Origin: Longibacter salinarum | GTDB lineage: Bacteria > Bacteroidota > Rhodothermia > Rhodothermales > Salinibacteraceae | Assembly (NCBI RefSeq): GCF_002554795.1 | Contig: NZ_PDEQ01000006.1 | Coordinates: 62,001 to 126,000, forward strand | Direction of reading: 5' to 3' | DNA: 64,000 nt | Shown: in pieces, positions 1-64,000 of the stretch | Layout: each line of letters opens with the position of its first letter | Position numbering within the stretch: the stretch's first letter is position 1 | Program-made: the position numbers and the translations under genes | The notes under the pieces: generated by a model | Database searches by the model: none | The model's input: the letters and a program-made list of their open reading frames with translations, nothing else | What the model was told of the DNA's origin: nothing

Positions 1-657
1 GGTCATGACGAGGACGAAAACGAAGACGCCTTCGTTGTCCGGGATGAGACTTTTCCGGTTCGGGCTGCCGTCGCGGATGGTGCAACCGAAGCCGTGTACT
101 CAGGCGTCTGGGCAGACCTGCTTACGCGGCAGATCGCAGCACTGGACGACTGGTCGGGTACGGGCTGGGACGACGCCGTTCATGCCGCTCGGTCCGAGTG
201 GCAGACGGTCGTCGACGCGGAACCGGTTGACGTTCCATGGTATGTCGCAGAGAAGCGGGAGCAGGGAGCCTTCGCGACGGTGCTCGGCCTGGTGATTCGG
301 GGCGACGGAACGTTCGAGGCGCGATGGGTCGGGGACTGCGTCCTCATTCAGCAGTCGAAGGGGAGCAAGCAATCCTGGCCCGTTGACGATCCAGAGGCGT
401 TTACGCATCGGCCCGCACTACTTTCTAGTCGTTCCGAGGCGGGGACGATTACCGCGCAGACGACCGAGGGGACGTGGGATCAGGAAGATGTCTTTCTTCT
501 CGCGACGGACGCCGTCGCGGCCTGGCTCCTTCGCGAGACACCCGAGTTAGCCCACGACGCGGATGCTCTCCGCGAGCAGCTCCGCACGGCCCGGCAGGAA
601 GGACATCTACGCAATGATGACTGCACCATCATCCGCATCACAATGGCGGCCGGTTGA
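1..657 (+). CDS. PP2C-family serine/threonine phosphatase (5' end outside window)
   Basis: The reading frame is open from the first base, so the N-terminus lies outside the window. The visible protein opens with an acidic ENEDAF segment followed by AAVADGATEAVYSG, the PP2C-type metal-binding start (Asp-Gly). It ends with RNDDCTII, the usual C-terminal metal-binding Asp. Family members remove phosphate from Ser/Thr with two metal ions. The stop overlaps the first possible start of the downstream kinase gene, so the two are surely co-transcribed and probably act as an opposing pair, as in YegK/YegI. The protein is divergent, so it could bind rather than hydrolyse phospho-targets. The family call is firm; the substrate is unknown. 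Confidence 0.75.
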   Translation, partial: GHDEDENEDAFVVRDETFPVRAAVADGATEAVYSGVWADLLTRQIAALDDWSGTGWDDAVHAARSEWQTVVDAEPVDVPWYVAEKREQGAFATVLGLVIRGDGTFEARWVGDCVLIQQSKGSKQSWPVDDPEAFTHRPALLSSRSEAGTITAQTTEGTWDQEDVFLLATDAVAAWLLRETPELAHDADALREQLRTARQEGHLRNDDCTIIRITMAAG

Positions 658-707
658 CGCCACTGCTTTTCTTTGAGCTCGCCTATTTTTTCGCCCCAGT
701 TCCGTTC

Positions 708-2531
708 ATGAGCTACCCCACGCCGAGCGATTATCAGGAAGCCGTGCAGGACCCGGAATCTGCGTTTCACGATCCGGAACTGCAGACAGCTTCGCCCCGC
801 GAGAACGTGCTCGGTCTACCCCAGCCGATCACAGGCGCTTTTGCGGCGGTCTTCCCGATGACGACAGATATCGGCGTGCGATATGCTGCCAAGTGTTTTC
901 TGTCAGAGGTGCCGAATCAACAACGCCGATATGCTGCGGTGTCTGAGCATCTTTCATCGGTTGACCTGCCGTGGACGGTTGCATTCGACTACCAGCGTCG
1001 TGGCATTGACGTGAACGGCAGCACGTACCCGGTTCTCAAGATGGAATGGGCCGAGGGGGCGGGTCTGAATCGGTTCGTCGACCGGCACATCAATGAGCCG
1101 GATGTGCTCTTGAGCCTGGCTGATCGCTGGCTCGATGTCTCTCGGGATCTGGAAAAGGCAGAAATAGCACACGGCGATTTGCAGCACGGAAACATCCGCG
1201 TGGTTGACGAGGACGGCGACGTGGTCATCCGCCTCGTCGATTACGACACGATGTATGTACCGGCGCTCTCCGGCCGGATAAGCGCGGAGGTCGGGCACCG
1301 AAATTATCAGCACCCGGATCGAACTGAGCAGGACTTTGGGCCGGGCATCGACCGCTTTTCTGCACTCGTCATCTACGCGGGATTGCAGGCGTGTGCCGCT
1401 CGTCCCGAGCTCTGGCAAGCGTACGACACAGGGGAGAACCTCCTTTTCCGCGACGGCGATTTCTATGATCCCGATTCGTCGCCTCTGCTGAACGAATTGC
1501 GCGGTATAGAACATATGGCTCCGCTCGTCGAGTCGCTACGAACGGCATGTTACGTGGAGCCGGAGGATGTCCCGAGTCTTGATGACATCGTTCACGGTGA
1601 GGCCTCGTTTTCGGGAGTCACCGCCCGGTCGCGGTCCCGTGACCGGGCGGCCGATCCAGTGGCGCAGCGTGACACCGTCGAACGCCTCTGGGCCCCGGGT
1701 GTCGTCCTGGCTCTGGTTCTGGCCGTCGCGCTCGGCATTGGTTTGAGCATGACGATGGGGGCTGTGATGACTGCCTCAATCGTAGTCGTGTCTGGAGCGG
1801 CCGCCTGGCTTCGATATCGCCGACACCCTGTTGTGCGCCGGAATCGTCGGCTCACAAGGGAGGCGGAGCGCATCAGCCGCCTGATCCAAAACGTACGTCG
1901 TCAGATCGCTTCGTTACAGCTTCGCCGGGAGGAGGTGTTAGACTCGGTGGATGACCGGCGCGCCGAGCGCCTGAACGAGCTCCGAGAGGAAGTGATATAC
2001 GATCATCTGAAATATCACTTTGTCGGTGAATTGCGCGACATCGAGGGGCTCACGCATAAGCATGTCGTGCGGTTGAAGTCAGCCAACATCCGTACGGCGT
2101 ACGAGGCAACGGAGAAGCGTGTGGGGCAGTTGCGAGGCCTCGCGGATGCGACGCGCGCGCGAATCGCCATGTGGCGTGCGACGCTCATCAGGCAAGCGGA
2201 AGAAGAGATGCCGGATGAACTATCGCCTGCCGAGGAGCGTCGCCTTCGCCGATACGTAGAGCACCGGGTGGAGGACATCGACGCCGAGATCCGCCGGGCC
2301 GAGGAAAAGATCGAGGTTCAGTCGACGGAGCATGAGGCGGTCGAGGAGCGACGTTCAGATCTTGCGCCTCTTTCCTTCGGACGGTACCTGGCCTGGTTGC
2401 TCTACCTCGTGACGCTGCCTGAGCGAACAAGACACGCACCCTCACGCGAGACGACCAGCGCGGCACAAAAAAACGCCGCTCGGCTTCCGGAGCCGGCGGC
2501 GTCGGATGGTCCCTGGTGGGAGCAACACTGA
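708..2531 (+). CDS. Membrane-anchored protein kinase-like protein (YegI-type)
   Basis: Predicted length is 607 aa. A kinase-like domain covers about residues 20-260: VRYAAKCF supplies the ATP-binding Lys, HGDLQHGN (H155, D157, N162) is the catalytic loop, and VDYD replaces the usual DFG. A hydrophobic segment follows near residues 335-375. After it comes a long charged alpha-helical or coiled-coil region (about 385-560). I chose the ATG at 708 because family members begin near 'MSYPTPSDYQEAV'. A TTG at 654 overlapping the phosphatase stop is also in frame. Kinase, PP2C and VWA proteins are commonly linked; no VWA gene is visible here, but upstream sequence is missing. The last codons overlap a terminator for the opposite strand. 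Confidence 0.72.
   Translation: MSYPTPSDYQEAVQDPESAFHDPELQTASPRENVLGLPQPITGAFAAVFPMTTDIGVRYAAKCFLSEVPNQQRRYAAVSEHLSSVDLPWTVAFDYQRRGIDVNGSTYPVLKMEWAEGAGLNRFVDRHINEPDVLLSLADRWLDVSRDLEKAEIAHGDLQHGNIRVVDEDGDVVIRLVDYDTMYVPALSGRISAEVGHRNYQHPDRTEQDFGPGIDRFSALVIYAGLQACAARPELWQAYDTGENLLFRDGDFYDPDSSPLLNELRGIEHMAPLVESLRTACYVEPEDVPSLDDIVHGEASFSGVTARSRSRDRAADPVAQRDTVERLWAPGVVLALVLAVALGIGLSMTMGAVMTASIVVVSGAAAWLRYRRHPVVRRNRRLTREAERISRLIQNVRRQIASLQLRREEVLDSVDDRRAERLNELREEVIYDHLKYHFVGELRDIEGLTHKHVVRLKSANIRTAYEATEKRVGQLRGLADATRARIAMWRATLIRQAEEEMPDELSPAEERRLRRYVEHRVEDIDAEIRRAEEKIEVQSTEHEAVEERRSDLAPLSFGRYLAWLLYLVTLPERTRHAPSRETTSAAQKNAARLPEPAASDGPWWEQH
2465..2501 (-). terminator. Intrinsic terminator for minus-strand transcription
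   Basis: Read on the minus strand, an 11-bp GC-rich stem (CGCCGCCGGCT / AGCCGAGCGGCG, one bulged base) with a 5-nt loop is followed by seven T. It would end transcripts from the GroES-family gene about 170 nt upstream. It lies inside the last codons of the plus-strand kinase gene. Confidence 0.7.
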
Positions 2532-2670
2532 ATCCTTAGGTGGTCGTGGATACGTGTTGCGTTTGTATCATCCTGACACAAGCATGTGCCACAATTGTCT
2601 CATCTTTTGGCACCTTCTTCTGTGCTCCAATGGAGCATGGTCGCGTCAGGATTCTAACGAATTGAACCCG

Positions 2671-3084
2671 CTATTCCTCGTCTTCCCAGAGGTCCTCGAT
2701 ATCCTCGAGGGTTGTGTCAGACTTCTCCTCGGAGGTGGCGTCGTCTCGCACAATGGCGAGAATGGCAGAGTGAGGGATGATGAGGTAATCGGTGTCGTCA
2801 TACTTCAACTCGATCGCCTCCGATCGCACGAAATAAGCGTAATCGCCCGGCTCGGCCTGTAGTGGCAGGTAGCGGACCGGCGTGTCCGACGGGCGCCACG
2901 AGTCGCTTTCAGAGTACTCCGGATTTTGCGTGAGGTAACCCGGCCCGGTTTTGACAACTCGACCCGACCGAACGTTTTCCTGTTCTGCGGCACCCGCGGG
3001 GAGGAGGAGGCCGGATTTCGTCTTTTGCTCGCCGTCCTGCGGCTGAATCAGGACGCGATCACCGATGACGATCAGTTCAGACAT
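2671..3084 (-). CDS. GroES-family co-chaperonin-like protein, long form
   Basis: The protein begins with IVIGDRVLIQP, the Cpn10 start motif, followed by a mobile-loop-like segment (KTKSGLLLPAGA) and GRVVKTGPGY. It then has an insertion (about residues 52-75) before PGDYAYFVRSEAIELKYDDTDYLIIPHSAILAIV, which matches the second half of the Cpn10 fold. The C-terminal 25 residues are strongly acidic. At 137 aa it is about 40 residues longer than ordinary GroES, and no groEL is next to it. It may be a paralogue that caps a chaperonin or has another partner. The family call is good; whether it is the main GroES is unknown. Confidence 0.75.
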   Translation of the reverse strand: MSELIVIGDRVLIQPQDGEQKTKSGLLLPAGAAEQENVRSGRVVKTGPGYLTQNPEYSESDSWRPSDTPVRYLPLQAEPGDYAYFVRSEAIELKYDDTDYLIIPHSAILAIVRDDATSEEKSDTTLEDIEDLWEDEE

Positions 3085-3394
3085 AAAAGCGGTACCACTG
3101 GACTCATTGAGAGGGCGAAGGCGCGGGTCACACGAGACGGACCGTCACGTGATCCAATGAACGGAGGGTGCGCACGCAGGTTCGCCACCCGCCCAACAAG
3201 CCAGCGATACCGGCGGAGTGAGATTGGGTGATACCGAAAAATTGAGGGTGCGCCGCAGTATGAAGCCCGTTCCGAGCGTGTGGGGGACGGAGCGGCTCGG
3301 AAACAGCCGGTCTACGCGAAACGGAGAGAGGAAATGTGCGGCGACGGGGGACGATTCTCGAAAGCGCTACCAACGTAACGCTAGAAAATCGCCG
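3085..3394. other. Intergenic region without recognised gene
   Basis: The 310 bases upstream of the GroES-family gene have open frames in several phases, but none has recognisable protein character. I see no clear hairpin with a T-tract. It presumably contains the promoter of the minus-strand GroES-family gene. Confidence 0.4.
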
Positions 3395-3487
3395 TTACAG
3401 CAATTCGAGTACGGTGTAGACCAGGATACCGACGAGGCCGGCACCTAAGGTCATCAACCGAATCATGCGGTCGACGGGGTTATCCAT
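3395..3487 (-). CDS. 30-aa single-pass membrane microprotein
   Basis: On the minus strand an ATG at 3487 opens a 30-codon frame. A charged N-terminus (MDNPVDRMIR) precedes an uninterrupted hydrophobic stretch of about 19 residues (LMTLGAGLVGILVYTVLEL) ending in TAA. This is what a one-span small membrane protein looks like. No strong Shine-Dalgarno sequence is present, which is common in Bacteroidota. No function can be given. It could be chance, but polar start, membrane span and stop fit a real product well. Confidence 0.5.
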   Translation of the reverse strand: MDNPVDRMIRLMTLGAGLVGILVYTVLELL

Positions 3488-3735
3488 GGTGATCAGTGCA
3501 TGGGTTAGGGACGAAAAGATACCGAAAATGCCGGAACGGTTTCATGGTATGAAATTCTGAAACCGTTCAAAAGCATTTTGCAATACGTTAATACCCGGGC
3601 AGTGGGGAATTCTTCAAATCTGCAGAAATATTAACCGACACTTCTGCAAAAGCCTCAGGTATCGCGGCCAAACGGTCCCTTAAGCTGTCACCACATATGT
3701 AAAGCAATCTTTATGCCTGTGCGGTAAAACGCATG

Positions 3736-5001
3736 TTATGACGATCCAGAAGCTGACGTTTGGGCTTCATCATTGACGCCTGATCTCCGAAGAAGATGCA
3801 ATGCGGTGTCGCGAAGACGCTGGAAGAGGTGTGGGAGCTCCGGGTGCGACGACAGCGGTGACGTCGTGATGCCGGCGTCCTGCAGAATGCGCAGCACGCG
3901 TAGCGCCGAGCTCCACGAGAGGGTGACGCCTGCGCCTCCATGCCCGGTGTTGTGCGCGACCGGACGTCCATCCGGCGTATTGTCGAGGCAGAATCGGACG
4001 CCGGCGCCGTCGAGGTCGCGTGCGTAGCGAATTCCGTAGGTTGCTTCGAGCCCCGACATCAGGAGCGAGTGACCCGTCAGGTCGGACAGAAGTTGTCGGT
4101 TCAGGTCGATAATTGGACGCGGAACGCCAACGGTCTGGTCGGGCACGCCCGCTAGCGGGAGCTCGACCAATTCACCGTCCATGGGTTCGCCGTTCCATGT
4201 GCCATCAGCGGCAATGTGTCCGGGTTGCTTGGTGCCTCCCAGCACCCATACATCGCGTCGAGGATAGGCGTACACACCGGCGGGCGATCCATCTGCAGCG
4301 GCGTACACGTCGGACGCAGGTGTGTAGTTGTAGGAAACGCGTCGACCCGTGCCTGTATGCCGGGGAAGACCTGGGGACGCGGCAAAAATGAGGATGCCAA
4401 GGAGGTACTGCGCGGGGGCAGGATCGGGAAAGATGTTGGGTGCCTCTCCCCCGAGTGCATTGACGAACGCATCGCCAGGGAGTTCGTGAAGCGTCGACCG
4501 TGTAATTTCCCGATGCTCGATGCGACCGCCTAGTTGTTCGAAGGCGGCGAACAGGGCGTCGAAGTAAACAGGCGCCTCTGCGAAATAGAGGTCGAAGTGC
4601 CAGCCGTACACGTCGTCTGCACCGCGTCGCCGGGGAGGCTGGAGGTTCGAGTGGCGAAGTCGACGGAAGCCGTCGAGTGCGGCGGCGTAGGGTGGGTCGG
4701 CTTCGGGCGACTCGTATGCCTCAAAGTGAAGCTGCTTTCGAACGCCGAAGCCACCAGTCGAGCGGAGCACGTCGAACATAGCCTGCGCATCTGCGAGGTG
4801 TTTGGCGGGGTCGTCCACGGTGACAGCATGTGGGATGACAGACGCAGCCGGATAGAGGCTGGCCATTACAGGGTCATGCGTGCCGTGTGCGTGATCGGCC
4901 CGCCGCCGAGTGTACAAGGTTACGTCATGACCGAAAAGCCGGAGCAGGAGTCCGGTTGTCACACCGTTAACTCCACCGCCGAGAACAGAGATCGATGCCA
5001 T
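3736..5001 (-). CDS. FAD-dependent D-amino-acid oxidase family protein
   Basis: This 421-aa protein starts with a dinucleotide-binding beta-alpha-beta fold (SVLGGGVNGVTTG, residues 5-17) and the HDVTLYTRR segment. Near the C-terminus, NTGHGGAGVTLSWSSA matches the second flavin-binding signature of DAAO/D-aspartate oxidase proteins. ARDLDGAGVRFCLD and 'DGRPVAHNTG' are also typical. Family members oxidise D-amino acids to 2-oxo acids with FAD, making H2O2 and ammonia. The substrate cannot be read from the sequence. It has no signal peptide, so it is cytoplasmic, and it appears monocistronic. Confidence 0.8.
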   Translation of the reverse strand: MASISVLGGGVNGVTTGLLLRLFGHDVTLYTRRRADHAHGTHDPVMASLYPAASVIPHAVTVDDPAKHLADAQAMFDVLRSTGGFGVRKQLHFEAYESPEADPPYAAALDGFRRLRHSNLQPPRRRGADDVYGWHFDLYFAEAPVYFDALFAAFEQLGGRIEHREITRSTLHELPGDAFVNALGGEAPNIFPDPAPAQYLLGILIFAASPGLPRHTGTGRRVSYNYTPASDVYAAADGSPAGVYAYPRRDVWVLGGTKQPGHIAADGTWNGEPMDGELVELPLAGVPDQTVGVPRPIIDLNRQLLSDLTGHSLLMSGLEATYGIRYARDLDGAGVRFCLDNTPDGRPVAHNTGHGGAGVTLSWSSALRVLRILQDAGITTSPLSSHPELPHLFQRLRDTALHLLRRSGVNDEAQTSASGSS

Positions 5002-5650
5002 CGGGAGCCGTGTAAGGGATCGGAAAAAGAGGGGAGGAAGTTTGCGCTCGAGTTCGGAGCGACAGACGGTTAGAAGCGTGCACGTGAGAAAAATGACAGG
5101 AGTCGAGGGAGCCAGGTCGGCGCGTTGAGCCGTGGATGACCCTGCCTACGCTGGATGTTTGATTCGGGTTAACCGTTCATGAGCGCGGCTGTGGTCCGTT
5201 TCGTGACTTTCCGGGAGGAGGGAAGACGCAGGCGTAACGAAAGCAGAAGGCGGGCCTGATTAAAGCGGAAGTCGGACTGTACGGACACGGCGAAGACGGT
5301 ACTCTGCATCTACTTCAATCCGCACTATACTCCAACCCACGTACGGCTGCACGTTCTGCTACGTTCGGATCTCCTGCCATCTGGCATTTCGTTCTTGCGC
5401 TACAGTCGTCGGCTCACATGTGCAAGGAGAAGTCTGCGGAGAACGCCCCGTTTGGTCACGGGAACGCCCTCGGTCGCTACCAACGTGACCGGGGGCGGGG
5501 CGTTTGGGTTGAATGTGACGTTCCGTTTCCAATGTGTGGTCAAACGGCCGGTCGGTTTGAAACCGGCCCAGATCCGCTGGTCATTTCGGGGCAGAACGGG
5601 TATACTTTCACCAGAAAACGATTGTCTCTCTCCTCCAGGTGTACGAACGT
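5002..5650. other. Long intergenic region with one large hairpin
   Basis: No convincing gene is seen in about 650 bases between the divergent oxidase and DUF1028 genes. The distinct structure is an inverted repeat at 5442-5504: arms AACGCCCCGTTTGGTCACG and an imperfect CGTGACC...GGGGCGTT. A second short hairpin (GGCCGGT/ACCGGCC) lies at about 5545-5570. Neither is followed by a T-run. Confidence 0.5.
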
Positions 5651-6754
5651 ATGATCGATTTTCGCCACCCAATCCGCTCCCTTCCCTTATCGCTGGTCGG
5701 CCTAGCGGTACTCGTTGCTTCGTTTGCACCCGCTGGCTACGGTCAGACCTCGAGTCCGTTTGTGGAGAGTGATACTGGATATGCGTACGGACAAACGGAT
5801 GTGCCGCGTCGCCCGGTTGCCACGTACAGCATCGTCGCGCGCGACTCCGTAACCGGCCAGATGGGTGTCGCTGTGCAATCGCACTGGTTCAGCGTGGGAT
5901 CCGTTGTTCCGTGGGCGCGCGCCGGCGTCGGAGCTGTCGCGACGCAGTCGTTCGTTGATCCTCGGTATGGCCCGCTGGGTCTCGAACTCATGCACCATGG
6001 GCGAACCGCTGAAGAAGCCCTAAACGCGCTGGTGTCGACGGACGCCGCCCGCGCGGTCCGCCAGGTCGCAATGGTCGATGCGGAGGGGCGGGTGGCGGCT
6101 CACACGGGCGAAAATGCCATCCAGGCCGCCGGTCATCAAACCGGAAACGGCTATTCCGTGCAGGCGAATTTGATGGAGAGCGATAAGGTTTGGGGCGCGA
6201 TGGCGAAGGCGTACGAGACGAGCGAAGGTGATCTTGCCGCTCGACTTGTCGCTGCACTTGAGGCGGCACAGGACGAGGGAGGAGACATCCGTGGGAAGCA
6301 GTCGGCGGCGTTATTGATTGTGGGCCCGGAGTCGACCGGCCAGCCGTGGAATGATCGGATCTTTGATCTCCGGGTCGAGGACCATCCGGAGCCCGTTCAA
6401 GAGTTGAAGCGGTTGGTGCGACTTCAGCGCGCCTACCAGAAGCTGAATGAAGGGGACGGGCACGTGACGGAAGGCAACATCGAGTCCGCAATGGAGAGCT
6501 ACCGGACCGCGATGGGGCTCGTACCGGATTCGGCAACGAACGGCGAGGCCCCGTTCTGGGTCGGAATCACACTCGCGTCCGAAGGTCGGGTCGACGAAGC
6601 GATCCCGTTCCTCCGGCGTGCATTCGCGCAGGATGAGCGGTGGGCAGAACTCGTCGAGCGCCTGCCGGCGGCGGGACTGTTGCCCAGCGAGGATCTGGCG
6701 AAGACGCTGAAGAAACGGATGAAAGCAGACGTCGAACCTGAATCGACGGAGTAA
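5651..6754 (+). CDS. Secreted DUF1028 family protein with C-terminal TPR-like region
   Basis: The ATG at 5651 gives a signal peptide (positive start, then LSLVGLAVLVASFAPAGYGQ). Mature residues about 45-230 are the DUF1028 domain: TYSIVARDSVTGQMGVAVQS, AGVGAVATQSFVDPRYGP, then the glycine-rich GEN.IQAAGHQTGNGYSVQANLM. DUF1028 proteins are thought to have an Ntn-hydrolase-like fold. The C-terminal 110 residues look like TPR helices (YQKLNEGDGHVTEGNIESAM, then GRVDEAIPFLRRAF). The role is unknown, perhaps periplasmic hydrolysis of a peptide or amide. A start at 5639 would only lengthen the leader. Confidence 0.8.
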   Translation: MIDFRHPIRSLPLSLVGLAVLVASFAPAGYGQTSSPFVESDTGYAYGQTDVPRRPVATYSIVARDSVTGQMGVAVQSHWFSVGSVVPWARAGVGAVATQSFVDPRYGPLGLELMHHGRTAEEALNALVSTDAARAVRQVAMVDAEGRVAAHTGENAIQAAGHQTGNGYSVQANLMESDKVWGAMAKAYETSEGDLAARLVAALEAAQDEGGDIRGKQSAALLIVGPESTGQPWNDRIFDLRVEDHPEPVQELKRLVRLQRAYQKLNEGDGHVTEGNIESAMESYRTAMGLVPDSATNGEAPFWVGITLASEGRVDEAIPFLRRAFAQDERWAELVERLPAAGLLPSEDLAKTLKKRMKADVEPESTE

Positions 6755-6786
6755 AAGCTATCGGGCACGATGAAGAAGCCCGAGTC

Positions 6787-9700
6787 TTAGTCGTGGAGGG
6801 CTTTCTCCCGCTCGTGCTCATTCTCTAGCTGTTCCTCCTCGCTGTCGTTGCCGGGCGAAGAATTGCTCGAAGTGGCCGGCGTGGGGAGATGAATGACGAA
6901 GCGTGCGCCTGGGTCATAATCCGCATCCAGTTCGATCGCCCCCCGCATCGCGGTTACAAGTCGGCGCGTGATAGCAAGGCCCAGGCCGCTGCCCGTATCG
7001 GTTTCGCTCCGTTCGTCCGGGTCCTGTACGAACGGTTCGAATAGATGGCTACGCATCTCCTCGCCGATACCCGGGCCCGTATCTTCGATCACAAGCTCGA
7101 CGTGGTCATCCGCGTGGCTGGCTCGAAGGGTCACGCACCCACCCTCGGGGGTGAATTTCAGGGCATTGCCGACGAGGTTGTCAAGCACTCGTTGTAAGGC
7201 CGCACAGTCCGCCCGAGCGAAGAGTTTGTCGTCATCTGCTTCGACCTTGAGTTCAATATCGGAGTCGTCCGCGCGCGGCGTGTACACCTCCATTGCTTCT
7301 TGAATCTCTCCGATGACATCCACGGTGTCGACGTCGAGCTTCCACCGGTCGGCTTCGAGCTTGGAGAGGTCAAGCACAGACGATATCGTGTTGAGCAGTC
7401 GGCGTCCGCTGGTGCCGACGAGGCCTGCCAGATGGTCGTACGGCTCTGGGACTTCCTCCTCCAAAACCTCGGCGAATCCGATGATCGAGGTGAGAGGCGT
7501 TCGGATCTCGTGGCTCATATTTGCCAGGAAGATCGACTTCAGGCGCTCCGCTCTTCGGGCCTCGTCGCGCGCTTCGTCGGCTGCCTCCTTGGCACGTCGA
7601 AGTTTGGCCTCGCGCTCCTCGCGCATCGTGACGTCCCGGTATTTCCAGAGGTGGCCAAACCGGCTGCCGTCAATATGAATCGGGACGTAGTCGCATTCAA
7701 GAACGCGTCCATCGTCGAGCTCAACCCGTTCGCCAACCGTCGTCGTCCGCGCGTCCATCAATTCGCTTAGACGGTTCAGTGTCGCATCGGGATGCTTCAG
7801 GACTTGTACCGATTCCAGGGCGAGATCACGCGCGTCCGAGCCAATCAGGTCGGTCGGGTCGACATTGATGTTGAAGAGGTCGCAGAATGGCCGGTTGACG
7901 AGACGTACGAGGCGATTCTGGTCCTCGACCAAGACGCCCTCGTGGAGACTCGTAAGCAGGGCTGCAAGCCGTTGGGCCGTCACCCGCAACTCATCTTCGA
8001 CCTCCCGACGGTCCGTGATATCCTGGACGGTGCCCCAGATACGCCCCGATCGGTTACTTCCCCGCTCCACCTCGCAGCTGATCCGAAGCCACCGCCGGTT
8101 CCCTTCGCCCGTGATTGCGGGCACGGCAATATCGAACGGACGTCCGCCGCGATATGCCTGATGCATATGCCGGAGGAGGCGCGTCCAGGCTTCATCCCCG
8201 AAAAAGTCGGAGCCGTCCCGCGGGTGGAATCGGTACTGATCGTCCACCTCGAAAATTGTCGCGAGGTGCTGCGTGTGGGTGAAGTTCTCCGTCTGATCCT
8301 CGTACATCCAGCCACCCACATTGGCGACCTCCTCCGTCTTCTCCAGAAGTCGCTGGCTGTCAGCGAGCGCGCGTTCCTGCATGCGACTTTTCAGCGCCGC
8401 TCGAACCCACTGGACGAGGGCCTGGAGAAAGTCGCGGTCGTCCGTCGTGAAGGGTCGGCTGCGCGACCGTCTGGACGCGAAGGAGAGCGTACCGTATAGC
8501 GATCCGTCTACGTGGATGGGGGCGCCGAGAAACTGATTCAGGCCGAACCGTTCGTAACAGGCCGCGTCAGCAAGCTCGCTCTGCGACGTATCCCCGATGG
8601 CCACCACGTCATCCTCGCGAACGGTGAATGCGCTGTAGGTGTCTTCCAGGTCGTACTCATTTCCGACCGCGTAAGCGTCGTCGCCGGTCGAGGCTTCGAT
8701 GACAAAGGTATCATCATGAATCCGGCTGACGATCCCAACCTCCGCTCCGAGAAGGTCCGTACCGAGGTCGAGCACGCGTTGCAGCTGTTCGTCTGTCGGC
8801 CGGTCCTGCTGCGAAATAACGTCGTACAACAGTCGCAGGCGTCGCTTCTGGAGCGACAGTCGTTCTCTGCTTTCAACGAGATCGTTCTCGCGACGCTTGC
8901 GAATGGTGACGTCCCGCGTGACGACGAGCAGAGCGGCTTCGCCCTGACTGTTGTCCGTCGTACGCCCAATCGACTCCACCCAGATGTAATGGCCGTCCTC
9001 GTGTCGAATGCGGTACTCGGTGCGAACCTCGTTCGCCCCGTCCACGGCGAATGCGAAGGTGTCCCGGACCCGGGCGACATCGGCGGGATGCACGTACTCG
9101 AATGGCAACGAGCCGAACAGGCGGTCCGGGTCGCGCCCTACGAGGTCTCGAATGGACGGAGAGACGTAGAGACGACGGCCTGCTTCATCGTGGAGCGTGA
9201 CGACGTCAGAGATGTTCTCCGCCAGCAGACGATACTGGTTTTGCTGACGTTCGAGCGCCGTCTCCGTTCGCTTCTGCTCCAGCACGTTGATGGCGGTGGC
9301 GACGATGACGGGCCCATCGGCACCGGACACACGGGTTCCGGTGACGCGAACGGGGATCCGTCGCCCCCCGTGCGTTGTCATGGTCGCTTCGAAGCGTTGC
9401 GTGCCACCGGAGAGCAGAGACGAAAATGTGTCGTGTATCAGTTCCTCATCCGAGGCGTCGAAGAAGGAACTGACGGGGCGGCCGACGACGGATGCGGGGT
9501 CATATCCGGACACGCTCCGGAATCCGTCGTTCCATCGCTGTATCAAGAGGTCCGGTCCCACGATGAAGAAGACGCCGGGAAGGTGATCGACTGCGGACTC
9601 GATGATGCCTTCCGGCCGACTTCGATTGGTGCTTTCTCGCCGCTTGAGCATCCATTCGATCGCGAATGCCATCAATACGCCGATCGCGGCAAGCCAGGGG

Positions 9701-9798
9701 AGAGGAACCCAGGGCGAGGCGATTGCGAGAAGGAGGATCAGGCCTACGCCTCGGAACGCGATTAGGCGAGAGGAGAGTACGGATGGAAGCGAGGACAT
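6787..9798 (-). CDS. Membrane PAS/GAF sensor histidine kinase
   Basis: About 1003 aa. Two hydrophobic helices lie near the N-terminus (IAFRGVGLILLLAIASPWV and LPWLAAIGVLMAFAIEW). They are followed by two PAS domains (starts near DHLPGVFFIVGPD and ENISDVVTLHDEAG), a GAF domain (QRVLDLGTDLLGAEVGIVSR), and two further PAS-like domains. HisKA contains NMSHEIRTPLTSIIGFAE; the phospho-acceptor His is H763 from this start. HATPase_c carries NLVGNALKFTP, EDTGPGIG and GSGLGLAI. No receiver domain and no adjacent response regulator are visible. The ATG at 9798 is preferred over a GTG at 9858. The GAF and PAS domains suggest a small-ligand or redox signal, not identifiable here. Confidence 0.88.
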   Translation of the reverse strand: MSSLPSVLSSRLIAFRGVGLILLLAIASPWVPLPWLAAIGVLMAFAIEWMLKRRESTNRSRPEGIIESAVDHLPGVFFIVGPDLLIQRWNDGFRSVSGYDPASVVGRPVSSFFDASDEELIHDTFSSLLSGGTQRFEATMTTHGGRRIPVRVTGTRVSGADGPVIVATAINVLEQKRTETALERQQNQYRLLAENISDVVTLHDEAGRRLYVSPSIRDLVGRDPDRLFGSLPFEYVHPADVARVRDTFAFAVDGANEVRTEYRIRHEDGHYIWVESIGRTTDNSQGEAALLVVTRDVTIRKRRENDLVESRERLSLQKRRLRLLYDVISQQDRPTDEQLQRVLDLGTDLLGAEVGIVSRIHDDTFVIEASTGDDAYAVGNEYDLEDTYSAFTVREDDVVAIGDTSQSELADAACYERFGLNQFLGAPIHVDGSLYGTLSFASRRSRSRPFTTDDRDFLQALVQWVRAALKSRMQERALADSQRLLEKTEEVANVGGWMYEDQTENFTHTQHLATIFEVDDQYRFHPRDGSDFFGDEAWTRLLRHMHQAYRGGRPFDIAVPAITGEGNRRWLRISCEVERGSNRSGRIWGTVQDITDRREVEDELRVTAQRLAALLTSLHEGVLVEDQNRLVRLVNRPFCDLFNINVDPTDLIGSDARDLALESVQVLKHPDATLNRLSELMDARTTTVGERVELDDGRVLECDYVPIHIDGSRFGHLWKYRDVTMREEREAKLRRAKEAADEARDEARRAERLKSIFLANMSHEIRTPLTSIIGFAEVLEEEVPEPYDHLAGLVGTSGRRLLNTISSVLDLSKLEADRWKLDVDTVDVIGEIQEAMEVYTPRADDSDIELKVEADDDKLFARADCAALQRVLDNLVGNALKFTPEGGCVTLRASHADDHVELVIEDTGPGIGEEMRSHLFEPFVQDPDERSETDTGSGLGLAITRRLVTAMRGAIELDADYDPGARFVIHLPTPATSSNSSPGNDSEEEQLENEHEREKALHD

Positions 9799-10084
9799 GC
9801 GGAGAGAGGGGGCGAGCGCCGGGGGGATGCTCCCGACGCCAACCCGGCGGCGGGACACTGCATACTACAGGAAAGATCTAGACGCTTCAAGGATCTATGT
9901 GCCTTCCGATACAAGCACGTACTAACATAATATCGCCTCGCGATTAAATATCCAAATCGAAATTGAAAAAAGAATATTCATTTTAAGGACGAGGGACGTA
10001 TGGAATCGTTACGTGAGTAACGAGGGTAACATTGGGTTGCCGAAGGTGCACGTCGGTGATCGATGCGGCGTGCAGGATCCGTGT

Positions 10085-10303
10085 TTAGTTCAGCCTCTTC
10101 ACACCGCGCATGGTTTTGGGATCGATAAGCCGATCGATCTCGAAGCGAAGAACATCTTCGAGGGTCCACCCCTCTGGCATCGGTCCTTCTGATAGATGAA
10201 CGCGCAGTGTAATGCGACCTCGGCTAGCCGACACGGTCTGTACGTCGGTGTCAGCGTCGTCGATGGCGGGAGAGATCTCAAACCCACGGTATGATGAACT
10301 CAT
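10085..10303 (-). CDS. Small hypothetical protein (72 aa)
   Basis: The ATG at 10303 starts MSSSYRGFEISPAID, followed by a beta-rich middle (VQTVSASRGRITLRVHLSE) and an amphipathic helix (TLEDVLRFEIDRLID). It has no signal peptide or membrane span. I do not recognise the family. The balanced composition, without the Arg/Ser bias of shadow frames, argues that it is real. It is isolated between a histidine kinase gene and a structured intergenic region. A longer in-frame start at 10387 exists but adds less convincing sequence. Confidence 0.5.
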   Translation of the reverse strand: MSSSYRGFEISPAIDDADTDVQTVSASRGRITLRVHLSEGPMPEGWTLEDVLRFEIDRLIDPKTMRGVKRLN

Positions 10304-10559
10304 GAGGTAGCGGTGTTGCATCCGGGAGGTACGTAGAGCAAGCAGGACATTCTGAGCATGGCTGCCTACAGCGTTGGTGTCTACCAACGGCTCGACCGGG
10401 AAGTCGATTCATCGTGCAACCGAGGTTGTAGGTGCACCTCGTACGGACGTAACAGCTTAGTGACTCGTCAGTATCGAGTGCGTCAAGATTCGGTGGACCC
10501 CACTTATTATACGACAAGTTGTTCTACCACGCGACATCAGGAAGGGGAAGTATGACAGA

Positions 10560-10820
10560 GAGACCCCAAGGACCAAGCGCACACCCTTCGGCCGAACACG
10601 ATCGAACCACCGAGTAATCAGAGATGAAATGCCGGCATTTCAACCCGCCGGATCGACACGTCCGCCCTTTAACGACCCGAGGTGATCGGGACGGTAGGCA
10701 CAAGTTGCCGGGGCGGAACGAGCGTACTTTAGCGCCGAGTTCGGCCTAAAGTACGGATGGAGTGAGAGAAGAGCGAGGCGCCGGGACGGTACGGGTCCCA
10801 GCGCCTCGTTCTATTTTACT
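10560..10820 (+). ncRNA. Candidate structured RNA ending in an intrinsic terminator
   Basis: No gene fits the plus strand here, yet the region holds three good hairpins in order. These are a perfect 16-nt palindrome GAAATGCCGGCATTTC (10625-10640), a 10-bp stem CGTACTTTAG/CTAAAGTACG with an inner GCCGA/TCGGC helix (10723-10755), and a terminator stem (10775-10807) with a T-rich tail. A TATTATAC sequence just upstream (about 10505) could be a -10 element. It does not look like RNase P RNA, tmRNA or a riboswitch I know. The boundaries are estimates. Confidence 0.4.
10775..10817 (+). terminator. Intrinsic terminator of the candidate RNA
   Basis: The stem GAGGCGCCGGGA / TCCCAGCGCCTC has one mismatch and a short loop, and is followed by GTTCTATTTT. 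No protein gene on the plus strand ends within 4 kb upstream, so it must serve an untranslated transcript or stop antisense reading. Confidence 0.65.
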
Positions 10821-11068
10821 CCGGTTCTTTGCGGCTCGTCCGGTCGCTGCTGACATGCCGACAGCTGTTCAGCCGCTTCAATGTAAACTGCGAATCCGGT
10901 CGTTTCTCCGTGTCATCGGCCTACCATAAGAAGGGGGGACCGTATTTCAGGTCATAAGCAAAATGGGCCGTCCGTCAGGCCGCTTCGATCGGCGTCTAGG
11001 CCCTTGCGTACCGAATGACAACAGAGGCGCTGTGTCATGCTGCCTGGTGAGGCCGGACAAATGGCAGG

Positions 11069-12346
11069 CTATGCAGATGTGTGTATCGTGACGTGGGTGC
11101 CTTTCCCCGGCGTAGAGTCGATTTCCATGCCGCCTCCCATGAGGTCGAGGCGTTCGGCTGCACTGAAGAGTCCGAAGCCGCCTTCTTGCTTGGTCTTCTG
11201 AGCTTCAATCTCTACGTCAAACCCGCCTCCATCGTCGATCACGTGCACGACCAGATAACCGGGCTCCTCCGTCAATCGGACCGTGGCCTCCGTTGTGTTC
11301 GAATGCTTTTTCACATTGAAAAGCAGCTCCCGCACGATTTGGAATACCAGTTCACGAAGATCTTCGTCTTCTATCCGGTGCTGACCAACGGATTCGACTG
11401 TGACCTCGAGGTCGTGAAGGTTCTTCATATGAATACGAAGCCACTGCACAGCCGACCCGAAATCGTCCCCTTCCAGAACCGGAGGGCTGAGGTCGGACGT
11501 TAACTTGCGGGTCAGCGCGAACGCATCCTCGACCCAGGTGCGAGCTTCCTCCAGATGTTCGTGGACCTTCGACATCGACCATTCCTCCATCTGACTGTTC
11601 ACGGCACTCAGCTTCAGATTGACGCCGTAGAGAAGTTGCTGAAGATCATCGTGAAGGAGCTGGCTAATCCGACGCCGCTCGGCCTGCTCGGCGCGCGTCA
11701 GCCGGCCGGCGAGTCGGCGCAGGTCCGCGGTCTGCTTCTGCACGCGATCATCTAGCGTTTCATTCGTCTCGTGAAGGGCCTGAAGGGCATCACGAAGCTT
11801 ATACTGGCGTCGCCGGTTTCGTAGCGCGGCTTCCATGATCGATACGAGAACAGCTGGACGAATGGGGCGGTCCAGCATGGTGACGCCACGTTGAGGATTG
11901 ACCTGTCTCAGCCGATCCGAAAGCTGAGCGCTCCCGTGCTCGTTGCTCACAAACACCTTGACCGGTAGGTCAGACCAGGGAGGTTGGGAATCCAAAAATT
12001 CCGCAATGCAGGTCGCGTTCTCTCGATTCGTGGTGAACACTTCTTCTGTGAGAAGGGCAGCCCCCGCGCCATCTCGGACGAGGTCACAGAATGCATCGGC
12101 GTTCTCGCAGATTGCGATCGCCATCCCGGCGTGTTCGAGCGCCTGACGGATGAGTCCGGCTGTACGACCAACAGGGGCCCACACCACAATGCGTTCTGCG
12201 TTCGAACTGCTGTCGGATGGCACCGACGATGTGGACGAGGAGTTGTCGCTCAATACGGTGCTCTTTGTTGCTTCTCTCATTGGGTCGATGGATTGTCCGC
12301 CTACGAAAAGGAAGGTGGCATCGGTACCGGTACGTATCCTCGACAC
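11069..12346 (-). CDS. KaiC-associated histidine kinase (receiver-like N-terminus, HisKA_3)
   Basis: 425 aa. Residues about 50-175 resemble a pseudo-receiver (ERIVVWAPVGRTAGLIRQALEH, then DRPIRPAVLVSIMEAAL). A coiled-coil linker follows. HisKA_3 carries AERRRISQLLHDDLQQLLYG with phospho-acceptor H232, and the C-terminus is a HATPase (ELLFNVKKHSNTTEATV, DDGGGFD, GGFGLFSAAERLDLMGG). There is no membrane span, so it is cytosolic. It starts 7 nt after the KaiC-type gene, a typical translationally coupled pair in which the ATPase and kinase form one signalling unit. An alternative ATG is at 12280. The cognate response regulator is not adjacent. Confidence 0.8.
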   Translation of the reverse strand: MSRIRTGTDATFLFVGGQSIDPMREATKSTVLSDNSSSTSSVPSDSSSNAERIVVWAPVGRTAGLIRQALEHAGMAIAICENADAFCDLVRDGAGAALLTEEVFTTNRENATCIAEFLDSQPPWSDLPVKVFVSNEHGSAQLSDRLRQVNPQRGVTMLDRPIRPAVLVSIMEAALRNRRRQYKLRDALQALHETNETLDDRVQKQTADLRRLAGRLTRAEQAERRRISQLLHDDLQQLLYGVNLKLSAVNSQMEEWSMSKVHEHLEEARTWVEDAFALTRKLTSDLSPPVLEGDDFGSAVQWLRIHMKNLHDLEVTVESVGQHRIEDEDLRELVFQIVRELLFNVKKHSNTTEATVRLTEEPGYLVVHVIDDGGGFDVEIEAQKTKQEGGFGLFSAAERLDLMGGGMEIDSTPGKGTHVTIHTSA

Positions 12347-12352
12347 GTCCGT

Positions 12353-13858
12353 CTATGTATCATCGTCGCTCGCGTCTGTGCCCGCTTCGAGGGAATGTCC
12401 CAGCAGCGTACCAACGGCTTCGGTCATGGGGGCGCCGACCTTTATCAGGCCGTCTTCGATAAACAACTCGCGGATTCGTCGCTCATGAGCACCATACCGT
12501 TTTTTATAGACGGAGACGGCCCGGCGGAGGGCGCCGTCGATTTCGAAGTGTTGCGTCGTCAGGATGGCATCTGCGAGGTAGCTGATGTCGATCGGCCCGC
12601 GGAGCTGGTTCTGGTGCTGACTCTGTTCGCCGATGACACCGTGCTGGGCGACCACAAGGATCGTTAAGACGCCCTGCCGACTGAGATACGTGAGAAGGTC
12701 CTGGATTTTTGTGATCAGGTGGCGCTGGTCCGGCATCGCGCTGAGATACCCGGTGAGCGTATCGATGATAACGACACGCACGTCCCGCTCTCTGACTTCT
12801 CGGCTTACGGAGTAGGCGAACTCGCCCGGCGTGATCTCTCCACTCATCACTGCGTGTAGGCTCACGCGTCCCTCCTCTACATGCTGCGTAATGGGCATGC
12901 CGAGGGCCTCTGATCGACGAACGAATATTTCCGGTCGCTCGTCGAAAAGAAACACAGCCGAGGAATGGTTTCGCCGAGCCGCCGCATCCGCGTAGAGTGT
13001 GGCGAGACTCGTCTTACCGGTGCCAACCGGCCCGAGAATGAGACACGAAGTTCCTTCTTGTAACCCCCCGCCCAGGAGGTTATCCAGGGACTCAATTCCG
13101 CTCGTCAGCGCTTCATTCTGCTCGGACGAGGAGACGTGGTGGGATCGGAGACGGGGAAAAACCTTCAGTCCACCGGTCGAAATTCGGAATTCGTGCGTAC
13201 CAGATGCGTGGTCGGTACCACGGAGTTTTACGATATGCAATTCGCGGCGCGTGTCTCCATAATTGGTCCGCGTTTGCTCCAGTAGTAGAGCACCGTACAC
13301 GAGACTCTGCAGCACATCCTCTCCCGGAACGACGCTCTGGTCGTCGGTCAGCATGACCGTGATGTCCCGGCTGCTGAAGAATCGTCGCAACGCAAGAAGT
13401 TGTCGGCGATACTGAGCGGCCGACCGAACCAGGAGGCGCAAGTACCCGATCCCGTCAAAGACCACTCGGTCGGGCTCTGCGCGTTCGACCGCTTCCGTCA
13501 ACGCCCTCACCGTTTCGTCGAATTCGACATGCTCATCGTGGAAAATGACCTGTTCTTGTTCGACGCTACCCGGTGCTTCCACGGGAAGATCATCGTGGAC
13601 GCGAATTCCCTCAAGCGAAAGACCTGCGCCCCCGACGTTGCGCCGGAGCCCCTCCGCACTCTGCGACAGGGAGATGAACAGGCACGACTCGCCGTTTTCG
13701 ACGCCGGCGCGTAGAAATTGTATGCTGAGAAGTGTTTTCCCCGTCCCGGGCGTGCCTTGCACGAGAAAAACTTCACCTCGAGGTAACCCCCCACGTAGGA
13801 TGGCGTCGAGACCTTCGATTCCGGTCGGTACGCGTCTACTTGCTCCTGGGGTGGCCAT
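12353..13858 (-). CDS. KaiC-family double RecA-domain ATPase
   Basis: 501 aa with two KaiC domains. CI has Walker A GTPGTGKT (35-42) and Walker B-like RVVFDGIGYL. CII has Walker A GPVGTGKT (276-283) and VVIIDTLTGYL. Canonical cyanobacterial KaiC has paired catalytic Glu after the second strand of each domain. Here CI has Ser65-Gln66 and CII has Asp306-Glu307, so CI may bind ATP without normal hydrolysis. No kaiA or kaiB is next to it. With its partner kinase it probably relays a signal (light, energy or stress) rather than running a clock. It is probably hexameric and cytosolic. Confidence 0.85.
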   Translation of the reverse strand: MATPGASRRVPTGIEGLDAILRGGLPRGEVFLVQGTPGTGKTLLSIQFLRAGVENGESCLFISLSQSAEGLRRNVGGAGLSLEGIRVHDDLPVEAPGSVEQEQVIFHDEHVEFDETVRALTEAVERAEPDRVVFDGIGYLRLLVRSAAQYRRQLLALRRFFSSRDITVMLTDDQSVVPGEDVLQSLVYGALLLEQTRTNYGDTRRELHIVKLRGTDHASGTHEFRISTGGLKVFPRLRSHHVSSSEQNEALTSGIESLDNLLGGGLQEGTSCLILGPVGTGKTSLATLYADAAARRNHSSAVFLFDERPEIFVRRSEALGMPITQHVEEGRVSLHAVMSGEITPGEFAYSVSREVRERDVRVVIIDTLTGYLSAMPDQRHLITKIQDLLTYLSRQGVLTILVVAQHGVIGEQSQHQNQLRGPIDISYLADAILTTQHFEIDGALRRAVSVYKKRYGAHERRIRELFIEDGLIKVGAPMTEAVGTLLGHSLEAGTDASDDDT

Positions 13859-13871
13859 AATGTTCTAACAG

Positions 13872-13902
13872 TAAACGTAACCTGTTTATTTAATAAGGCA
13901 AA
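13872..13902 (-). promoter_or_regulatory. Predicted Bacteroidota-type promoter of the kaiC-like operon
   Basis: On the minus strand TTTG (13899-13902) is followed after exactly 19 bases by TACGTTTA (13872-13879), 7 of 8 fixed and free positions of the TAnnTTTG consensus. The spacer is AT-rich. Transcription would begin only a few bases before the ATG at 13858, implying a very short leader. Confidence 0.45.
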
Positions 13903-14086
13903 TTGAACATTTATCGGCGGTTTGTCAAACAATCTGTGAATGTTAACACTCGTCCTGTACAAAACGCAGTATCAGACGAGAGGTTGGCACGCGATGAGGC
14001 GTCAGTCGCGTGCCTTTTCACAGAAATGATTGGTTATGCGCCGGGAGGGCTACGCGGTGCCCAGGGTATCGATTGCGAACGACCGC

Positions 14087-14245
14087 TTACTTGACAGCAG
14101 AAGCAATCTGCTCAATCGCCGCCACATCAACATCCGCAAGACGGACACAAGCACGTTTAGCATGGAGCGCCTGTGCAGTTGCACCGCCGGTACGGCCGGC
14201 GTCTCCGATGACAACGGATGTGCGTCTGTCGATGTCTGGATCCAT
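14087..14245 (-). pseudogene. N-terminal fragment of a short-chain dehydrogenase/reductase
   Basis: The 52-codon frame reads SVVIGDAGRTGGATAQAL, then ACVRLADVDVAAIEQIASAV. This matches the NAD(P)-binding start of SDR enzymes (beta1, Gly-rich turn, alpha1, beta2 ending in Asp). The glycine motif is worn (GDAGRTGG instead of GxxxGxG), and the frame stops where the next strand should follow. No continuation is seen in other frames. I call it a decayed remnant; a chance resemblance cannot be excluded. Confidence 0.4.
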
Positions 14246-14411
14246 GCACGGCGAAGACCCCAAAGGTAGCAGCATGTTGATCGCCTCCACGATTCACCGC
14301 GTGATCTTGGTCCGGGTAATGGCACTCAGACGATAATTTTTTTGCAACGAGGTGTTGTGCGCGAGCTTGCTCGTCCCGCACTCCGTGTCTCCGACGCATC
14401 TATTTTCGTGA

Positions 14412-15380
14412 TTACGGACGCGCGTCCACTTGCTCCAGCACATCCCAGATGTTGGTCGACCAGTAGGCCGATCGCACGTGCTCGACAAGCGTCATTTCGT
14501 AGCTATTATCTTCGGCCCGGATGGAGAGCAGGCGCCGGTCCGGGGTGATGCTGCGCGTGTATATTTCGGACGAGGCGCTGCGCTCGGCGATGAGGGAAGG
14601 GACAGGCGCATCGTACGCAACGCGGATACGTTCAGCTTGGAACGCTCCAGCTTCCGTTTCGACGGTCGTCGTATCGATGAACGATGTCCGAGCAGCGATG
14701 GGTGGACCGTCGGGGCGGAGCACGGTAAACGACACGTCCGAGGTATCGTCTCCAGGAATGGCGCGAATAAGCAGAGGCACGTGTGCGGGCGGGATGGCGC
14801 GGCTGGAGCGGCCCTGCGGTATTTCAAGCGAACGTTCGGCATTTCCATAATCATCGCTGCGCTTCCGGAAAACGACGTTTCCGTCCGGCGGAAAGGCATA
14901 TTCGCGGTAGAGGTTGGAGCACCAGTCGAAACTCGTGAACGACTGCTTGATCGGTGCGAGATCCGAGCGTCGGGCGTTTACCACCCAGTTTCGCTTGTAC
15001 TGATAGGATCCGCTATTTACTTCATAGAATAGGGCCGACTTGAACGCCGCGACGCCCGAGCCATCCGTCGTCTTCGTCATGCGGTCTCTTGAAAAATTGT
15101 GCTTGACGAGGTACGTCCCGACGGTAAACGAAGAAGGTTCGGGGCGCTCGTACACGTTGTACGAACGGTTTACCTCGTAGAAGGCGATTTCGGCCTGACC
15201 GTCGTCCCAGAGCGGATCTTGCAGGAATGTCGAGTCAACGGGAAGCTCGGCACCGGCGAGGCCATCGGCAGATAGAGCGGATGTCGTTGGTTGCTCGCCC
15301 GTGCAGCCGAAAAGAAGGATGCCGATCATACATAGCGCCATCAGATACGGCGCGGAGGAGTGCATCGGCAGGCGAGTCAT
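14412..15380 (-). CDS. Hypothetical lipoprotein, DUF3108-like
   Basis: The ATG at 15380 gives a lipoprotein signal (LMALCMIGILLFGC, lipidation Cys at about residue 26). The mature part is beta-rich, with YEVNRSYNVYERPEPSSFTV and YKRNWVVNARRSDLAPIKQS, and late EAGAFQAERIRVAYDAP. This layout resembles periplasmic DUF3108-type proteins, where a lipid-like molecule may bind inside a beta barrel. The resemblance is weak, and I would call it hypothetical. It stands alone; two upstream in-frame ATGs would only extend the signal region. Confidence 0.6.
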   Translation of the reverse strand: MTRLPMHSSAPYLMALCMIGILLFGCTGEQPTTSALSADGLAGAELPVDSTFLQDPLWDDGQAEIAFYEVNRSYNVYERPEPSSFTVGTYLVKHNFSRDRMTKTTDGSGVAAFKSALFYEVNSGSYQYKRNWVVNARRSDLAPIKQSFTSFDWCSNLYREYAFPPDGNVVFRKRSDDYGNAERSLEIPQGRSSRAIPPAHVPLLIRAIPGDDTSDVSFTVLRPDGPPIAARTSFIDTTTVETEAGAFQAERIRVAYDAPVPSLIAERSASSEIYTRSITPDRRLLSIRAEDNSYEMTLVEHVRSAYWSTNIWDVLEQVDARP

Positions 15381-15662
15381 CGTGGACGTGCGCAGAGGGA
15401 AAGGCATCGAAACGTGGGTTGATACGTGCGGGCACCTGCGATTCACTTGCACCGGGTGCGTTACGTATACGTCGCAAGGTAGAAGCGGTGCGTCACGGAT
15501 GTAAAGTCATTGGCAGTGGCTGCGATCCGTTGAAAGGAATTCGATTGGCCTCCGTACGTCATGCAGTTTCGATAGGTGGGAAACGAAACGACCACTCGTA
15601 CCAAGGCCGATGCACGGGTACGACAACGTCTGTTATCGATCTCTTTCAAAAAAGCACTCACT

Positions 15663-15818
15663 ATGCTTCGATACGCGATCCTTTTTCTCGTGGTCGCTAT
15701 CATCGCTGCTATTCTCGGATTCGGTGGCATCGCCGGTGCGTCGGCGTGGATTGCCAAGATTCTTGTCTTCGTGTTTCTGGTTCTCTTCGTCGTATCTCTC
15801 ATCTCCGGACGCTCGTAG
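15663..15818 (+). CDS. DUF1328 family small membrane protein
   Basis: 51 aa beginning [24 protein letters not shown], with a second span ([20 protein letters not shown]) and a short charged tail. Length, the GFGGIAG turn and the sequence match the DUF1328/YtjA family of two-span inner-membrane proteins of unknown function, often linked to envelope stress. An upstream in-frame start (15576) would add 29 residues atypical of the family, so the ATG at 15663 is used. Confidence 0.85.
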
Positions 15819-16013
15819 TCCGCCCAAACTGCGACCTACCAGCCGATCCCCCGCGCGTTGATCACGTTTTACCGACAACCGGGTCGCTCTTTTCCAACAC
15901 TGGGTCATACGCGAAAAGCCGTTGACGGCAAATCGATTGTAGCCTGCAGCCCGAGACGGCGATGTCGTTGAATGATCTGACTCCGTACTAAGAACCAGAC
16001 CCTCCGAATACAT

Positions 16014-16748
16014 ATGAAGATCCTCCTTCGCAGTCTTACCGTTGTCTCGCTCTTTCTGGCTGTCGTGCTTTTTGCCGGATGTGGAGACGAAGAGAAGTCG
16101 TCGGCATCCGCTACGCCGAAGACAAAAGCAGAAATAAAGGAGCAGGCACAGTCCCTCTCCGGCGAGATTCGGGCGATGCTTGCGCCGGCAAGGGTTCGTA
16201 TCACAGAGGTGCGTCAGACGCTACAGGCGCACCGATCGGAGGTTGAGCCGGAACTGGACCGGAAACTCCAGGAACTCGAACAGCTTCGGGATTCGCTAGA
16301 TCAAGACCTTCAGCGATTGACCGATGACGATGTTGACGTGAGCGAGAGCGAGCGCGAGCAGATACACCGGCGCCTTGACACGTTCCAGCGACGTCTTCGC
16401 GAAACGTACCTCCGGTCCATCCAACGGCGCGATGATTTCTACAAGGCGGTGAACGATCGTTTGGACGAGCTGACGAGCCGGATTAACCGTATGGAGCTCG
16501 AACTTGAGGAAGCGAAGACGGCCGGGGATCCGTCGTACTGGCAACGGATTGCTGAACTGCGAGAACAGCGGCAACTTCTTTCGGACCGACTCGAAGGACT
16601 ACCCTCCGGGGCCGAAAAGGGATACCGGGATGAGAAGCGAAAAATCGCCGGGGACGTCACGCAGTTCGGTCTGGAGGTAGATCGTGCGGCAGACTCTCTC
16701 TACGCGGCTCTGGCTGCGAAGGGTAAGCTCACGAGAGAGCCGTCGTAA
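16014..16748 (+). CDS. Coiled-coil lipoprotein
   Basis: 244 aa with a clear lipobox (LFLAVVLFAGC, Cys23). Nearly all the mature chain is charged alpha-helix with heptad character, for example ELDRKLQELEQLRDSLDQDL and NRMELELEEAKTAG. It probably forms a periplasmic or surface coiled coil attached to a membrane. No enzymatic motif is seen and I do not recognise the family. It is 70 nt from the FNT gene on the same strand, so the two may share a transcript. Confidence 0.65.
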   Translation: MKILLRSLTVVSLFLAVVLFAGCGDEEKSSASATPKTKAEIKEQAQSLSGEIRAMLAPARVRITEVRQTLQAHRSEVEPELDRKLQELEQLRDSLDQDLQRLTDDDVDVSESEREQIHRRLDTFQRRLRETYLRSIQRRDDFYKAVNDRLDELTSRINRMELELEEAKTAGDPSYWQRIAELREQRQLLSDRLEGLPSGAEKGYRDEKRKIAGDVTQFGLEVDRAADSLYAALAAKGKLTREPS

Positions 16749-16817
16749 CCGGTGCGATGACGAAGCCAAGAGCTTAACTCAACGTCTGTACTCGACTGTT
16801 TCTAACGTCCGCTGCTC

Positions 16818-17822
16818 ATGCCTTCCCGGTCCTCAGATGATCACCGAGACGCAAGCAATACGTCTAGCGCTGCTTCAGCGTCGGCGGGGGACGGCACCTC
16901 GTCGTCTGCAACCCGGGACTCGGATCCGGATGGCGGACGGGATGCGCCCGACCCGGCCCCAGACGCCGGTGGCGTTCTTGAGGACCGCTTTTCTACGGAC
17001 GAAATCTTTCGCCGGCTTGTTGCCGCCGCGGACGAGGAATTCGCCCGATCGAATCGCCTTCTCTTTCTGAGCGGCCTGGCAGCTGGACTGTCGATCAGTC
17101 TCTCCTTTCTCGGAATTGTCGCGTTGGAATCGAGGTTGAGCGGAGCAGGGGCGCCACTCGTGTCACGACTGATGTATCCGGTCGGGTTTTTCTTCGTCGT
17201 GATGGGGCGATATCAGCTGTTTACGGAAAACACGCTGTCGCCCGTGGCCCTCGTGCTCACCCGGCGCGCAAGCCTTCCGCTTCTGTTTCGCGTGTGGGGG
17301 ATCGTGCTCCTCGCGAACGTGGTCGGAGCCGCGGCGTGCGCCCTGGTCTTCGCATGGACGGGCGTCTTCGACGCGGCGATGACCGAAACCGGGCTGAAGT
17401 ACGGCGAGCACTTCGTCAAGCTGCCGTGGGATACAGTTTTCTGGAAGGCGATCTTTGCCGGGTGGCTCGTGGCCGGAATGGTGTGGTTGAACTTTGCGGC
17501 GCGGAGCACGACCGCCCGCTTCTTCATCACCTTCATTCTGATCTACGTCGTGGCCGCCGCGGACCTTGCGCACTGTATCGTCGGGTCGACAGAGACTCTC
17601 TTCGCTGTCTTTCGTGGAGCCGTGACCTGGAAGGCGTATCTAATCGACTTTCTTGCTCCTTCCGTGCTCGGCAACACCGTCGGTGGGGTCCTGCTCGTGG
17701 CCATTCTCAACTTCGCGCAGACGGAAGGGGAGATGTCGACGGACGCGCTACCGCACCGGCGGATCCTGACCTGGCGTGAATGTATCGTGGGCGAGGATCG
17801 GGAGGAGCGCATGGAGTCGTAA
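16818..17822 (+). CDS. Formate/nitrite transporter (FNT) family channel, YfdC-like
   Basis: 334 aa. An acidic, disordered N-terminus of about 65 residues precedes six membrane helices: FLSGLAAGLSISLSFLG, MYPVGFFFVVMGRYQLFTEN, IVLLANVVGAAACALVFAW, IFAGWLVAGMVWLNFAA and others. RYQLFTENTLSP matches the FNT 'xQLFTExT' signature, and AADLAHCIVGSTE carries the pore His region. FNT channels pass small monovalent anions (formate, nitrite, hydrosulfide). The long N-tail and sequence put it with the YfdC-like branch, whose substrate is not settled. Confidence 0.85.
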   Translation: MPSRSSDDHRDASNTSSAASASAGDGTSSSATRDSDPDGGRDAPDPAPDAGGVLEDRFSTDEIFRRLVAAADEEFARSNRLLFLSGLAAGLSISLSFLGIVALESRLSGAGAPLVSRLMYPVGFFFVVMGRYQLFTENTLSPVALVLTRRASLPLLFRVWGIVLLANVVGAAACALVFAWTGVFDAAMTETGLKYGEHFVKLPWDTVFWKAIFAGWLVAGMVWLNFAARSTTARFFITFILIYVVAAADLAHCIVGSTETLFAVFRGAVTWKAYLIDFLAPSVLGNTVGGVLLVAILNFAQTEGEMSTDALPHRRILTWRECIVGEDREERMES

Positions 17823-18421
17823 ATCAGCGTAGGACGCCCGAAACCTTCGGTAATTGCTGTGCAGAGCCGAAGGGATTGGTTTGTCAGCACGCCAGACAAG
17901 GCCCATTGAAACGCGTCCCAGTTCCGGCTGTGGGCGCGTTTGATATTTCTTGATGCCGCAATCAAAGGAGACTGTTGTCCTGTGTCACGCTTGTCCGGTG
18001 CGTTGGCGTCGTGATCCGTTGGCAGGTTGTTGATGAGACGAAGCCGGTGTACCATATCGTTTTAGGCACCGGGTGGCGGTGATTTCTGGACATGCGTGGT
18101 GGCTTACGCCGATCCAAGAGACCGTTCTCGACAAGTGGATACTGTTAAAGTGTATGTCGATTAAGTGATGTGTCCGAGAAGGCGCAGACATTGGTGTCCG
18201 CATATCGACGTTGCATGCGCTTTGACGGACGTGATTGCGAGATCATAGGAGGGTGATGTATGTCGGTGTAGTAGTGAGTTTGTGTGCCAGGTTCGTCCTC
18301 TGCACAGACTGTAATGCTCGGGGGCAGTTCGGTATTTCCCGTTAGACGATGGTGGTTTCGGCATTTCGAGCAGAGGGCAACTGTCCGTCTGATTGCGCCG
18401 TCACTAAATTCCTGAAACGCC
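17823..18421. other. Intergenic region with one terminator-like hairpin
   Basis: About 600 bases hold no convincing gene. A hairpin at 17909-17941 (AAACGCG...CGCGTTT with inner CCCAG/CTGTGGG pairing) followed by GATATTTC may end the FNT transcript. The rest shows short open frames in all phases and no recognised element. The promoter of the downstream lipoprotein gene must be near its end. Confidence 0.45.
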
Positions 18422-19549
18422 ATGAACACTCGTCCGCATTTCTTTACCCTGGTATCAGATCATCTCGTTCGGGCCTCTCTAATCCTGGCCGCGGCCTTTC
18501 TTGTTATCACCGGATGCGACTCTTCTTCCAATGGCATCGTTGATGCCTCCTCCGACGAGTTCTCGAAGTCTGCGAACGGATCATACGAAGTGTGTGAGTA
18601 TGTCGACTTCAATTCATTGTCGCACGGGGATGCGATCACGTCTGGGTCGATTTTCGGAACGACGCTGTCATTCTCAGCCGATCGATACGCGCCGGGCGCG
18701 GCGGCCGGGATTTCACCCGTTGCGTTCGACACCGATCTCGATGGAACCGTTAGCCCCGATCCCGATCTCGTATGGAATAATGGCCAGTGTGCCGACTGTG
18801 ACGGGCAGGGTCGTCTCCTCGTGATTCCGTCGAGCACGGGATTCGCCGCAGACGGCGACCATCAGTGGGGCGGAAAGGTAACGATTTCTGGCTTCTCCGG
18901 GTCGGGGATTTACATCAAGTCGTATGTGACTGTCGACAATGAGAGTTACGAAGCGCCGGTGTCCCTGTACGTGGACGGTGTTCAGGTTGGCGCGTCAACC
19001 GGTCAGGGGAACGGATCGGTTGAAAAAGTGACGACGACCTCCACGCCTGTCATCAATAACTCGATGTTGTTTACGCTCGGAACGGAGACGCTTGATAATC
19101 AAACCGGCTCCGGTGGCATCGACGATCTTGAAATGTGCCGCATGGTAGAACGGGGCGACGAAGGGTGCACGCTGGGGTACTGGAAGAATCATACGGGAGA
19201 CGGCCCGGGGAATCAGGAGAATGCCTGGGCCGCCACGGGATACTCGCCGTATCAGACAGTCGGAAGCGTGTTCAGTAGCGCTGCTGCGTACGGTCTGGAC
19301 GACGACACGCTCCTGGAGGCCCTGAGCTACAGAGGCGGCCCCGATGCTACGGCCGCTGCGCGTCTCTTGCTGAAACAGGCTATTGCCGCCGTTCTGAGTA
19401 GCGCGCATCCGGACGTGGCGTATGCCGGCCCATCTGCTTCCACGACGATTGCGAACGTGAATGCGGCTCTGGATTCAGGCGATCGGGAGACGATGCTGGA
19501 TCTGTCGTATGAGCTCGATGAGTACAACAATGCGGGGTGCCCGCTGTAG
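18422..19549 (+). CDS. Secreted lipoprotein with GYWKNH motif
   Basis: 375 aa with lipobox LVITGC (Cys about 32). The first half is beta-rich and may be a lectin-like sandwich (YVDFNSLSHGDAI, then GGKVTISGFSGSGIYIKSYV). Residues about 240-375 start GCTLGYWKNHTG, a motif seen in many exported bacterial and archaeal proteins. A helical segment follows, with an AALDSGDRETMLDL run and a final Cys. It is probably surface-exposed. The function is unknown and no neighbour explains it. Confidence 0.7.
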   Translation: MNTRPHFFTLVSDHLVRASLILAAAFLVITGCDSSSNGIVDASSDEFSKSANGSYEVCEYVDFNSLSHGDAITSGSIFGTTLSFSADRYAPGAAAGISPVAFDTDLDGTVSPDPDLVWNNGQCADCDGQGRLLVIPSSTGFAADGDHQWGGKVTISGFSGSGIYIKSYVTVDNESYEAPVSLYVDGVQVGASTGQGNGSVEKVTTTSTPVINNSMLFTLGTETLDNQTGSGGIDDLEMCRMVERGDEGCTLGYWKNHTGDGPGNQENAWAATGYSPYQTVGSVFSSAAAYGLDDDTLLEALSYRGGPDATAAARLLLKQAIAAVLSSAHPDVAYAGPSASTTIANVNAALDSGDRETMLDLSYELDEYNNAGCPL

Positions 19550-19573
19550 CATTCTGTTCTTCTGGAAGGTAAA

Positions 19574-19615
19574 CGCCACCCGGTTCGCTTCGTGCGGGCC
19601 GGGTGGCGTCTTTTT
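19574..19615 (+). terminator. Intrinsic terminator after the GYWKNH lipoprotein
   Basis: The stem CGCCACCCGG / CCGGGTGGCG closes a loop of about 14 nt and is followed by TCTTTTT, 25 nt after the stop codon. Confidence 0.85.
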
Positions 19616-19782
19616 GGGATGTGAGATAGGGGGTTGGGTGTTCTTGTGTTAGAGTGTTTGCGGGGAAGGACACGGCGTCTCGATTTATATGCATTCTGCC
19701 TTAGCACCATTTAGTTGATTTCATCCAGGCAATAACTGTATTTTGATGTAGTCATGTAAACCCAGTTACCAGGGCGTAAGTT

Positions 19783-20889
19783 ATGGATTTCATTGAGGAG
19801 ATTGCCTCGTTGTCCTCTCGCGCGATCAGCCAGATTGATCATCTGGAAACGGAGGAGGGGACGAAAAATGCCCTTGTCATGCCCTTTATCAAAGCGCTCG
19901 GGTACGACCCTTTTGATCCGACGGAGGTCGTTCCGGAATTCACGGCCGACGTAGGTACTAAGAAAGGAGAGAAAGTCGACTACGCGATCAAGTTAGAGGG
20001 TAGGCCCGTGATGCTTTTTGAGTGTAAGCATGCCGGTGCACCGCTCGACCCAGATCACGCCGATCAGCTTTTCAGATATTTCCACGTCACGGAGGCAAAA
20101 ATAGGGGTCCTTACCAACGGATTAACGTATAAATTTTTTACTGATCTGGAGCAAGAGAATAAAATGGACGAGCGTCCTTTCTTGACGTTCAACCTTCTTC
20201 ATGTTAATGAGAACAAGGTCGGCGAACTCAAGCGTCTTCGAAAATCGTCGTTCGACCTGGATGACATGCTATCTGCGGCACACGACCTGAAGTATCGAAA
20301 AGCACTTTTAGAATATTTACAAACCCAGTGGGATGAGCCGGAGCAAGAATTCGTTCGATTTATGACGGGACAGGTCTACGACGGACGAATAACAAAAAAC
20401 GTTCGGTATCAATTTAGCGAGATCGTCCATGATGCTCTTCGTCAGTTCGTGAGCGACAAAATCCGTGGACGCTTAAATACAGCCTTAGCTGAAGAAGAGG
20501 CAGTTACTGACGACGCATTCAATGAAGAAGACGGTGTCGAATCCGAAGAACGAGTTGACTCACTACCAGACGGTGTAATTGCTAAGGATGGAGACGTTGT
20601 GACAACAGAGGAAGAGATGGAGGGCTTCCGCATTGTTCGCGCGATTATGCGAGAGGTAGTCGACGTTGATCGCGTCGTGTCTCGAGACGTGAAGTCGTAC
20701 TTCGGGATTCTTCTCGATGACAATAACAGGCAGCCAATCTGTCGGCTGAGATTTGAAACGGCACAAAAGTACCTCGGCCTGTTCGACGAGGAAAAGAACG
20801 AGGAGCGAGTGCCTATCGACGCTGTTGATGAAATCTACGATCACGCAGATAAGCTACGCCAAACCGTCCACTTCTACGATACGGAATAG
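19783..20889 (+). CDS. Orphan HsdR_N-type restriction endonuclease-like protein
   Basis: 368 aa. The N-terminal half is the type I restriction R-subunit nuclease domain: TEEGTKNALVMPFIKALGYD, then KVDYAIKLEGRPVMLFECK. D67 and E80-x-K82 form the PD-(D/E)XK core, with a later Gln95. There is no helicase, and no hsdM or hsdS is adjacent. The C-terminal part (EGFRIVRAIMREVVDVDRVV) resembles the tail of the COG4748-like stand-alone proteins. Base composition is more AT-rich than neighbours, and the gene sits beside tRNA-Leu, so it may be acquired. A role in DNA defence or repair is inference. Confidence 0.75.
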   Translation: MDFIEEIASLSSRAISQIDHLETEEGTKNALVMPFIKALGYDPFDPTEVVPEFTADVGTKKGEKVDYAIKLEGRPVMLFECKHAGAPLDPDHADQLFRYFHVTEAKIGVLTNGLTYKFFTDLEQENKMDERPFLTFNLLHVNENKVGELKRLRKSSFDLDDMLSAAHDLKYRKALLEYLQTQWDEPEQEFVRFMTGQVYDGRITKNVRYQFSEIVHDALRQFVSDKIRGRLNTALAEEEAVTDDAFNEEDGVESEERVDSLPDGVIAKDGDVVTTEEEMEGFRIVRAIMREVVDVDRVVSRDVKSYFGILLDDNNRQPICRLRFETAQKYLGLFDEEKNEERVPIDAVDEIYDHADKLRQTVHFYDTE

Positions 20890-20909
20890 GGGCAGGTGGC
20901 ATATGACGT

Positions 20910-20947
20910 AAAAACGCCCCTCCAGCGGTGATTGCTGAAGGGGCGTT
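20910..20947 (-). terminator. Terminator of tRNA-Leu
   Basis: Read on the minus strand, AACGCCCCTTCAGC pairs with GCTGGAGGGGCGTT and ends in TTTTT, just downstream of the tRNA. It can also fold on the plus strand and may serve the nuclease gene there. Confidence 0.75.
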
Positions 20948-20956
20948 CTGTCTTTG

Positions 20957-21040
20957 TACCCGAGGTGGGACTCGAACCCACAAGTCCTAACGGACAACGG
21001 AGTTTGAGTCCGTCGCGTCTGCCAGTTCCGCCACTCGGGC
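20957..21040 (-). tRNA. tRNA-Leu (anticodon CAA)
   Basis: The minus strand reads GCCCGAGTGGCGGAACTGG for acceptor and D-arm, an anticodon stem ACGGA/TCCGT with loop CTCAAAC, a long variable arm (TGTCCGTTAGGACTT), and GTGGG-TTCGAGT-CCCAC for the T-arm. The long variable arm and the CAA anticodon make it tRNA-Leu reading UUG. CCA is not encoded. Confidence 0.93.
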
Positions 21041-21300
21041 CTTGAGTATAATTGCGACAATCGAAATGATGTGACGGCGGGATTGGTTCCGGTCTCATCT
21101 GTAAGGTTCGGTGGATCATTTGGGAAGACGTTCGATGATGTCCACGAGAGGCGTCATCCCAGGCTGGAAAAGGTGGATTCATCCAAAGGCGCATACGAAG
21201 CGGCCGTCTGGAGCATATCGGCTTGGTATGGATGCAGGACATTGTTCGGCCCCTCGCGACATCTGCGAGGTTCGCCCCCGTTGTACGTCGTCTCCCCGCC

Positions 21301-21906
21301 ATGTCTGCACCGACACCTACACTTCCCCGCTCTCCTGCGGCGTCTTCGGCCGCTGCCTTCTTGCCACAGCACGCCGGCGTCCTGAAGGATCGCCCGCGCC
21401 ATGATTCCGCCGCGTCGAATCGGTGGACGGCCTCCGCTCCGGGCTCGGACGCCTCGTCACCGGCGTCCGCCTCACCCGACACGGTGGCCGGGACCGTCGC
21501 CACTCGCGACTGTCTGAAACGATGGCTAAAAAAGCAGGTCCGCGCGGCGGATGTCCGCTGGCTGACGAGTATCGCGGCGTCGATCGCAAACGGAGCGAGA
21601 GACGCCCGGGTGCTCCCGGCCTTTACAAACGTCCCAAAACGGACCGGGACTGCGCCGCTCGACCTGGGCGCGTCGGATCTGTCGCATGCTCGCTCGCTAA
21701 ACCCCGACTGGGACCCATCGGATTGGACGGTGGACCAGGCCGCGCGTGTGTTGATTCTGCTCTCCCTACCGACGGACGATCGAACGGACTATCTGCGTCG
21801 CCTGCGCCTTCTGCATCGTACGGCGGATGAACGTGAAGCCGTCGCGCTCCACAGTGCCCGGCCGCTGTTGCCGTTTGTCGACGACGCACTGCCCACGTCC
21901 AGATAG
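21301..21906 (+). CDS. EboA-like protein, apparently short
   Basis: 201 aa from the ATG at 21301. The core WLTSIAASIANGARDARVLPAF, then HARSLNPDWDPSDWTVDQAARV and DERTDYLRRL-type helices and TADEREAVALHSARPLLPF, recalls EboA, a protein of the Ebo gene cluster linked to metabolite export. EboA normally continues for 60 or more residues after this point. Here the frame stops, and I find no continuation in other frames. No other ebo genes are near. It could be truncated or a different helical-repeat family. Confidence 0.45.
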   Translation: MSAPTPTLPRSPAASSAAAFLPQHAGVLKDRPRHDSAASNRWTASAPGSDASSPASASPDTVAGTVATRDCLKRWLKKQVRAADVRWLTSIAASIANGARDARVLPAFTNVPKRTGTAPLDLGASDLSHARSLNPDWDPSDWTVDQAARVLILLSLPTDDRTDYLRRLRLLHRTADEREAVALHSARPLLPFVDDALPTSR

Positions 21907-22066
21907 ATGTCTCCGTTTTCTTCGAGGGCCTCGTGAGGGGCCGCTTCATCCGGCTGTGGCGCCGGTGGGAATCCCTTCGCCGAGAGGACAGTAGAGAGTA
22001 GGAAATCGGTTAACCCTTCAGGTTGACCTCCCGATCTCTCACCGACGCGACCGAAGTGATCCTCTT

Positions 22067-23059
22067 ATGGCTGTCACCATTCGTGATGTGGCAAGCGAGG
22101 CCAATGTCTCGGCGACAACTGTCTCCCGGGTCTTCAACCACACAGACCTCGTTCGGCCGGAAACGGTCGAGCGCGTGCGCCGAATCGCTGACGAAATGGG
22201 GTATCAGCCGAACGCGACGGCCAAGAGTCTGAGTCACGGTCGCACGGACGCGATCGGTGTTGTTCTGCCGGCGCCGCACGGTGAGTTTTTCTCTGAAGTG
22301 ATGCGCGGGATCGATGAGGTGGCGCAGTCCTCTCATTATCATCTGCTGATCTCGAGTTCGCACTACAATCGCGATGAAGCGGAGGCGGCTATGCGTGCGC
22401 TGAGCGGCCGTGTGGATGGGCTGCTGGTCATGACCACGCACGTGGAGGCAGACGATATCCTGCAGACGCCGCGCCCGGATGTGCCGGTTGTCTTCATGAA
22501 CAGCTCCAACGTCGGGCCGGATCATGACGCATACGACATCGAAAACCGGGAGGGAGCCTACAAGGCGACGAAGCACCTCATCGAGCGCGGGTACAGAAAC
22601 ATCGGCGTGATCACGGGGCCGCGCAACAGTCTCGACGTGCAGGAGCGGCTGTCCGGATTCCGTGACGCGCTGTCTGACAGCGGGCGAAATCCGTCCGAAG
22701 CGCCGGTAATCGATGGCGACTTTACCCGCGCGAGCGGATACGAGGCGGGGAAACAGATTCTGGAGCTCGATCCGCGTCCCGATGCCTTCTTCTCGTGCAA
22801 TGATTACATGGCGATCGGGGCCATTTCGGCATTTCAGGAAGCAGGAATAACGACGCCGGGCGACATCGCAATCGCCGGCTTTGACGACATTCCGAGCGCG
22901 CGCTACGCATCTCCACCGCTGACGACGGTTCGCGTGCCGGTCTTCGATCTCGGCCGGCGGGCTGCGCAACGGCTGCTCGATCGAATGGCTGGTCACTCTG
23001 AGATGCCCATCGAGGAAGCAACTCTGGGTTCCGAACTCGTCATTCGATCGAGTACGTGA
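22067..23059 (+). CDS. LacI-family transcriptional regulator of the glucan locus
   Basis: 330 aa. The N-terminus is a LacI helix-turn-helix: TIRDVASEANVSATTVSRVFNH, then a hinge helix region GYQPNATAKSL. A periplasmic-binding-protein-like effector domain follows (AIGVVLPAPHGEFFSEVMRG, and FFSCNDYMAIGAISAFQE). It lies just upstream of susC on the same strand. A perfect LacI-type palindrome is placed between them (23583-23602), so it most likely controls the susC-to-symporter genes, with glucose or a beta-glucooligosaccharide as effector. The effector identity is inference. Confidence 0.9.
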   Translation: MAVTIRDVASEANVSATTVSRVFNHTDLVRPETVERVRRIADEMGYQPNATAKSLSHGRTDAIGVVLPAPHGEFFSEVMRGIDEVAQSSHYHLLISSSHYNRDEAEAAMRALSGRVDGLLVMTTHVEADDILQTPRPDVPVVFMNSSNVGPDHDAYDIENREGAYKATKHLIERGYRNIGVITGPRNSLDVQERLSGFRDALSDSGRNPSEAPVIDGDFTRASGYEAGKQILELDPRPDAFFSCNDYMAIGAISAFQEAGITTPGDIAIAGFDDIPSARYASPPLTTVRVPVFDLGRRAAQRLLDRMAGHSEMPIEEATLGSELVIRSST

Positions 23060-23124
23060 ATGACAGAGTCCGACTAGCAGTCGGCCTGACCACATCTGCT
23101 TTCTTTACGTACGCACACTCAAGG

Positions 23125-23157
23125 GTGCCGCTTCCGGTCGGGGAGCGGCACGCTTAT
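23125..23157 (+). terminator. Intrinsic terminator after lacI-type gene
   Basis: The stem GTGCCGCT / AGCGGCAC with an 11-nt loop is followed by GCTTATTT, 65 nt after the regulator stop. It separates the regulator from the glucan genes. Confidence 0.7.
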
Positions 23158-23582
23158 TTCATCGGATGACCGATGTCTTGCATCACCGTCCGGCGCGTCA
23201 CAGTCGAAGATATGCCCGGTGGCACAATCGCATGGGTTGAACGAGCGTCTAGACGGCTCGTCCTACCGGACGCGATCCTGCTTCTCGGACGGAGTCTCCG
23301 TGGCTCGGAAAAGAGGATGAGTCGGTCGGCGTCGTTCCGTATAGCCCCAAGCCTGACCTAAGCCAAGCGTTGATTGAGAACCGTGGTAATTGGAGTATCC
23401 GAACGGTCAAGGTCTGGATCGCTAGAACCGCGCCTTGGGCTCATTTCATTGCTCCCGATAGTTTCACCCGATCGGGGCGCCTCGGCATAATCAACCTTGA
23501 GCGACGCTCAGGGCACGTCTGGGAGAATTATTTCGGTCTGGTTTGCACTTCTCCATGTCGTCACAGTATCGTATTAGCGCGG

Positions 23583-23602
23583 GAATGAAACCGGTTTCAT
23601 TC
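23583..23602. promoter_or_regulatory. Perfect LacI-type operator upstream of susC
   Basis: GAATGAAACCGGTTTCATTC is a perfect 20-bp palindrome. Its centre (TGAAACCGGTTTCA) fits the LacI/GalR consensus with a central CG. It lies 200 bp before the susC ATG. It is the only such palindrome I found in the window. Binding by the adjacent regulator is inference. Confidence 0.75.
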
Positions 23603-23802
23603 GTTTCGACGATTGTGGTCGGACGGTTCCTGCACTCCTGCTGACTCGTCGATTGAGTCGACGGCGTGCCATCCTCAACCGCCGAAGGTGGAAGCGCTTT
23701 CTGCGGCGGAAGATCGGGCTCACGCTGGATCTCCTCCGTCGGCTCTCCGCAAATTCGTCAGCGAATACGAGACCTATCCCACGCTCCGTATCCACCGTTC
23801 TC

Positions 23803-26800
23803 ATGGTCTGGAAGAATCTGCACCTGATCCTTGGCCTTTTTCTCGCCGGTATGATTGCTTTGCCGGAGGCGGCGACCGCGCAGACGGGCACAATTGTCGG
23901 TACCGTGGTCGAGGAAGCCACCGGTGAACCGCTGCCTGGCGTCAACGTCGTCCTCGTCGGCTCTCAAAAGGGGTCGTCGACCAACGTCGATGGAACGTAC
24001 ACGATTCCGGGTGTCGATCCCGGGACGTACGATCTCCGGGCGTCCTTCATTGGATTCCGCGCTCAAACTCGTGCAGATGTTCAGGTTGTTGACGGCGAAA
24101 CGACGGAGGTGGACTTCTCGCTTGCAGAAGGCTCGATTGGCCTTGATGAACTGGTTGTCGTCGGGTACGGGGAGCAGCAACGCCAGGAGCTGACGACCTC
24201 CGTTTCCTCCATTTCGGAAGAGGCCATTGCGGACCGGGCGCTCACAAATCCGGCGGAGGCGCTTCAGGGGACGGTGCCTGGTCTCGTTGTTACGCAGAAC
24301 TCCGGCAGTCCCGGGCAGGGGTTTAGCGTGCGGATTCGAGGTATTGCGTCGACGGGCAGCAACGAGCCGCTGTATGTCGTCGACGGTCTTCCGTTGCCGG
24401 ATCGACCAGAGTATCTCAACCCGAACGATATCGAATCGATCGACGTGATCAAGGATGCGGCAGGCGCAGCCATCTATGGCACGCAGGGAAGCAACGGCGT
24501 CATCCTCATCACAACGAAAAAAGGGACGTCGGGCGAGACGCGAGTAAATTTCAACGCTCAGTACGGTGTCTCCGAGGCGCCGCGGCAGATCGACATGCTT
24601 GAAGCCGCGGAATACGCAACGTTACGGAACGAATCCGCAATTAACGCCAACCGAACGCCTGTTTACCCCAATCCGGCGTCGCTTCGCGGGCAGTCAACCA
24701 ACTGGCAGGATCAAATTTTCCAGACGGGTGCCTTCCAGAAGTACACACTCGGAGTGTCCGGTGGCGGCGACGGGTTCAATTTCCGGGTCAGCGGTGATTT
24801 CACGGATGAAACCGGGATCGTCAAAACATCGGACTATCGCCAGATCAATTTCCGCCTGAATACCGAATATACGCCGGAGTCGGGCCTCTTTACCGTAGGC
24901 GAGAATCTTTCGATCGGTCGGGATTTCAGAAATGTCGTTCCGGAGAATGACGACGTAAACAACTTCATGATCTCGACGCTCCAATTCTCTCCGACGGAGC
25001 CGGTCCGTGATCCAGATCTGAATACGACGGACAACTACACATTCAGCCAGTTCGGCAATAACGCTCTCAATCCGGTCGCAGTGCTCGACTTCAACAATTC
25101 GGAGGATCGGTCGACGCGCCTCGCGGGGAACGTGTTTGCTGATATCATGCCGATCGAAGGTCTGAGTCTTAAATCGGACGTTGGCGTCGACTTGCGTTAC
25201 GGCGACAATTACTCGTTCACACCGACATACTCGGTCAGCCCGGAGTTCTCGAACTTGACAAACTCCGTAAGCAGGTACTCTGACCGGCGCTCGTCCTTGA
25301 TTTGGTCGAACACAGCCACATATTCCCGCATCTTTGGGACGAAGCACGACCTCACCGTGCTCGGCGGCACGTCAGCGGAGTGGAACACCTACGAGTTCAT
25401 TAGTGCGAACACGACCGGATTGCCCAACGACGATCCATCGCTTCGGTACCTGCAGCAGGGAAGCGCAAGTCAGGGCGCGACAGGCGATCTGGATCGTTCG
25501 CGACTCGTTTCGTACTTCGGTCGCGTGAATTACGGTTACGATAGCCGCTACCTTGCTACCGTAGTTGCCCGGTATGACGGTTCGTCCCGGTTCGGGGAAA
25601 ACAACCGATTTGGTTTCTTTCCATCCTTCTCGCTTGCCTGGCGCGTGTCCGAGGAGGCCTTCATGGAATCGGTCGAATTTGTTGACGACCTGAAGTTGCG
25701 CGGCGGCTACGGCATCAATGGAAACGATGCAATTGGAGATTTCCTCTTCCTCACGGGGATTGAGGGCTTCCGAAACTACATTACCGGCACAAACAACACG
25801 GTCTTTCCAGGGGCCACGGTTGCTGGATCTGGTAACCCGGACCTCAAATGGGAGGAATCGAGGCAGACGACGGCGGGCATTGACGCGTCGCTTTTCGATT
25901 CGCGCCTCACCGCCACGGCTGACTTCTTCGTCAAGAACACGAAGGACCTACTCCTCAACGTGCAGCAGCTCTCCACGAGCGGTGCGCAGCGCTTTGGACA
26001 GGTTCAGAACGCGGGAGAGGTTCAAAATATCGGGTTCGAGTTTTCGCTTGGCTGGGCCGATAACCTGTTTGATGGTGACCTGACGTACGAGATCAACGGA
26101 AATATTGCACAGGCATCGAATGAGGTGAAGAGCCTTGGTGCGACAAGCGACATTGAAGGGGGAGCCTACCGGCAGGGACTCATTACCCGAACGGTTCCTG
26201 GTGTGCCCATTGGTTCGTACTACGGCCACGTGACCGACGGCATTTTCCAGACGCAGGAAGAGGTCGATGATGCCGCGTTTCAGGACGCCGGCACGGCGCC
26301 CGGCGACATTCGCTTCCGTGATCTAAATGACGACGGCGTGATCAATGACGCCGATCGGACCTTTCTCGGCAATCCATTTCCTGACTTCACGTACGGCCTC
26401 AACGGCAGCGTGGCTTTCCGCGGATTCGACTTCAGCTTTTTCCTGCAAGGAGTCCAGGGCAACGAGCTCTTCGCGGCCTACGAGTACTACACGCTGGGTT
26501 CGGGCATCTTCAATCTTGAAGAAGATGCTCTGAACCGCTGGACGGGACCCGGGACGAGTAACGATGTGCCGCGCCTGACTGTGTCCGACCCCAACCAGAA
26601 TACGCGGATCTCCGACCGATATGTTCGGGACGGATCGTATCTACGACTCAAAAATGTGACGCTCGGCTATACCGTGCCCCAGCGTCTCTTCGAATCGATT
26701 GGCGCCGACGTTCGCAAGGCTCGCATTTTTGTCGGCGGCCAGAATCTGCTGACGTTCACCGGTTACAACGGGCTCGACCCGGAGATTGGTGAACGTGGCG

Positions 26801-26880
26801 GCGTACTGGATCGCGGCATCGATCGAGGTGTCTATCCGCAGGCGCGAACGTACACCGTTGGCATCGACTTTCGATTCTAG
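23803..26880 (+). CDS. SusC/RagA-type TonB-dependent outer-membrane transporter
   Basis: About 1025 aa from the ATG at 23803, which gives a normal signal peptide (LILGLFLAGMIALPEAATAQ). Next comes a carboxypeptidase-D-like domain (GTIVGTVVEEATGEPLPGVN), then the plug start ELVVVGYGEQQRQELTTSVS and SVRIRGIASTGSNEPLYVVDG. The rest is a 22-strand-type barrel ending TYTVGIDFRF, with the terminal aromatic residue of outer-membrane proteins. It pairs with the adjacent SusD to import oligosaccharides using TonB energy. The extra 50 in-frame codons upstream are Arg-rich and not part of the protein. The leader after the operator is about 200 nt. Confidence 0.93.
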   Translation: MVWKNLHLILGLFLAGMIALPEAATAQTGTIVGTVVEEATGEPLPGVNVVLVGSQKGSSTNVDGTYTIPGVDPGTYDLRASFIGFRAQTRADVQVVDGETTEVDFSLAEGSIGLDELVVVGYGEQQRQELTTSVSSISEEAIADRALTNPAEALQGTVPGLVVTQNSGSPGQGFSVRIRGIASTGSNEPLYVVDGLPLPDRPEYLNPNDIESIDVIKDAAGAAIYGTQGSNGVILITTKKGTSGETRVNFNAQYGVSEAPRQIDMLEAAEYATLRNESAINANRTPVYPNPASLRGQSTNWQDQIFQTGAFQKYTLGVSGGGDGFNFRVSGDFTDETGIVKTSDYRQINFRLNTEYTPESGLFTVGENLSIGRDFRNVVPENDDVNNFMISTLQFSPTEPVRDPDLNTTDNYTFSQFGNNALNPVAVLDFNNSEDRSTRLAGNVFADIMPIEGLSLKSDVGVDLRYGDNYSFTPTYSVSPEFSNLTNSVSRYSDRRSSLIWSNTATYSRIFGTKHDLTVLGGTSAEWNTYEFISANTTGLPNDDPSLRYLQQGSASQGATGDLDRSRLVSYFGRVNYGYDSRYLATVVARYDGSSRFGENNRFGFFPSFSLAWRVSEEAFMESVEFVDDLKLRGGYGINGNDAIGDFLFLTGIEGFRNYITGTNNTVFPGATVAGSGNPDLKWEESRQTTAGIDASLFDSRLTATADFFVKNTKDLLLNVQQLSTSGAQRFGQVQNAGEVQNIGFEFSLGWADNLFDGDLTYEINGNIAQASNEVKSLGATSDIEGGAYRQGLITRTVPGVPIGSYYGHVTDGIFQTQEEVDDAAFQDAGTAPGDIRFRDLNDDGVINDADRTFLGNPFPDFTYGLNGSVAFRGFDFSFFLQGVQGNELFAAYEYYTLGSGIFNLEEDALNRWTGPGTSNDVPRLTVSDPNQNTRISDRYVRDGSYLRLKNVTLGYTVPQRLFESIGADVRKARIFVGGQNLLTFTGYNGLDPEIGERGGVLDRGIDRGVYPQARTYTVGIDFRF

Positions 26881-26971
26881 TGGAGCCTCTCTTGCTATCC
26901 CGCTTCTGCCGCGTGCCCTTTGTGCGCTCGCCGGCCCCGTTTCCGAATCACCTTGACCTCGCTTCGTCTCC

Positions 26972-28564
26972 ATGATTGTTTCCGCGACTTCGACGGTCTT
27001 ACGCCAGATTACTCGTCGCCTTTCAGCGCTCGTTGCTGGAGTGTTGCTCCTCACGCTTGGGCTTGTTGCCAGCGGCTGCGATAGCATGCTCGATATCGAG
27101 CCACAGGGCGAGCAGACCTCCGCTAACTTTTTCCGTACCCCTGAGGATGCCAATCGCGCCCTTGCCGGCGTCTATTCCGCGATTCAGCAGCAGAAGCGCC
27201 TCACATACCAGGGGGCGCCCGAGTTTCTCGCTGGCTACGACATGGTATTCGGTAGCGTTGCTTCCGACGACTCGTTTAAAGGCGGCGAGAGCCGAAACGA
27301 CCAGCCGGACATCGATGACATTCAGACGTTCACGGTCGACCCGAACAACCTCTACATCGCGAAGATGTGGAGCAGTCTCTATGAGGCGGTGACCCGGTCC
27401 AATCGTCTGCTCGACCGTGTGCCCGACATCGAGATGGATCCGGAGGAAAAGGCGGACATTCTGGCCGAGGCCCGATTCCTCCGAGCATACGCCTACTTTT
27501 ACCTCCTCCAGGCGTTTGGAACAGAGCCCGAAACGAATAATGGGCCAGGCATCGTCCTCGTCAACGACGTGGTCACGATCGGTGGAGCCGATAAGCCGCG
27601 TTCGCCCGAACCCGAGGTGTGGACGCAGATCGAAACAGATCTTCAGGCAGCGATCAACGAGCTCCCGACGAAGAGCGAGCGTGGTGCAGAACAGTACGGT
27701 CGAGCTACGACAGGGGCGGCGAAAGCGCTTCTCGTCAAGGCCCACATCTTTCAGGAAGATTGGCCTGCAGCAGAACCGCTGGCTCTGGAGGTGATCAGCT
27801 CCAGTGAGTACCGACTCGAGCCGGACTTTTCCAGCATCTTCCGCCTGAGCGGAGAGCACGGGCCGGGTTCGATTTTCGAAATCAATTACGCGACCCTCCC
27901 GAATCAGGTCGAGGGATACTACGGCAACGTGTATCAGGCCAGTCGGTCAACGTGGGGCTTCGGTTTCAACAACCCGACGGAGGATCTCTACCAGGCGTTC
28001 GACAGCAACGACCCCCGGCGTGACGCAACGATCATCGAGCCGGGTGAGCAGATGCCCGACGGCACCGTCGTCGCCGGAGGAAGCAGCCGATCGGGATATC
28101 ACAACGAGAAAATATGGATACCGCAGTCTGAGTATCCGCAGGCACAGGGCATTGGCGTGTTTGCCGGCCCAAGCAACGTTCGGTATATCCGCCTCGCGAA
28201 TGTTTTACTCTGGCACGCGGAGGCCGCAGCCGAGAATGGTAACCTGCCAGCCGCTCGTGAGTCGCTGAACCGCGTGCGAGCTCGCGCTCGAGATGACGAC
28301 GACAACCCCAATAACGATCCAGCTGGCGTGCTGCCGGACATTACCACGACCGATGCACAGGAACTGCTGGAGGCAATCTACCGGGAGCGGCGTCTGGAGC
28401 TTGCGATGGAGGATCTGCGCTTCTTTGATCTCGTCCGGCAGGGACGCGCACCGGAGGTCCTCGGTGATGCAGGCTTCGATGCGGGAACGCACGAGCGCAT
28501 GCCGATTCCTCAACGTGAGATTGATTTGAGCGACGGCGTTCTGACGCAGAATCCAGGCTATTAG
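26972..28564 (+). CDS. SusD/RagB-type surface glycan-binding lipoprotein
   Basis: 530 aa. The signal ends at LVASGC (lipidation Cys about 36). It then reads DIEPQGEQTSANFFRTPEDANRAL, the standard SusD N-terminus. TPR-like helices (EARFLRAYAYFYLLQAFG) and the C-terminal RRLELAMEDLRFFDLVRQGR are family signatures. It caps the SusC barrel and binds the polysaccharide fragment. It lies 91 nt after susC in the same operon. The target is best guessed as beta-glucan, from the enzymes that follow. Confidence 0.93.
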   Translation: MIVSATSTVLRQITRRLSALVAGVLLLTLGLVASGCDSMLDIEPQGEQTSANFFRTPEDANRALAGVYSAIQQQKRLTYQGAPEFLAGYDMVFGSVASDDSFKGGESRNDQPDIDDIQTFTVDPNNLYIAKMWSSLYEAVTRSNRLLDRVPDIEMDPEEKADILAEARFLRAYAYFYLLQAFGTEPETNNGPGIVLVNDVVTIGGADKPRSPEPEVWTQIETDLQAAINELPTKSERGAEQYGRATTGAAKALLVKAHIFQEDWPAAEPLALEVISSSEYRLEPDFSSIFRLSGEHGPGSIFEINYATLPNQVEGYYGNVYQASRSTWGFGFNNPTEDLYQAFDSNDPRRDATIIEPGEQMPDGTVVAGGSSRSGYHNEKIWIPQSEYPQAQGIGVFAGPSNVRYIRLANVLLWHAEAAAENGNLPAARESLNRVRARARDDDDNPNNDPAGVLPDITTTDAQELLEAIYRERRLELAMEDLRFFDLVRQGRAPEVLGDAGFDAGTHERMPIPQREIDLSDGVLTQNPGY

Positions 28565-28652
28565 GCGAATCGAGCCCCTGGCGCTAGATGGGCTTCCGGT
28601 GCGCTACCTCTTCTCCTCGGCATGATTGCTTTATCCCTATTGCTCCGCTGAC

Positions 28653-31229
28653 ATGTATATCGATCGTAGTACGACGACATCACCACTCTGGACGCTGCTT
28701 CTTGGGCTCCTCCTTAGCGTACTTACCGTCTCGACGGTAAGTCTGCTTTCCGGTTGTGACCAGGGAGGCATGAACGACGACGGCGATAACTTCATCGCCC
28801 CGAGCACGTCCCGCGTCGGGTTTGAGGTTCGACCCGGGGCGACGGATACGACACAGCAACTGACGCTGACCTATACGTCCCTGGACGTTCGCCCCGAGCC
28901 GGGGGATGTCCCGACGCCGTTTACGGTCGAGCTTGTCGAGGAGACGGGAGATCCTTCGAATGGGACGTCGGTGTTTGACGTCACATTCTCGCCGCCTCAG
29001 GATAAAGCGACCTTTACCGAAAAGCTCATCTTTTCGGCAGGGGGGCGGTACGTGACCATTCAACTCTTTGGCTTCGTCGGCTTCAATGATGAGTTGATCA
29101 CCGACTACGCAGGCTCTGGTATCGTCGATGACTTTTTTGGATTCAATGGTCTCGAAGGTGCGAGCAGCATCGATGGACAACTCTCTGTGCCAGGTTCAGG
29201 TGCGGGCGGCCCGGGCGTCTTCCCGGGCGTAAGCCATGCGCTCAGTGAGACGGTGGACTTTGGACAAACGCCCGTACTCGTCGCTCGAATGAGGGTCTCG
29301 GCGGACAGCCCGGGGCCGGCGATCGTGCGTGCGGCACTCAACCAGGAGGGCGACCTGCCGGATGCCAACAGCAGTGCGGCGCCGCTTATCAAGGAGGTAC
29401 CCGCAGACGGTGAATACGCCGACTACTATTTCGATTTCCGCGATCTCTTCGTGCAGTTCGACGGCCAGCCCGTGGACGCGACCAATATCACCGAGGTCGT
29501 TCTGTTGGTCAACGATGGCGGTTCGCTGGACTTCCTCGGGCGTTCGGACACGTTCACAGGTACCCTCGAGATTGATCGTCTTGCCCGTCGTCCAGACATA
29601 CCCGGTGAAGAGGGGGGCGGCAACGCTGCTCCGAATGCCAACTTCATTTTTGCACCGAGCCAGCCGGCGGTCGGGGAGACGGTTAACTTCACCGATCGAT
29701 CGAGTGACGACGGCATGATCGTATCGCGCGACTGGGACTTCGGTGATGGCACGACGGCAACCGGTGAGACGCCGTCTCATGCTTACGGTGCGCAAGGCGA
29801 TTATACCGTCACGCTCACGGTGACGGATGACGAAGGCGTTACCTCCACATCGACGCAGACGGTTTCCGTATCGGACGGTTCGAACGGAGGAAGCACGTTC
29901 CGCGATGACGGCGACGGTGATGGCCTCATCCTGTATGACGATTTCGAAGATGGTATTCAGGCCGACGAATATGTCACGTTTCAGGGTCAAGGAGCCACCA
30001 TCGGCCTCTCCGAGAGCAGTGACGCAGCTATGGACGCGGGAGGAATGGCGGCCATAGCCGCCAACGTTGATGGGGGAGGCGGCGGTGGGTTCGCCGGATT
30101 CGGCAAAGAGTACGGCAGTGGCCAAGACGGCGTCGATGTCTCTGATCTCGGCAGCGACCCATATTTCACGATGTACGTGAAGTCGGATGCTGCTTCAACG
30201 TACACCCTGGAGATCAACCTCCAGGAAGATCAAGACGGGAACGATCAGTACGATGGCAGCGGCGCCACAGACGACGAGTTCCAGTACGACTACGTGGTAG
30301 AGCCGAGTGCCTCGGGATACACGCGCATCAGCGTTCCGCTGAGTGCATTTCAGGATGATAACGACGTCAACAACGGGGGGGATGGACAGCTTTCTTCCCG
30401 GATCGCAAATGTGATCTTCGCCATCGGCAACCTGCCGGCTGAATCATTCACGCTCACGATCGACGACATCATCTTCTCGGACCAGGATCTCGGAGCCGGG
30501 GGCGGCACCGTCCAGAGTGCGTGTGGAAACGACTACGAGCTGTTTTTCGAGGACAACTTCGACGCCCCGAACGACACGTTCTGGGATCGCGGGAACGCGA
30601 CATTCAACGGAAACCTCGCGACCTTCCGTCCAGACAACATTACGTACGAGGATGGAAAGATGGTGCTGAACCTGAAGAAAGAGCAGTTCAACGGAAAACC
30701 GTACACAGGTGCTGAACTCCGCACAGACAATCAGACCGGATTTTACAGCTACGGGTGCTACGAAGTGCGAATGAAGTCGGCCGGCCCCAGCGGTACCGTT
30801 TCGTCCTTCTTTGGCTACCGATACAACCCCTGGCAAGAGATCGACATCGAGATCGTGGGTAAAAACAATCGCTCGATGCTGACCAACATCTACTACAATG
30901 ATGGCCCAGAGGGGGCGGCCAATAACGATGCGTACCAGGTGCCGCCGTTTCCCGAAGGTGTGGGTCTGAGCTACGATGCGTCACAGGAATTCCACAACTA
31001 CGCCTTTGAGTGGACGCCCGGAGAAATCAAATGGTACCGCGACGGTCAGCTCGTGAAGCAGGCGACGGTCGAGGGGGCCAGCTCGAGTGAGATTCCGAAC
31101 CTCGACATGCAAATCATGATGAACCTCTGGGTCTCCAACTCGCCGAGTTTCGCAGGAGAGATCGATGACAGCAATTTCCCGGTCCGTGCTGAGTATGACT
31201 GGGTGCGCTTCTATCGACCCGCTAACTGA
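28653..31229 (+). CDS. Multidomain GH16 beta-glucanase lipoprotein (CBM-like, PKD, GH16)
   Basis: 858 aa from the ATG at 28653. The lipobox is LLSGC. In order: a beta-sandwich N-terminal part; a PKD domain (FIFAPSQPAVGETVNFTDRS, WDFGDGTTATG, TVTLTVTDDEG; about 335-415); a CBM-like domain (LYDDFEDGI to FTLTIDDIIF; about 425-610) homologous to the two repeats of the next gene; then GH16 (about 630-858). The active site is EIDIE (E729, D731, E733), the type without a beta-bulge found in lichenases. It probably cuts beta-1,3-1,4- or beta-1,3-glucan at the cell surface. It lies 88 nt after susD. Confidence 0.88.
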   Translation: MYIDRSTTTSPLWTLLLGLLLSVLTVSTVSLLSGCDQGGMNDDGDNFIAPSTSRVGFEVRPGATDTTQQLTLTYTSLDVRPEPGDVPTPFTVELVEETGDPSNGTSVFDVTFSPPQDKATFTEKLIFSAGGRYVTIQLFGFVGFNDELITDYAGSGIVDDFFGFNGLEGASSIDGQLSVPGSGAGGPGVFPGVSHALSETVDFGQTPVLVARMRVSADSPGPAIVRAALNQEGDLPDANSSAAPLIKEVPADGEYADYYFDFRDLFVQFDGQPVDATNITEVVLLVNDGGSLDFLGRSDTFTGTLEIDRLARRPDIPGEEGGGNAAPNANFIFAPSQPAVGETVNFTDRSSDDGMIVSRDWDFGDGTTATGETPSHAYGAQGDYTVTLTVTDDEGVTSTSTQTVSVSDGSNGGSTFRDDGDGDGLILYDDFEDGIQADEYVTFQGQGATIGLSESSDAAMDAGGMAAIAANVDGGGGGGFAGFGKEYGSGQDGVDVSDLGSDPYFTMYVKSDAASTYTLEINLQEDQDGNDQYDGSGATDDEFQYDYVVEPSASGYTRISVPLSAFQDDNDVNNGGDGQLSSRIANVIFAIGNLPAESFTLTIDDIIFSDQDLGAGGGTVQSACGNDYELFFEDNFDAPNDTFWDRGNATFNGNLATFRPDNITYEDGKMVLNLKKEQFNGKPYTGAELRTDNQTGFYSYGCYEVRMKSAGPSGTVSSFFGYRYNPWQEIDIEIVGKNNRSMLTNIYYNDGPEGAANNDAYQVPPFPEGVGLSYDASQEFHNYAFEWTPGEIKWYRDGQLVKQATVEGASSSEIPNLDMQIMMNLWVSNSPSFAGEIDDSNFPVRAEYDWVRFYRPAN

Positions 31230-31472
31230 GACCGTACGACGCACTGAGCGTCGTAGCGTCCTGCTGCTGCGCTTTTCGGGCTATTGCAGTCCGTTTCTGT
31301 ATGACCGAGAGAGCCACCGGACTGGCCCTCTCACCTTCTGGTATCCCCGGTCGGTTTCCCACACCCCATTGTGGCGATCGGGAATGTATTCGAGAGTGGC
31401 CTTTCACCAAACGACCATGAGCCAATGATTCGATCCGTTACCACGCCCCGATTTCGCACTCGACGGTCATCC

Positions 31473-33350
31473 ATGATGGTCGGGGTTCTCGAAAAGAGCA
31501 TGCGCGGTGGCATCTCTGTACTTGCCATGCTCTTTTGCCTGACGTTTTTCGCAGCGACGGCAAGTGTCGCCCAACCAACGGTTGACGTATTTGACGACTT
31601 TGAGGATGACGACGTCTCGGAGTACTTCACGTTCGCCGGCGAGACGGGCGTCACGCTGGGCACGGGAACGGACGTACCCGCGCAGAACGGTGGGGCCGCG
31701 GCGCTGACGGCTGATTTCGCAGCCGGTGACGGAAGCCAGGGCGGGTTCATCGGTGGATTTGGTAAGAACGATATCAACGCGGACATCTCCAGTTATTCGC
31801 TACCCAGACTGAATTTCTATTACAAGTTCAACGCTGGTAGTGCCGAATCTGCGTTTACGATCGAGGCCAACATACAGGAAGATGAAGACGGCGACGGCTC
31901 GTACGATCCGAATGTAGATGACGAATTTCGTCTCTTTATCCGAGTGCAGGGAGACTCCGACTTTGCTTTGGCCTCGGCTGAGGTCGAGAGAATGCTGGTC
32001 AATCAGAACGGCCAGGCCGGTGGAGACGGCGTTTTTAACGGCACCGTTGCAGCGGTTGTCTTTTCGATCAACGAGGCAACGCCGGACAACGGAAGCGGCG
32101 ACCCAGAGGGTGGTCAACTTGTCATCGATTATGTGAGCTTTTCCGATGGCGAACCCATCGAGCCGAATGCAGCTCCTGGTATGACCACGATCTTCGATGA
32201 CATCGAAGATGATGATGTGTCGGAATACTTCACGTTTGCTGGCGAGACCGGGGTCACGCTTGGTACAAGTGGAGATACACCCCCGGAGAATGGAGGCGCC
32301 GTGTCGCTCGCTGCAGACTTTGCGTCCGGCGACGGAAGCCAGGGCGGATTTATTGGTGGTTTTGGGAAAAACGATATCAACGCCGATCTCAGTGGCTTTT
32401 CGTCGCCGCGATTGAACTTCTACTACAAGTTCAACGCAGGAAGCCCGAATACGTCGTTTGTCCTTGAGGCGAATGTGCAGGAAGATGAAGACGGCGACGG
32501 CTCATACGACCCGGCGGTCGATGACGAATTCCGGCTCAAGCTACGCGTCCAGGGAGCGTCGTCGCTCCAAGAGGGAGCGCCCTCGTACCAGTTGGCATCT
32601 GTTGAGATCGATAATCTACAACGCAATCAGAACGGTCAGGCCGGCGGGGATGGCGTTTTCAACGGGACCGTCGCAGGCGTTGTCTTCTCCATCACGAGTG
32701 CTACGCCTGACGATGGTGTCGGCGATCCTGAGGGCGGACAGCTACTTCTGGACGCGATTAGCTTCACTGCCGACGGACCGCTCCCGGTCGAACTCGCGGG
32801 CTTTGATGTACGCCTGGATGGCACGGACGCAATCCTCTCCTGGCAAACGCTGACGGAGACGAATAATGCCGGCTTCGACGTGCAGGTCGCATCTGGAGGC
32901 GATGGGTTTCGCACAAATGGCTTCGTGGATGGCGCGGGCACGACCTCCGAAGTCCAGCGGTACCAATACCGGGTTCGAGACCTTTCGCCGGGTGAGCACC
33001 GCTTCCGTCTCCGCCAGGTCGACGTCGATGGTGGTTCTACCCCTACCAAAGAGCTGACGCTGTCGATCGACATGGCTTCCTCGTTCACGCTCCTCCGAAA
33101 TACGGCCAACCCGATCCAATCCGGTGATATGGCGCGTGTACAGTACCTGGTGAAGGAACGAGAGCCCGTGACGATCGAGCTGTTCGACATTCTCGGCCAG
33201 CGTATTCGAACGGTCGCATCGGGGGTGTCGACGCCCGGGGCGGCGAAAACGGCGCGTATTTCCACTGCCGACCTCGCGAGCGGCGTCTACTTCCTTCGGT
33301 TTGAAGGTCGCAGCTTCTCGCGCACGGAAAAACTCACCATCGTTCGTTGA
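31473..33350 (+). CDS. Secreted protein with two CBM-like repeats and type IX sorting tail
   Basis: About 625 aa. The signal peptide is SVLAMLFCLTFFAATASVAQ; the exact start is uncertain (31425, 31473 or 31500). Two copies of one domain follow, about 31584-32145 and 32185-32772. Each starts DDxEDDDVSEYFTFAGETGV, includes GDGSQGGFIGGFGKNDINAD and EDEDGDGSYDP, and ends GDPEGGQL. The C-terminus has a linker (LPVELAGFDVRLDGTDAILS) and a Por-secretion domain (TIELFDILGQRIRT, ASGVYFLRFEG, EKLTIVR). No catalytic module is visible, so it is probably a secreted glucan-binding protein. A 243-nt gap before it may hold its own promoter. Confidence 0.82.
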   Translation: MMVGVLEKSMRGGISVLAMLFCLTFFAATASVAQPTVDVFDDFEDDDVSEYFTFAGETGVTLGTGTDVPAQNGGAAALTADFAAGDGSQGGFIGGFGKNDINADISSYSLPRLNFYYKFNAGSAESAFTIEANIQEDEDGDGSYDPNVDDEFRLFIRVQGDSDFALASAEVERMLVNQNGQAGGDGVFNGTVAAVVFSINEATPDNGSGDPEGGQLVIDYVSFSDGEPIEPNAAPGMTTIFDDIEDDDVSEYFTFAGETGVTLGTSGDTPPENGGAVSLAADFASGDGSQGGFIGGFGKNDINADLSGFSSPRLNFYYKFNAGSPNTSFVLEANVQEDEDGDGSYDPAVDDEFRLKLRVQGASSLQEGAPSYQLASVEIDNLQRNQNGQAGGDGVFNGTVAGVVFSITSATPDDGVGDPEGGQLLLDAISFTADGPLPVELAGFDVRLDGTDAILSWQTLTETNNAGFDVQVASGGDGFRTNGFVDGAGTTSEVQRYQYRVRDLSPGEHRFRLRQVDVDGGSTPTKELTLSIDMASSFTLLRNTANPIQSGDMARVQYLVKEREPVTIELFDILGQRIRTVASGVSTPGAAKTARISTADLASGVYFLRFEGRSFSRTEKLTIVR

Positions 33351-33464
33351 TGCTTGATGCAGCGTGCGCGGCTCGCTCTAGAATTGAGAGCGGGCCGCCG
33401 CATGGTTTCCGCGCGGTGGCACCCCATCGCGATCGTGATCGATCCTTTTCTCTGCTGGATACAC

Positions 33465-36008
33465 ATGACGCGCCCCTTCCGACGGACCTTCGCCCTCTCG
33501 TTTTCGCCCATGATGTTCGTATTCGCTGTAATCGGGGTTTCCCTTTCCGTTCTCGTCCTCGGATGCGCACAGTCGCAGTCGACGGGGCCGATGCCTACGG
33601 TCGGTGGCGACGGCGCGATGGGCTCGAATGAGGTCAGCCAAACGGGACAGCGCGCGGACGCAGAGGGCGTCACCATGCCGATGGATCGCACCGTGTATCT
33701 TGTGACAGCCGACGAGGAGGCGGTCACCGTGGATGAACGATCGAGCGGCGCCTTCGCAGAGCGCATCATGTCCAGCTCCGCCGATGCAGATTCAGCCCGC
33801 GTCGAGTCCCGGATTGACCAGCTCCTGTCCAACATGACACTGGAGCAGAAGGTGGGGCAGATGACGCAGCTAGAGCTCGGAATGGTCACTCGCTCCGACA
33901 ATTTTCCCGAGGCCATCGATTCGGAGAAGCTCAGGCGTGTCATCCGAGACCACCATGTAGGGTCCATTCTAAATGTCGTCAGTGCCGCCTATCCGCTCGA
34001 GCACTGGCACGAGATTATTCGGGCGATTCAGGAGGAGGCCATGTCCGGTGAGTTGGGAATACCGGTCCTCTACGGGATCGATGCCGTACACGGGGCGAAC
34101 TATACGCAGGAGGCGGTCCTCTTTCCACAAAGCCAGGGCATGGCCGCGACGTGGAATCTGCCGCTTGCCGAAAAGGCAGCGGCGATTACGGCGCGAGACG
34201 TACGATCCAGCGGCATCCCCTGGAATTTTGCTCCGGTGCTCGACGTCGGCCGGGATCCACGGTGGCCGAGGTTGTACGAATCGCCGAGTGAAGATCCGTA
34301 TCTGACGTCGATGATGGGTCTCGCCGCGCTTCAGGGTCTGCAGGGCACAGATCTATCAAGCCCAGATCACGTAGCGGCCTGTCTAAAGCATTTCATTGGA
34401 TACTCGGGATCCGATAGCGGGCGGGATCGAACGCCGGCACAGATCCCTGAAATCGAGCTGCGGGAAACGTATCTTCCGCCATTTCGGGATGCGGTTGAGG
34501 CCGGAGCAGCCTCCATCATGGTCAATTCTGGCGAGGTTAGCGGCGTGCCGGTGCATGCCAGTCGTTATCTGCTCACTGACGTCCTCCGCGATGAACTCGG
34601 CTTCGAGGGTGTGGTCGTAACGGACTGGCTCGACGTGAAAAAGCTCGTCAGCCTGCATCGCGTGGCGGCGACGGAACGTGAGGCGACTCGGATGGCGATT
34701 GAGGCCGGCATCGACATGAGTATGGTGCCGTCTGACATATCCTTCATCGAGCATACGCTGGACCTTGTCCGAAGCGAGCAGATAAGCGAAGAACGCATCG
34801 ATGCCTCGGTCCGGCGCATTCTTCGAATGAAGCTCCGTCTGGGACTCTTTGAGGATCCACTTGCAGGCATGCGCTCGGCTGAAAACGTTGGCACTCAAGA
34901 AGATCGTGAGGTTGCCCTTCAGGCCGCACGTGAGTCCCTCACGTTGCTCCGCAATCGCGACGATGTTCTCCCTCTTTCGGACCGCCAACGGGTTCTCGTG
35001 ACCGGCCCTACGGCTCACTCGATGCAGTCTCTGAATAACGGCTGGACGTACACCTGGCAGGGAGGGGGGCTGTCGCAGGATATGTTTCACGAGGGGCGTC
35101 CAACCATTATGGAGGCTGTTCGAGAGCGCGTTGGCCCGGACCGGATGACATATGTGCCGGGAGCGACGTTGACCGATGCAAAGGGCCTCGACCGAGCTGT
35201 TGTCGCCGCCCAAGAGTCTGACGTCGCTGTCGTAGCCCTGGGTGAAGGCGCGTACGCCGAAACCGCGGGCAACATTCGCAATCTGATGCTCCCGGACGCG
35301 CAGCGCACCCTGCTGCGTCGCATTGCCGCCACGGGTACCCCCGTTGTGCTGGTTCTTGCGCAGGGACGCCCACGCACGCTCGGGACCGTCCATGAAGGAG
35401 CGGACGCTATTCTCGCAGCCTACAATCCAGGGCCGGAGGGAGGACAGGCGATCATGGAGGTTCTGTACGGGGACGTGAATCCGTCGGGTCACCTGCCGTA
35501 CACGTATCCGGCGACGCCTTCCGGGTACGCGACGTACGATCATAAGCCGAGCGAGCGGCTTGCGGAAGACTTTGGAATGGACGGTGCCGATCCACTATTT
35601 GCCTTCGGTGACGGCATGTCCTACACGTCCTTTGCCTATAGCGATCTGCACGTACGTCCAGCTCTAATCGAGACATCGAACCTGCAGGCTGGAGAGCAAA
35701 TCGAGGTCGGGGTGACAATCGAAAACACGGGAGACCGGCCGGGGAAGGATGTCATTCAGCTCTATGTGACGGATGTCGTCGCCACGGTGACACCCGCAGC
35801 ACGGCGCCTGAAACGATTTGCAAAAGTTGATCTCGCGCCGGGCGAACGGCGATCGATCACGTTTACGCTATCCCAAGACGATCTCAGCTTTATCGGACGA
35901 GATGGCGAGTCGGTCGTTGAGCCCGGAGAGTTTCGGATTCAGATTGATGCCCTCAACGAGCAACTACGCGTGACTGGACAGCCGCTGCAACTTTCCTCCT
36001 CGGAATAA
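33465..36008 (+). CDS. GH3 family beta-glucosidase lipoprotein
   Basis: About 847 aa from the ATG at 33465. The lipobox is SVLVLGC. The GH3 N-terminal barrel shows TLEQKVGQMTQLELGM, GIDAVHGANY and KHFIGYSGSDSGRDRT. The nucleophile Asp sits in VVVTDWLDV (D387). The C-terminal alpha/beta domain and the fibronectin-III-like domain (VIQLYVTDVVATVTPAARRL) are intact. It releases glucose from beta-1,3- or beta-1,4-glucooligosaccharides, most likely in the periplasm. It is the exo-acting partner of the two GH16 enzymes and lies 114 nt after the preceding gene. Confidence 0.92.
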   Translation: MTRPFRRTFALSFSPMMFVFAVIGVSLSVLVLGCAQSQSTGPMPTVGGDGAMGSNEVSQTGQRADAEGVTMPMDRTVYLVTADEEAVTVDERSSGAFAERIMSSSADADSARVESRIDQLLSNMTLEQKVGQMTQLELGMVTRSDNFPEAIDSEKLRRVIRDHHVGSILNVVSAAYPLEHWHEIIRAIQEEAMSGELGIPVLYGIDAVHGANYTQEAVLFPQSQGMAATWNLPLAEKAAAITARDVRSSGIPWNFAPVLDVGRDPRWPRLYESPSEDPYLTSMMGLAALQGLQGTDLSSPDHVAACLKHFIGYSGSDSGRDRTPAQIPEIELRETYLPPFRDAVEAGAASIMVNSGEVSGVPVHASRYLLTDVLRDELGFEGVVVTDWLDVKKLVSLHRVAATEREATRMAIEAGIDMSMVPSDISFIEHTLDLVRSEQISEERIDASVRRILRMKLRLGLFEDPLAGMRSAENVGTQEDREVALQAARESLTLLRNRDDVLPLSDRQRVLVTGPTAHSMQSLNNGWTYTWQGGGLSQDMFHEGRPTIMEAVRERVGPDRMTYVPGATLTDAKGLDRAVVAAQESDVAVVALGEGAYAETAGNIRNLMLPDAQRTLLRRIAATGTPVVLVLAQGRPRTLGTVHEGADAILAAYNPGPEGGQAIMEVLYGDVNPSGHLPYTYPATPSGYATYDHKPSERLAEDFGMDGADPLFAFGDGMSYTSFAYSDLHVRPALIETSNLQAGEQIEVGVTIENTGDRPGKDVIQLYVTDVVATVTPAARRLKRFAKVDLAPGERRSITFTLSQDDLSFIGRDGESVVEPGEFRIQIDALNEQLRVTGQPLQLSSSE

Positions 36009-36091
36009 CGGACCCGATGCTGTTCCGATGACGGAGTAAGGCGATACGGCTGACGATTAACATCTATGGTGTGCGGAGGAATACTCGACAC

Positions 36092-36982
36092 ATGAAACGC
36101 CAGACGCTACTTCTTCTCGCTCTGCTTCTTAGCGGGCTATTTCCTGTTGGTTGTCTAGATGCACCCGAGTCGAAATCGGGGGGGACGTCTTCGTCGGGTT
36201 CGGCAACGAACTCGGAATCATGGCCAGAAGAGCCCACGTGGATTTCTGTGTGGCAGGACGAATTCGACGGGTCGATGCTGGATACGACAAAATGGAGCTT
36301 CGACCTGGGTGGAAACGGCTGGGGTAATCAAGAGCTCCAGTACTACACGGATCGCCAGGAGAATGCACGTGTCGATGGCGAGCATCTCATCATTGAGGCG
36401 AAAAAGGAAGACTATAGCGGCAACGGGTACACGTCGGCCCGCCTGAATTCGAAGGAAACGTGGACCTATGGTCGCTACGAGATCCGTGCAAAATTGCCGA
36501 GCGGTCGTGGTACGTGGCCCGCGCTCTGGATGCTCGCCGAGAACGATGTCTACGGCGATGCCTACTGGCCGGACAACGGCGAGATCGACATCATGGAGCA
36601 TGTCGGATACGATGAAGGCGTCATTCATGCGACGGTCCATACGGAAGCATACAACCACATCCAGGGAACGCAACGCGGCAAATCAAAGACGGTGTCCGAT
36701 GCGACCTCTGCCTTCCACGTCTACAGCATCGAATGGGCGCCGGACGAGGTGCGAGCCTACATCGACGGCACCCAGTACTTCAGTTTTGCGAATGAGCGAC
36801 TGTCCAACCCCTCCGCCGGGTACGCGGAATGGCCATTCGACCAGCCCTTCTTCCTGCTGATGAATATCGCTGTCGGTGGGACCTGGGGTGGTGCACAGGG
36901 TGTGGACGATAGCATTTTCCCGCAGCGGATGGAGGTCGATTACGTGCGTGTCTACCAGCCGGAATCGATCGTCAATCCGTAG
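36092..36982 (+). CDS. GH16 endo-beta-1,3-glucanase (laminarinase-type) lipoprotein
   Basis: 296 aa from the ATG at 36092. The lipobox is GLFPVGC. A short Ser/Gly linker leads to a single GH16 domain: WQDEFDGSMLDTTKWSFDLGG, YEIRAKLPSGRGTWPALWML, and the active site GEIDIMEHVG (E164, D166, E169). The extra residue in ExDxxE marks the beta-bulge type common in laminarinases. It has WAPDEVRAYIDG and ends VDYVRVYQ. It differs from the first GH16 in this operon, so the two probably attack different bonds or chain parts. It lies 83 nt after GH3. Confidence 0.92.
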   Translation: MKRQTLLLLALLLSGLFPVGCLDAPESKSGGTSSSGSATNSESWPEEPTWISVWQDEFDGSMLDTTKWSFDLGGNGWGNQELQYYTDRQENARVDGEHLIIEAKKEDYSGNGYTSARLNSKETWTYGRYEIRAKLPSGRGTWPALWMLAENDVYGDAYWPDNGEIDIMEHVGYDEGVIHATVHTEAYNHIQGTQRGKSKTVSDATSAFHVYSIEWAPDEVRAYIDGTQYFSFANERLSNPSAGYAEWPFDQPFFLLMNIAVGGTWGGAQGVDDSIFPQRMEVDYVRVYQPESIVNP

Positions 36983-37029
36983 CGGCGACGGATACTTCAT
37001 CCCCGATTATCTGAGGCGTACACCACACA

Positions 37030-38733
37030 ATGGAGGAAATCGAACAGCTCGCCCTGGGCTTAACGGACTGGGCCGTCATCGTCGGATACTTTTTGATTAT
37101 CTTCGGCGTCGCGGCCTGGGCCACCATCAAGGAGCGCCAGGGGACGGAAGACTCGGCGGACTATTTTCTCGCCGGGAGAAACGTCGGCTGGTTCGTCATC
37201 GGTGCCTCTCTCTTTGCGTCGAACATCGGCTCGGAGCACCTGATCGGTCTCGCCGGCACCGGAGCGAGTAGCGGGGTGGCGGTCGGCCAGTTCGAGGTGC
37301 TAGCGTCCATCATTCTGCTCTTGCTCGGATGGGTGTTCGTTCCGTTCTACGTCAAGAGCGGCGTCTTCACGATGCCGGAGTTTCTCGAACGCCGCTATTC
37401 CTCGGGCGCCCGATGGTACCTTGCCACGATTTCGATCATAGCGTACGTCCTGACGAAGATCTCCGTCACCATTTTTGCGGGTGGCGTCGTCTTCACGGCC
37501 ATTGGCGTCCCATTTTGGACGGGGGCACTGATCGTCGTCGGCGTTACCGGGGCGTACACGATCCTTGGTGGCCTGCGCGCCGTGCTTTACACGGACCTCG
37601 TTCAGGTTTTCGTCCTGATCGGTGGAGCCATCGCGGTGACTGTCATCGGTATCAGTCAACTCGGCGGGTGGGGTGAGCTTCAGGCGGCGGCTGGACAGGG
37701 CTTCTTCGATATGTGGAAGCCGATGTCGCATCCGAACTTCCCGTGGACGGGCATCATCTTCGGCGCTCCGATTCTGGGCGTGTGGTACTGGTGTACCGAT
37801 CAGTTCATCGTTCAGCGTACCCTCTCGGCCAAGAACATCGATAACGCGCGCCGGGGAACGATTTTCGCCGGCTGGCTCAAGCTCCTGCCGGTGTTCATTT
37901 TCGTGATTCCCGGCATCGTGGCCTACGCGCTGAATCAGCAGGGTGCGCTGCAGCTTGCCGACCCGGACCAGGCGCTTCCCGTTCTCGTTGGGGCTCTGCT
38001 TCCGGTCGGATTGCGCGGGATCGTCGTGGCCGGACTTCTTGCGGCACTGATGTCTTCGTTGTCGAGTGTTTTCAACTCGTGCTCGACGCTCGTGACGTGG
38101 GATGTCTACCGCGAGCTTAAGCCGGACGCATCCGAACGCCAGCTTGTGTGGGTCGGGCGCCTGTCGACGATCGTGCTCACGCTCCTCGGCCTCGCCTGGA
38201 TTCCGTTGATGGATAGCATCAGCGGCCAGCTGTACACCTATCTGCAGAGCGTTCAGGGATACATCTCGCCGCCGATTGCGGCTGTCTTCCTGCTCGGTAT
38301 CTTCTCCAAGCGTGTCAATGCACGCGGCGCGATGGCGTCGCTTCTGTCTGGCTTCGTGATCGGAGCGCTCCGTCTCGTTATGGAGCTGGTCAACGGTCCC
38401 GCGGGCGATAGTTTACCCTCGGGCACGCTACTGGAGACGTTCGCTGAAATGAACTTCCTGCACTTCGCATTCTTCCTCTTCGTCGTCTGCGTGCTCATCC
38501 TGATTGGCGTCAGTATCCTGACGGGTGCACCGAGCGGACACAAAGTGGCGGGGCTCACATTTGCAACTGCGGACGAGGATGTCGCCGGCCTGAGCGAGGA
38601 GGCGCGCGCAGATATTGCCGTCGCCACCGCCTCGTCCGACGGAGATGATGATGGTGCCTGGCAGCGCCTCGACGTTCAGTTTACCATCGCACTGCTCGTT
38701 GCCGTCGCGGCCATCTGGATTTACTTCAGCTAG
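37030..38733 (+). CDS. Sodium:solute symporter (SSS/SGLT family), likely glucose uptake
   Basis: 567 aa with about 14 membrane helices. DWAVIVGYFLIIFGVAAWA and TEDSADYFLAGRNVGWFVIG with ASNIGSEHLIGLAG are SGLT signatures. Later LRAVLYTDLVQVFVLIGG and a SSLSSVFNSCSTLVTWDVYR segment match Na+-binding regions. Its position as the last gene of the glucan operon (47 nt gap) argues that it carries the glucose freed by GH3 across the inner membrane with Na+. The substrate is inferred from context. Confidence 0.88.
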   Translation: MEEIEQLALGLTDWAVIVGYFLIIFGVAAWATIKERQGTEDSADYFLAGRNVGWFVIGASLFASNIGSEHLIGLAGTGASSGVAVGQFEVLASIILLLLGWVFVPFYVKSGVFTMPEFLERRYSSGARWYLATISIIAYVLTKISVTIFAGGVVFTAIGVPFWTGALIVVGVTGAYTILGGLRAVLYTDLVQVFVLIGGAIAVTVIGISQLGGWGELQAAAGQGFFDMWKPMSHPNFPWTGIIFGAPILGVWYWCTDQFIVQRTLSAKNIDNARRGTIFAGWLKLLPVFIFVIPGIVAYALNQQGALQLADPDQALPVLVGALLPVGLRGIVVAGLLAALMSSLSSVFNSCSTLVTWDVYRELKPDASERQLVWVGRLSTIVLTLLGLAWIPLMDSISGQLYTYLQSVQGYISPPIAAVFLLGIFSKRVNARGAMASLLSGFVIGALRLVMELVNGPAGDSLPSGTLLETFAEMNFLHFAFFLFVVCVLILIGVSILTGAPSGHKVAGLTFATADEDVAGLSEEARADIAVATASSDGDDDGAWQRLDVQFTIALLVAVAAIWIYFS

Positions 38734-38772
38734 GGAGTCTGGACTCGCAGTGACATACGGGTCGTAACACAG

Positions 38773-38812
38773 AAAGGACGGAGCGCCAGGGTCGGAGCGC
38801 TCCGTCCTTTTT
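38773..38812 (+). terminator. Strong terminator closing the glucan operon
   Basis: The perfect stem AAAGGACGGAGCGC / GCGCTCCGTCCTTT closes a loop of about 10 nt and is followed by TTGG; with the T-run at its own 3' arm the tail is TTTTT. The A-rich 5' side makes it bidirectional, serving the convergent M20 peptidase gene too. Confidence 0.85.
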
Positions 38813-38839
38813 GGTTGTAGCCAGTACAGCAAGACCGTG

Positions 38840-40210
38840 CTACCTTGTGCTACCGAAGTGGTCGTGAAAGCGGATGATCGACTCGATGCCCTTCTGGAAG
38901 CGCTCCAGACCGAAGTGCTCGTTGGGGGAGTGGATGGCGTCGGAGTCGAGCCCAAAGCCCATCAGAACGCTGTCGAGCCCGAGGATATCTTTGAAGTCGG
39001 CCACGACGGGGATGGAGCCACCGTTACGGACGAAGAAGGGTTCTTTCCCGAAGACCTCGCCCATGGCGTGCTTGGCGGACTGCATGGCATCGGATTCCGT
39101 GTCGACCAGGACCGGCTTCCCGCCGTGCAGACGCTTGAACTCGAGTGTCATCGTGTTCGGGCACCGCTCCATGAGGAATGCCTCCAGCTTGTCGTAGATG
39201 TCCTCTGCGCGCTGATTCGGCACGAGGCGCATCGAGATCTTGGCGTGGGCCTTGGCCGGGAGAACGGTCTTAGCGCCCTCGCCGGTGTAGCCGCCCCAGA
39301 TGCCGTTCACGTCGAGCGTCGGACGAGCGGAAATCGCCTCCACTGCCGTATAGCCCTTTTCCACGCGAAGATCGTCGACGCCGATCTCTTTCTTCCACTG
39401 CTCCTCGTCGAACGGGAGGGAGGCATACGTTTCGCGCTCCTCGTCCGTGAGGTCGCGTACGTTATCGTAGAATCCCGGAATGGCGATCCGGTGATCATCG
39501 TCGTGTAGGTCGGCGATGATGCGGCTGAGGGCGTTCGCCGGATTGTCGACGGCACCGCCGTAGATGCCCGAATGGAGGTCGCGACTCGGGCCGCGGAGCG
39601 TTACCTCCGTGTAGGCGAGCCCACGCAGCCCGTACGTGATGGACGGCACACCGGGTGCGAACATCGCGGTGTCGGAGATGAGGACCACATCGGCTGCGAG
39701 CTTCTCCTGATTCGCCTCGATGAACGGCGCCAGGTGGACAGAGCCGGTTTCCTCTTCGCCCTCAATCAGGAACTTGAGGTTGACCGGCAGCTCGCCTTCC
39801 TGCGTCAGGTAGGCCTCTGCCGCCTTCACGTGCATAAACATCTGTCCCTTGTCGTCGCACGCACCGCGGGCATAGAGCGTCCCATTCTTCCGCTGCGGCT
39901 CGAAGGGAGGCGTGTCCCACAGGTCGATCGGATCTGGCGGTTGCACGTCGTAGTGCCCGTAGACCAGAACGGTCGGCTTGTCGTCGCTCACATGATGCTC
40001 TGCGAAGACGATCGGGTGACCGTCGGTTTCGACGACCTCGACGTGCTCCACACCGACGCTTGAGAGGTTCTTCGCCAGCCAGTCGGCTGCATCTTTTACA
40101 TCGTCCGCGTATGACGAGTCGGTGCTGACCGACGGAATCCGTAGCAGGTCTTCCAACTCTTCCGTAAAGCGGTCGAAGTGGTCGTTCGCGTAATTCAGTG
40201 CGGCTTGCAT
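38840..40210 (-). CDS. M20-family metallopeptidase (dipeptidase)
   Basis: 456 aa, cytosolic. VLVYGHYDVQPP carries the first metal His and Asp. ARGACDDKGQMF has the bridging Asp, and LIEGEEETGS the catalytic Glu and a metal Glu. LISDTAMFAPG has the next Asp, and near the end IHSPNEHFGLERF holds the last metal His. A dimerisation domain interrupts the catalytic part (GLRGLAYTEVTLRGPSRDLH). It hydrolyses di- or short peptides with two Zn or Mn ions; the exact substrate is unknown. An array of GCGTT octamers lies just before its start. Confidence 0.9.
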   Translation of the reverse strand: MQAALNYANDHFDRFTEELEDLLRIPSVSTDSSYADDVKDAADWLAKNLSSVGVEHVEVVETDGHPIVFAEHHVSDDKPTVLVYGHYDVQPPDPIDLWDTPPFEPQRKNGTLYARGACDDKGQMFMHVKAAEAYLTQEGELPVNLKFLIEGEEETGSVHLAPFIEANQEKLAADVVLISDTAMFAPGVPSITYGLRGLAYTEVTLRGPSRDLHSGIYGGAVDNPANALSRIIADLHDDDHRIAIPGFYDNVRDLTDEERETYASLPFDEEQWKKEIGVDDLRVEKGYTAVEAISARPTLDVNGIWGGYTGEGAKTVLPAKAHAKISMRLVPNQRAEDIYDKLEAFLMERCPNTMTLEFKRLHGGKPVLVDTESDAMQSAKHAMGEVFGKEPFFVRNGGSIPVVADFKDILGLDSVLMGFGLDSDAIHSPNEHFGLERFQKGIESIIRFHDHFGSTR

Positions 40211-40219
40211 GGGCGGTTG

Positions 40220-40290
40220 GCGTTGGTGCGTTTTAGCGTTAGGCGTTGGGACGTTTCGCGTTGATGCGTTTCACGCTGCGACGCTTTGTC
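40220..40290. repeat. Degenerate GCGTT octamer array
   Basis: Successive units begin GCGTTGGT, GCGTTTTA, GCGTTAG, GCGTTGGGAC, (A)CGTTTC, GCGTTGAT, GCGTTTCAC, GCTGCGAC, at spacings of 7-9 bases. It is a simple-sequence tract in the upstream region of the M20 gene. Confidence 0.55.
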
Positions 40291-40350
40291 GTCCGATTTG
40301 TCCCTTGAGTTGCTTGTGGAGCGATGCATCACACGACGCAGGCGAAGGGA

Positions 40351-41082
40351 TTATCTCTTGACGCTGTAGAGGATGGTCCGTGGGCTATTCTCGGTGTGTG
40401 CGGACCCGTCGTAGTCGCCGTAGACCTCTTGTAGTTCCAGTCCCGCTCGATTGTACATCGCCTCGAAGTCGTCGCGCGTGAAGAGGCGGACGCTCTCCCG
40501 GAATGTTCTCGTCTCGCGTCCCTCCGTAATATCGATACGCTTGTGGACGCGCCCGTCTTCGATCCATCGACGCTGTCGAATAGAGACGTCATTCTGCTCC
40601 GAACGGTCTTCCTCGACGAGCGTCTCGCGGACGTACGGCGGGTTGAGGAAGTCCTGGATGAGGAAGCCTCCGGGACGAAGTGACGTCGTCATGGCACGGA
40701 TGGCCCGTTCGCTTTCGTCGTCCTGCTCGAAGTAGCCGAACGTCGTGAATAGATTGACGACACCATCCATACAGGCGTCACAGAATGGTTCTCGCATATC
40801 CTGGACATCGAAATGGACCTTGAGGTCCAGATCTCGTGCGGACGATCGGGCGTCTTCGATCGACGCCTTGGAGAGGTCAATTCCTGTTGCGTTGTAGCCG
40901 CGTCGCGCGAGTTCGAGCGTATGGCGACCTCGCCCGCAGCCTACGTCTAGAATCCGGGCTTCGTCCTCGGGATCTGCACACGATTCGACAAGGTCGATTG
41001 CCGTGCGTGCTTCGTCGTCGTCGCGATGCTGGTATACGAGTTCGTACGCCTCGCTACCAAACCAGGTATCGTACCACGCCAT
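40351..41082 (-). CDS. Class I SAM-dependent methyltransferase
   Basis: 243 aa. ARILDVGCGRGRHTLELARRG is the SAM-binding motif I, GIDLSKASIEDAR the acidic loop, and VHFDVQDMREPF motif II. VVNLFTTFGYFEQDDESER is typical of small-molecule methyltransferases. There is no DNA- or RNA-binding extension. The substrate is unknown. It lies 69 nt after ispH on the same strand and may be read through from it. Confidence 0.85.
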   Translation of the reverse strand: MAWYDTWFGSEAYELVYQHRDDDEARTAIDLVESCADPEDEARILDVGCGRGRHTLELARRGYNATGIDLSKASIEDARSSARDLDLKVHFDVQDMREPFCDACMDGVVNLFTTFGYFEQDDESERAIRAMTTSLRPGGFLIQDFLNPPYVRETLVEEDRSEQNDVSIRQRRWIEDGRVHKRIDITEGRETRTFRESVRLFTRDDFEAMYNRAGLELQEVYGDYDGSAHTENSPRTILYSVKR

Positions 41083-41151
41083 ACGAATCGGAGAGTCGAT
41101 GCGGTGATCTTCCGGGGGAAATGGGTCGGGAAGAGCGATGTCGCTTCCGCT

Positions 41152-42393
41152 CTATTCCTCTTCCTGTGCCGTCTCGAACGGCTCGAGGGCTTCCTCCACG
41201 GATCGCGCGTCGGGGAACCAGGCGACGACCTTGCGAATGACCTCATCGAGCAGTGCATCGGGGCACGACGCGCCGGACGTGAGAACGATATCGACCGGGG
41301 TGTCGTCGGTCGGGAACCAGTTCTCCGTGGTCGTCACGTCCTGGCGGTGAAGATCGAAATGCTTGATTTCCGCTGGCGAGTCGAACTCGGAGGCGCTTCG
41401 AATGAAGTATGTCGGCATCTTCTCTTCGCAGAGCTCCACGAGATGGCTCGTGTTCGACGAGTTGTATCCACCGACGACGATGCCGACATCGCCGCCATCG
41501 TCGATTAGACTGAGCGTCGCATCCTGATTTTCGTTGGTGGCGTAGCAGAGCGTGTCGCTTGTATCCGCGAAATGCTCCTTTACGTTGTCGACGCCATAGC
41601 GATCGATGACCGCCTCGCGGAGCAGATTCGCGATCGCCTTCGTCTCTGTGGCCAGCATCGTCGTCTGGTTCACGACGCCGAGGCGTTCAAGATCGGTCTC
41701 CGGATCGAAGCCTTCGCTATACTTGTCGTCGAAGTGCTTGTAGAAGAACTCAGCATCCTCGTCTCCTCGAATGACCTTCGCGAGGTCTTCCGCCTCTTCC
41801 ATGTTGCGCACCACGACGACCGGTCCCTGCTCTTTCGCGTGGGAGAAGGTCGCTCGCGTTTCTTCGTGGTACCGCTTGCCGTGGACGACGATCGAGTACT
41901 CGTCGCCTCCAATCTGCTTACTCTTACGCCAGACCTTCTCGACGAACGGACAGGTCGTATCGTACGTCTCCGTGTCTACGCCAAGGTCGGCCAGCGTCTG
42001 CTCGACTTCCAGCGTTGTCCCGAAGGCGGGGATGATGACCACGTCGTCCTCGTTCAACTCGTCGAACGGGATCAGCTGTTCTCCACTCGTGGTGCGGAGA
42101 AATTTGACACCGCGCTCCTGAAGGTCGGTGTTGACATGCGGGTTGTGAATCATCTCCGACAGGAGAAAGACCCGCTTGTCGGGGTTCTCGTCGAGGGCCC
42201 GATAGGCGATTTCGATTGCGTTCTCGACACCGTAACAAAAGCCAAAGTGCCGTGCGATCTTAAATCGCACGGGACCGAAGTCGATGACGGACGGCGACAG
42301 ATCTTTCTTCCGCGGGTCGAGCGTCTTCCGCGCGTCCTTGACCGTCGAAATGATGGGACTCCGGTAGAAAACCGGGACATCAAACTGTTTCAT
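41152..42393 (-). CDS. ispH: 4-hydroxy-3-methylbut-2-enyl diphosphate reductase
   Basis: 413 aa. It makes IPP and DMAPP in the last step of the MEP isoprenoid pathway. The three [4Fe-4S] cysteines are present: C53 in HFGFCYGVENA, C148 in YDTTCPFVEKV, and C377 in SGASCPDALLDEV. IVVHGKRYHEET and VGGYNSSNTSHL are further signatures. The roughly 40-residue N-terminal extension and overall length resemble the long IspH form of cyanobacteria and plants more than the 310-aa E. coli form. The start at 42393 is the first ATG; a purine repeat lies 110-200 bp upstream. Confidence 0.93.
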   Translation of the reverse strand: MKQFDVPVFYRSPIISTVKDARKTLDPRKKDLSPSVIDFGPVRFKIARHFGFCYGVENAIEIAYRALDENPDKRVFLLSEMIHNPHVNTDLQERGVKFLRTTSGEQLIPFDELNEDDVVIIPAFGTTLEVEQTLADLGVDTETYDTTCPFVEKVWRKSKQIGGDEYSIVVHGKRYHEETRATFSHAKEQGPVVVVRNMEEAEDLAKVIRGDEDAEFFYKHFDDKYSEGFDPETDLERLGVVNQTTMLATETKAIANLLREAVIDRYGVDNVKEHFADTSDTLCYATNENQDATLSLIDDGGDVGIVVGGYNSSNTSHLVELCEEKMPTYFIRSASEFDSPAEIKHFDLHRQDVTTTENWFPTDDTPVDIVLTSGASCPDALLDEVIRKVVAWFPDARSVEEALEPFETAQEEE

Positions 42394-42504
42394 GGAAGCA
42401 AGTGAGGTCGGGTCTGGAAGGGCAGGTCAGCGCCGTGATTACGTCTCACGTGAGGTGCCGTGGATGTACGGAAGCGGCCCGTTCGAGTTCGCGGCGAGGG
42501 CTGG

Positions 42505-42603
42505 AGAAAGGGGGAAAGGGGAGAAAGGGGGAAAGGGGAGAAAGGGGGAAAGGGGAGAAAGGGGGAAAGGGGAGAAAGGGGGAAAGGGGGAAGGGGAGAA
42601 TGG
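42505..42603. repeat. 17-bp purine minisatellite (G-rich)
   Basis: Five exact copies of AGAAAGGGGGAAAGGGG run from 42505 to 42589, followed by a decayed copy. The plus strand is all purine with many runs of four or five G, so it can form G-quadruplexes or triplex DNA. Because 17 is not a multiple of 3, it opens Gly/Lys-rich frames in every phase that are artefacts. Confidence 0.9.
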
Positions 42604-42662
42604 GAGGCGGACGTCGTGGTCGATCGGTCCCGCCGGATACCGAGTCTAAATTCTGAACCCCT

Positions 42663-42767
42663 GCTCAGCCCTTAGCACTCAGTCCTTAGCACTTCGCCCT
42701 TCGCCTTTATCATTTCGCCTTTCGTATTTCGCACTTAGCACTTAGCCCTTCGCCTTTCGCCCTTAGC
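42663..42767. repeat. Heptanucleotide repeat array (15 units)
   Basis: Fifteen consecutive 7-base units start at 42663: GCTCAGC, CCTTAGC, ACTCAGT, CCTTAGC, ACTTCGC, and on to CCTTAGC ending at 42767. On the minus strand the consensus is GCKAAGK. It ends 10 bp from the tgt stop codon. It is of the type of degenerate short tandem repeats described from cyanobacteria. Confidence 0.85.
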
Positions 42768-42777
42768 ATTGCCATTT

Positions 42778-43908
42778 CTACCAGCGATGCGTGATCTGGG
42801 GGATGATATCATCTTTCCACGATTTGAAGTCGCCGCTTGCGATTTTCTCGCGCGCGGTCTTCATCAGCCAGAGGTAAAACGCCAGATTCTGGATGGAGGC
42901 GAGCTGGAGACCGAGGATCTCGCCGGTCTTCTGTAGGTGGCGCAGGTACGACTTGGTGAAATTCTGCGACACCGGGTTTTCTAGTCCCGGATCAATCGGC
43001 GTGTGATCCTGGGTGAACTGCGCATTCTTGATATTAATCCGGCCCTGCGTGGTGAAGATGGTCCCGTTCCGCGCGTTGCGCGTCGGCATCACACAGTCGA
43101 ATGTGTCGATGCCACGGGCGACATTTTCCAGGAGATTCTCCGGGGTCCCGACGCCCATAAGATAGCGCGGTTTGTCCGTCGGCAGTAGCGGCGCGACGAC
43201 CTCCACCATATCGTACATCTCCTCGTGCGTCTCGCCGACCGAGAGGCCACCGATGGCGTAGCCGGGGAAGTCCATGTCGACGAGCGCACGGGCGGACTCC
43301 CGGCGAACCTCGGGATACACGACGCCCTGCACAATGGCGAAGAGGGCCTGCTCGTGGCCGTAGAGCGGGTCGGTGGCGTCGAAGTGCTTTTTGCACCGTT
43401 CCGCCCAGCGAAGCGTGAGTTCGTTCGACGTCCGCGCGTACTGCTTCGTGACATCAGCGGCAGGGCATTCGTCGAGCACCATCATAATGTCGGAACCGAT
43501 GGAGCGCTGGATGTCGATCACCGTCTCGGGCGTAAACAGATGCTTATCGCCGTCAATGTGGTTCTGGAATTCGACGCCCTCCTCGGAAAGAGTCGCGCGG
43601 TGACCGAGCGAGAACACCTGAAACCCACCGGAATCGGTCAGGATGGGACCGTCCCAGTTCATGAACTGGTGCAGACCGCCGGCTGTCTCGAGCACGTCGG
43701 TGCCCGGGCGGAGGAAGAGGTGATAGGTGTTGCCCAGAATGATGTCGGCATCGATGTCGCGAGAGAGCTCGCGGGGCTCGACCGCTTTGACGGAGCCGAG
43801 CGTGCCGACGGGCATGAAGGTCGGTGTTTCGATGACGCCGTGATCTGTCACGATGCGGCCGACCCGAGCATCGGTGGCGGCGTCGGTGTAATCGAGGTGA
43901 AACTGCAC
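42778..43908 (-). CDS. tgt: tRNA-guanine transglycosylase (queuosine pathway)
   Basis: 376 aa. It exchanges guanine-34 of GUN-anticodon tRNAs for the queuosine precursor preQ1. ETPTFMPVGTLGSVKAVEP, LTDSGGFQVFSLG and VDEC-type DECPAADVTKQYA are standard, with the active-site pocket GGLSVGETHEEMYDM and 'DCVMPTRNARNG'. The zinc-binding part is odd: where most bacterial Tgt have CxCxxC and a later His, this one reads DPGLENPVSQNF and SIQNLAFY, lacking all four ligands. This may be a lineage trait. A queuosine-precursor transporter gene lies at the window end. Confidence 0.93.
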   Translation of the reverse strand: MQFHLDYTDAATDARVGRIVTDHGVIETPTFMPVGTLGSVKAVEPRELSRDIDADIILGNTYHLFLRPGTDVLETAGGLHQFMNWDGPILTDSGGFQVFSLGHRATLSEEGVEFQNHIDGDKHLFTPETVIDIQRSIGSDIMMVLDECPAADVTKQYARTSNELTLRWAERCKKHFDATDPLYGHEQALFAIVQGVVYPEVRRESARALVDMDFPGYAIGGLSVGETHEEMYDMVEVVAPLLPTDKPRYLMGVGTPENLLENVARGIDTFDCVMPTRNARNGTIFTTQGRINIKNAQFTQDHTPIDPGLENPVSQNFTKSYLRHLQKTGEILGLQLASIQNLAFYLWLMKTAREKIASGDFKSWKDDIIPQITHRW

Positions 43909-44164
43909 GTTGCGAGGGGGAGCTGACAGGGGGCACGGACAGAGCGGTACGACGACCGGGACATCCGGTTCGCACGTAGAATTACGTTTTCCGAACGATA
44001 CGGTCTTGATTGCCCAAACCGTGTCGTCGAAGCGGCTCCGAGTTGAGAAGAGAAGCGTTTCAACGGGATACGTTCAAACGTTCTTCTGCTGGAGGGGGCG
44101 TGTCCACCGAATCGAGGCCGTTAGAGACGCCGACGTTTTGAAACCCAAATCGTATAAACGTCCG

Positions 44165-44836
44165 TTAGCTCGCAGGTGCCGATTCGACCAGAAGTTCGTC
44201 TCGCTCGGATACGAGATCGACGAGGGCGCCGGCTTCCGCGTCATCGATTGAAATGGCGAGCGGCCCCTGGGTCGTGCGTACGATTACCACTTCATCGCCC
44301 AGTTTGCCGATAAACGGCTTCGTCGCTGCATACCGGCGGTAGTGAAGATGATATTGACGGGCAGAAACGACAGATACATCCTGTATATCATCCACGTCCA
44401 CCGATGCAGAAACATTTCCTTGCTCGACCGACAGAAGGCCGGCCTCGGTGTCGATAGTCGCTATAACTTCAGGACGCCATCCGATGCCTCCGATGAGGAG
44501 GAGGAAAGCGACCGATCCGACCTGGGCGAGCCAGAAGCCGATTTGCCAGGTGCTCGTGTCCGAGCCAGTCATCATCGGCTGAAGCAGAGCCCAGCCGAGG
44601 TAGTGGGCGATAAGCACCCCCATGACGAGTGTCGTTAGCGTTAAAATGAATAACGCTTCGCCTCGCAAACGGTCGCCGGTCATGCGGCGAATCCACCGTC
44701 CGAGCAGTGAATGGGGTAGGCTGAATGTTCGAGGTGACCGAAAGGTGCGCGTCAAAGCGACAGGTTCGGTTGGTACAACGGGGGCATGAGAATAAACACG
44801 CGAGAGTTGCCGCGTGTGAGGTAGACTAACGTACAA
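44165..44836 (-). CDS. Hypothetical two-span membrane protein with PH-like C-terminus
   Basis: 223 aa. Hydrophobic spans are near residues 60-85 (ALFILTLTTLVMGVLIAHYL) and 100-122 (IGFWLAQVGSVAFLLLIGGI). The C-terminal 100 residues look like a small beta-domain (ATIDTEAGLLSVEQGNVSAS, then LGDEVVIVRTTQGPLAISID), as in bacterial PH-like proteins. The true start may be later, since the first 50 residues are unremarkable. Function unknown; it is monocistronic. Confidence 0.6.
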   Translation of the reverse strand: MYVSLPHTRQLSRVYSHAPVVPTEPVALTRTFRSPRTFSLPHSLLGRWIRRMTGDRLRGEALFILTLTTLVMGVLIAHYLGWALLQPMMTGSDTSTWQIGFWLAQVGSVAFLLLIGGIGWRPEVIATIDTEAGLLSVEQGNVSASVDVDDIQDVSVVSARQYHLHYRRYAATKPFIGKLGDEVVIVRTTQGPLAISIDDAEAGALVDLVSERDELLVESAPAS

Positions 44837-45004
44837 AGCCGCCCGGAAAGCACCAACCCTGAAACAAAAAAACTTCGATTTCCGGCTGTACTTACGCTAA
44901 TAAGTTCGAAAGTCTTCACGGAAACCCACGTGGTGCTACCGAGAAGCACCGAGGATCGGGTAGAGGCTTAGGGTTGATTTCAGATTGCACGAGATGGGCC
45001 CAGT

Positions 45005-46402
45005 CTAGATGAGCGGTTTAGAGCCCTGCCCCTTTGCCTCATCCGGCGTGCCGTAGTCGCTGAGTTCCAGTGTCAGCTCTTCTCGGTAGGCGCGGTAGGC
45101 GGTCGTCAGAATTGCAGTTGCGGGAACGGCGATAAGCAAGCCAAAGATGCCGAGGAACGATCCGAAAACGAGAAGCGAAAAGAGAACCAGAACGGGGTGG
45201 AGCCCGACCTGATAACTCATGATGTTAGGGGTTAAGAGACTTTGCTCAAGCAGTCCCTGTCCGAGCAACACGGCAACGAGAATTAGGGCTTTGATCCAAC
45301 CGCCAAAGATGAGGGCGATGACGCCTCCGATGATCATCGTGGCGATGGCGCCAAGATTCGGGATGAAGTTCAGCACGCCCGCCATGAGCCCGATCAGGAG
45401 CCAGAACGGAATGTCGAAGATGTACAGAAAGACGGATACGTTGAACGCTGCGATGGCACTAATCACGAGCTGCCCGCGGAGGTAGCGCCCAACGATACTA
45501 CCGGCCTCAACGAGGTAGTCCCTGCGACCGCTCGCTGTGGGAAACAGGCCAATGATCGCGTCACGAATCGAGGGATAATCCTTCAGGGTGTAGAAAAACA
45601 GAACCGGCACGAGCGCCAGGACGGTCACGAAGCTGAGAAGCGATCCCAGGCTGCGAGCGAGACGCTGTGCCGCCTCCGGAAGCTGGCGCGCCTGCTCCTG
45701 AATGAACTGTTGCGCCTGGCCAATCGCTTCCTGTTTTTCGATCACGCCCGCTTGCTCAAGGGAGTCGAGCACGGTTGACGAGGCGAGCCACGCACGGAGC
45801 GAGTCGACGCCGCCGACGACGCGGTCGGAGAATGCTTCGATCTGGTTGGCGATGTTCGGCGCGAGTAAGAGCACAAATAGAACGACAACCCCGACCGCAA
45901 TCATTGCAGCGATCAGCGATGACAGCCATCGGGGCACTCGGTACGAGTCGCGAAGCACCGTTACCGCCGGGTTCAAGAGGTAGGCCATGAGGTAGACGCC
46001 GACGAACATCACCAGGATGCCAGCGACCTGGTTCATGGTCCATAGGAGAACCAGCATCCCACCGGAGAACAGCAGAGCCCTCACGGTTTGGTGCCTTCGG
46101 AGGGGCCAGAGCATAATCAGTCCGGCAACCGAGACAAGAAGCGGATTCAGAAAGCTCCCATCTTGGGAGGGAACCTCCATCTCGTAGAGCAAGACGAGAA
46201 ACAGCACCACGCCGCCCGCGATGAGAACCGTTTCGAATGCCGTCATTCGATCGAACCACGGTTCGTCACCGGGGCCTTCTGCATTCGGAGCCGTCGTTTG
46301 CTTTCCTCCGTTCGCAGCATGCGCACGGTCCTGCGCCTCTTCTCCAGATGTATCCGGGTCGCTTTCAGGGGAAGCCATAGAGGACGAGCGCGGGGAAGAC
46401 AT
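45005..46402 (-). CDS. AI-2E family transporter (PerM/DUF20)
   Basis: 465 aa. An acidic, disordered N-terminus of about 45 residues precedes eight membrane helices, with the family core ATLYFYTLKDYPSIRD-type segment (VLFFYTLKDYPSIRDAIIGL), GVLNFIPNLGAIATMIIGGV and LLTPNIMSYQVGLHPVLVLF. Members export small solutes (autoinducer-2 in E. coli TqsA, Na+/H+ exchange in some halophiles). The substrate cannot be read here. It starts 155 bases beyond the tamB stop. Confidence 0.87.
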   Translation of the reverse strand: MSSPRSSSMASPESDPDTSGEEAQDRAHAANGGKQTTAPNAEGPGDEPWFDRMTAFETVLIAGGVVLFLVLLYEMEVPSQDGSFLNPLLVSVAGLIMLWPLRRHQTVRALLFSGGMLVLLWTMNQVAGILVMFVGVYLMAYLLNPAVTVLRDSYRVPRWLSSLIAAMIAVGVVVLFVLLLAPNIANQIEAFSDRVVGGVDSLRAWLASSTVLDSLEQAGVIEKQEAIGQAQQFIQEQARQLPEAAQRLARSLGSLLSFVTVLALVPVLFFYTLKDYPSIRDAIIGLFPTASGRRDYLVEAGSIVGRYLRGQLVISAIAAFNVSVFLYIFDIPFWLLIGLMAGVLNFIPNLGAIATMIIGGVIALIFGGWIKALILVAVLLGQGLLEQSLLTPNIMSYQVGLHPVLVLFSLLVFGSFLGIFGLLIAVPATAILTTAYRAYREELTLELSDYGTPDEAKGQGSKPLI

Positions 46403-46561
46403 GAGCTAACGAGATTTGAAAAGCGGTTCGTTGAGGCGCGTCGGTGCCAGTTGGTAGTCCCTGTATATGCGCTACCGTGTCACTTGAAAAGACCGATAAA
46501 GCACGATTCGCCTTATCTGTCTTTTACGAAAGAAAAAGAAGAGATGCAGGGGCTAGCCGGT

Positions 46562-49500
46562 CTAATATGCGTATTCGAACAGGACGTTGAACCGGAGCGA
46601 TTGTTGTCGGCTCTGAGCACGAAGGAGGAGGTTGTCCGTCAGTTCGTACTCGAGCGTCAGGTCTGGGGCGAGGCTGGATGTGTTTTGGCCTTGATTCTGG
46701 TCGACGGTCACCGGTTGTTCGATGGCGACGTAGAACCGGGGCGTTACGTAGCGTCCGAGAACGAAGTAGGATCCGCCGCTCGGCTGGTACTGGATACGCA
46801 CGACATCGAGGCCCACATTGCTCGTGGCGAAGTTCTCTGCCAGGCTTGTCAATTGACCGATCGCGAGGTTCTCCGCAAAGTCCCCGGTGCTTCCACCGCC
46901 GCCTCCGAAAAGTTGATCGGCCGGCTGCCCGGTCGCAAGATAGGCCAGGATGTTACGCGTGTCCATCTGCGGCTGCGAGCTGAGCCTCAGATCCAGGTCT
47001 TCCGGCCGTCCCTGCGCAGAGAGCGTAATCTGGACTTCGGTGCTGTTCGTCGCGCGGGATTTCTTTTCATAGACGGCGGTAAAGTCCAGGTACGGTTCGG
47101 CGGGATCGCCGTTGAAGGTCAGGACGCCTTCCTGAATCTGAAACTCCTGCCCGAATTGTCGCACGGTGCTCCGCTCGGGGACGACATCGATCGATCCGAA
47201 GACGCGTGCATCCTCGAATGGCTCTTTCTGCAGGTCGAGCGTCCCGGTGAACTGGATGTTAAGCTCGGGGTTGGCACGCGAGCGGAGCCAGGTGTCGCGA
47301 CGGATCGAAACGTTGAGATCCATCGCCATCGCTGCGTAGGTGTCGATGGTTGTTGTGTCCGCCTGGCTGAGTCGCACGCCGAAGCGTCGTTCGAGGAGGC
47401 GCTGATCGTCTTCGTTCAACTGTACCGTGGCCAGGTCCGCCGTTTCCGCCGCCGATAGCGTCTCCGAGTAGTAGATATCGCCCTGGATTACCGTGACGCG
47501 CCCGTTGACCACGGGGGAGTCCGTCGTTCCCGTAACATCAAGATTGCCATCGATGCGAACCTCATTGAAGGCCCGCGTGTCAATCGCCGTAAAGTCGTTC
47601 GCCGTGACGTCGAGGTCGTATTGCCCCAGCGTAAGGTCGGTAAGGTTGATCCGTCCCGTGGCTTCCATTCGGCCGCCACTATCGTCGGAGACGGAGGCGC
47701 TCTCGAGGACGATGTCTTCCCCTTCGAAATTCAGTTGAGCAGATGCGTCTCGGTATCGGAGGTCCAGGTCCGTCACGCTGATACGACCGTCATTTAGCGA
47801 GGCCGACCCCGTCAGTTCTGGCGTCGCGACGGTGCCGTCGACTCCCAGATCTGCGGTCAGTGTGCCGCTCGGGTCCGTCACGAGAGCGGGGTCGAGGAAC
47901 GGATCGATCCAGTCGATCGGAAAGTCGGTAGCGGAGAAGGCCAGGTCCACGTCGTCATCACTGATGTCGACCGGATCGGTTGAGTCGAGCCGCAAATCGA
48001 CGGGGAGATGCCCGTTGGCTGTGAATTCCTCTCCGCTCGTGTGTGTCAGCGTGGCATCGGTTTCGATGCGGAGGCTATCATACGAGAGCGACATTACGAG
48101 GTCGCCTACATCTTCGCCGCCTGAGTTCAGGGCCATGTCGAGGTTGCCATCCAGGACGGGTGCGGTGGCGGGCCCGCTGAGGCTCACCGTGCCGTTCAAT
48201 GTGCCGCCCAGACCGGTATACCCGGCAAGGTCAGCGATCGACGCGACGTCGAAGCGCTCAATGGTCGCCACGAGACTCTGCGTTCCGTTGGGATCGATGC
48301 GACCGTCCGCGGCGATCTGCTGGTTGTCGCTGAAAAGCAAGAGTCCATTCACTCGGTACGCGTCCCCATACGTGATCGACGCTTCCTGGAGCAACTGCCA
48401 CTTGCTTTCGCCGAGCGTCGCGTTAAACTCATTCAGTTGCAGGCGCTGAGGCTCGGAGAACGGGTCGAGCGTCGCATCAATCGACAGATTACGTTCATTG
48501 TCGATCTTGGCTTGAAGCTCAACGTCAGCGAACGACGAATCGTAGTCCACTCGGAGCTGCGTTCGTTCGACACGGAAAGCAGAGACCGAGAAAAAGTCGA
48601 CCTGTCCGGCAAGCTCGAAGTTATCGACTGCGGTTGTGTCGCCCTGTGCGCCGGCGGCTCGAAACTCCGCGTTCGCGATGCGAATGTCGTCGTAGACGAG
48701 ACTTTCGAGTCGGGCTTCGACGTTTGCCTGTAATGCCCCCGGTGCGCCGTAGATGCGACCGTCGATCTCCGCGGACTGCGCATCCAGTCGCTCCGAGCCC
48801 ATGATCCGACGCAGGGGAGACAGGTTTTGAAACTGGGCCGTGAAGCGGAAATCGGAGCGTGCGCCGACCGTGTCGACGAATGCGACGGTTCCTCCGCCGT
48901 TTGCGTCGAATGCGTTGGACCGCGCGAGGAGGGTGTCGACGCGCAGTCGTCCATCGCGAAGGGCCCCGCGTACATCGAGCGTTCTTACGTTTAGGTCCGC
49001 GGCTCGAACTCCTCGGGCGGCGAGGTCGGTTTCGGCTCGGAGGTCGCTGAGCGAGGTCCCGGCTCCGTCGAATGTCAGGCGGAGGGACTCAAGCGAGGCT
49101 TCCAGGCTATCGGTTCCGGCGAGCGCAGCGAGGTTGAGAGTCTCGGCGCGTACGTTCAGGTCGAGCGCCGTGCTATCGGTCGCAGCGTCGCTCTGGACTT
49201 CATCCCGGGTCGTGCCGTCGAATGCAAGTCGTCCGTCAGCCTGGAGCGATCCGCCCGCAAGCTGCGACTGTACTTGGAGTTGAGCACGCCCGGAATCGGC
49301 GTCAACGGACAGGTCAAGGGTCTGAACGTCGGCGTTGTTGACGTAGGACGAGGCGATCTGAAGGTTGAGTTGGCCAGCCACTTCTTCCAGAGCTGTACCG
49401 CGTACCTGTCCGGAGAGATCGCCATTTAGGCCGGTGCGCAGACCGTCGATGCCGGCGAGGGCCCCCACGTCGAGGCCCTGAATCCTCCCGTCGGTGATGA

Positions 49501-51847
49501 CGATTTCTGGCTCGTCGGCAAAGGGACGGAGCGTGAGACCGAGGTTGGTTGTCCCTTCCGGCAACGTCAGGGACGCTGCGACATTTGCGACGCCGTTTTC
49601 CATCGTGGTGTTGATGCGGGCCTCGGAAACCTCCGCTCGGTTGATCTGCGACGTGTCGATTCTCACATCCGCAGATGCCTGGAGCCGTTGCGGTTCCGTC
49701 CCGCGAAGCGATCCCTCAAACGTACCGTTGAGGTCAGATGAGTATCCGCTGTCAGCCATCCACTCGCCGATGTCGATCGCCTCGAACCGGCCTTCATCGA
49801 TGCCGAGTGTGATCGTGTCGTCGAAAGGTCGCCCACTGGCTGTGAGGGAGATTCGCCCCTCGTTCAGGCTTGTGGCGAGATTCGCGGACAGGCGTCCGTT
49901 TTCCACCCCGACGCGACTTGATAGCGAGTCGATCCGGATCGTGCCGTAGTGAGACTCTTCGACAGTGAGTCGACCGTCGAGGCGCATTTCCGTCGGATCG
50001 AAGCCGCGCCCATTGGCCGTCATGCTCACATGGAATCGGCTATCGGTCGTGTCTGCCATAAGCGCAGCCACGTTGAGGTTTTTCACGCGAGCCGTGTCGA
50101 TGCGAAAGCGTTCCGATCCATCGAGATAGGCTTTCCCCGATACCTGCACGGAGCCATCGGCGGTCTGCAGGCCCACCCGGCCGGCAACAGAATCCGGCGA
50201 TAGACTTAGACGGGCGTTGCCGCTCGATAGGGTGAGGTCACGCAGGCGGGAGCGCTCGAGCGATAGGTCGACGGCGGCCTGCAGGTCATAGGTGCTGAAA
50301 CCAGATCCGTCAATGTCGATCTTGCCGTTCACGTCTGTGGGGAAATCTTGGACCCCAAAGCGTGTCGCATCCAGGTTGGTTAGCTGTGCAGAAAGGCGAT
50401 AGGTGGGCGTCTCTCTGAATAATTCGGCCCGGCCCGACCCGTCCAGTCCGGTTTCATTTACGGTCCCGCGGACATCGAAATTCGTCGTTCCGTCGCGAAG
50501 CATTGCATCGACAGCGAACGAGTCGATTCGGGTTTCTGCCACACGCGTGTTTGCGATGATTAACGATACCGGTCCGGTCAGGCGGTCAACGGCCGGTCCC
50601 TCCAGGTCGGCACGGATGCGGGATGTGATGCGGTTGACCGTCGTATCGGGGAGGCCGATGAGACTCGTCGTCAGGCGGTCAATGTCTGCCTGCACATCAT
50701 AGCGTAAAGCCGACTGCCTCTTCGTTGTGTCCGACGTGGGCGACGTCCGCGGCGTGAATGACGCGTCCACGTCAATAGCGCCTCCGTCTCGAAAGTCGGC
50801 GATCAGTTGGGTGTGGAGCAGGTCTCCGCTACCTGAGAGCCGAAGCGCAGCGGTGACTTCTTCGCTCGCATCGAGATTGGCTGCGGGAAGGAGCGGCACG
50901 AGGTCGAGGAAAGAGAGCGGCTGGGCGAGGATCTCCAGGTCGACATCTTCCAGCTGGCCGGACGGTCCGGACGGAAGGCGAGCAAACCCGTGTCCTTTTA
51001 CTTCGCTACGGGAAGACGATAGCGTCAGCGTGTCGAGACGCAGCGCCGTGGGATCCAGCCGAAGCTTTGTCCCAAATGTGACGTCGGACGTGTCACCGGG
51101 GACCGTCGCTCGCAGCCCGAGGGTGTCGAGTTCGGCACGCACACCTAGACCGCCGAGTGTGGCATCCGACGTGAGGTGCGGAAGGTCAACGTAGAGATCC
51201 CGGACGGCGGCGACACTATCGCGCCCCTCGGCGTAAAATCGGGCGGTTGCTTTGCCACGCGCGAGCGTCGCATCGTCGACCCGGACCACAAAGTCAGAGG
51301 TTGTGGTGTCGGTCGAGGTGGGTAAAACGTCGACCCAGTCCCAGGTCGAGTCGGCCGCTTGGCGGAGGGTCACATCCGGTCCAGCCACGCGTGCGTTCGT
51401 GACGTGCAGCGTTTTGTTCAGCAGATCGGATAGCCGGTATGACGCACGCACGGTGTCGATACGGGCCATTTCGACGGATTCCCCGGTCGTCGAGTCCGTC
51501 CGCGTGAGGCGAACGCCGGTCAGTTCCAGCGAGGTCAACCACGTGCCGTCAACCCGATCGATCGATAGCGTGGTGCCTTCGAGGGGATTAAACGTAGAGG
51601 CCAGGTAGCGCGCCGTGGCCGTTGAAATCGGGTTGACCTGCAGGGCAAGCAGGACGCCGAACGCAATGATCGTGATCGTAGCAAAGGTGTACGCCAGGCC
51701 GCGCTCAATCCGTCGAGTCCACGTGCGGCGGTTCGTCCCCGATTTCGACGATTGGGGCGCGTCGTGTTCTGCGTTGTGCGCATCATGTTTGGGAGAAGCA
51801 TCGTTCGACGGTGATCCGTCGGATGCGTCGGAGGGCGGCGTGCTCAA
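46562..51847 (-). CDS. tamB: TamB-family translocation/assembly protein
   Basis: 1761 aa. A single N-terminal membrane helix (ERGLAYTFATITIIAFGVLL) anchors it. A very long beta-helical region of short, repeated strand patterns follows (SLSLERSRLRDLTLSSGNAR type). The C-terminal DUF490/TamB domain is clear: NPELNIQFTGTLDLQKEP, QEGVLTFNGDPAEPYLDFTA, STEVQITLSAQGRPEDLDL and ILAYLATGQPAD. It probably forms a hydrophobic groove that moves phospholipids or helps outer-membrane proteins between membranes. It is cotranscribed after the Omp85 gene (95 nt), the classic tamA-tamB order. Confidence 0.9.
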   Translation of the reverse strand: MSTPPSDASDGSPSNDASPKHDAHNAEHDAPQSSKSGTNRRTWTRRIERGLAYTFATITIIAFGVLLALQVNPISTATARYLASTFNPLEGTTLSIDRVDGTWLTSLELTGVRLTRTDSTTGESVEMARIDTVRASYRLSDLLNKTLHVTNARVAGPDVTLRQAADSTWDWVDVLPTSTDTTTSDFVVRVDDATLARGKATARFYAEGRDSVAAVRDLYVDLPHLTSDATLGGLGVRAELDTLGLRATVPGDTSDVTFGTKLRLDPTALRLDTLTLSSSRSEVKGHGFARLPSGPSGQLEDVDLEILAQPLSFLDLVPLLPAANLDASEEVTAALRLSGSGDLLHTQLIADFRDGGAIDVDASFTPRTSPTSDTTKRQSALRYDVQADIDRLTTSLIGLPDTTVNRITSRIRADLEGPAVDRLTGPVSLIIANTRVAETRIDSFAVDAMLRDGTTNFDVRGTVNETGLDGSGRAELFRETPTYRLSAQLTNLDATRFGVQDFPTDVNGKIDIDGSGFSTYDLQAAVDLSLERSRLRDLTLSSGNARLSLSPDSVAGRVGLQTADGSVQVSGKAYLDGSERFRIDTARVKNLNVAALMADTTDSRFHVSMTANGRGFDPTEMRLDGRLTVEESHYGTIRIDSLSSRVGVENGRLSANLATSLNEGRISLTASGRPFDDTITLGIDEGRFEAIDIGEWMADSGYSSDLNGTFEGSLRGTEPQRLQASADVRIDTSQINRAEVSEARINTTMENGVANVAASLTLPEGTTNLGLTLRPFADEPEIVITDGRIQGLDVGALAGIDGLRTGLNGDLSGQVRGTALEEVAGQLNLQIASSYVNNADVQTLDLSVDADSGRAQLQVQSQLAGGSLQADGRLAFDGTTRDEVQSDAATDSTALDLNVRAETLNLAALAGTDSLEASLESLRLTFDGAGTSLSDLRAETDLAARGVRAADLNVRTLDVRGALRDGRLRVDTLLARSNAFDANGGGTVAFVDTVGARSDFRFTAQFQNLSPLRRIMGSERLDAQSAEIDGRIYGAPGALQANVEARLESLVYDDIRIANAEFRAAGAQGDTTAVDNFELAGQVDFFSVSAFRVERTQLRVDYDSSFADVELQAKIDNERNLSIDATLDPFSEPQRLQLNEFNATLGESKWQLLQEASITYGDAYRVNGLLLFSDNQQIAADGRIDPNGTQSLVATIERFDVASIADLAGYTGLGGTLNGTVSLSGPATAPVLDGNLDMALNSGGEDVGDLVMSLSYDSLRIETDATLTHTSGEEFTANGHLPVDLRLDSTDPVDISDDDVDLAFSATDFPIDWIDPFLDPALVTDPSGTLTADLGVDGTVATPELTGSASLNDGRISVTDLDLRYRDASAQLNFEGEDIVLESASVSDDSGGRMEATGRINLTDLTLGQYDLDVTANDFTAIDTRAFNEVRIDGNLDVTGTTDSPVVNGRVTVIQGDIYYSETLSAAETADLATVQLNEDDQRLLERRFGVRLSQADTTTIDTYAAMAMDLNVSIRRDTWLRSRANPELNIQFTGTLDLQKEPFEDARVFGSIDVVPERSTVRQFGQEFQIQEGVLTFNGDPAEPYLDFTAVYEKKSRATNSTEVQITLSAQGRPEDLDLRLSSQPQMDTRNILAYLATGQPADQLFGGGGGSTGDFAENLAIGQLTSLAENFATSNVGLDVVRIQYQPSGGSYFVLGRYVTPRFYVAIEQPVTVDQNQGQNTSSLAPDLTLEYELTDNLLLRAQSRQQSLRFNVLFEYAY

Positions 51848-51942
51848 GGGCGCATGGACTGAATACTCAAGATGGCCTGAATGACGACCAAAGATCGTTT
51901 AGGGCGGCCTGGTCGCCGGGGCGGCCCCGCTCGCGAATCGTG

Positions 51943-54264
51943 TCAGAAGGTACGTCCAATCCCGAAGTGAAGTCGGAATCGGCGGATGAAACGTTTGTCC
52001 GCGTCAAAAGGAGGCCGTTCGATATTCTGGTTCGGGTCGTCCTGTTCAGATTCGCGAACTTCGGCCCGGTCGCCGACCGATTGTGGTTGCCTCAGGTCCA
52101 GACGATCCGGTGTCAGTTTGTACGCGATATCGAGACGAATAAATCCGGCGGGCGTTTTGTATCGCATGCCCGCGCCGGTGCCAACAAGAATTTGCTCGGT
52201 ATCCGTCGCGATCACGGGCTGTCCTCCTCGGACCGACGCCGGAAAGGTCACGACATCGGTCGCTCCGGGCGGCGGCGTCAGGTCAAGCGAGCCAGCATCG
52301 AGTCGCGCGGCGTCAAGAAACACGGCCGTACGAAAGTCATCACTGAGGCCGGGGAAGGGCAGGCGGAGTTCGATATTCGCTCCGACCGTCGTCTTGGCTC
52401 CGATCGCTTCGTAGACGTACGTTCCCGTCACGGAGGAGAAGCGGACGACCTTTCCACCGGCGAGATCGGGGGGCCAGCCTCGGACGTCGCTGCTGCCGCC
52501 GGCGTAGAAGAGATAATCGGAAAAGCGGTTTTGGTAGGTGAAGTTGTCACCCAGAATCGTTTGTATTTCGTCGGCCGGTCGACCAGACGTGTCCGACGGA
52601 ATGGTCAGAGCATCCCGGCTGTCCCCAAAGGGCCAGATCCGCCCGCCAAATAGGCGACCGGCGATTTCAACATTGTCCGTTAGCGGAAGGTATCCCGTGA
52701 TGTCCAGCCCAAGGCGTCCGAATTGAACGTCCGAGCCCAGAATTGTCCCACCGAGTTCTGCCGAGGGACGGATGAGAAAGCCTCGCGTCGGGTTTAGGAA
52801 GTCGTCCGTCTTTCCAAAGGTCGCGTTAAGGGAGACGATGCTTTTGTCGAAAAGGTCAGAGTCTCCGACATCGAGTTGTTGATCGGGCTCCGATCCCGGA
52901 TCCGGGGCCGTGAATTGCTGCGTTCGCGTAAAGGTGTACTGGAAATTGAGGGTCCGGAACGGAAGCATCTCGTAGATCAGGCCGGCATTGAATCCGAACT
53001 GACGCTCGTTGAGTCCGAGGAATCGGTCGGACGCAGGAACGAGTTTGTCGCTGAGTCGCTCTTGAAAGAAGGGCTCGAAGGATCCGGAGAGTCGTGTCGT
53101 GAAAATGTACGGTTGCCGGAGTGTCGTCGACAGCCGGAAGCGTCGCTGGGGGTCACCAGATGCATTGCCGCCAAACAGGTTGAATGGGTCTTCGACGGGC
53201 CAGCCTGTCTCAGCAATGACTCCCACACTCAGATTTCTGGCAGCCCCGTAGAAATTCCGGTGGGTCCATCGGCTCTCTCCGAAGACACCGGGACGACCAC
53301 CGTATCCGATCTGGCCGGAGAGCGTCCGTAGTTTGGCTTCCCGCACGCGGTACCGGACAGTTACCGTGCTATCCCGCGGCTGGGAGGGAATGTCGGCCAG
53401 CGCAACGCGGAAGAGGTTGAGGCCGAAGAGCTCGCGCTGTCCCTGCGTTACTTTCGACGCATTGAAGCGATCGCCTTCTTCGAACGGCAATTCACGTCGG
53501 ATGATTTTGGGAGCGAGCGACGTCGTCCCATCAATTTCAATCTCACTAAAACGAGCCTCCGGGCCGGGTGAAAGCTCGAACTGAACACTCGCACGATTTG
53601 CCGAGGTGTCGATTTCCGTCGACGAATTGACCTCGGCAAAAGCATACCCTTGGTTGCGCAGCCAGGTCGTCGTAGCCTCTTCGATTTGAAGGCGCTTGAA
53701 CTGAGTGTAGCGGTCACCCGGCTGGAGGATCGCGTTCTTCTTAAAGGAGCGCCACTCGCGGCCGAGACCATCATCAAAGAGCACAGCTGCGGAGTCTCCC
53801 TCGGCCGCACGAAACGACGTGTTTGTGACAATGAGCGGTGGACCCTCGTTCACGACGAACCGAATATGGATGGTGTTACTGGACGTGTCGTACTGCGAGG
53901 CTGGATAGTCGATACGAGGCGTCAGGAAGCCATTTTGGTTGTAAAACTCCCGGAGTCGGACGACATCCTTCTGCAGCGTGACGGCATCGAACGGGTACTG
54001 ACCCGGGTCGATGCGAGGGAACCAGTCGAACCATTTCTTCAGGCGATAAAATGTCCCAGGCGCCTGGGTTGCGATTTGCCGTTCAAGCCGGTCGGCGTCG
54101 AAGGTTTTTGTGTCGACGAAATTCCAAGAGATCTCGCGGACCGTCGTCTCGTCGTTCACGAGCTGCAGCGAGTTCTGGGCCGCAGCCGGGCTCAGACTCG
54201 CCAGCAGACAAAGAAGGAGAGGGGCGATTCGCCGAAGCAACGTATTAGGAATGGAGTCAGCCAA
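51943..54264 (-). CDS. Omp85/BamA-family outer-membrane protein (TamA-like)
   Basis: 773 aa. The signal peptide is LLLCLLASLSPAAAQ. POTRA-like domains occupy about residues 30-330 (NTSFRAAEGDSAAVLFDD, LRNQGYAFAEVNSSTEIDTS, IIRRELPFEEGDRFNASKV). A 16-strand-type surface-antigen barrel follows (RFFGLNERQFGFNAGLIYE region), with AGGSSDVRGWPPDLAGG near the C-terminal lid motif, ending in FGIGRTF with a terminal Phe. It is followed by tamB, so it is the TamA partner rather than the main BamA. The start at 54264 fits the signal peptide. Confidence 0.88.
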   Translation of the reverse strand: MADSIPNTLLRRIAPLLLCLLASLSPAAAQNSLQLVNDETTVREISWNFVDTKTFDADRLERQIATQAPGTFYRLKKWFDWFPRIDPGQYPFDAVTLQKDVVRLREFYNQNGFLTPRIDYPASQYDTSSNTIHIRFVVNEGPPLIVTNTSFRAAEGDSAAVLFDDGLGREWRSFKKNAILQPGDRYTQFKRLQIEEATTTWLRNQGYAFAEVNSSTEIDTSANRASVQFELSPGPEARFSEIEIDGTTSLAPKIIRRELPFEEGDRFNASKVTQGQRELFGLNLFRVALADIPSQPRDSTVTVRYRVREAKLRTLSGQIGYGGRPGVFGESRWTHRNFYGAARNLSVGVIAETGWPVEDPFNLFGGNASGDPQRRFRLSTTLRQPYIFTTRLSGSFEPFFQERLSDKLVPASDRFLGLNERQFGFNAGLIYEMLPFRTLNFQYTFTRTQQFTAPDPGSEPDQQLDVGDSDLFDKSIVSLNATFGKTDDFLNPTRGFLIRPSAELGGTILGSDVQFGRLGLDITGYLPLTDNVEIAGRLFGGRIWPFGDSRDALTIPSDTSGRPADEIQTILGDNFTYQNRFSDYLFYAGGSSDVRGWPPDLAGGKVVRFSSVTGTYVYEAIGAKTTVGANIELRLPFPGLSDDFRTAVFLDAARLDAGSLDLTPPPGATDVVTFPASVRGGQPVIATDTEQILVGTGAGMRYKTPAGFIRLDIAYKLTPDRLDLRQPQSVGDRAEVRESEQDDPNQNIERPPFDADKRFIRRFRLHFGIGRTF

Positions 54265-54324
54265 TCGACAGGAACAGAGAAGGCGAAGGAAAGCGGGCGG
54301 AGAGAGGTGGAACGATAGCGACGC

Positions 54325-55599
54325 TCAGGCGCTGTCGTCCGGATCACGCGTCGGAGCATCAACCGATTCTTCGACCGGCGTGTTCGCGCCCGTATCGGTC
54401 GTTCTTTCGGGCGCCGAGGGGTTACCAGAATGGCCGTGCTGTGGCGTTTGCTGGCCCGCTCCATCACCGGCGTGCGAGTCGGTTTCAGACGAGGGAGAAG
54501 TCGCTGATTCCGCTGTCGGCCGTTGTGCTGCGGTGGACGGCGCCGAGTCATCGGGGCCATAAGCGGACGACCCGCGTCCAGTCGGGATCGGGGGCGTCGG
54601 AGCCGCCATGTCGCTACGTTCCGCAGGCGATGGAGCCTCCGTGTGTGCCTCCTCGTCTGCCGGCTGCTCTCCGGGAAGCAGTCCTGACGTCACATGTCTG
54701 TGCTCGCGGAGGGACGCGATCACGGCGCCGAGCATCAGAACGATCCCGGAAAAGTAAACCCAGAACACGAAGGCGATGATCAGGGCAAAGGTGTTGCCCA
54801 GCGCACCGAGCCCCTCGGTCGCATACCGATCGAATTTACCGACGTAGGTGGCGTAGTACGTAAAAATTTGTTTCGCCATCTCCCAGAGCACGCCGGCCAT
54901 CAGGGCTCCGGAGAGCGCGCTTCGCTTACGTGGCGACGGCTTAGGTACAAAATAGTAAAGCTGAAAAAACATCGCCGTTGTAATGAAAAACGGAACGAAC
55001 AGTCCGAGTGTCTGGATAACGCGACGCCATCCTTCGCGGACCCAGGGTTGATCGAGGCCAGCGAAGGCAAGCATCTCAAAGCCATCGATCGACTGCGCGA
55101 AGACCGACATACCGATCGTTACGACGAACAGAACGCCGACTTGAAGCACCATGCGAACGTCGAAGAGGTACCCGCCGACAATCGTTCGACCTTCATGCCA
55201 GTCCTGCTCGAAAGCATTTCCGACGGCGATGCGGAGGGTGATAAATAATGAGACCGCCGATAGAAATAGGCCGACGCCACCGATGCCGACGATTGTGCCA
55301 CTCGAGACCTGTAGCTGGTGTAAGAAGTTGACAACCTGATGACTCTGGCTCGGTGGCAGAAAGTCGTGAATAAACCGAGCCACAGCAGCAAAGGCGTCGT
55401 TGCCGCGGAGGACGCGACCGACCAGACCGGTTGCAAGAATGACGATGGGTACGATCGTCACCAGCACCTTGAAGGCAATCGCCTGTGCCCAGAGGAAAAG
55501 GTTCTTTCCCGCAACTTCTGCGTATAGCCCACGGGCGTAGTACAGCCCATGCGCACGCAGGCGTTGAATCGTGGTGGCGGAAAAGGGGCGTTCGCTCAT
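54325..55599 (-). CDS. YihY/BrkB-family membrane protein with long disordered tail
   Basis: 424 aa from the ATG at 55599. Six membrane helices hold the family core: LFLWAQAIAFKVLVTIVPIV, FLPPSQSHQVVNFLHQLQVS, IVGIGGVGLFLSAVSLFITL and YATYVGKFDRYATEGLGALG. The last 110 residues are rich in Pro, Ser, Thr, Asp and Glu, and are surely disordered. The family was once named as RNase BN by mistake; its real role is unknown, perhaps transport. It lies 61 nt before tamA on the same strand, so it may share the promoter of the tam pair. Confidence 0.87.
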   Translation of the reverse strand: MSERPFSATTIQRLRAHGLYYARGLYAEVAGKNLFLWAQAIAFKVLVTIVPIVILATGLVGRVLRGNDAFAAVARFIHDFLPPSQSHQVVNFLHQLQVSSGTIVGIGGVGLFLSAVSLFITLRIAVGNAFEQDWHEGRTIVGGYLFDVRMVLQVGVLFVVTIGMSVFAQSIDGFEMLAFAGLDQPWVREGWRRVIQTLGLFVPFFITTAMFFQLYYFVPKPSPRKRSALSGALMAGVLWEMAKQIFTYYATYVGKFDRYATEGLGALGNTFALIIAFVFWVYFSGIVLMLGAVIASLREHRHVTSGLLPGEQPADEEAHTEAPSPAERSDMAAPTPPIPTGRGSSAYGPDDSAPSTAAQRPTAESATSPSSETDSHAGDGAGQQTPQHGHSGNPSAPERTTDTGANTPVEESVDAPTRDPDDSA

Positions 55600-56024
55600 A
55601 GAAATCGGCGGGGACAACGTCGAATGCCCGGCGGAAACAGCATTTGGATAGAAGTGGACGGATATGTTGCCAAATTCAAACTACCCGGCGGTCTGAACGA
55701 TCCGCTTGCGGTGTAAACGCTGGCCCATTCGATCCGAAAATTGCAACAGGCTTTTCTAAACCGTCAAGCCGGTTGACATGATTCTGGATTGCGTTCCGCA
55801 GGAATGGTGATTAGGCGATTCTCCGATGGATTCCACCAGTCGTCACGTCCATGTAACGTGATTGGGATGAATGAACATCGACGTGATTGCGTTCGCCCTC
55901 AACTGTGTCGTATAATAGGTTTCAGAAATGGCGAACTGCGAATGCGTAACCCGGCTGCCATCTTGTTCCTCCACGCTTTCCGTCTATCACCGTGATTGTA
56001 CGACGTTTCTATCGGGCGGATGGG
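55600..56024. other. Divergent promoter region, no gene seen
   Basis: About 425 bases separate the divergently transcribed BrkB-family and SPOR genes. There is a small hairpin (AACCG...CGGTT at about 55759-55774). The rest shows only short, unconvincing frames. Promoters for both neighbours should be here. Confidence 0.45.
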
Positions 56025-56426
56025 ATGCGCACCGCGCTGTGTCTATGTCTGCTGCTTGGCGGCATAGCTTGCACTCCGGCACGGGTGTCGGACTCCGAGG
56101 AGGAATCTGGCGGTGACGTGACGGAAGCTGAGCCACCCCGACGCACGTATCACGTCCAGGTGCGAACTGTTGAGGAAAAAACAGCAGCCGATCGTACCGT
56201 GTCAGACGTTGTGGCCTGGTTCGAGGCGTTACCCGATGCCGATCGACCGGACCCCCTTTCCGGTGTTGGAAACGTGCCGGTGGATGTTCGCTGGAAGGCG
56301 CCGTTCTATCGTGTGCGAATCGGTCCGTTTTCGTCCCGCGACGCGGCGACTGCGGTGCTCGACGCCTTGAAATCCGACTTTCCGGATGCTTTCATTGCCC
56401 GAGAAGCAGTTGGTTCAAGATATTGA
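56025..56426 (+). CDS. Small SPOR-domain lipoprotein
   Basis: 133 aa from the ATG at 56025. The lipobox is LLLGGIAC (Cys16). The mature part ends in a SPOR domain: RRTYHVQVRTVEEKTAADRT, then FYRVRIGPFSSRDAATAVLD. SPOR domains bind denuded peptidoglycan at division sites. Its small size suggests an accessory envelope protein. An upstream ATG (55992) would lengthen the signal and is less likely. Confidence 0.78.
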   Translation: MRTALCLCLLLGGIACTPARVSDSEEESGGDVTEAEPPRRTYHVQVRTVEEKTAADRTVSDVVAWFEALPDADRPDPLSGVGNVPVDVRWKAPFYRVRIGPFSSRDAATAVLDALKSDFPDAFIAREAVGSRY

Positions 56427-56687
56427 CTGCCCGGATAAATGGTGTCTGCATCTGCACTGCGCACGCAAAAATCTTTCGGAAGGTTGGCTGAGGTGCGAAA
56501 TTTGCGCACCCGTACAATCCTGCTTCACGTGAGCTCATTGCTCGAAATTAGATTGACATAGGGATGAGTCGTGCCGACTGATCCCCGCGTTTTGCCCCGC
56601 CTTGCATCGCCGTCTTGCTTCTCGGCATCATACCGTGGAAGCAAGGCACCCACCGTTCGTTTCTTCCCCTGCTCCTGAAACTGCTTT

Positions 56688-57572
56688 ATGGATATAGCAC
56701 TCGTTCAGCAATACAACCCCAGCGACGCGATGGATGCTTTCCAGCGCGGGCTGATTGCGATCAAGAATGCCGCGAACGCCGGCGCCGATCTCGTCGTCTT
56801 TCCCGAGCTGTCTTTCACCAAGTTCTTTCCGCAGTTGCCAGCAAATAAGCGGGACGGCGACGTGCTCGATCTGGCAGAGAAGATTCCGGGACCGACGGTT
56901 GAGTCTGTTGCGGAGCAGGCCGCGGAGTATGGTGTTGTCGTGGTTTGCAACCTTTACGAAGTCGATGACGGCAAAGGCTACAACAGCTCTGTTGTGATCG
57001 ACAGCGACGGTACCGTTCTCGGTGTGTCTCGCATGATGCACATTCCGCAGTACGAGCATTTCTACGAGCAGGACTACTACACGGAGGGGGATACCGGTGC
57101 ACCGGTGTTCGATACGTCGGTTGGTAAAATCGGCGTGGCGACGTGCTACGACCGCCATTTCCCAGAATACATGCGGGCCCTCGCCCTCGGCGGTGCTGAA
57201 GTGGTGTGCATTCCGCAGGCTGGCGCTGCCGGTGAATGGGCCAAAGGCGTGTTCGAAGCCGAGGTGCAGGCAATGTCGTTCCAGAACGGCTACTTCTGCG
57301 CGCTTGCCAATCGTGTTGGCCGTGAAGACAATATCTTGTTCGACGGCGCGTCGTTGGTCACAGATCCGCACGGCCGCATCGTGGCGCAGGCGCCAAAAGG
57401 TGACCAGTCGCTTCTGATGGCCTCTGCGGACCTCAAGGAATGCGATAAGTCGCCCGCCCGACAGCTCTTCCTCAAGAATCGACGCGAAGAAGACTACACG
57501 GGAGGTACCGTGTCGCTTGCCGCTTCGAGCCCCGCTGGTGTACGAGCTCTCGAAGGGTACGGCGACGAGTAA
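56688..57572 (+). CDS. Carbon-nitrogen hydrolase (nitrilase superfamily)
   Basis: 294 aa with the family fold. The Glu is E40 (VVFPELSF) and the nucleophile is C153 (VATCYDRHFPEYM). The catalytic Lys, normally in RKxHIP, is replaced: residues 115-120 read RMMHIP, so Met116 takes its place. Members cut amides such as N-carbamoyl-putrescine or beta-ureidopropionate. QAGAAGEWAKGVFEAEVQAM and NRVGREDNILFDGASLV are close to a bacterial subgroup with the same RMxH pattern. The substrate is unknown; activity may be altered. A strong terminator follows. Confidence 0.85.
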   Translation: MDIALVQQYNPSDAMDAFQRGLIAIKNAANAGADLVVFPELSFTKFFPQLPANKRDGDVLDLAEKIPGPTVESVAEQAAEYGVVVVCNLYEVDDGKGYNSSVVIDSDGTVLGVSRMMHIPQYEHFYEQDYYTEGDTGAPVFDTSVGKIGVATCYDRHFPEYMRALALGGAEVVCIPQAGAAGEWAKGVFEAEVQAMSFQNGYFCALANRVGREDNILFDGASLVTDPHGRIVAQAPKGDQSLLMASADLKECDKSPARQLFLKNRREEDYTGGTVSLAASSPAGVRALEGYGDE

Positions 57573-57631
57573 TGCTGGCTGTACACGTTCGCTCGTAACC
57601 CCTCTGAGCGACTCGTCGCTACGCAAAACGA

Positions 57632-57672
57632 AAGGCGCTGCACGGAATCACCCGTGCAGCGCCTTCTCTATT
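57632..57672 (+). terminator. Intrinsic terminator after the hydrolase gene
   Basis: The perfect stem AAGGCGCTGCACGG / CCGTGCAGCGCCTT with a short loop is followed by CTCTATTT. It lies 60 nt after the stop codon. Confidence 0.85.
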
Positions 57673-57735
57673 TCGGTTCGGGCGAGGCGGGTAATAAACC
57701 CGAACGGATCGAGGCCTCGTCAGGTGGGGCCGCCG

Positions 57736-58209
57736 TTAGAATAGTCGGTTCGCGAACATAAGTACGAGCAGGATGAGCCACATCAGGTGCCCAACACCGG
57801 TGCCGATTGCAACGCGCTTTTTGGCGGATGCAAGGATGTCATCGCTTGACGGACCATCGGAAGAGACGGCCGTTACGAGGGTGTCCCAGGCAGGTCGAAT
57901 GACAAGGAACTGGTCCAGCAACAGAAGGACAATGAGCAGCAGCGAGGAGTGATATGCCGGGCCGTAGACTGAAAACGCTCCACCCAGAATAAACGCGGTG
58001 ACAGAGAAGACCGCGGTTAGCAGGATGAAAACGTTCATGAGTTTGACGGTGCGTTTACCATCTTCCGCCATGACGCGAGCAGATTCGCCGCTCAGTTCCA
58101 CGGTCTTGCGCGCCCAGGCGGAAAGTCTGAGCCCGAGGCCGAACCAGCCGGCAGCGGTGATGATATGAAGGATGACGAAGACCCACTTCAGTGTAATCTG
58201 TACGGACAC
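57736..58209 (-). CDS. Four-span hypothetical membrane protein
   Basis: About 157 aa from a GTG at 58209 (an ATG at 58371 adds a charged, unlikely extension). Four hydrophobic spans are seen: LKWVFVILHIITAAGWFGLG, LMNVFILLTAVFSVTAFILG, SLLLIVLLLLDQFLVIRPAW and IGTGVGHLMWLILLVLMFAN. The HIITAAGWFG start recalls small DUF2269/CopD-like haem or copper membrane proteins, but I cannot place it. It is convergent with the hydrolase gene. Confidence 0.65.
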   Translation of the reverse strand: MSVQITLKWVFVILHIITAAGWFGLGLRLSAWARKTVELSGESARVMAEDGKRTVKLMNVFILLTAVFSVTAFILGGAFSVYGPAYHSSLLLIVLLLLDQFLVIRPAWDTLVTAVSSDGPSSDDILASAKKRVAIGTGVGHLMWLILLVLMFANRLF

Positions 58210-58611
58210 GGTGGCTACTCTGAGTCGATGGGAGGGAAATAGTCGAGTCGCGCGCAACCTCTGGGCCGACGCGATGAAGGCATGACACGTGCTCTTGCGC
58301 CACCGCCTGTACGGAAGATGACCGTACAGGTTTGTTGGGTCCGGGTCAAGGAGTATCGAAAGTGGCACCATCGGGTTGAAACGGTGTATGAGGGCAGAGA
58401 TGCTCCCGAATCGATGAGCGCGATGTCTGCATGACTTGCCCGTGATACCTATGAGTCACCGGAAACGGATCAAAGCGTTGGCGCGCAGGTCGGTCAGATG
58501 TCGTTGGCGAGGTAATAATACCTGTGCCGGGTCGGTTCGCCCCCATCACGGACGGTTTTGATCGCTCTTACTCGCATACAATACCGAATTGATTACAGCA
58601 TACGAATTCTC

Positions 58612-58839
58612 ATGTCCTCTGATGTCATCGCTCGCTGGCTGATTTACGGTGGGATTGGCCTCGTCCTTCTTGGTGCCCTCGTCTGGGGGATCGGGCGTTT
58701 CATTGACATCGGACATTTGCCCGGAGACGTTTCATTTGAAGGAAAGAATGTAAAAGTCTTCGTGCCGATCACCAGCATGATCATCATCAGTATTGTATTG
58801 ACGGTTCTCTTAAATCTTATCCTTCGCTGGTGGCAATAG
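58612..58839 (+). CDS. DUF2905 family small membrane protein
   Basis: 75 aa from the ATG at 58612. IARWLIYGGIGLVLLGALVWG is the first span. GRFIDIGHLPGDVSFEGKNVKVFVPITSM is the conserved hallmark of DUF2905. A second span (ISIVLTVLLNLILRW) ends it. The function is unknown and the gene is alone. Confidence 0.88.
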   Translation: MSSDVIARWLIYGGIGLVLLGALVWGIGRFIDIGHLPGDVSFEGKNVKVFVPITSMIIISIVLTVLLNLILRWWQ

Positions 58840-59194
58840 ACGCCCCTTCATGTCGAATGACAGAGGGCAGCGAGAGAAAACTGTTTCGTGATGCGAATAC
58901 GCGATTGACGGCTTGTTAGAAAGGGGGCATCATTGTATCTTCGATTTGCACGAGGGCGAAGTGTCCCCGTGACCGGCGATTCGACTTGTGCAAGCCGTTC
59001 TTTGCGTTTTTCCGTTGAGGTATTATTCTGTGCAGGTGTGCCGAATCTGTGTGCCGCAGCACCGCCCCACATCCCTTCGTCACGAACTGCTGCGAACTCG
59101 ACGTTGTGCTGCGATTTCTCTATCGCGTTTGTACTCCCGCGCGATGGTATAATTATCTTCATCTGTTTTCGATACCGCAACCCGTTCCCGTTCT
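58840..59194. promoter_or_regulatory. Upstream region of glgC with a likely promoter
   Basis: About 355 bases with no gene. TTTG at 59128-59131 and a perfect TATAAT at 59148-59153 lie about 40-65 bases before the glgC ATG. They are a plausible promoter, though the spacing suits neither the classic sigma-70 nor the Bacteroidota consensus perfectly. Nothing else stands out. Confidence 0.35.
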
Positions 59195-60517
59195 ATGAAC
59201 GCACCGCAAACGAACGCTACTCCCGGCGGCTCCCAATTTGTCGATTCGTCGCTATCTGCGCTTGCGATTATCCTCGGGGGCGGCGCCGGCACGCGCCTGT
59301 TCCCGCTGACGAAGTTGCGCGCGAAACCGGCCGTTCCGCTGGCCGGGCGGTATCGACTGATCGACGTGCCGGTCTCAAACTGCATTAATTCTGGGATCAC
59401 GCGGGTCTTCGTGCTCACCCAGTTCAACTCGGCGAGTCTGAATCGGCATATCTCGCAGGCCTACCGGTTCGACCGTTTCAGCAACGGGTTCGTCTCGATC
59501 CTCGCTGCGGAGCAGACCCCTGCGTCGAAGGACTGGTTTCAGGGGACGGCTGATGCAGTGCGCCGCGTCATTCCGCACGTGGACGGGTACCGGCATGACT
59601 ACACGCTCATCCTCTCGGGGGATCAGCTGTACTCGATGGACTACCGGGAGATGATTCGCCATCACGAGGAGACCGGAGCCGATGTGACCATCGGGACGAT
59701 TCCGGTGACGTCCGATGATGCGCCCGCGTTCGGCATTCTGAAGACCGATGCGGACCACACGATCACGGAGTTTCACGAAAAACCGTCGGCAGATAAACTC
59801 GACGGGAAGGAGAGCCCGGTCAGCCAAGATCTGGAAGATCAGGGGCGCGTGTACCTCGCGTCCATGGGCATCTACATCTTTAGCCGAGATGTTCTCCGTG
59901 ACCTGCTCGAGTCGAACGTGGAGCATCACGACTTTGGTAAGCAGATCATCCCGGAGGCGATCGAGGGCAAAAAGGTTGTCAGTTACCCGTTCACGGGCTA
60001 CTGGAGCGACATCGGGACCATACGGTCGTTTTATGATGCTAATCTGATGCTCGCTGAGCCGAACCCGGAGTTCGACCTGTACGATCCGGACCGTCCGCTC
60101 TACACGAACGCGCGGATGCTACCACCCGCGAAAATTGAGAGCTCGTTTGTTCAGCAGTCGCTCATCGCGGAAGGGAGCGTCGTCGTCAATAGTCAGGTGT
60201 CGAAGTCGGTAATCGGCATCCGCTCGTTCGTCGGGCACAACACGACGATCAAAAACGCGATTTTCATGGGAGCAGACCACTATCCGTGGCAAAAGCCCGA
60301 AAACCGGGGATACGTGGAAGGTCCGGCCAAGCCCGGCATTGGAGAAGAGTCGTATGTCGAAGGTGCTATTATCGATAAGAACGTCTCGATCGGAAAACGC
60401 TGTATCATCAAAAATCGCGATAACATCGAGGAAGCAGAGCACGAGAACTTCTACATCCGTGACGGCATCGTGGTGATTCCAAAGAATACTCAGATTCCCG
60501 ACGATACGATTATTTAG
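59195..60517 (+). CDS. glgC: Glucose-1-phosphate adenylyltransferase
   Basis: 440 aa. It makes ADP-glucose for glycogen. [32 protein letters not shown] (two motifs in turn), [23 protein letters not shown] and [12 protein letters not shown] are standard. The C-terminal left-handed beta-helix is intact ([19 protein letters not shown] and [20 protein letters not shown]). The length and start resemble the plant/cyanobacterial-like branch. Activity in such enzymes is controlled by metabolites such as 3-phosphoglycerate or fructose bisphosphate; that is family knowledge, not visible here. It is cotranscribed with the next gene (108 nt). Confidence 0.94.
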
Positions 60518-60625
60518 TCGAACGAACAGCGATCGCGAGATCGCACATGTAGCGTTCGCTCCGCCGTGTGGACGGTTGCCCGGTGTCCGGTCGAGATTGT
60601 TTCCATTCTCAGCTGCCCTCTATCT

Positions 60626-61855
60626 ATGAAAATTGTCATTCTGACAAATGAATACCCGCCCAACGTGTACGGCGGTGCGGGTGTGCATGTCGAATATCTG
60701 ACGCGTGAGTTGGCGAAACTCGATGGACGAGAGCACGAGATCGAGGTGTTGTGTTTCGGCGATCAGGACGTGGAAGATCAAAACCTCAAGGTTCGGGGTG
60801 TCAAACCGGACTTCGAACTGCCGCATCAGGACGATCGCCACGCGAAGTTTCTCGACACGATGGCGCGAGATCTGATTATGGCCGGTTCGATTGCCGACGC
60901 CGACATCGTGCACGGTCACACCTGGTACTCCCACCTCGCTGGTTGCCTGGCCAAACAGCTTACCGGGGCGAAACTCGTCCTTACGACGCACTCGCTCGAA
61001 CCCCATCGTCCGTGGAAAGTCGAGCAGCTCGGTACCGCGTACCACGCAAGTTCGTGGGTGGAGCGGACTGCCTACGAGAATGCGGACGGCATCATCGCGG
61101 TATCTGGAGCGATGAACGAGGACGTCCGCTCGCTCTACGACGTGTCCGAGGATAGCGTCCGAACCATTTACAATGGCATCGATGTCGGTCAGTACAGCCC
61201 GACGCCAGACGAAGAGGTCTTGAAGCAGTATGACATCGACCCAGATCAGCCGTACGTTCTGTTCGTGGGCCGGATTACGCGGCAGAAAGGCATCCTGCAC
61301 CTCGTGCGTGCCATCCATCACATGGACTCCGGCGTACAAGTGGTTCTCTGTGCGGGTGCTCCCGATACCGAAGACATCGGCAAGGAGATGGAGGCCCTCG
61401 TGGATGAAGTGAAGGCAGAAACGGACAATCGCATCGTCTGGCTGGCCGAAATGTTGCCACGAGCCGATGTGATCACCCTGTACACGCACGCTGCGGTCTT
61501 CGTCTGCCCGTCGGTCTACGAGCCCTTCGGAATCATCAACCTCGAGGCGATGGCCTGCCACACGCCTGTTGTCGCTTCGGCCGTTGGCGGTATCCCCGAG
61601 ATTATCGTCGATGACGAGACCGGAATCCTCGTCCCGTTCGAGACGGAGGGCGGCGACAGTCACGAACCGCGTGATCCCACGCAGTTCGCCCGGGACCTCG
61701 CCGACGGTGTGAACCGTCTGATGAAAGATCCGGATCGACGTACGGCTATGGCCGACGCCGCTCGGACCCGCGTCGAAGAGGTATTCAGCTGGCAAGCGAT
61801 CGCGCAGCAAACGCTCTCATTTTACAAGGACCTCGCAAGCTCCGACGACACTTAA
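60626..61855 (+). CDS. glgA: GT4-type glycogen synthase / maltosyltransferase-like (GlgA/GlgM)
   Basis: 409 aa from the ATG at 60626. ILTNEYPPNVYGGAGVHVEYL is close to the start of actinobacterial GlgA/GlgM proteins, with the short-chain GT-B layout. The donor site shows GRITRQKGILHLVRAIH and the E-x7-E motif (EPFGIINLE). It uses ADP-glucose from GlgC. In Actinobacteria this type makes maltose-1-phosphate rather than extending glycogen directly, so GlgM activity is a real alternative. I do not see glgE or treS in the window. Confidence 0.87.
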   Translation: MKIVILTNEYPPNVYGGAGVHVEYLTRELAKLDGREHEIEVLCFGDQDVEDQNLKVRGVKPDFELPHQDDRHAKFLDTMARDLIMAGSIADADIVHGHTWYSHLAGCLAKQLTGAKLVLTTHSLEPHRPWKVEQLGTAYHASSWVERTAYENADGIIAVSGAMNEDVRSLYDVSEDSVRTIYNGIDVGQYSPTPDEEVLKQYDIDPDQPYVLFVGRITRQKGILHLVRAIHHMDSGVQVVLCAGAPDTEDIGKEMEALVDEVKAETDNRIVWLAEMLPRADVITLYTHAAVFVCPSVYEPFGIINLEAMACHTPVVASAVGGIPEIIVDDETGILVPFETEGGDSHEPRDPTQFARDLADGVNRLMKDPDRRTAMADAARTRVEEVFSWQAIAQQTLSFYKDLASSDDT

Positions 61856-61974
61856 CACGATTACGGTTCTTTGGCATTTTCTTTGTGATATCCGTAACGT
61901 AGTTTAAAGGCCGTCGCCCCACAGGGTCTGATCATATGCATCCATCTTTTTCTCAACCCTCCCGCCCCTTCCTC

Positions 61975-63093
61975 ATGCGACATCTCGTACTCTCGTTACT
62001 TCTTTTCGCATTTGTAGCGACCGTCTCGGCGAGTCCGGCGGCCGCGACCGACGGATCAGCTGCGACGGACGGCAACGAGGACGCTCCCGTTGCCATGATG
62101 ACCGTTCCTGGTCTTCCCATGCCGGTTCCCGTCGCCCCACAGTTCGGTGATATGGTCCGTCTTCCGGATGGAACCTTCATCATGGGTCTTACGGACGAGG
62201 ACCCCTTCGAAATGCAGAGCGCCGGTCGTCGCCGTGTCACGGTGAGCGCTTTTTACATCGACCGTTTCGAGGTCACCAATGCAGAGTACCGCGAGTATCT
62301 TCAGTCTCTCTCCCCGGGAGTCCGCGACGATGCACTGCCGGATTCGACAGCCTGGACGAGTTCGGCCAGCCGCGCCGACTTCTCGACGTATTTCTACGGC
62401 TCGAACTATGATGAGTACCCGGTCGTCTCGGTGACATGGCAGGACGCGAAGGACTATTGCAAGGCAGAGGACAAGCGCCTTCCGACCGAAGCAGAGTGGG
62501 AGTATGCTGCTCGCGCCGGGCGCGTCGGCGGTGTTTACCCGTGGTCCGGCTTCTCGCCGCGCGATGCCTTCGGCCGCTACCTCGCCAACTTCAACCCGGG
62601 TCGCCAGGGGCAGGCAGCAGACGGTTATGCCTTCACGGCACCGGTCGGTTCATTCCCGCCCAGCCGCTGGGGCCTTCACGATGTCGCCGGCAACGCGGCT
62701 GAATGGGTCGAAGATACATACTCTCCAACGTACGCCAACCTCTCCGACCTCGACCCCGTCTATCGTGGCGAGGACAGTGAGGAGACGCGCAAGGTCGTAC
62801 GTGGCGGTGCGTGGGATTCGAATGCGTTCCGCATTGGCGTGGGCTTCCGTGACATGCACGAAGCCGACCAGGCCTCGCCCCGCATTGGTTTCCGCTGTGC
62901 TGCCGACATCAGCCAGGTCGAAGGAACGCAGCGTCGCTTCAAAGACCCGGAGCCGCCGCAGCCGGATCCCTCTAACGAAGGTGGTGACGCCAACTCGGAG
63001 TCGGGTGACGACGCTGCTGGTGACACGACGGAAGAAGAAGATGGTACGGCGCCGCCGGAATCCGGCACGACGCCTCCCGGTGGTGGACAGTAG
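61975..63093 (+). CDS. FGE-sulfatase-fold protein, GldJ/GldK-like
   Basis: About 372 aa from the ATG at 61975, with a signal peptide (LVLSLLLFAFVATVSASPAA). The FGE fold shows LPDGTFIMG, RLPTEAEWEYAARAG, WGLHDVAGNAAEWVEDTY, KVVRGGAWDSNAF and SPRIGFRCAA. The catalytic Cys of true formylglycine enzymes is absent. STYFYGSNYDEYPVVSVTW and the end 'DMHEADQASPRIGFRC' resemble GldJ/GldK of the Bacteroidota gliding and type IX secretion machine. The C-tail is Pro/Glu-rich. A role in type IX secretion fits the sorting domain in this window but gldL/M/N are not adjacent. Confidence 0.72.
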   Translation: MRHLVLSLLLFAFVATVSASPAAATDGSAATDGNEDAPVAMMTVPGLPMPVPVAPQFGDMVRLPDGTFIMGLTDEDPFEMQSAGRRRVTVSAFYIDRFEVTNAEYREYLQSLSPGVRDDALPDSTAWTSSASRADFSTYFYGSNYDEYPVVSVTWQDAKDYCKAEDKRLPTEAEWEYAARAGRVGGVYPWSGFSPRDAFGRYLANFNPGRQGQAADGYAFTAPVGSFPPSRWGLHDVAGNAAEWVEDTYSPTYANLSDLDPVYRGEDSEETRKVVRGGAWDSNAFRIGVGFRDMHEADQASPRIGFRCAADISQVEGTQRRFKDPEPPQPDPSNEGGDANSESGDDAAGDTTEEEDGTAPPESGTTPPGGGQ

Positions 63094-63143
63094 ATTCGGG
63101 CACAGGGACTAGATCGTCCCACACTGCTGATTGCTACAGGAAA

Positions 63144-63178
63144 CGCTCCAGCTCTCGTCGAGGGCTGGAGCGTTTTTT
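63144..63178 (+). terminator. Intrinsic terminator after the FGE-domain gene
   Basis: The stem CGCTCCAGC / GCTGGAGCG, a loop of about 11 nt, then TTTTTTAT, 50 nt after the stop codon. Confidence 0.88.
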
Positions 63179-63304
63179 ATGGAGCAAAAAGGCGTTTGGT
63201 GAAATGTTTACGGCTCCGATTAATCGGCATGGATCTTCCGGGCAGGCCGATATGCGGCTCGGGGGCAAGGGAGAACCGACAGACCGTAATGTTGAGCGTC
63301 ACAC

Positions 63305-63334
63305 GGCCGTGTGACGCTGTGTTCGGTAGACGGT
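63305..63334. repeat. 30-bp direct repeat, copy 1
   Basis: Starts GGCCGTGTGACGCTGT and ends TAGACGGT. It matches copy 2 (63462-63491) at 28 of 30 positions. It lies in a 400-bp region without genes. Confidence 0.7.
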
Positions 63335-63461
63335 ACGCCATTTCGATACGTTCAAACGCGTTTACCGGCGTTTCCCGACAAGCCCTAACGGTTTTTCGTA
63401 ACACGTCAAATGGGTTGGTCAGCCCCTACCGCCTCTCACCCAGGAAGAATGATTGTGCATG

Positions 63462-63491
63462 GGCCGTGTGACGCTGTTTTCGATAGACGGT
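63462..63491. repeat. 30-bp direct repeat, copy 2
   Basis: Starts GGCCGTGTGACGCTGT and ends TAGACGGT, 157 bp from copy 1. It ends 8 bases before the stop codon of the queuosine transporter gene, which runs leftward, so both copies may lie in that gene's 3' region. Confidence 0.7.
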
Positions 63492-63499
63492 CCGGTATG

Positions 63500-64000
63500 T
63501 TATGCGCTGCGTGACTCTACCTTTGGGCGCTCCTCCTCCGTTGATGCATCTGCCTCCGCCCCCACCTCATCGCTTGAGCCAACGGCTTTATTCTCCTCCG
63601 CACGCTCTCGCATCTCCTCGGCTGTCTCGTGGCCGAGGTAATCGTCCATGATCCAGTGTGCGACGTAGATGATCGGCGTAATCCCGATCGCGATGAGAAA
63701 CTTGTAGATGTAGTTGAACAGCGAAATCGCAATGATCTCCTGGACGGTGAGCTGGCCGACGAAGGCGACCGTGAGGACGACGAACGTGTCGATGAATTGA
63801 GATCCGAATGTCGATCCCGTAGCGCGTAGCCACAGGTACCGGCCGTTCGTCAGGTTGCGGAGCCAGTGGAACAGGAAAATATCAACGAGCTGGCCGATGA
63901 GGTACGCCGTCAAGCTCCCGATAATGACGCGTGTGGAGTTGCCGAAAACCTCGACGAAGGCCTCCTGCGACACCGGAGAGGACGGAGCGACGGGCACCTC
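63500..64000 (-). CDS. Queuosine precursor transporter (YhhQ/QPTR family), N-terminus outside window
   Basis: The gene runs leftward and its start is beyond the window; a GTG at 63997 looks internal. The visible part reads VFGNSTRVIIGSLTAYLIGQ, LWLRATGSTFGSQFIDTFV and FNYIYKFLIAIGITPIIYVA, hallmarks of the DUF165 inner-membrane family that imports preQ0/preQ1. An acidic cytosolic tail of about 45 residues follows. It would supply the base used by Tgt, which is also encoded in this window. Confidence 0.88.
   Translation of the reverse strand, partial: EVPVAPSSPVSQEAFVEVFGNSTRVIIGSLTAYLIGQLVDIFLFHWLRNLTNGRYLWLRATGSTFGSQFIDTFVVLTVAFVGQLTVQEIIAISLFNYIYKFLIAIGITPIIYVAHWIMDDYLGHETAEEMRERAEENKAVGSSDEVGAEADASTEEERPKVESRSA

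Follow-up and report, generated by a model that had tools for sequence, protein, structure and literature searches.

Genes and domains of the locus

The window analysed here, a 64,000-nucleotide stretch of Longibacter salinarum contig NZ_PDEQ01000006.1, contains a typical beta-glucan utilisation locus with the gene order LacI-SusC-SusD-GH16-two-copy protein-GH3-GH16-SSF (Table 1). The catalytic motifs of its two GH16 enzymes, EXDXE and EXDXXE, correspond to a division among GH16 subfamilies, in which licheninases (GH16_21) carry the first and laminarinases (GH16_3) the second (PMC6827312). A mixed-linkage glucan locus of B. ovatus comprises GH16 and GH3 enzymes together with two SGBPs (PMC8612152). 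Elsewhere in the window (19783-20889) lies an open reading frame of just 368 residues, in which the N-terminal domain of a type I restriction HsdR protein is recognisable.

Between the first GH16 gene and the GH3 gene lies a protein in which, as the original prediction had held, no enzyme domain was found by Pfam or NCBIfam. It contains two domains of approximately 195 residues, D1 and D2, that are 72.5% identical over 193 residues (BLASTP E 1e-100; alignment score 746, where shuffled sequences reached at most 85), and the predicted recurrence at 32185-32772 of a domain located around 31584-32145 was thereby borne out; the shared cores that had been named, GDGSQGGFIGGFGKND and EDEDGDGSYDP, are both present in D1 and D2. 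D1 and D2 arose from an old duplication, and purifying selection acts on each of them (synonymous sites saturated, at pS 0.74; pN 0.16; dN/dS about 0.06). Neither copy contains a tryptophan.

The Por-secretion tail expected at the C-terminus of this protein scored 28.9 bits against TIGR04183 (Por_Secre_tail; cut-off 23) and 24.9 bits against the Pfam version of the same model, slightly under its cut-off of 27, and a similar C-terminal region is encoded at about 50 other places in the genome. The type IX secretion machinery is represented in that genome by SprA (1714.7 bits, above its cut-off), and a PorU-like protein scored 180 bits, under its cut-off of 420. Judged from its tail, the two-copy protein may be either free or cell-attached.

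The further proposal that a third, more diverged copy resides within the upstream GH16 protein was likewise upheld: this domain, D3, is a true homologue that is approximately 37% identical to both D1 and D2 (D1/D3 E 8e-11; D2/D3 E 4e-13; z 17-21 against 500 shuffles). Kinship of D1-D3 with the N-terminal beta domain of the same GH16 protein was also considered and found to be unsupported (z -0.4 to 1.3). That beta-rich region (window 29040-29597) has no Pfam match, and is 49-65% identical to its counterparts in syntenic loci and in a lipoprotein without GH16 from genome G309.

Table 1. Coordinates of the locus genes and of the domains within them (positions in the window).
Feature	Position	Strand	Remarks
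LacI-family regulator	22067..23059	+	
SusC-like TonB-dependent receptor	23653..26880	+	
SusD-like glycan-binding lipoprotein	26972..28564	+	
GH16 lipoprotein (N-terminal beta domain, PKD, D3, GH16)	28626..31229	+	LLSGC lipobox by inspection
PKD domain of GH16 lipoprotein	29622..29870	+	
CBM11-like domain copy D3	29916..30488	+	modelled
GH16 catalytic domain, EXDXE (EIDIE at 30837)	30534..31226	+	best NCBIfam match BGlucanaseBglS
Two-copy protein, open reading frame	31371..33350	+	open from GTG 31371; likely starts ATG 31473 or 31500
Sec signal peptide MRGGISVLAMLFCLTFFAATASVA	31500..31571	+	translation inspected by eye; lipobox not seen
CBM11-like domain copy D1	31575..32150	+	aa 69-260 of ORF 31371-33350
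CBM11-like domain copy D2	32172..32774	+	aa 268-468 of ORF 31371-33350; modelled
Linker domain before tail, LPVELAGFDVRLDG...	32781..33086	+	recurs in dozens of T9SS proteins of the same genome
Type IX secretion type A sorting tail (TIGR04183)	33135..33341	+	NCBIfam match
GH3 beta-glucosidase	33354..36008	+	NCBIfam best: exo-beta-1,3/1,6-glucosidase and BglX, both below cut-off
Second GH16, EXDXXE (EIDIME at 36581), laminarinase type	36071..36982	+	
Sodium:solute symporter	37030..38733	+	

Sequence affinities and predicted fold

No Pfam or NCBIfam model matched any of the three copies at its curated cut-off; D2 searched alone against Pfam gave no match at E 1, and NCBIfam provided no relevant match for any member of the family. 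The two-copy protein reached 13.8 bits against CBM11 (PF03425; cut-off 27) and the GH16 protein 17 bits against CIA30 (cut-off 24), while no CBM_11 domain was found above cut-off among 146 genomes of the host's class. The sub-threshold matches nonetheless all belong to one fold group (CBM_11, CIA30, SGBP_B_XBD, CBM30 and ExoP_C), within which 9 of 22 family members had CIA30 as their highest, though weak, Pfam match (best E 1.7e-4), and a single protein, the three-copy L017, exceeded the CIA30 and SGBP_B_XBD cut-offs, through the summed scores of its copies. When PDB sequences were searched, the whole two-copy protein returned nothing at E 10 and an 11-member profile returned one spurious match only; a 22-member profile returned CIA30 (7zkq, E 0.003) and the CBM11 of Clostridium thermocellum, CtCBM11 (1v0a/2lro, E 0.006-0.007).

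Structures of D2 and D3 were modelled with AlphaFold2, the former with medium confidence (pLDDT 72, pTM 0.73) and the latter with a pLDDT of 81 and a pTM of 0.83. Both are predicted to form the beta-sandwich that had been anticipated, and for both the best match in the PDB is CBM11 (1v0a/6r31), with a Foldseek E of 6e-6 and a VIA Z of 14.0 over 157 residues for D2, and an E of 5e-9 and a Z of 17.4 over 163 residues (20% identity) for D3. CIA30 (7zkq) ranked second (Z 13.6 for D2 and 16.5 for D3), followed by agarase CBM-like domains, CBM30, CBM28 and the PDB entry 8qx6; MAM domains and ephrin receptors, which are beta-sandwiches that do not bind sugar, were also among the fold matches. D2 and D3 share the same best match, and D1 differs from D2 at only 27% of positions; this is indirect evidence that the copies have a common fold, whereas structures that failed to superpose would have counted against the original prediction.

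On its modelled fold, the domain is thus best described as a predicted remote module of the CBM11/CBM30/CIA30 type, and more particularly as CBM11-like. The earlier view that it lies outside the named CBM families holds to the extent that no curated model claims it, but not as regards its remote membership of this group. What is new here is a sequence family, related to CBM11, for which Pfam and NCBIfam have no curated model, and the occurrence of such a domain in enzyme-free, type IX-exported formats; the family, being set apart by Pfam and NCBIfam models alone, may fall within an existing CAZy family.

The closest structural relative, the CBM11 of Clostridium thermocellum Lic26A-Cel5E (1v0a, 6r31, 6r3m; PF03425), which binds beta-1,3-1,4-glucan, resembles the domain over most of its length in both models, displays weak similarity at the profile level (E 0.007), and is similarly fused to beta-glucanases; it differs in having only 12-20% sequence identity to the domain described here, which carries a long, invariant motif (LE.N.QED.DG....DDEF). 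CIA30/NDUFAF1 (PF08547; 7zkq) is comparable as the second-best fold and most frequent weak Pfam match, but is a mitochondrial assembly factor with no link to glycans. Zuhlke et al. are said to have described novel laminarin-binding CBMs of marine Bacteroidota in 2024, and the PDB entry 8qx6 bears the title 'Novel laminarin-binding CBM X584'. Modules of this kind share with the present domain a beta-sandwich architecture, a setting in multimodular Bacteroidota proteins and a connection to laminarin; the fold of 8qx6 agrees with the models (Z 11.2 for D2 and 12.5 for D3) but ranks under CBM11, and the 22-member profile did not return this entry at E 10.

Relatives, formats and phylogeny

Relatives of the domain were sought in one genome per species and in genome contigs, and were found mainly in the host's order, with additional members in Croceivirga (Flavobacteriaceae) and on one gammaproteobacterial MAG contig; a search of a plasmid collection gave no match. 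Weak profile matches in other classes of Bacteroidota (E 1e-6 to 1e-8, mostly in reading frames of 830-910 residues) were excluded as members, and look like general representatives of the same fold superfamily.

The relatives occur: (i) fused to GH16 domains with an EXDXE motif (L012, L013, L014, L016 and L021) or with an EXDXXE motif (L015, L022 and, in three copies, L017); (ii) in a PKD lipoprotein that lacks GH16 (L018); and (iii) in enzyme-free proteins that carry one or two domains and a T9SS-type tail recognised by eye (L019, L020, L023, L026, L027 and L028). Both uses originally envisaged for the module, as an appendage of enzymes and as non-catalytic T9SS cargo, are therefore found in other genomes. 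Two-domain T9SS proteins are encoded in G179 and G340 as well; the tandem domains of the G179 protein (L019/L073) are nearly identical, which indicates a very recent or homogenised duplication. The L017 protein of Croceivirga thetidis (positions 6354-13766) is 2471 residues long and combines GH16, CBM6, the three copies of the module, three malectin domains and a T9SS tail.

Three of the loci with EXDXE fusions (L013, L014 and L016) retain the order LacI-SusC-SusD-GH16-GH3 in the absence of the two-copy gene, which is also missing from a syntenic locus in G309 (LacI-SusC-SusD-x-GH3-GH16), where the slot of the GH16 lipoprotein is occupied by a PKD-module lipoprotein without GH16; the two-copy gene is therefore not essential to the locus. 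In G340 a two-copy T9SS protein adjoins a GH16 enzyme that is 50% identical to the GH16 domain of the window, and in G231 a GH16 of this kind is itself fused to the module, which is situated between the catalytic domain and a T9SS tail.

In a phylogenetic tree of the domains, D1 and D2 were joined with full support (100/100) and grouped with domains attached to EXDXXE GH16 enzymes from Croceivirga, G254 and the gammaproteobacterial MAG (split 98/92), whereas D3 fell with other GH16 lipoproteins and was not the sister of D1 and D2. The tree rejected an origin of D1 and D2 as recent duplicates of D3. The branch leading to D1 and D2 is long (0.85), and their placement could for that reason reflect, in part, long-branch attraction.

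Conserved residues and the putative ligand site

Positions that are invariant or nearly so across the family (in D2 numbering) comprise D9, F22, G63, E99, N101, Q103, E104, D105, D118, E119, F/Y120, Y/W/F139 and D194, several of which make up the acidic LE.N.QED.DG....DDEF motif; F22 is a phenylalanine in all 22 members. A second motif, P..F.DDN, is kept in 18-20 of the 22 but is missing from D1 and D2, which deviate at P145, D151, D152 and N153. The expectation of a conserved aromatic face was accordingly met in part, in that aromatic positions are kept, but D1 and D2 have neither a tryptophan nor the P..F.DDN motif.

The ligand site of CtCBM11 is presumably formed by Tyr22, Tyr53, Asp99, Arg126, Tyr129 and Tyr152. 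Profile alignment places F22 on Tyr22 and the first aspartate of DDEF on Asp99, while Arg126, Tyr129 and Tyr152 are not kept in the family. The loop from P145 to N153 aligns with the Arg126-Tyr129 loop, which we assume carries ligand contacts in CtCBM11. The ligand of D1 and D2 may differ from that of other members, because they have lost the P..F.DDN motif and branch with laminarinase-type modules; the sequence difference in the DDN loop itself suggests a different ligand for these two copies.

Proposed function

The two-copy protein is probably a secreted or surface-attached, non-catalytic and bivalent beta-glucan-capture protein that resembles SGBP-B. Sugar binding by the module would follow from the fold in combination with its fusion partners and the surrounding locus, and we likewise infer the identity of the ligand, the bivalency and the attachment of the protein to the surface. 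The sorting tail and SprA, the purifying selection on both copies and the gene content of the B. ovatus locus also speak for such a role. Against it, the same beta-sandwich fold occurs in proteins that do not bind sugar (CIA30, MAM domains and ephrin receptors), D1 and D2 lack both tryptophan and the P..F.DDN motif, several syntenic loci do without the two-copy gene, and the D2 model is of medium confidence. Once exported by Sec, the protein would be carried across the outer membrane by the type IX system, which would also process its tail. The tandem CBM11-like beta-sandwiches would then bind chains of mixed-linkage beta-1,3-1,4-glucan or of laminarin-type beta-1,3-glucan, with two weak sites per chain giving rise to avidity, and the polymer would be held near the surface GH16 lipoprotein (with its homologous module) and near SusD/SusC, as is done by SGBP-B elsewhere.

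SGBP-B proteins of Bacteroidota loci include CHU_1279, a bimodular CBM-like cellulose-binding protein from Cytophaga hutchinsonii (PMC12016534). Like these proteins, the two-copy protein consists of two tandem CBM-like beta-sandwiches, is non-catalytic, and belongs to a polysaccharide locus, in which its gene has SusC/SusD and glycoside hydrolase genes as neighbours. Unlike them, it displays no lipobox on inspection and instead ends in a T9SS tail, and its two domains are 73% identical to one another and homologous to a module on an enzyme of the same locus.

A serious competing account, to which we assign somewhat less than an even chance, is that the tandem domains bind a glycan other than that of D3 (for example laminarin, or an algal or halophile exopolysaccharide) and act as a specificity-extending partner. 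The grouping of D1 and D2 with EXDXXE-GH16 modules, apart from D3, and their departure from nearly all other members in the DDN loop both point in this direction, although the long branch of D1 and D2 tempers the first of these; the locus, moreover, contains both EXDXE and EXDXXE enzymes, the substrates of which differ in characterised subfamilies (PMC6827312). A related but rather doubtful proposal is that the domain constitutes a new CBM11-related CBM family, marked by LE.N.QED.DG....DDEF and deployed in three formats (as an enzyme appendage, as a PKD lipoprotein that replaces the enzyme, and as free single or tandem T9SS cargo), in which the tandem copies, having lost the DDN loop, have thereby re-specialised to a glucan not bound by the enzyme-attached copy.

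It is improbable that the two-copy protein is instead a structural or adhesive beta-sandwich of the CIA30 or MAM type, engaged in protein-protein or cell-surface contacts and without a glycan ligand. The high rank of CIA30 and the presence of MAM domains among the fold matches, together with the absence of tryptophan from D1 and D2, would fit such a protein, and the invariant acidic motif could serve as a metal or contact site; however, the module has been fused repeatedly to GH16 in separate lineages, is always found beside beta-glucan enzymes, and has CBM11 as the first-ranked match for both models. It is most unlikely that the protein is what remains of a decayed GH16-module-T9SS enzyme, with catalytic domain and binding both lost: the G231 arrangement and the loss of otherwise conserved residues from D1 and D2 could be read in that manner, but the frame is intact, dN/dS between the copies is about 0.06 (with synonymous sites saturated), and T9SS proteins with the module alone are encoded in other genomes as well.

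If the module does bind glucan, as the capture role supposes, then a set of proteins with unannotated domains in Rhodothermota and some other bacteria would become interpretable, the locus would offer a natural comparison of one module on an enzyme, on an enzyme-less lipoprotein and in free or attached tandem cargo, and the CBM11 fold would be seen at work in proteins that lack an enzyme and leave the cell by the type IX route. Specialists would find in this a useful extension of a family rather than a surprise.

A second gene cluster containing the module

A conserved cluster that includes a one- or two-copy T9SS protein was observed in four genomes (L073, L075, L076 and L079, from G179, G340, G219 and G231, respectively), with a LacI gene directly upstream of that protein in L075, L076 and L079. 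The window's SusC and SusD were not found in these stretches by tblastn, and the cluster is possibly a glucan system without SusCD. The module protein is followed by a protein of approximately 700 residues without a Pfam match, then by one of approximately 600 residues with a weak outer-membrane-barrel match, and further on by a lipoprotein of approximately 345 residues, again without a Pfam match. In its far part, where the locus reaches that distance, the cluster encodes a lipoprotein that combines CBM30 and SGBP_B_XBD domains, along with a TIM-barrel protein of the GH2 type.
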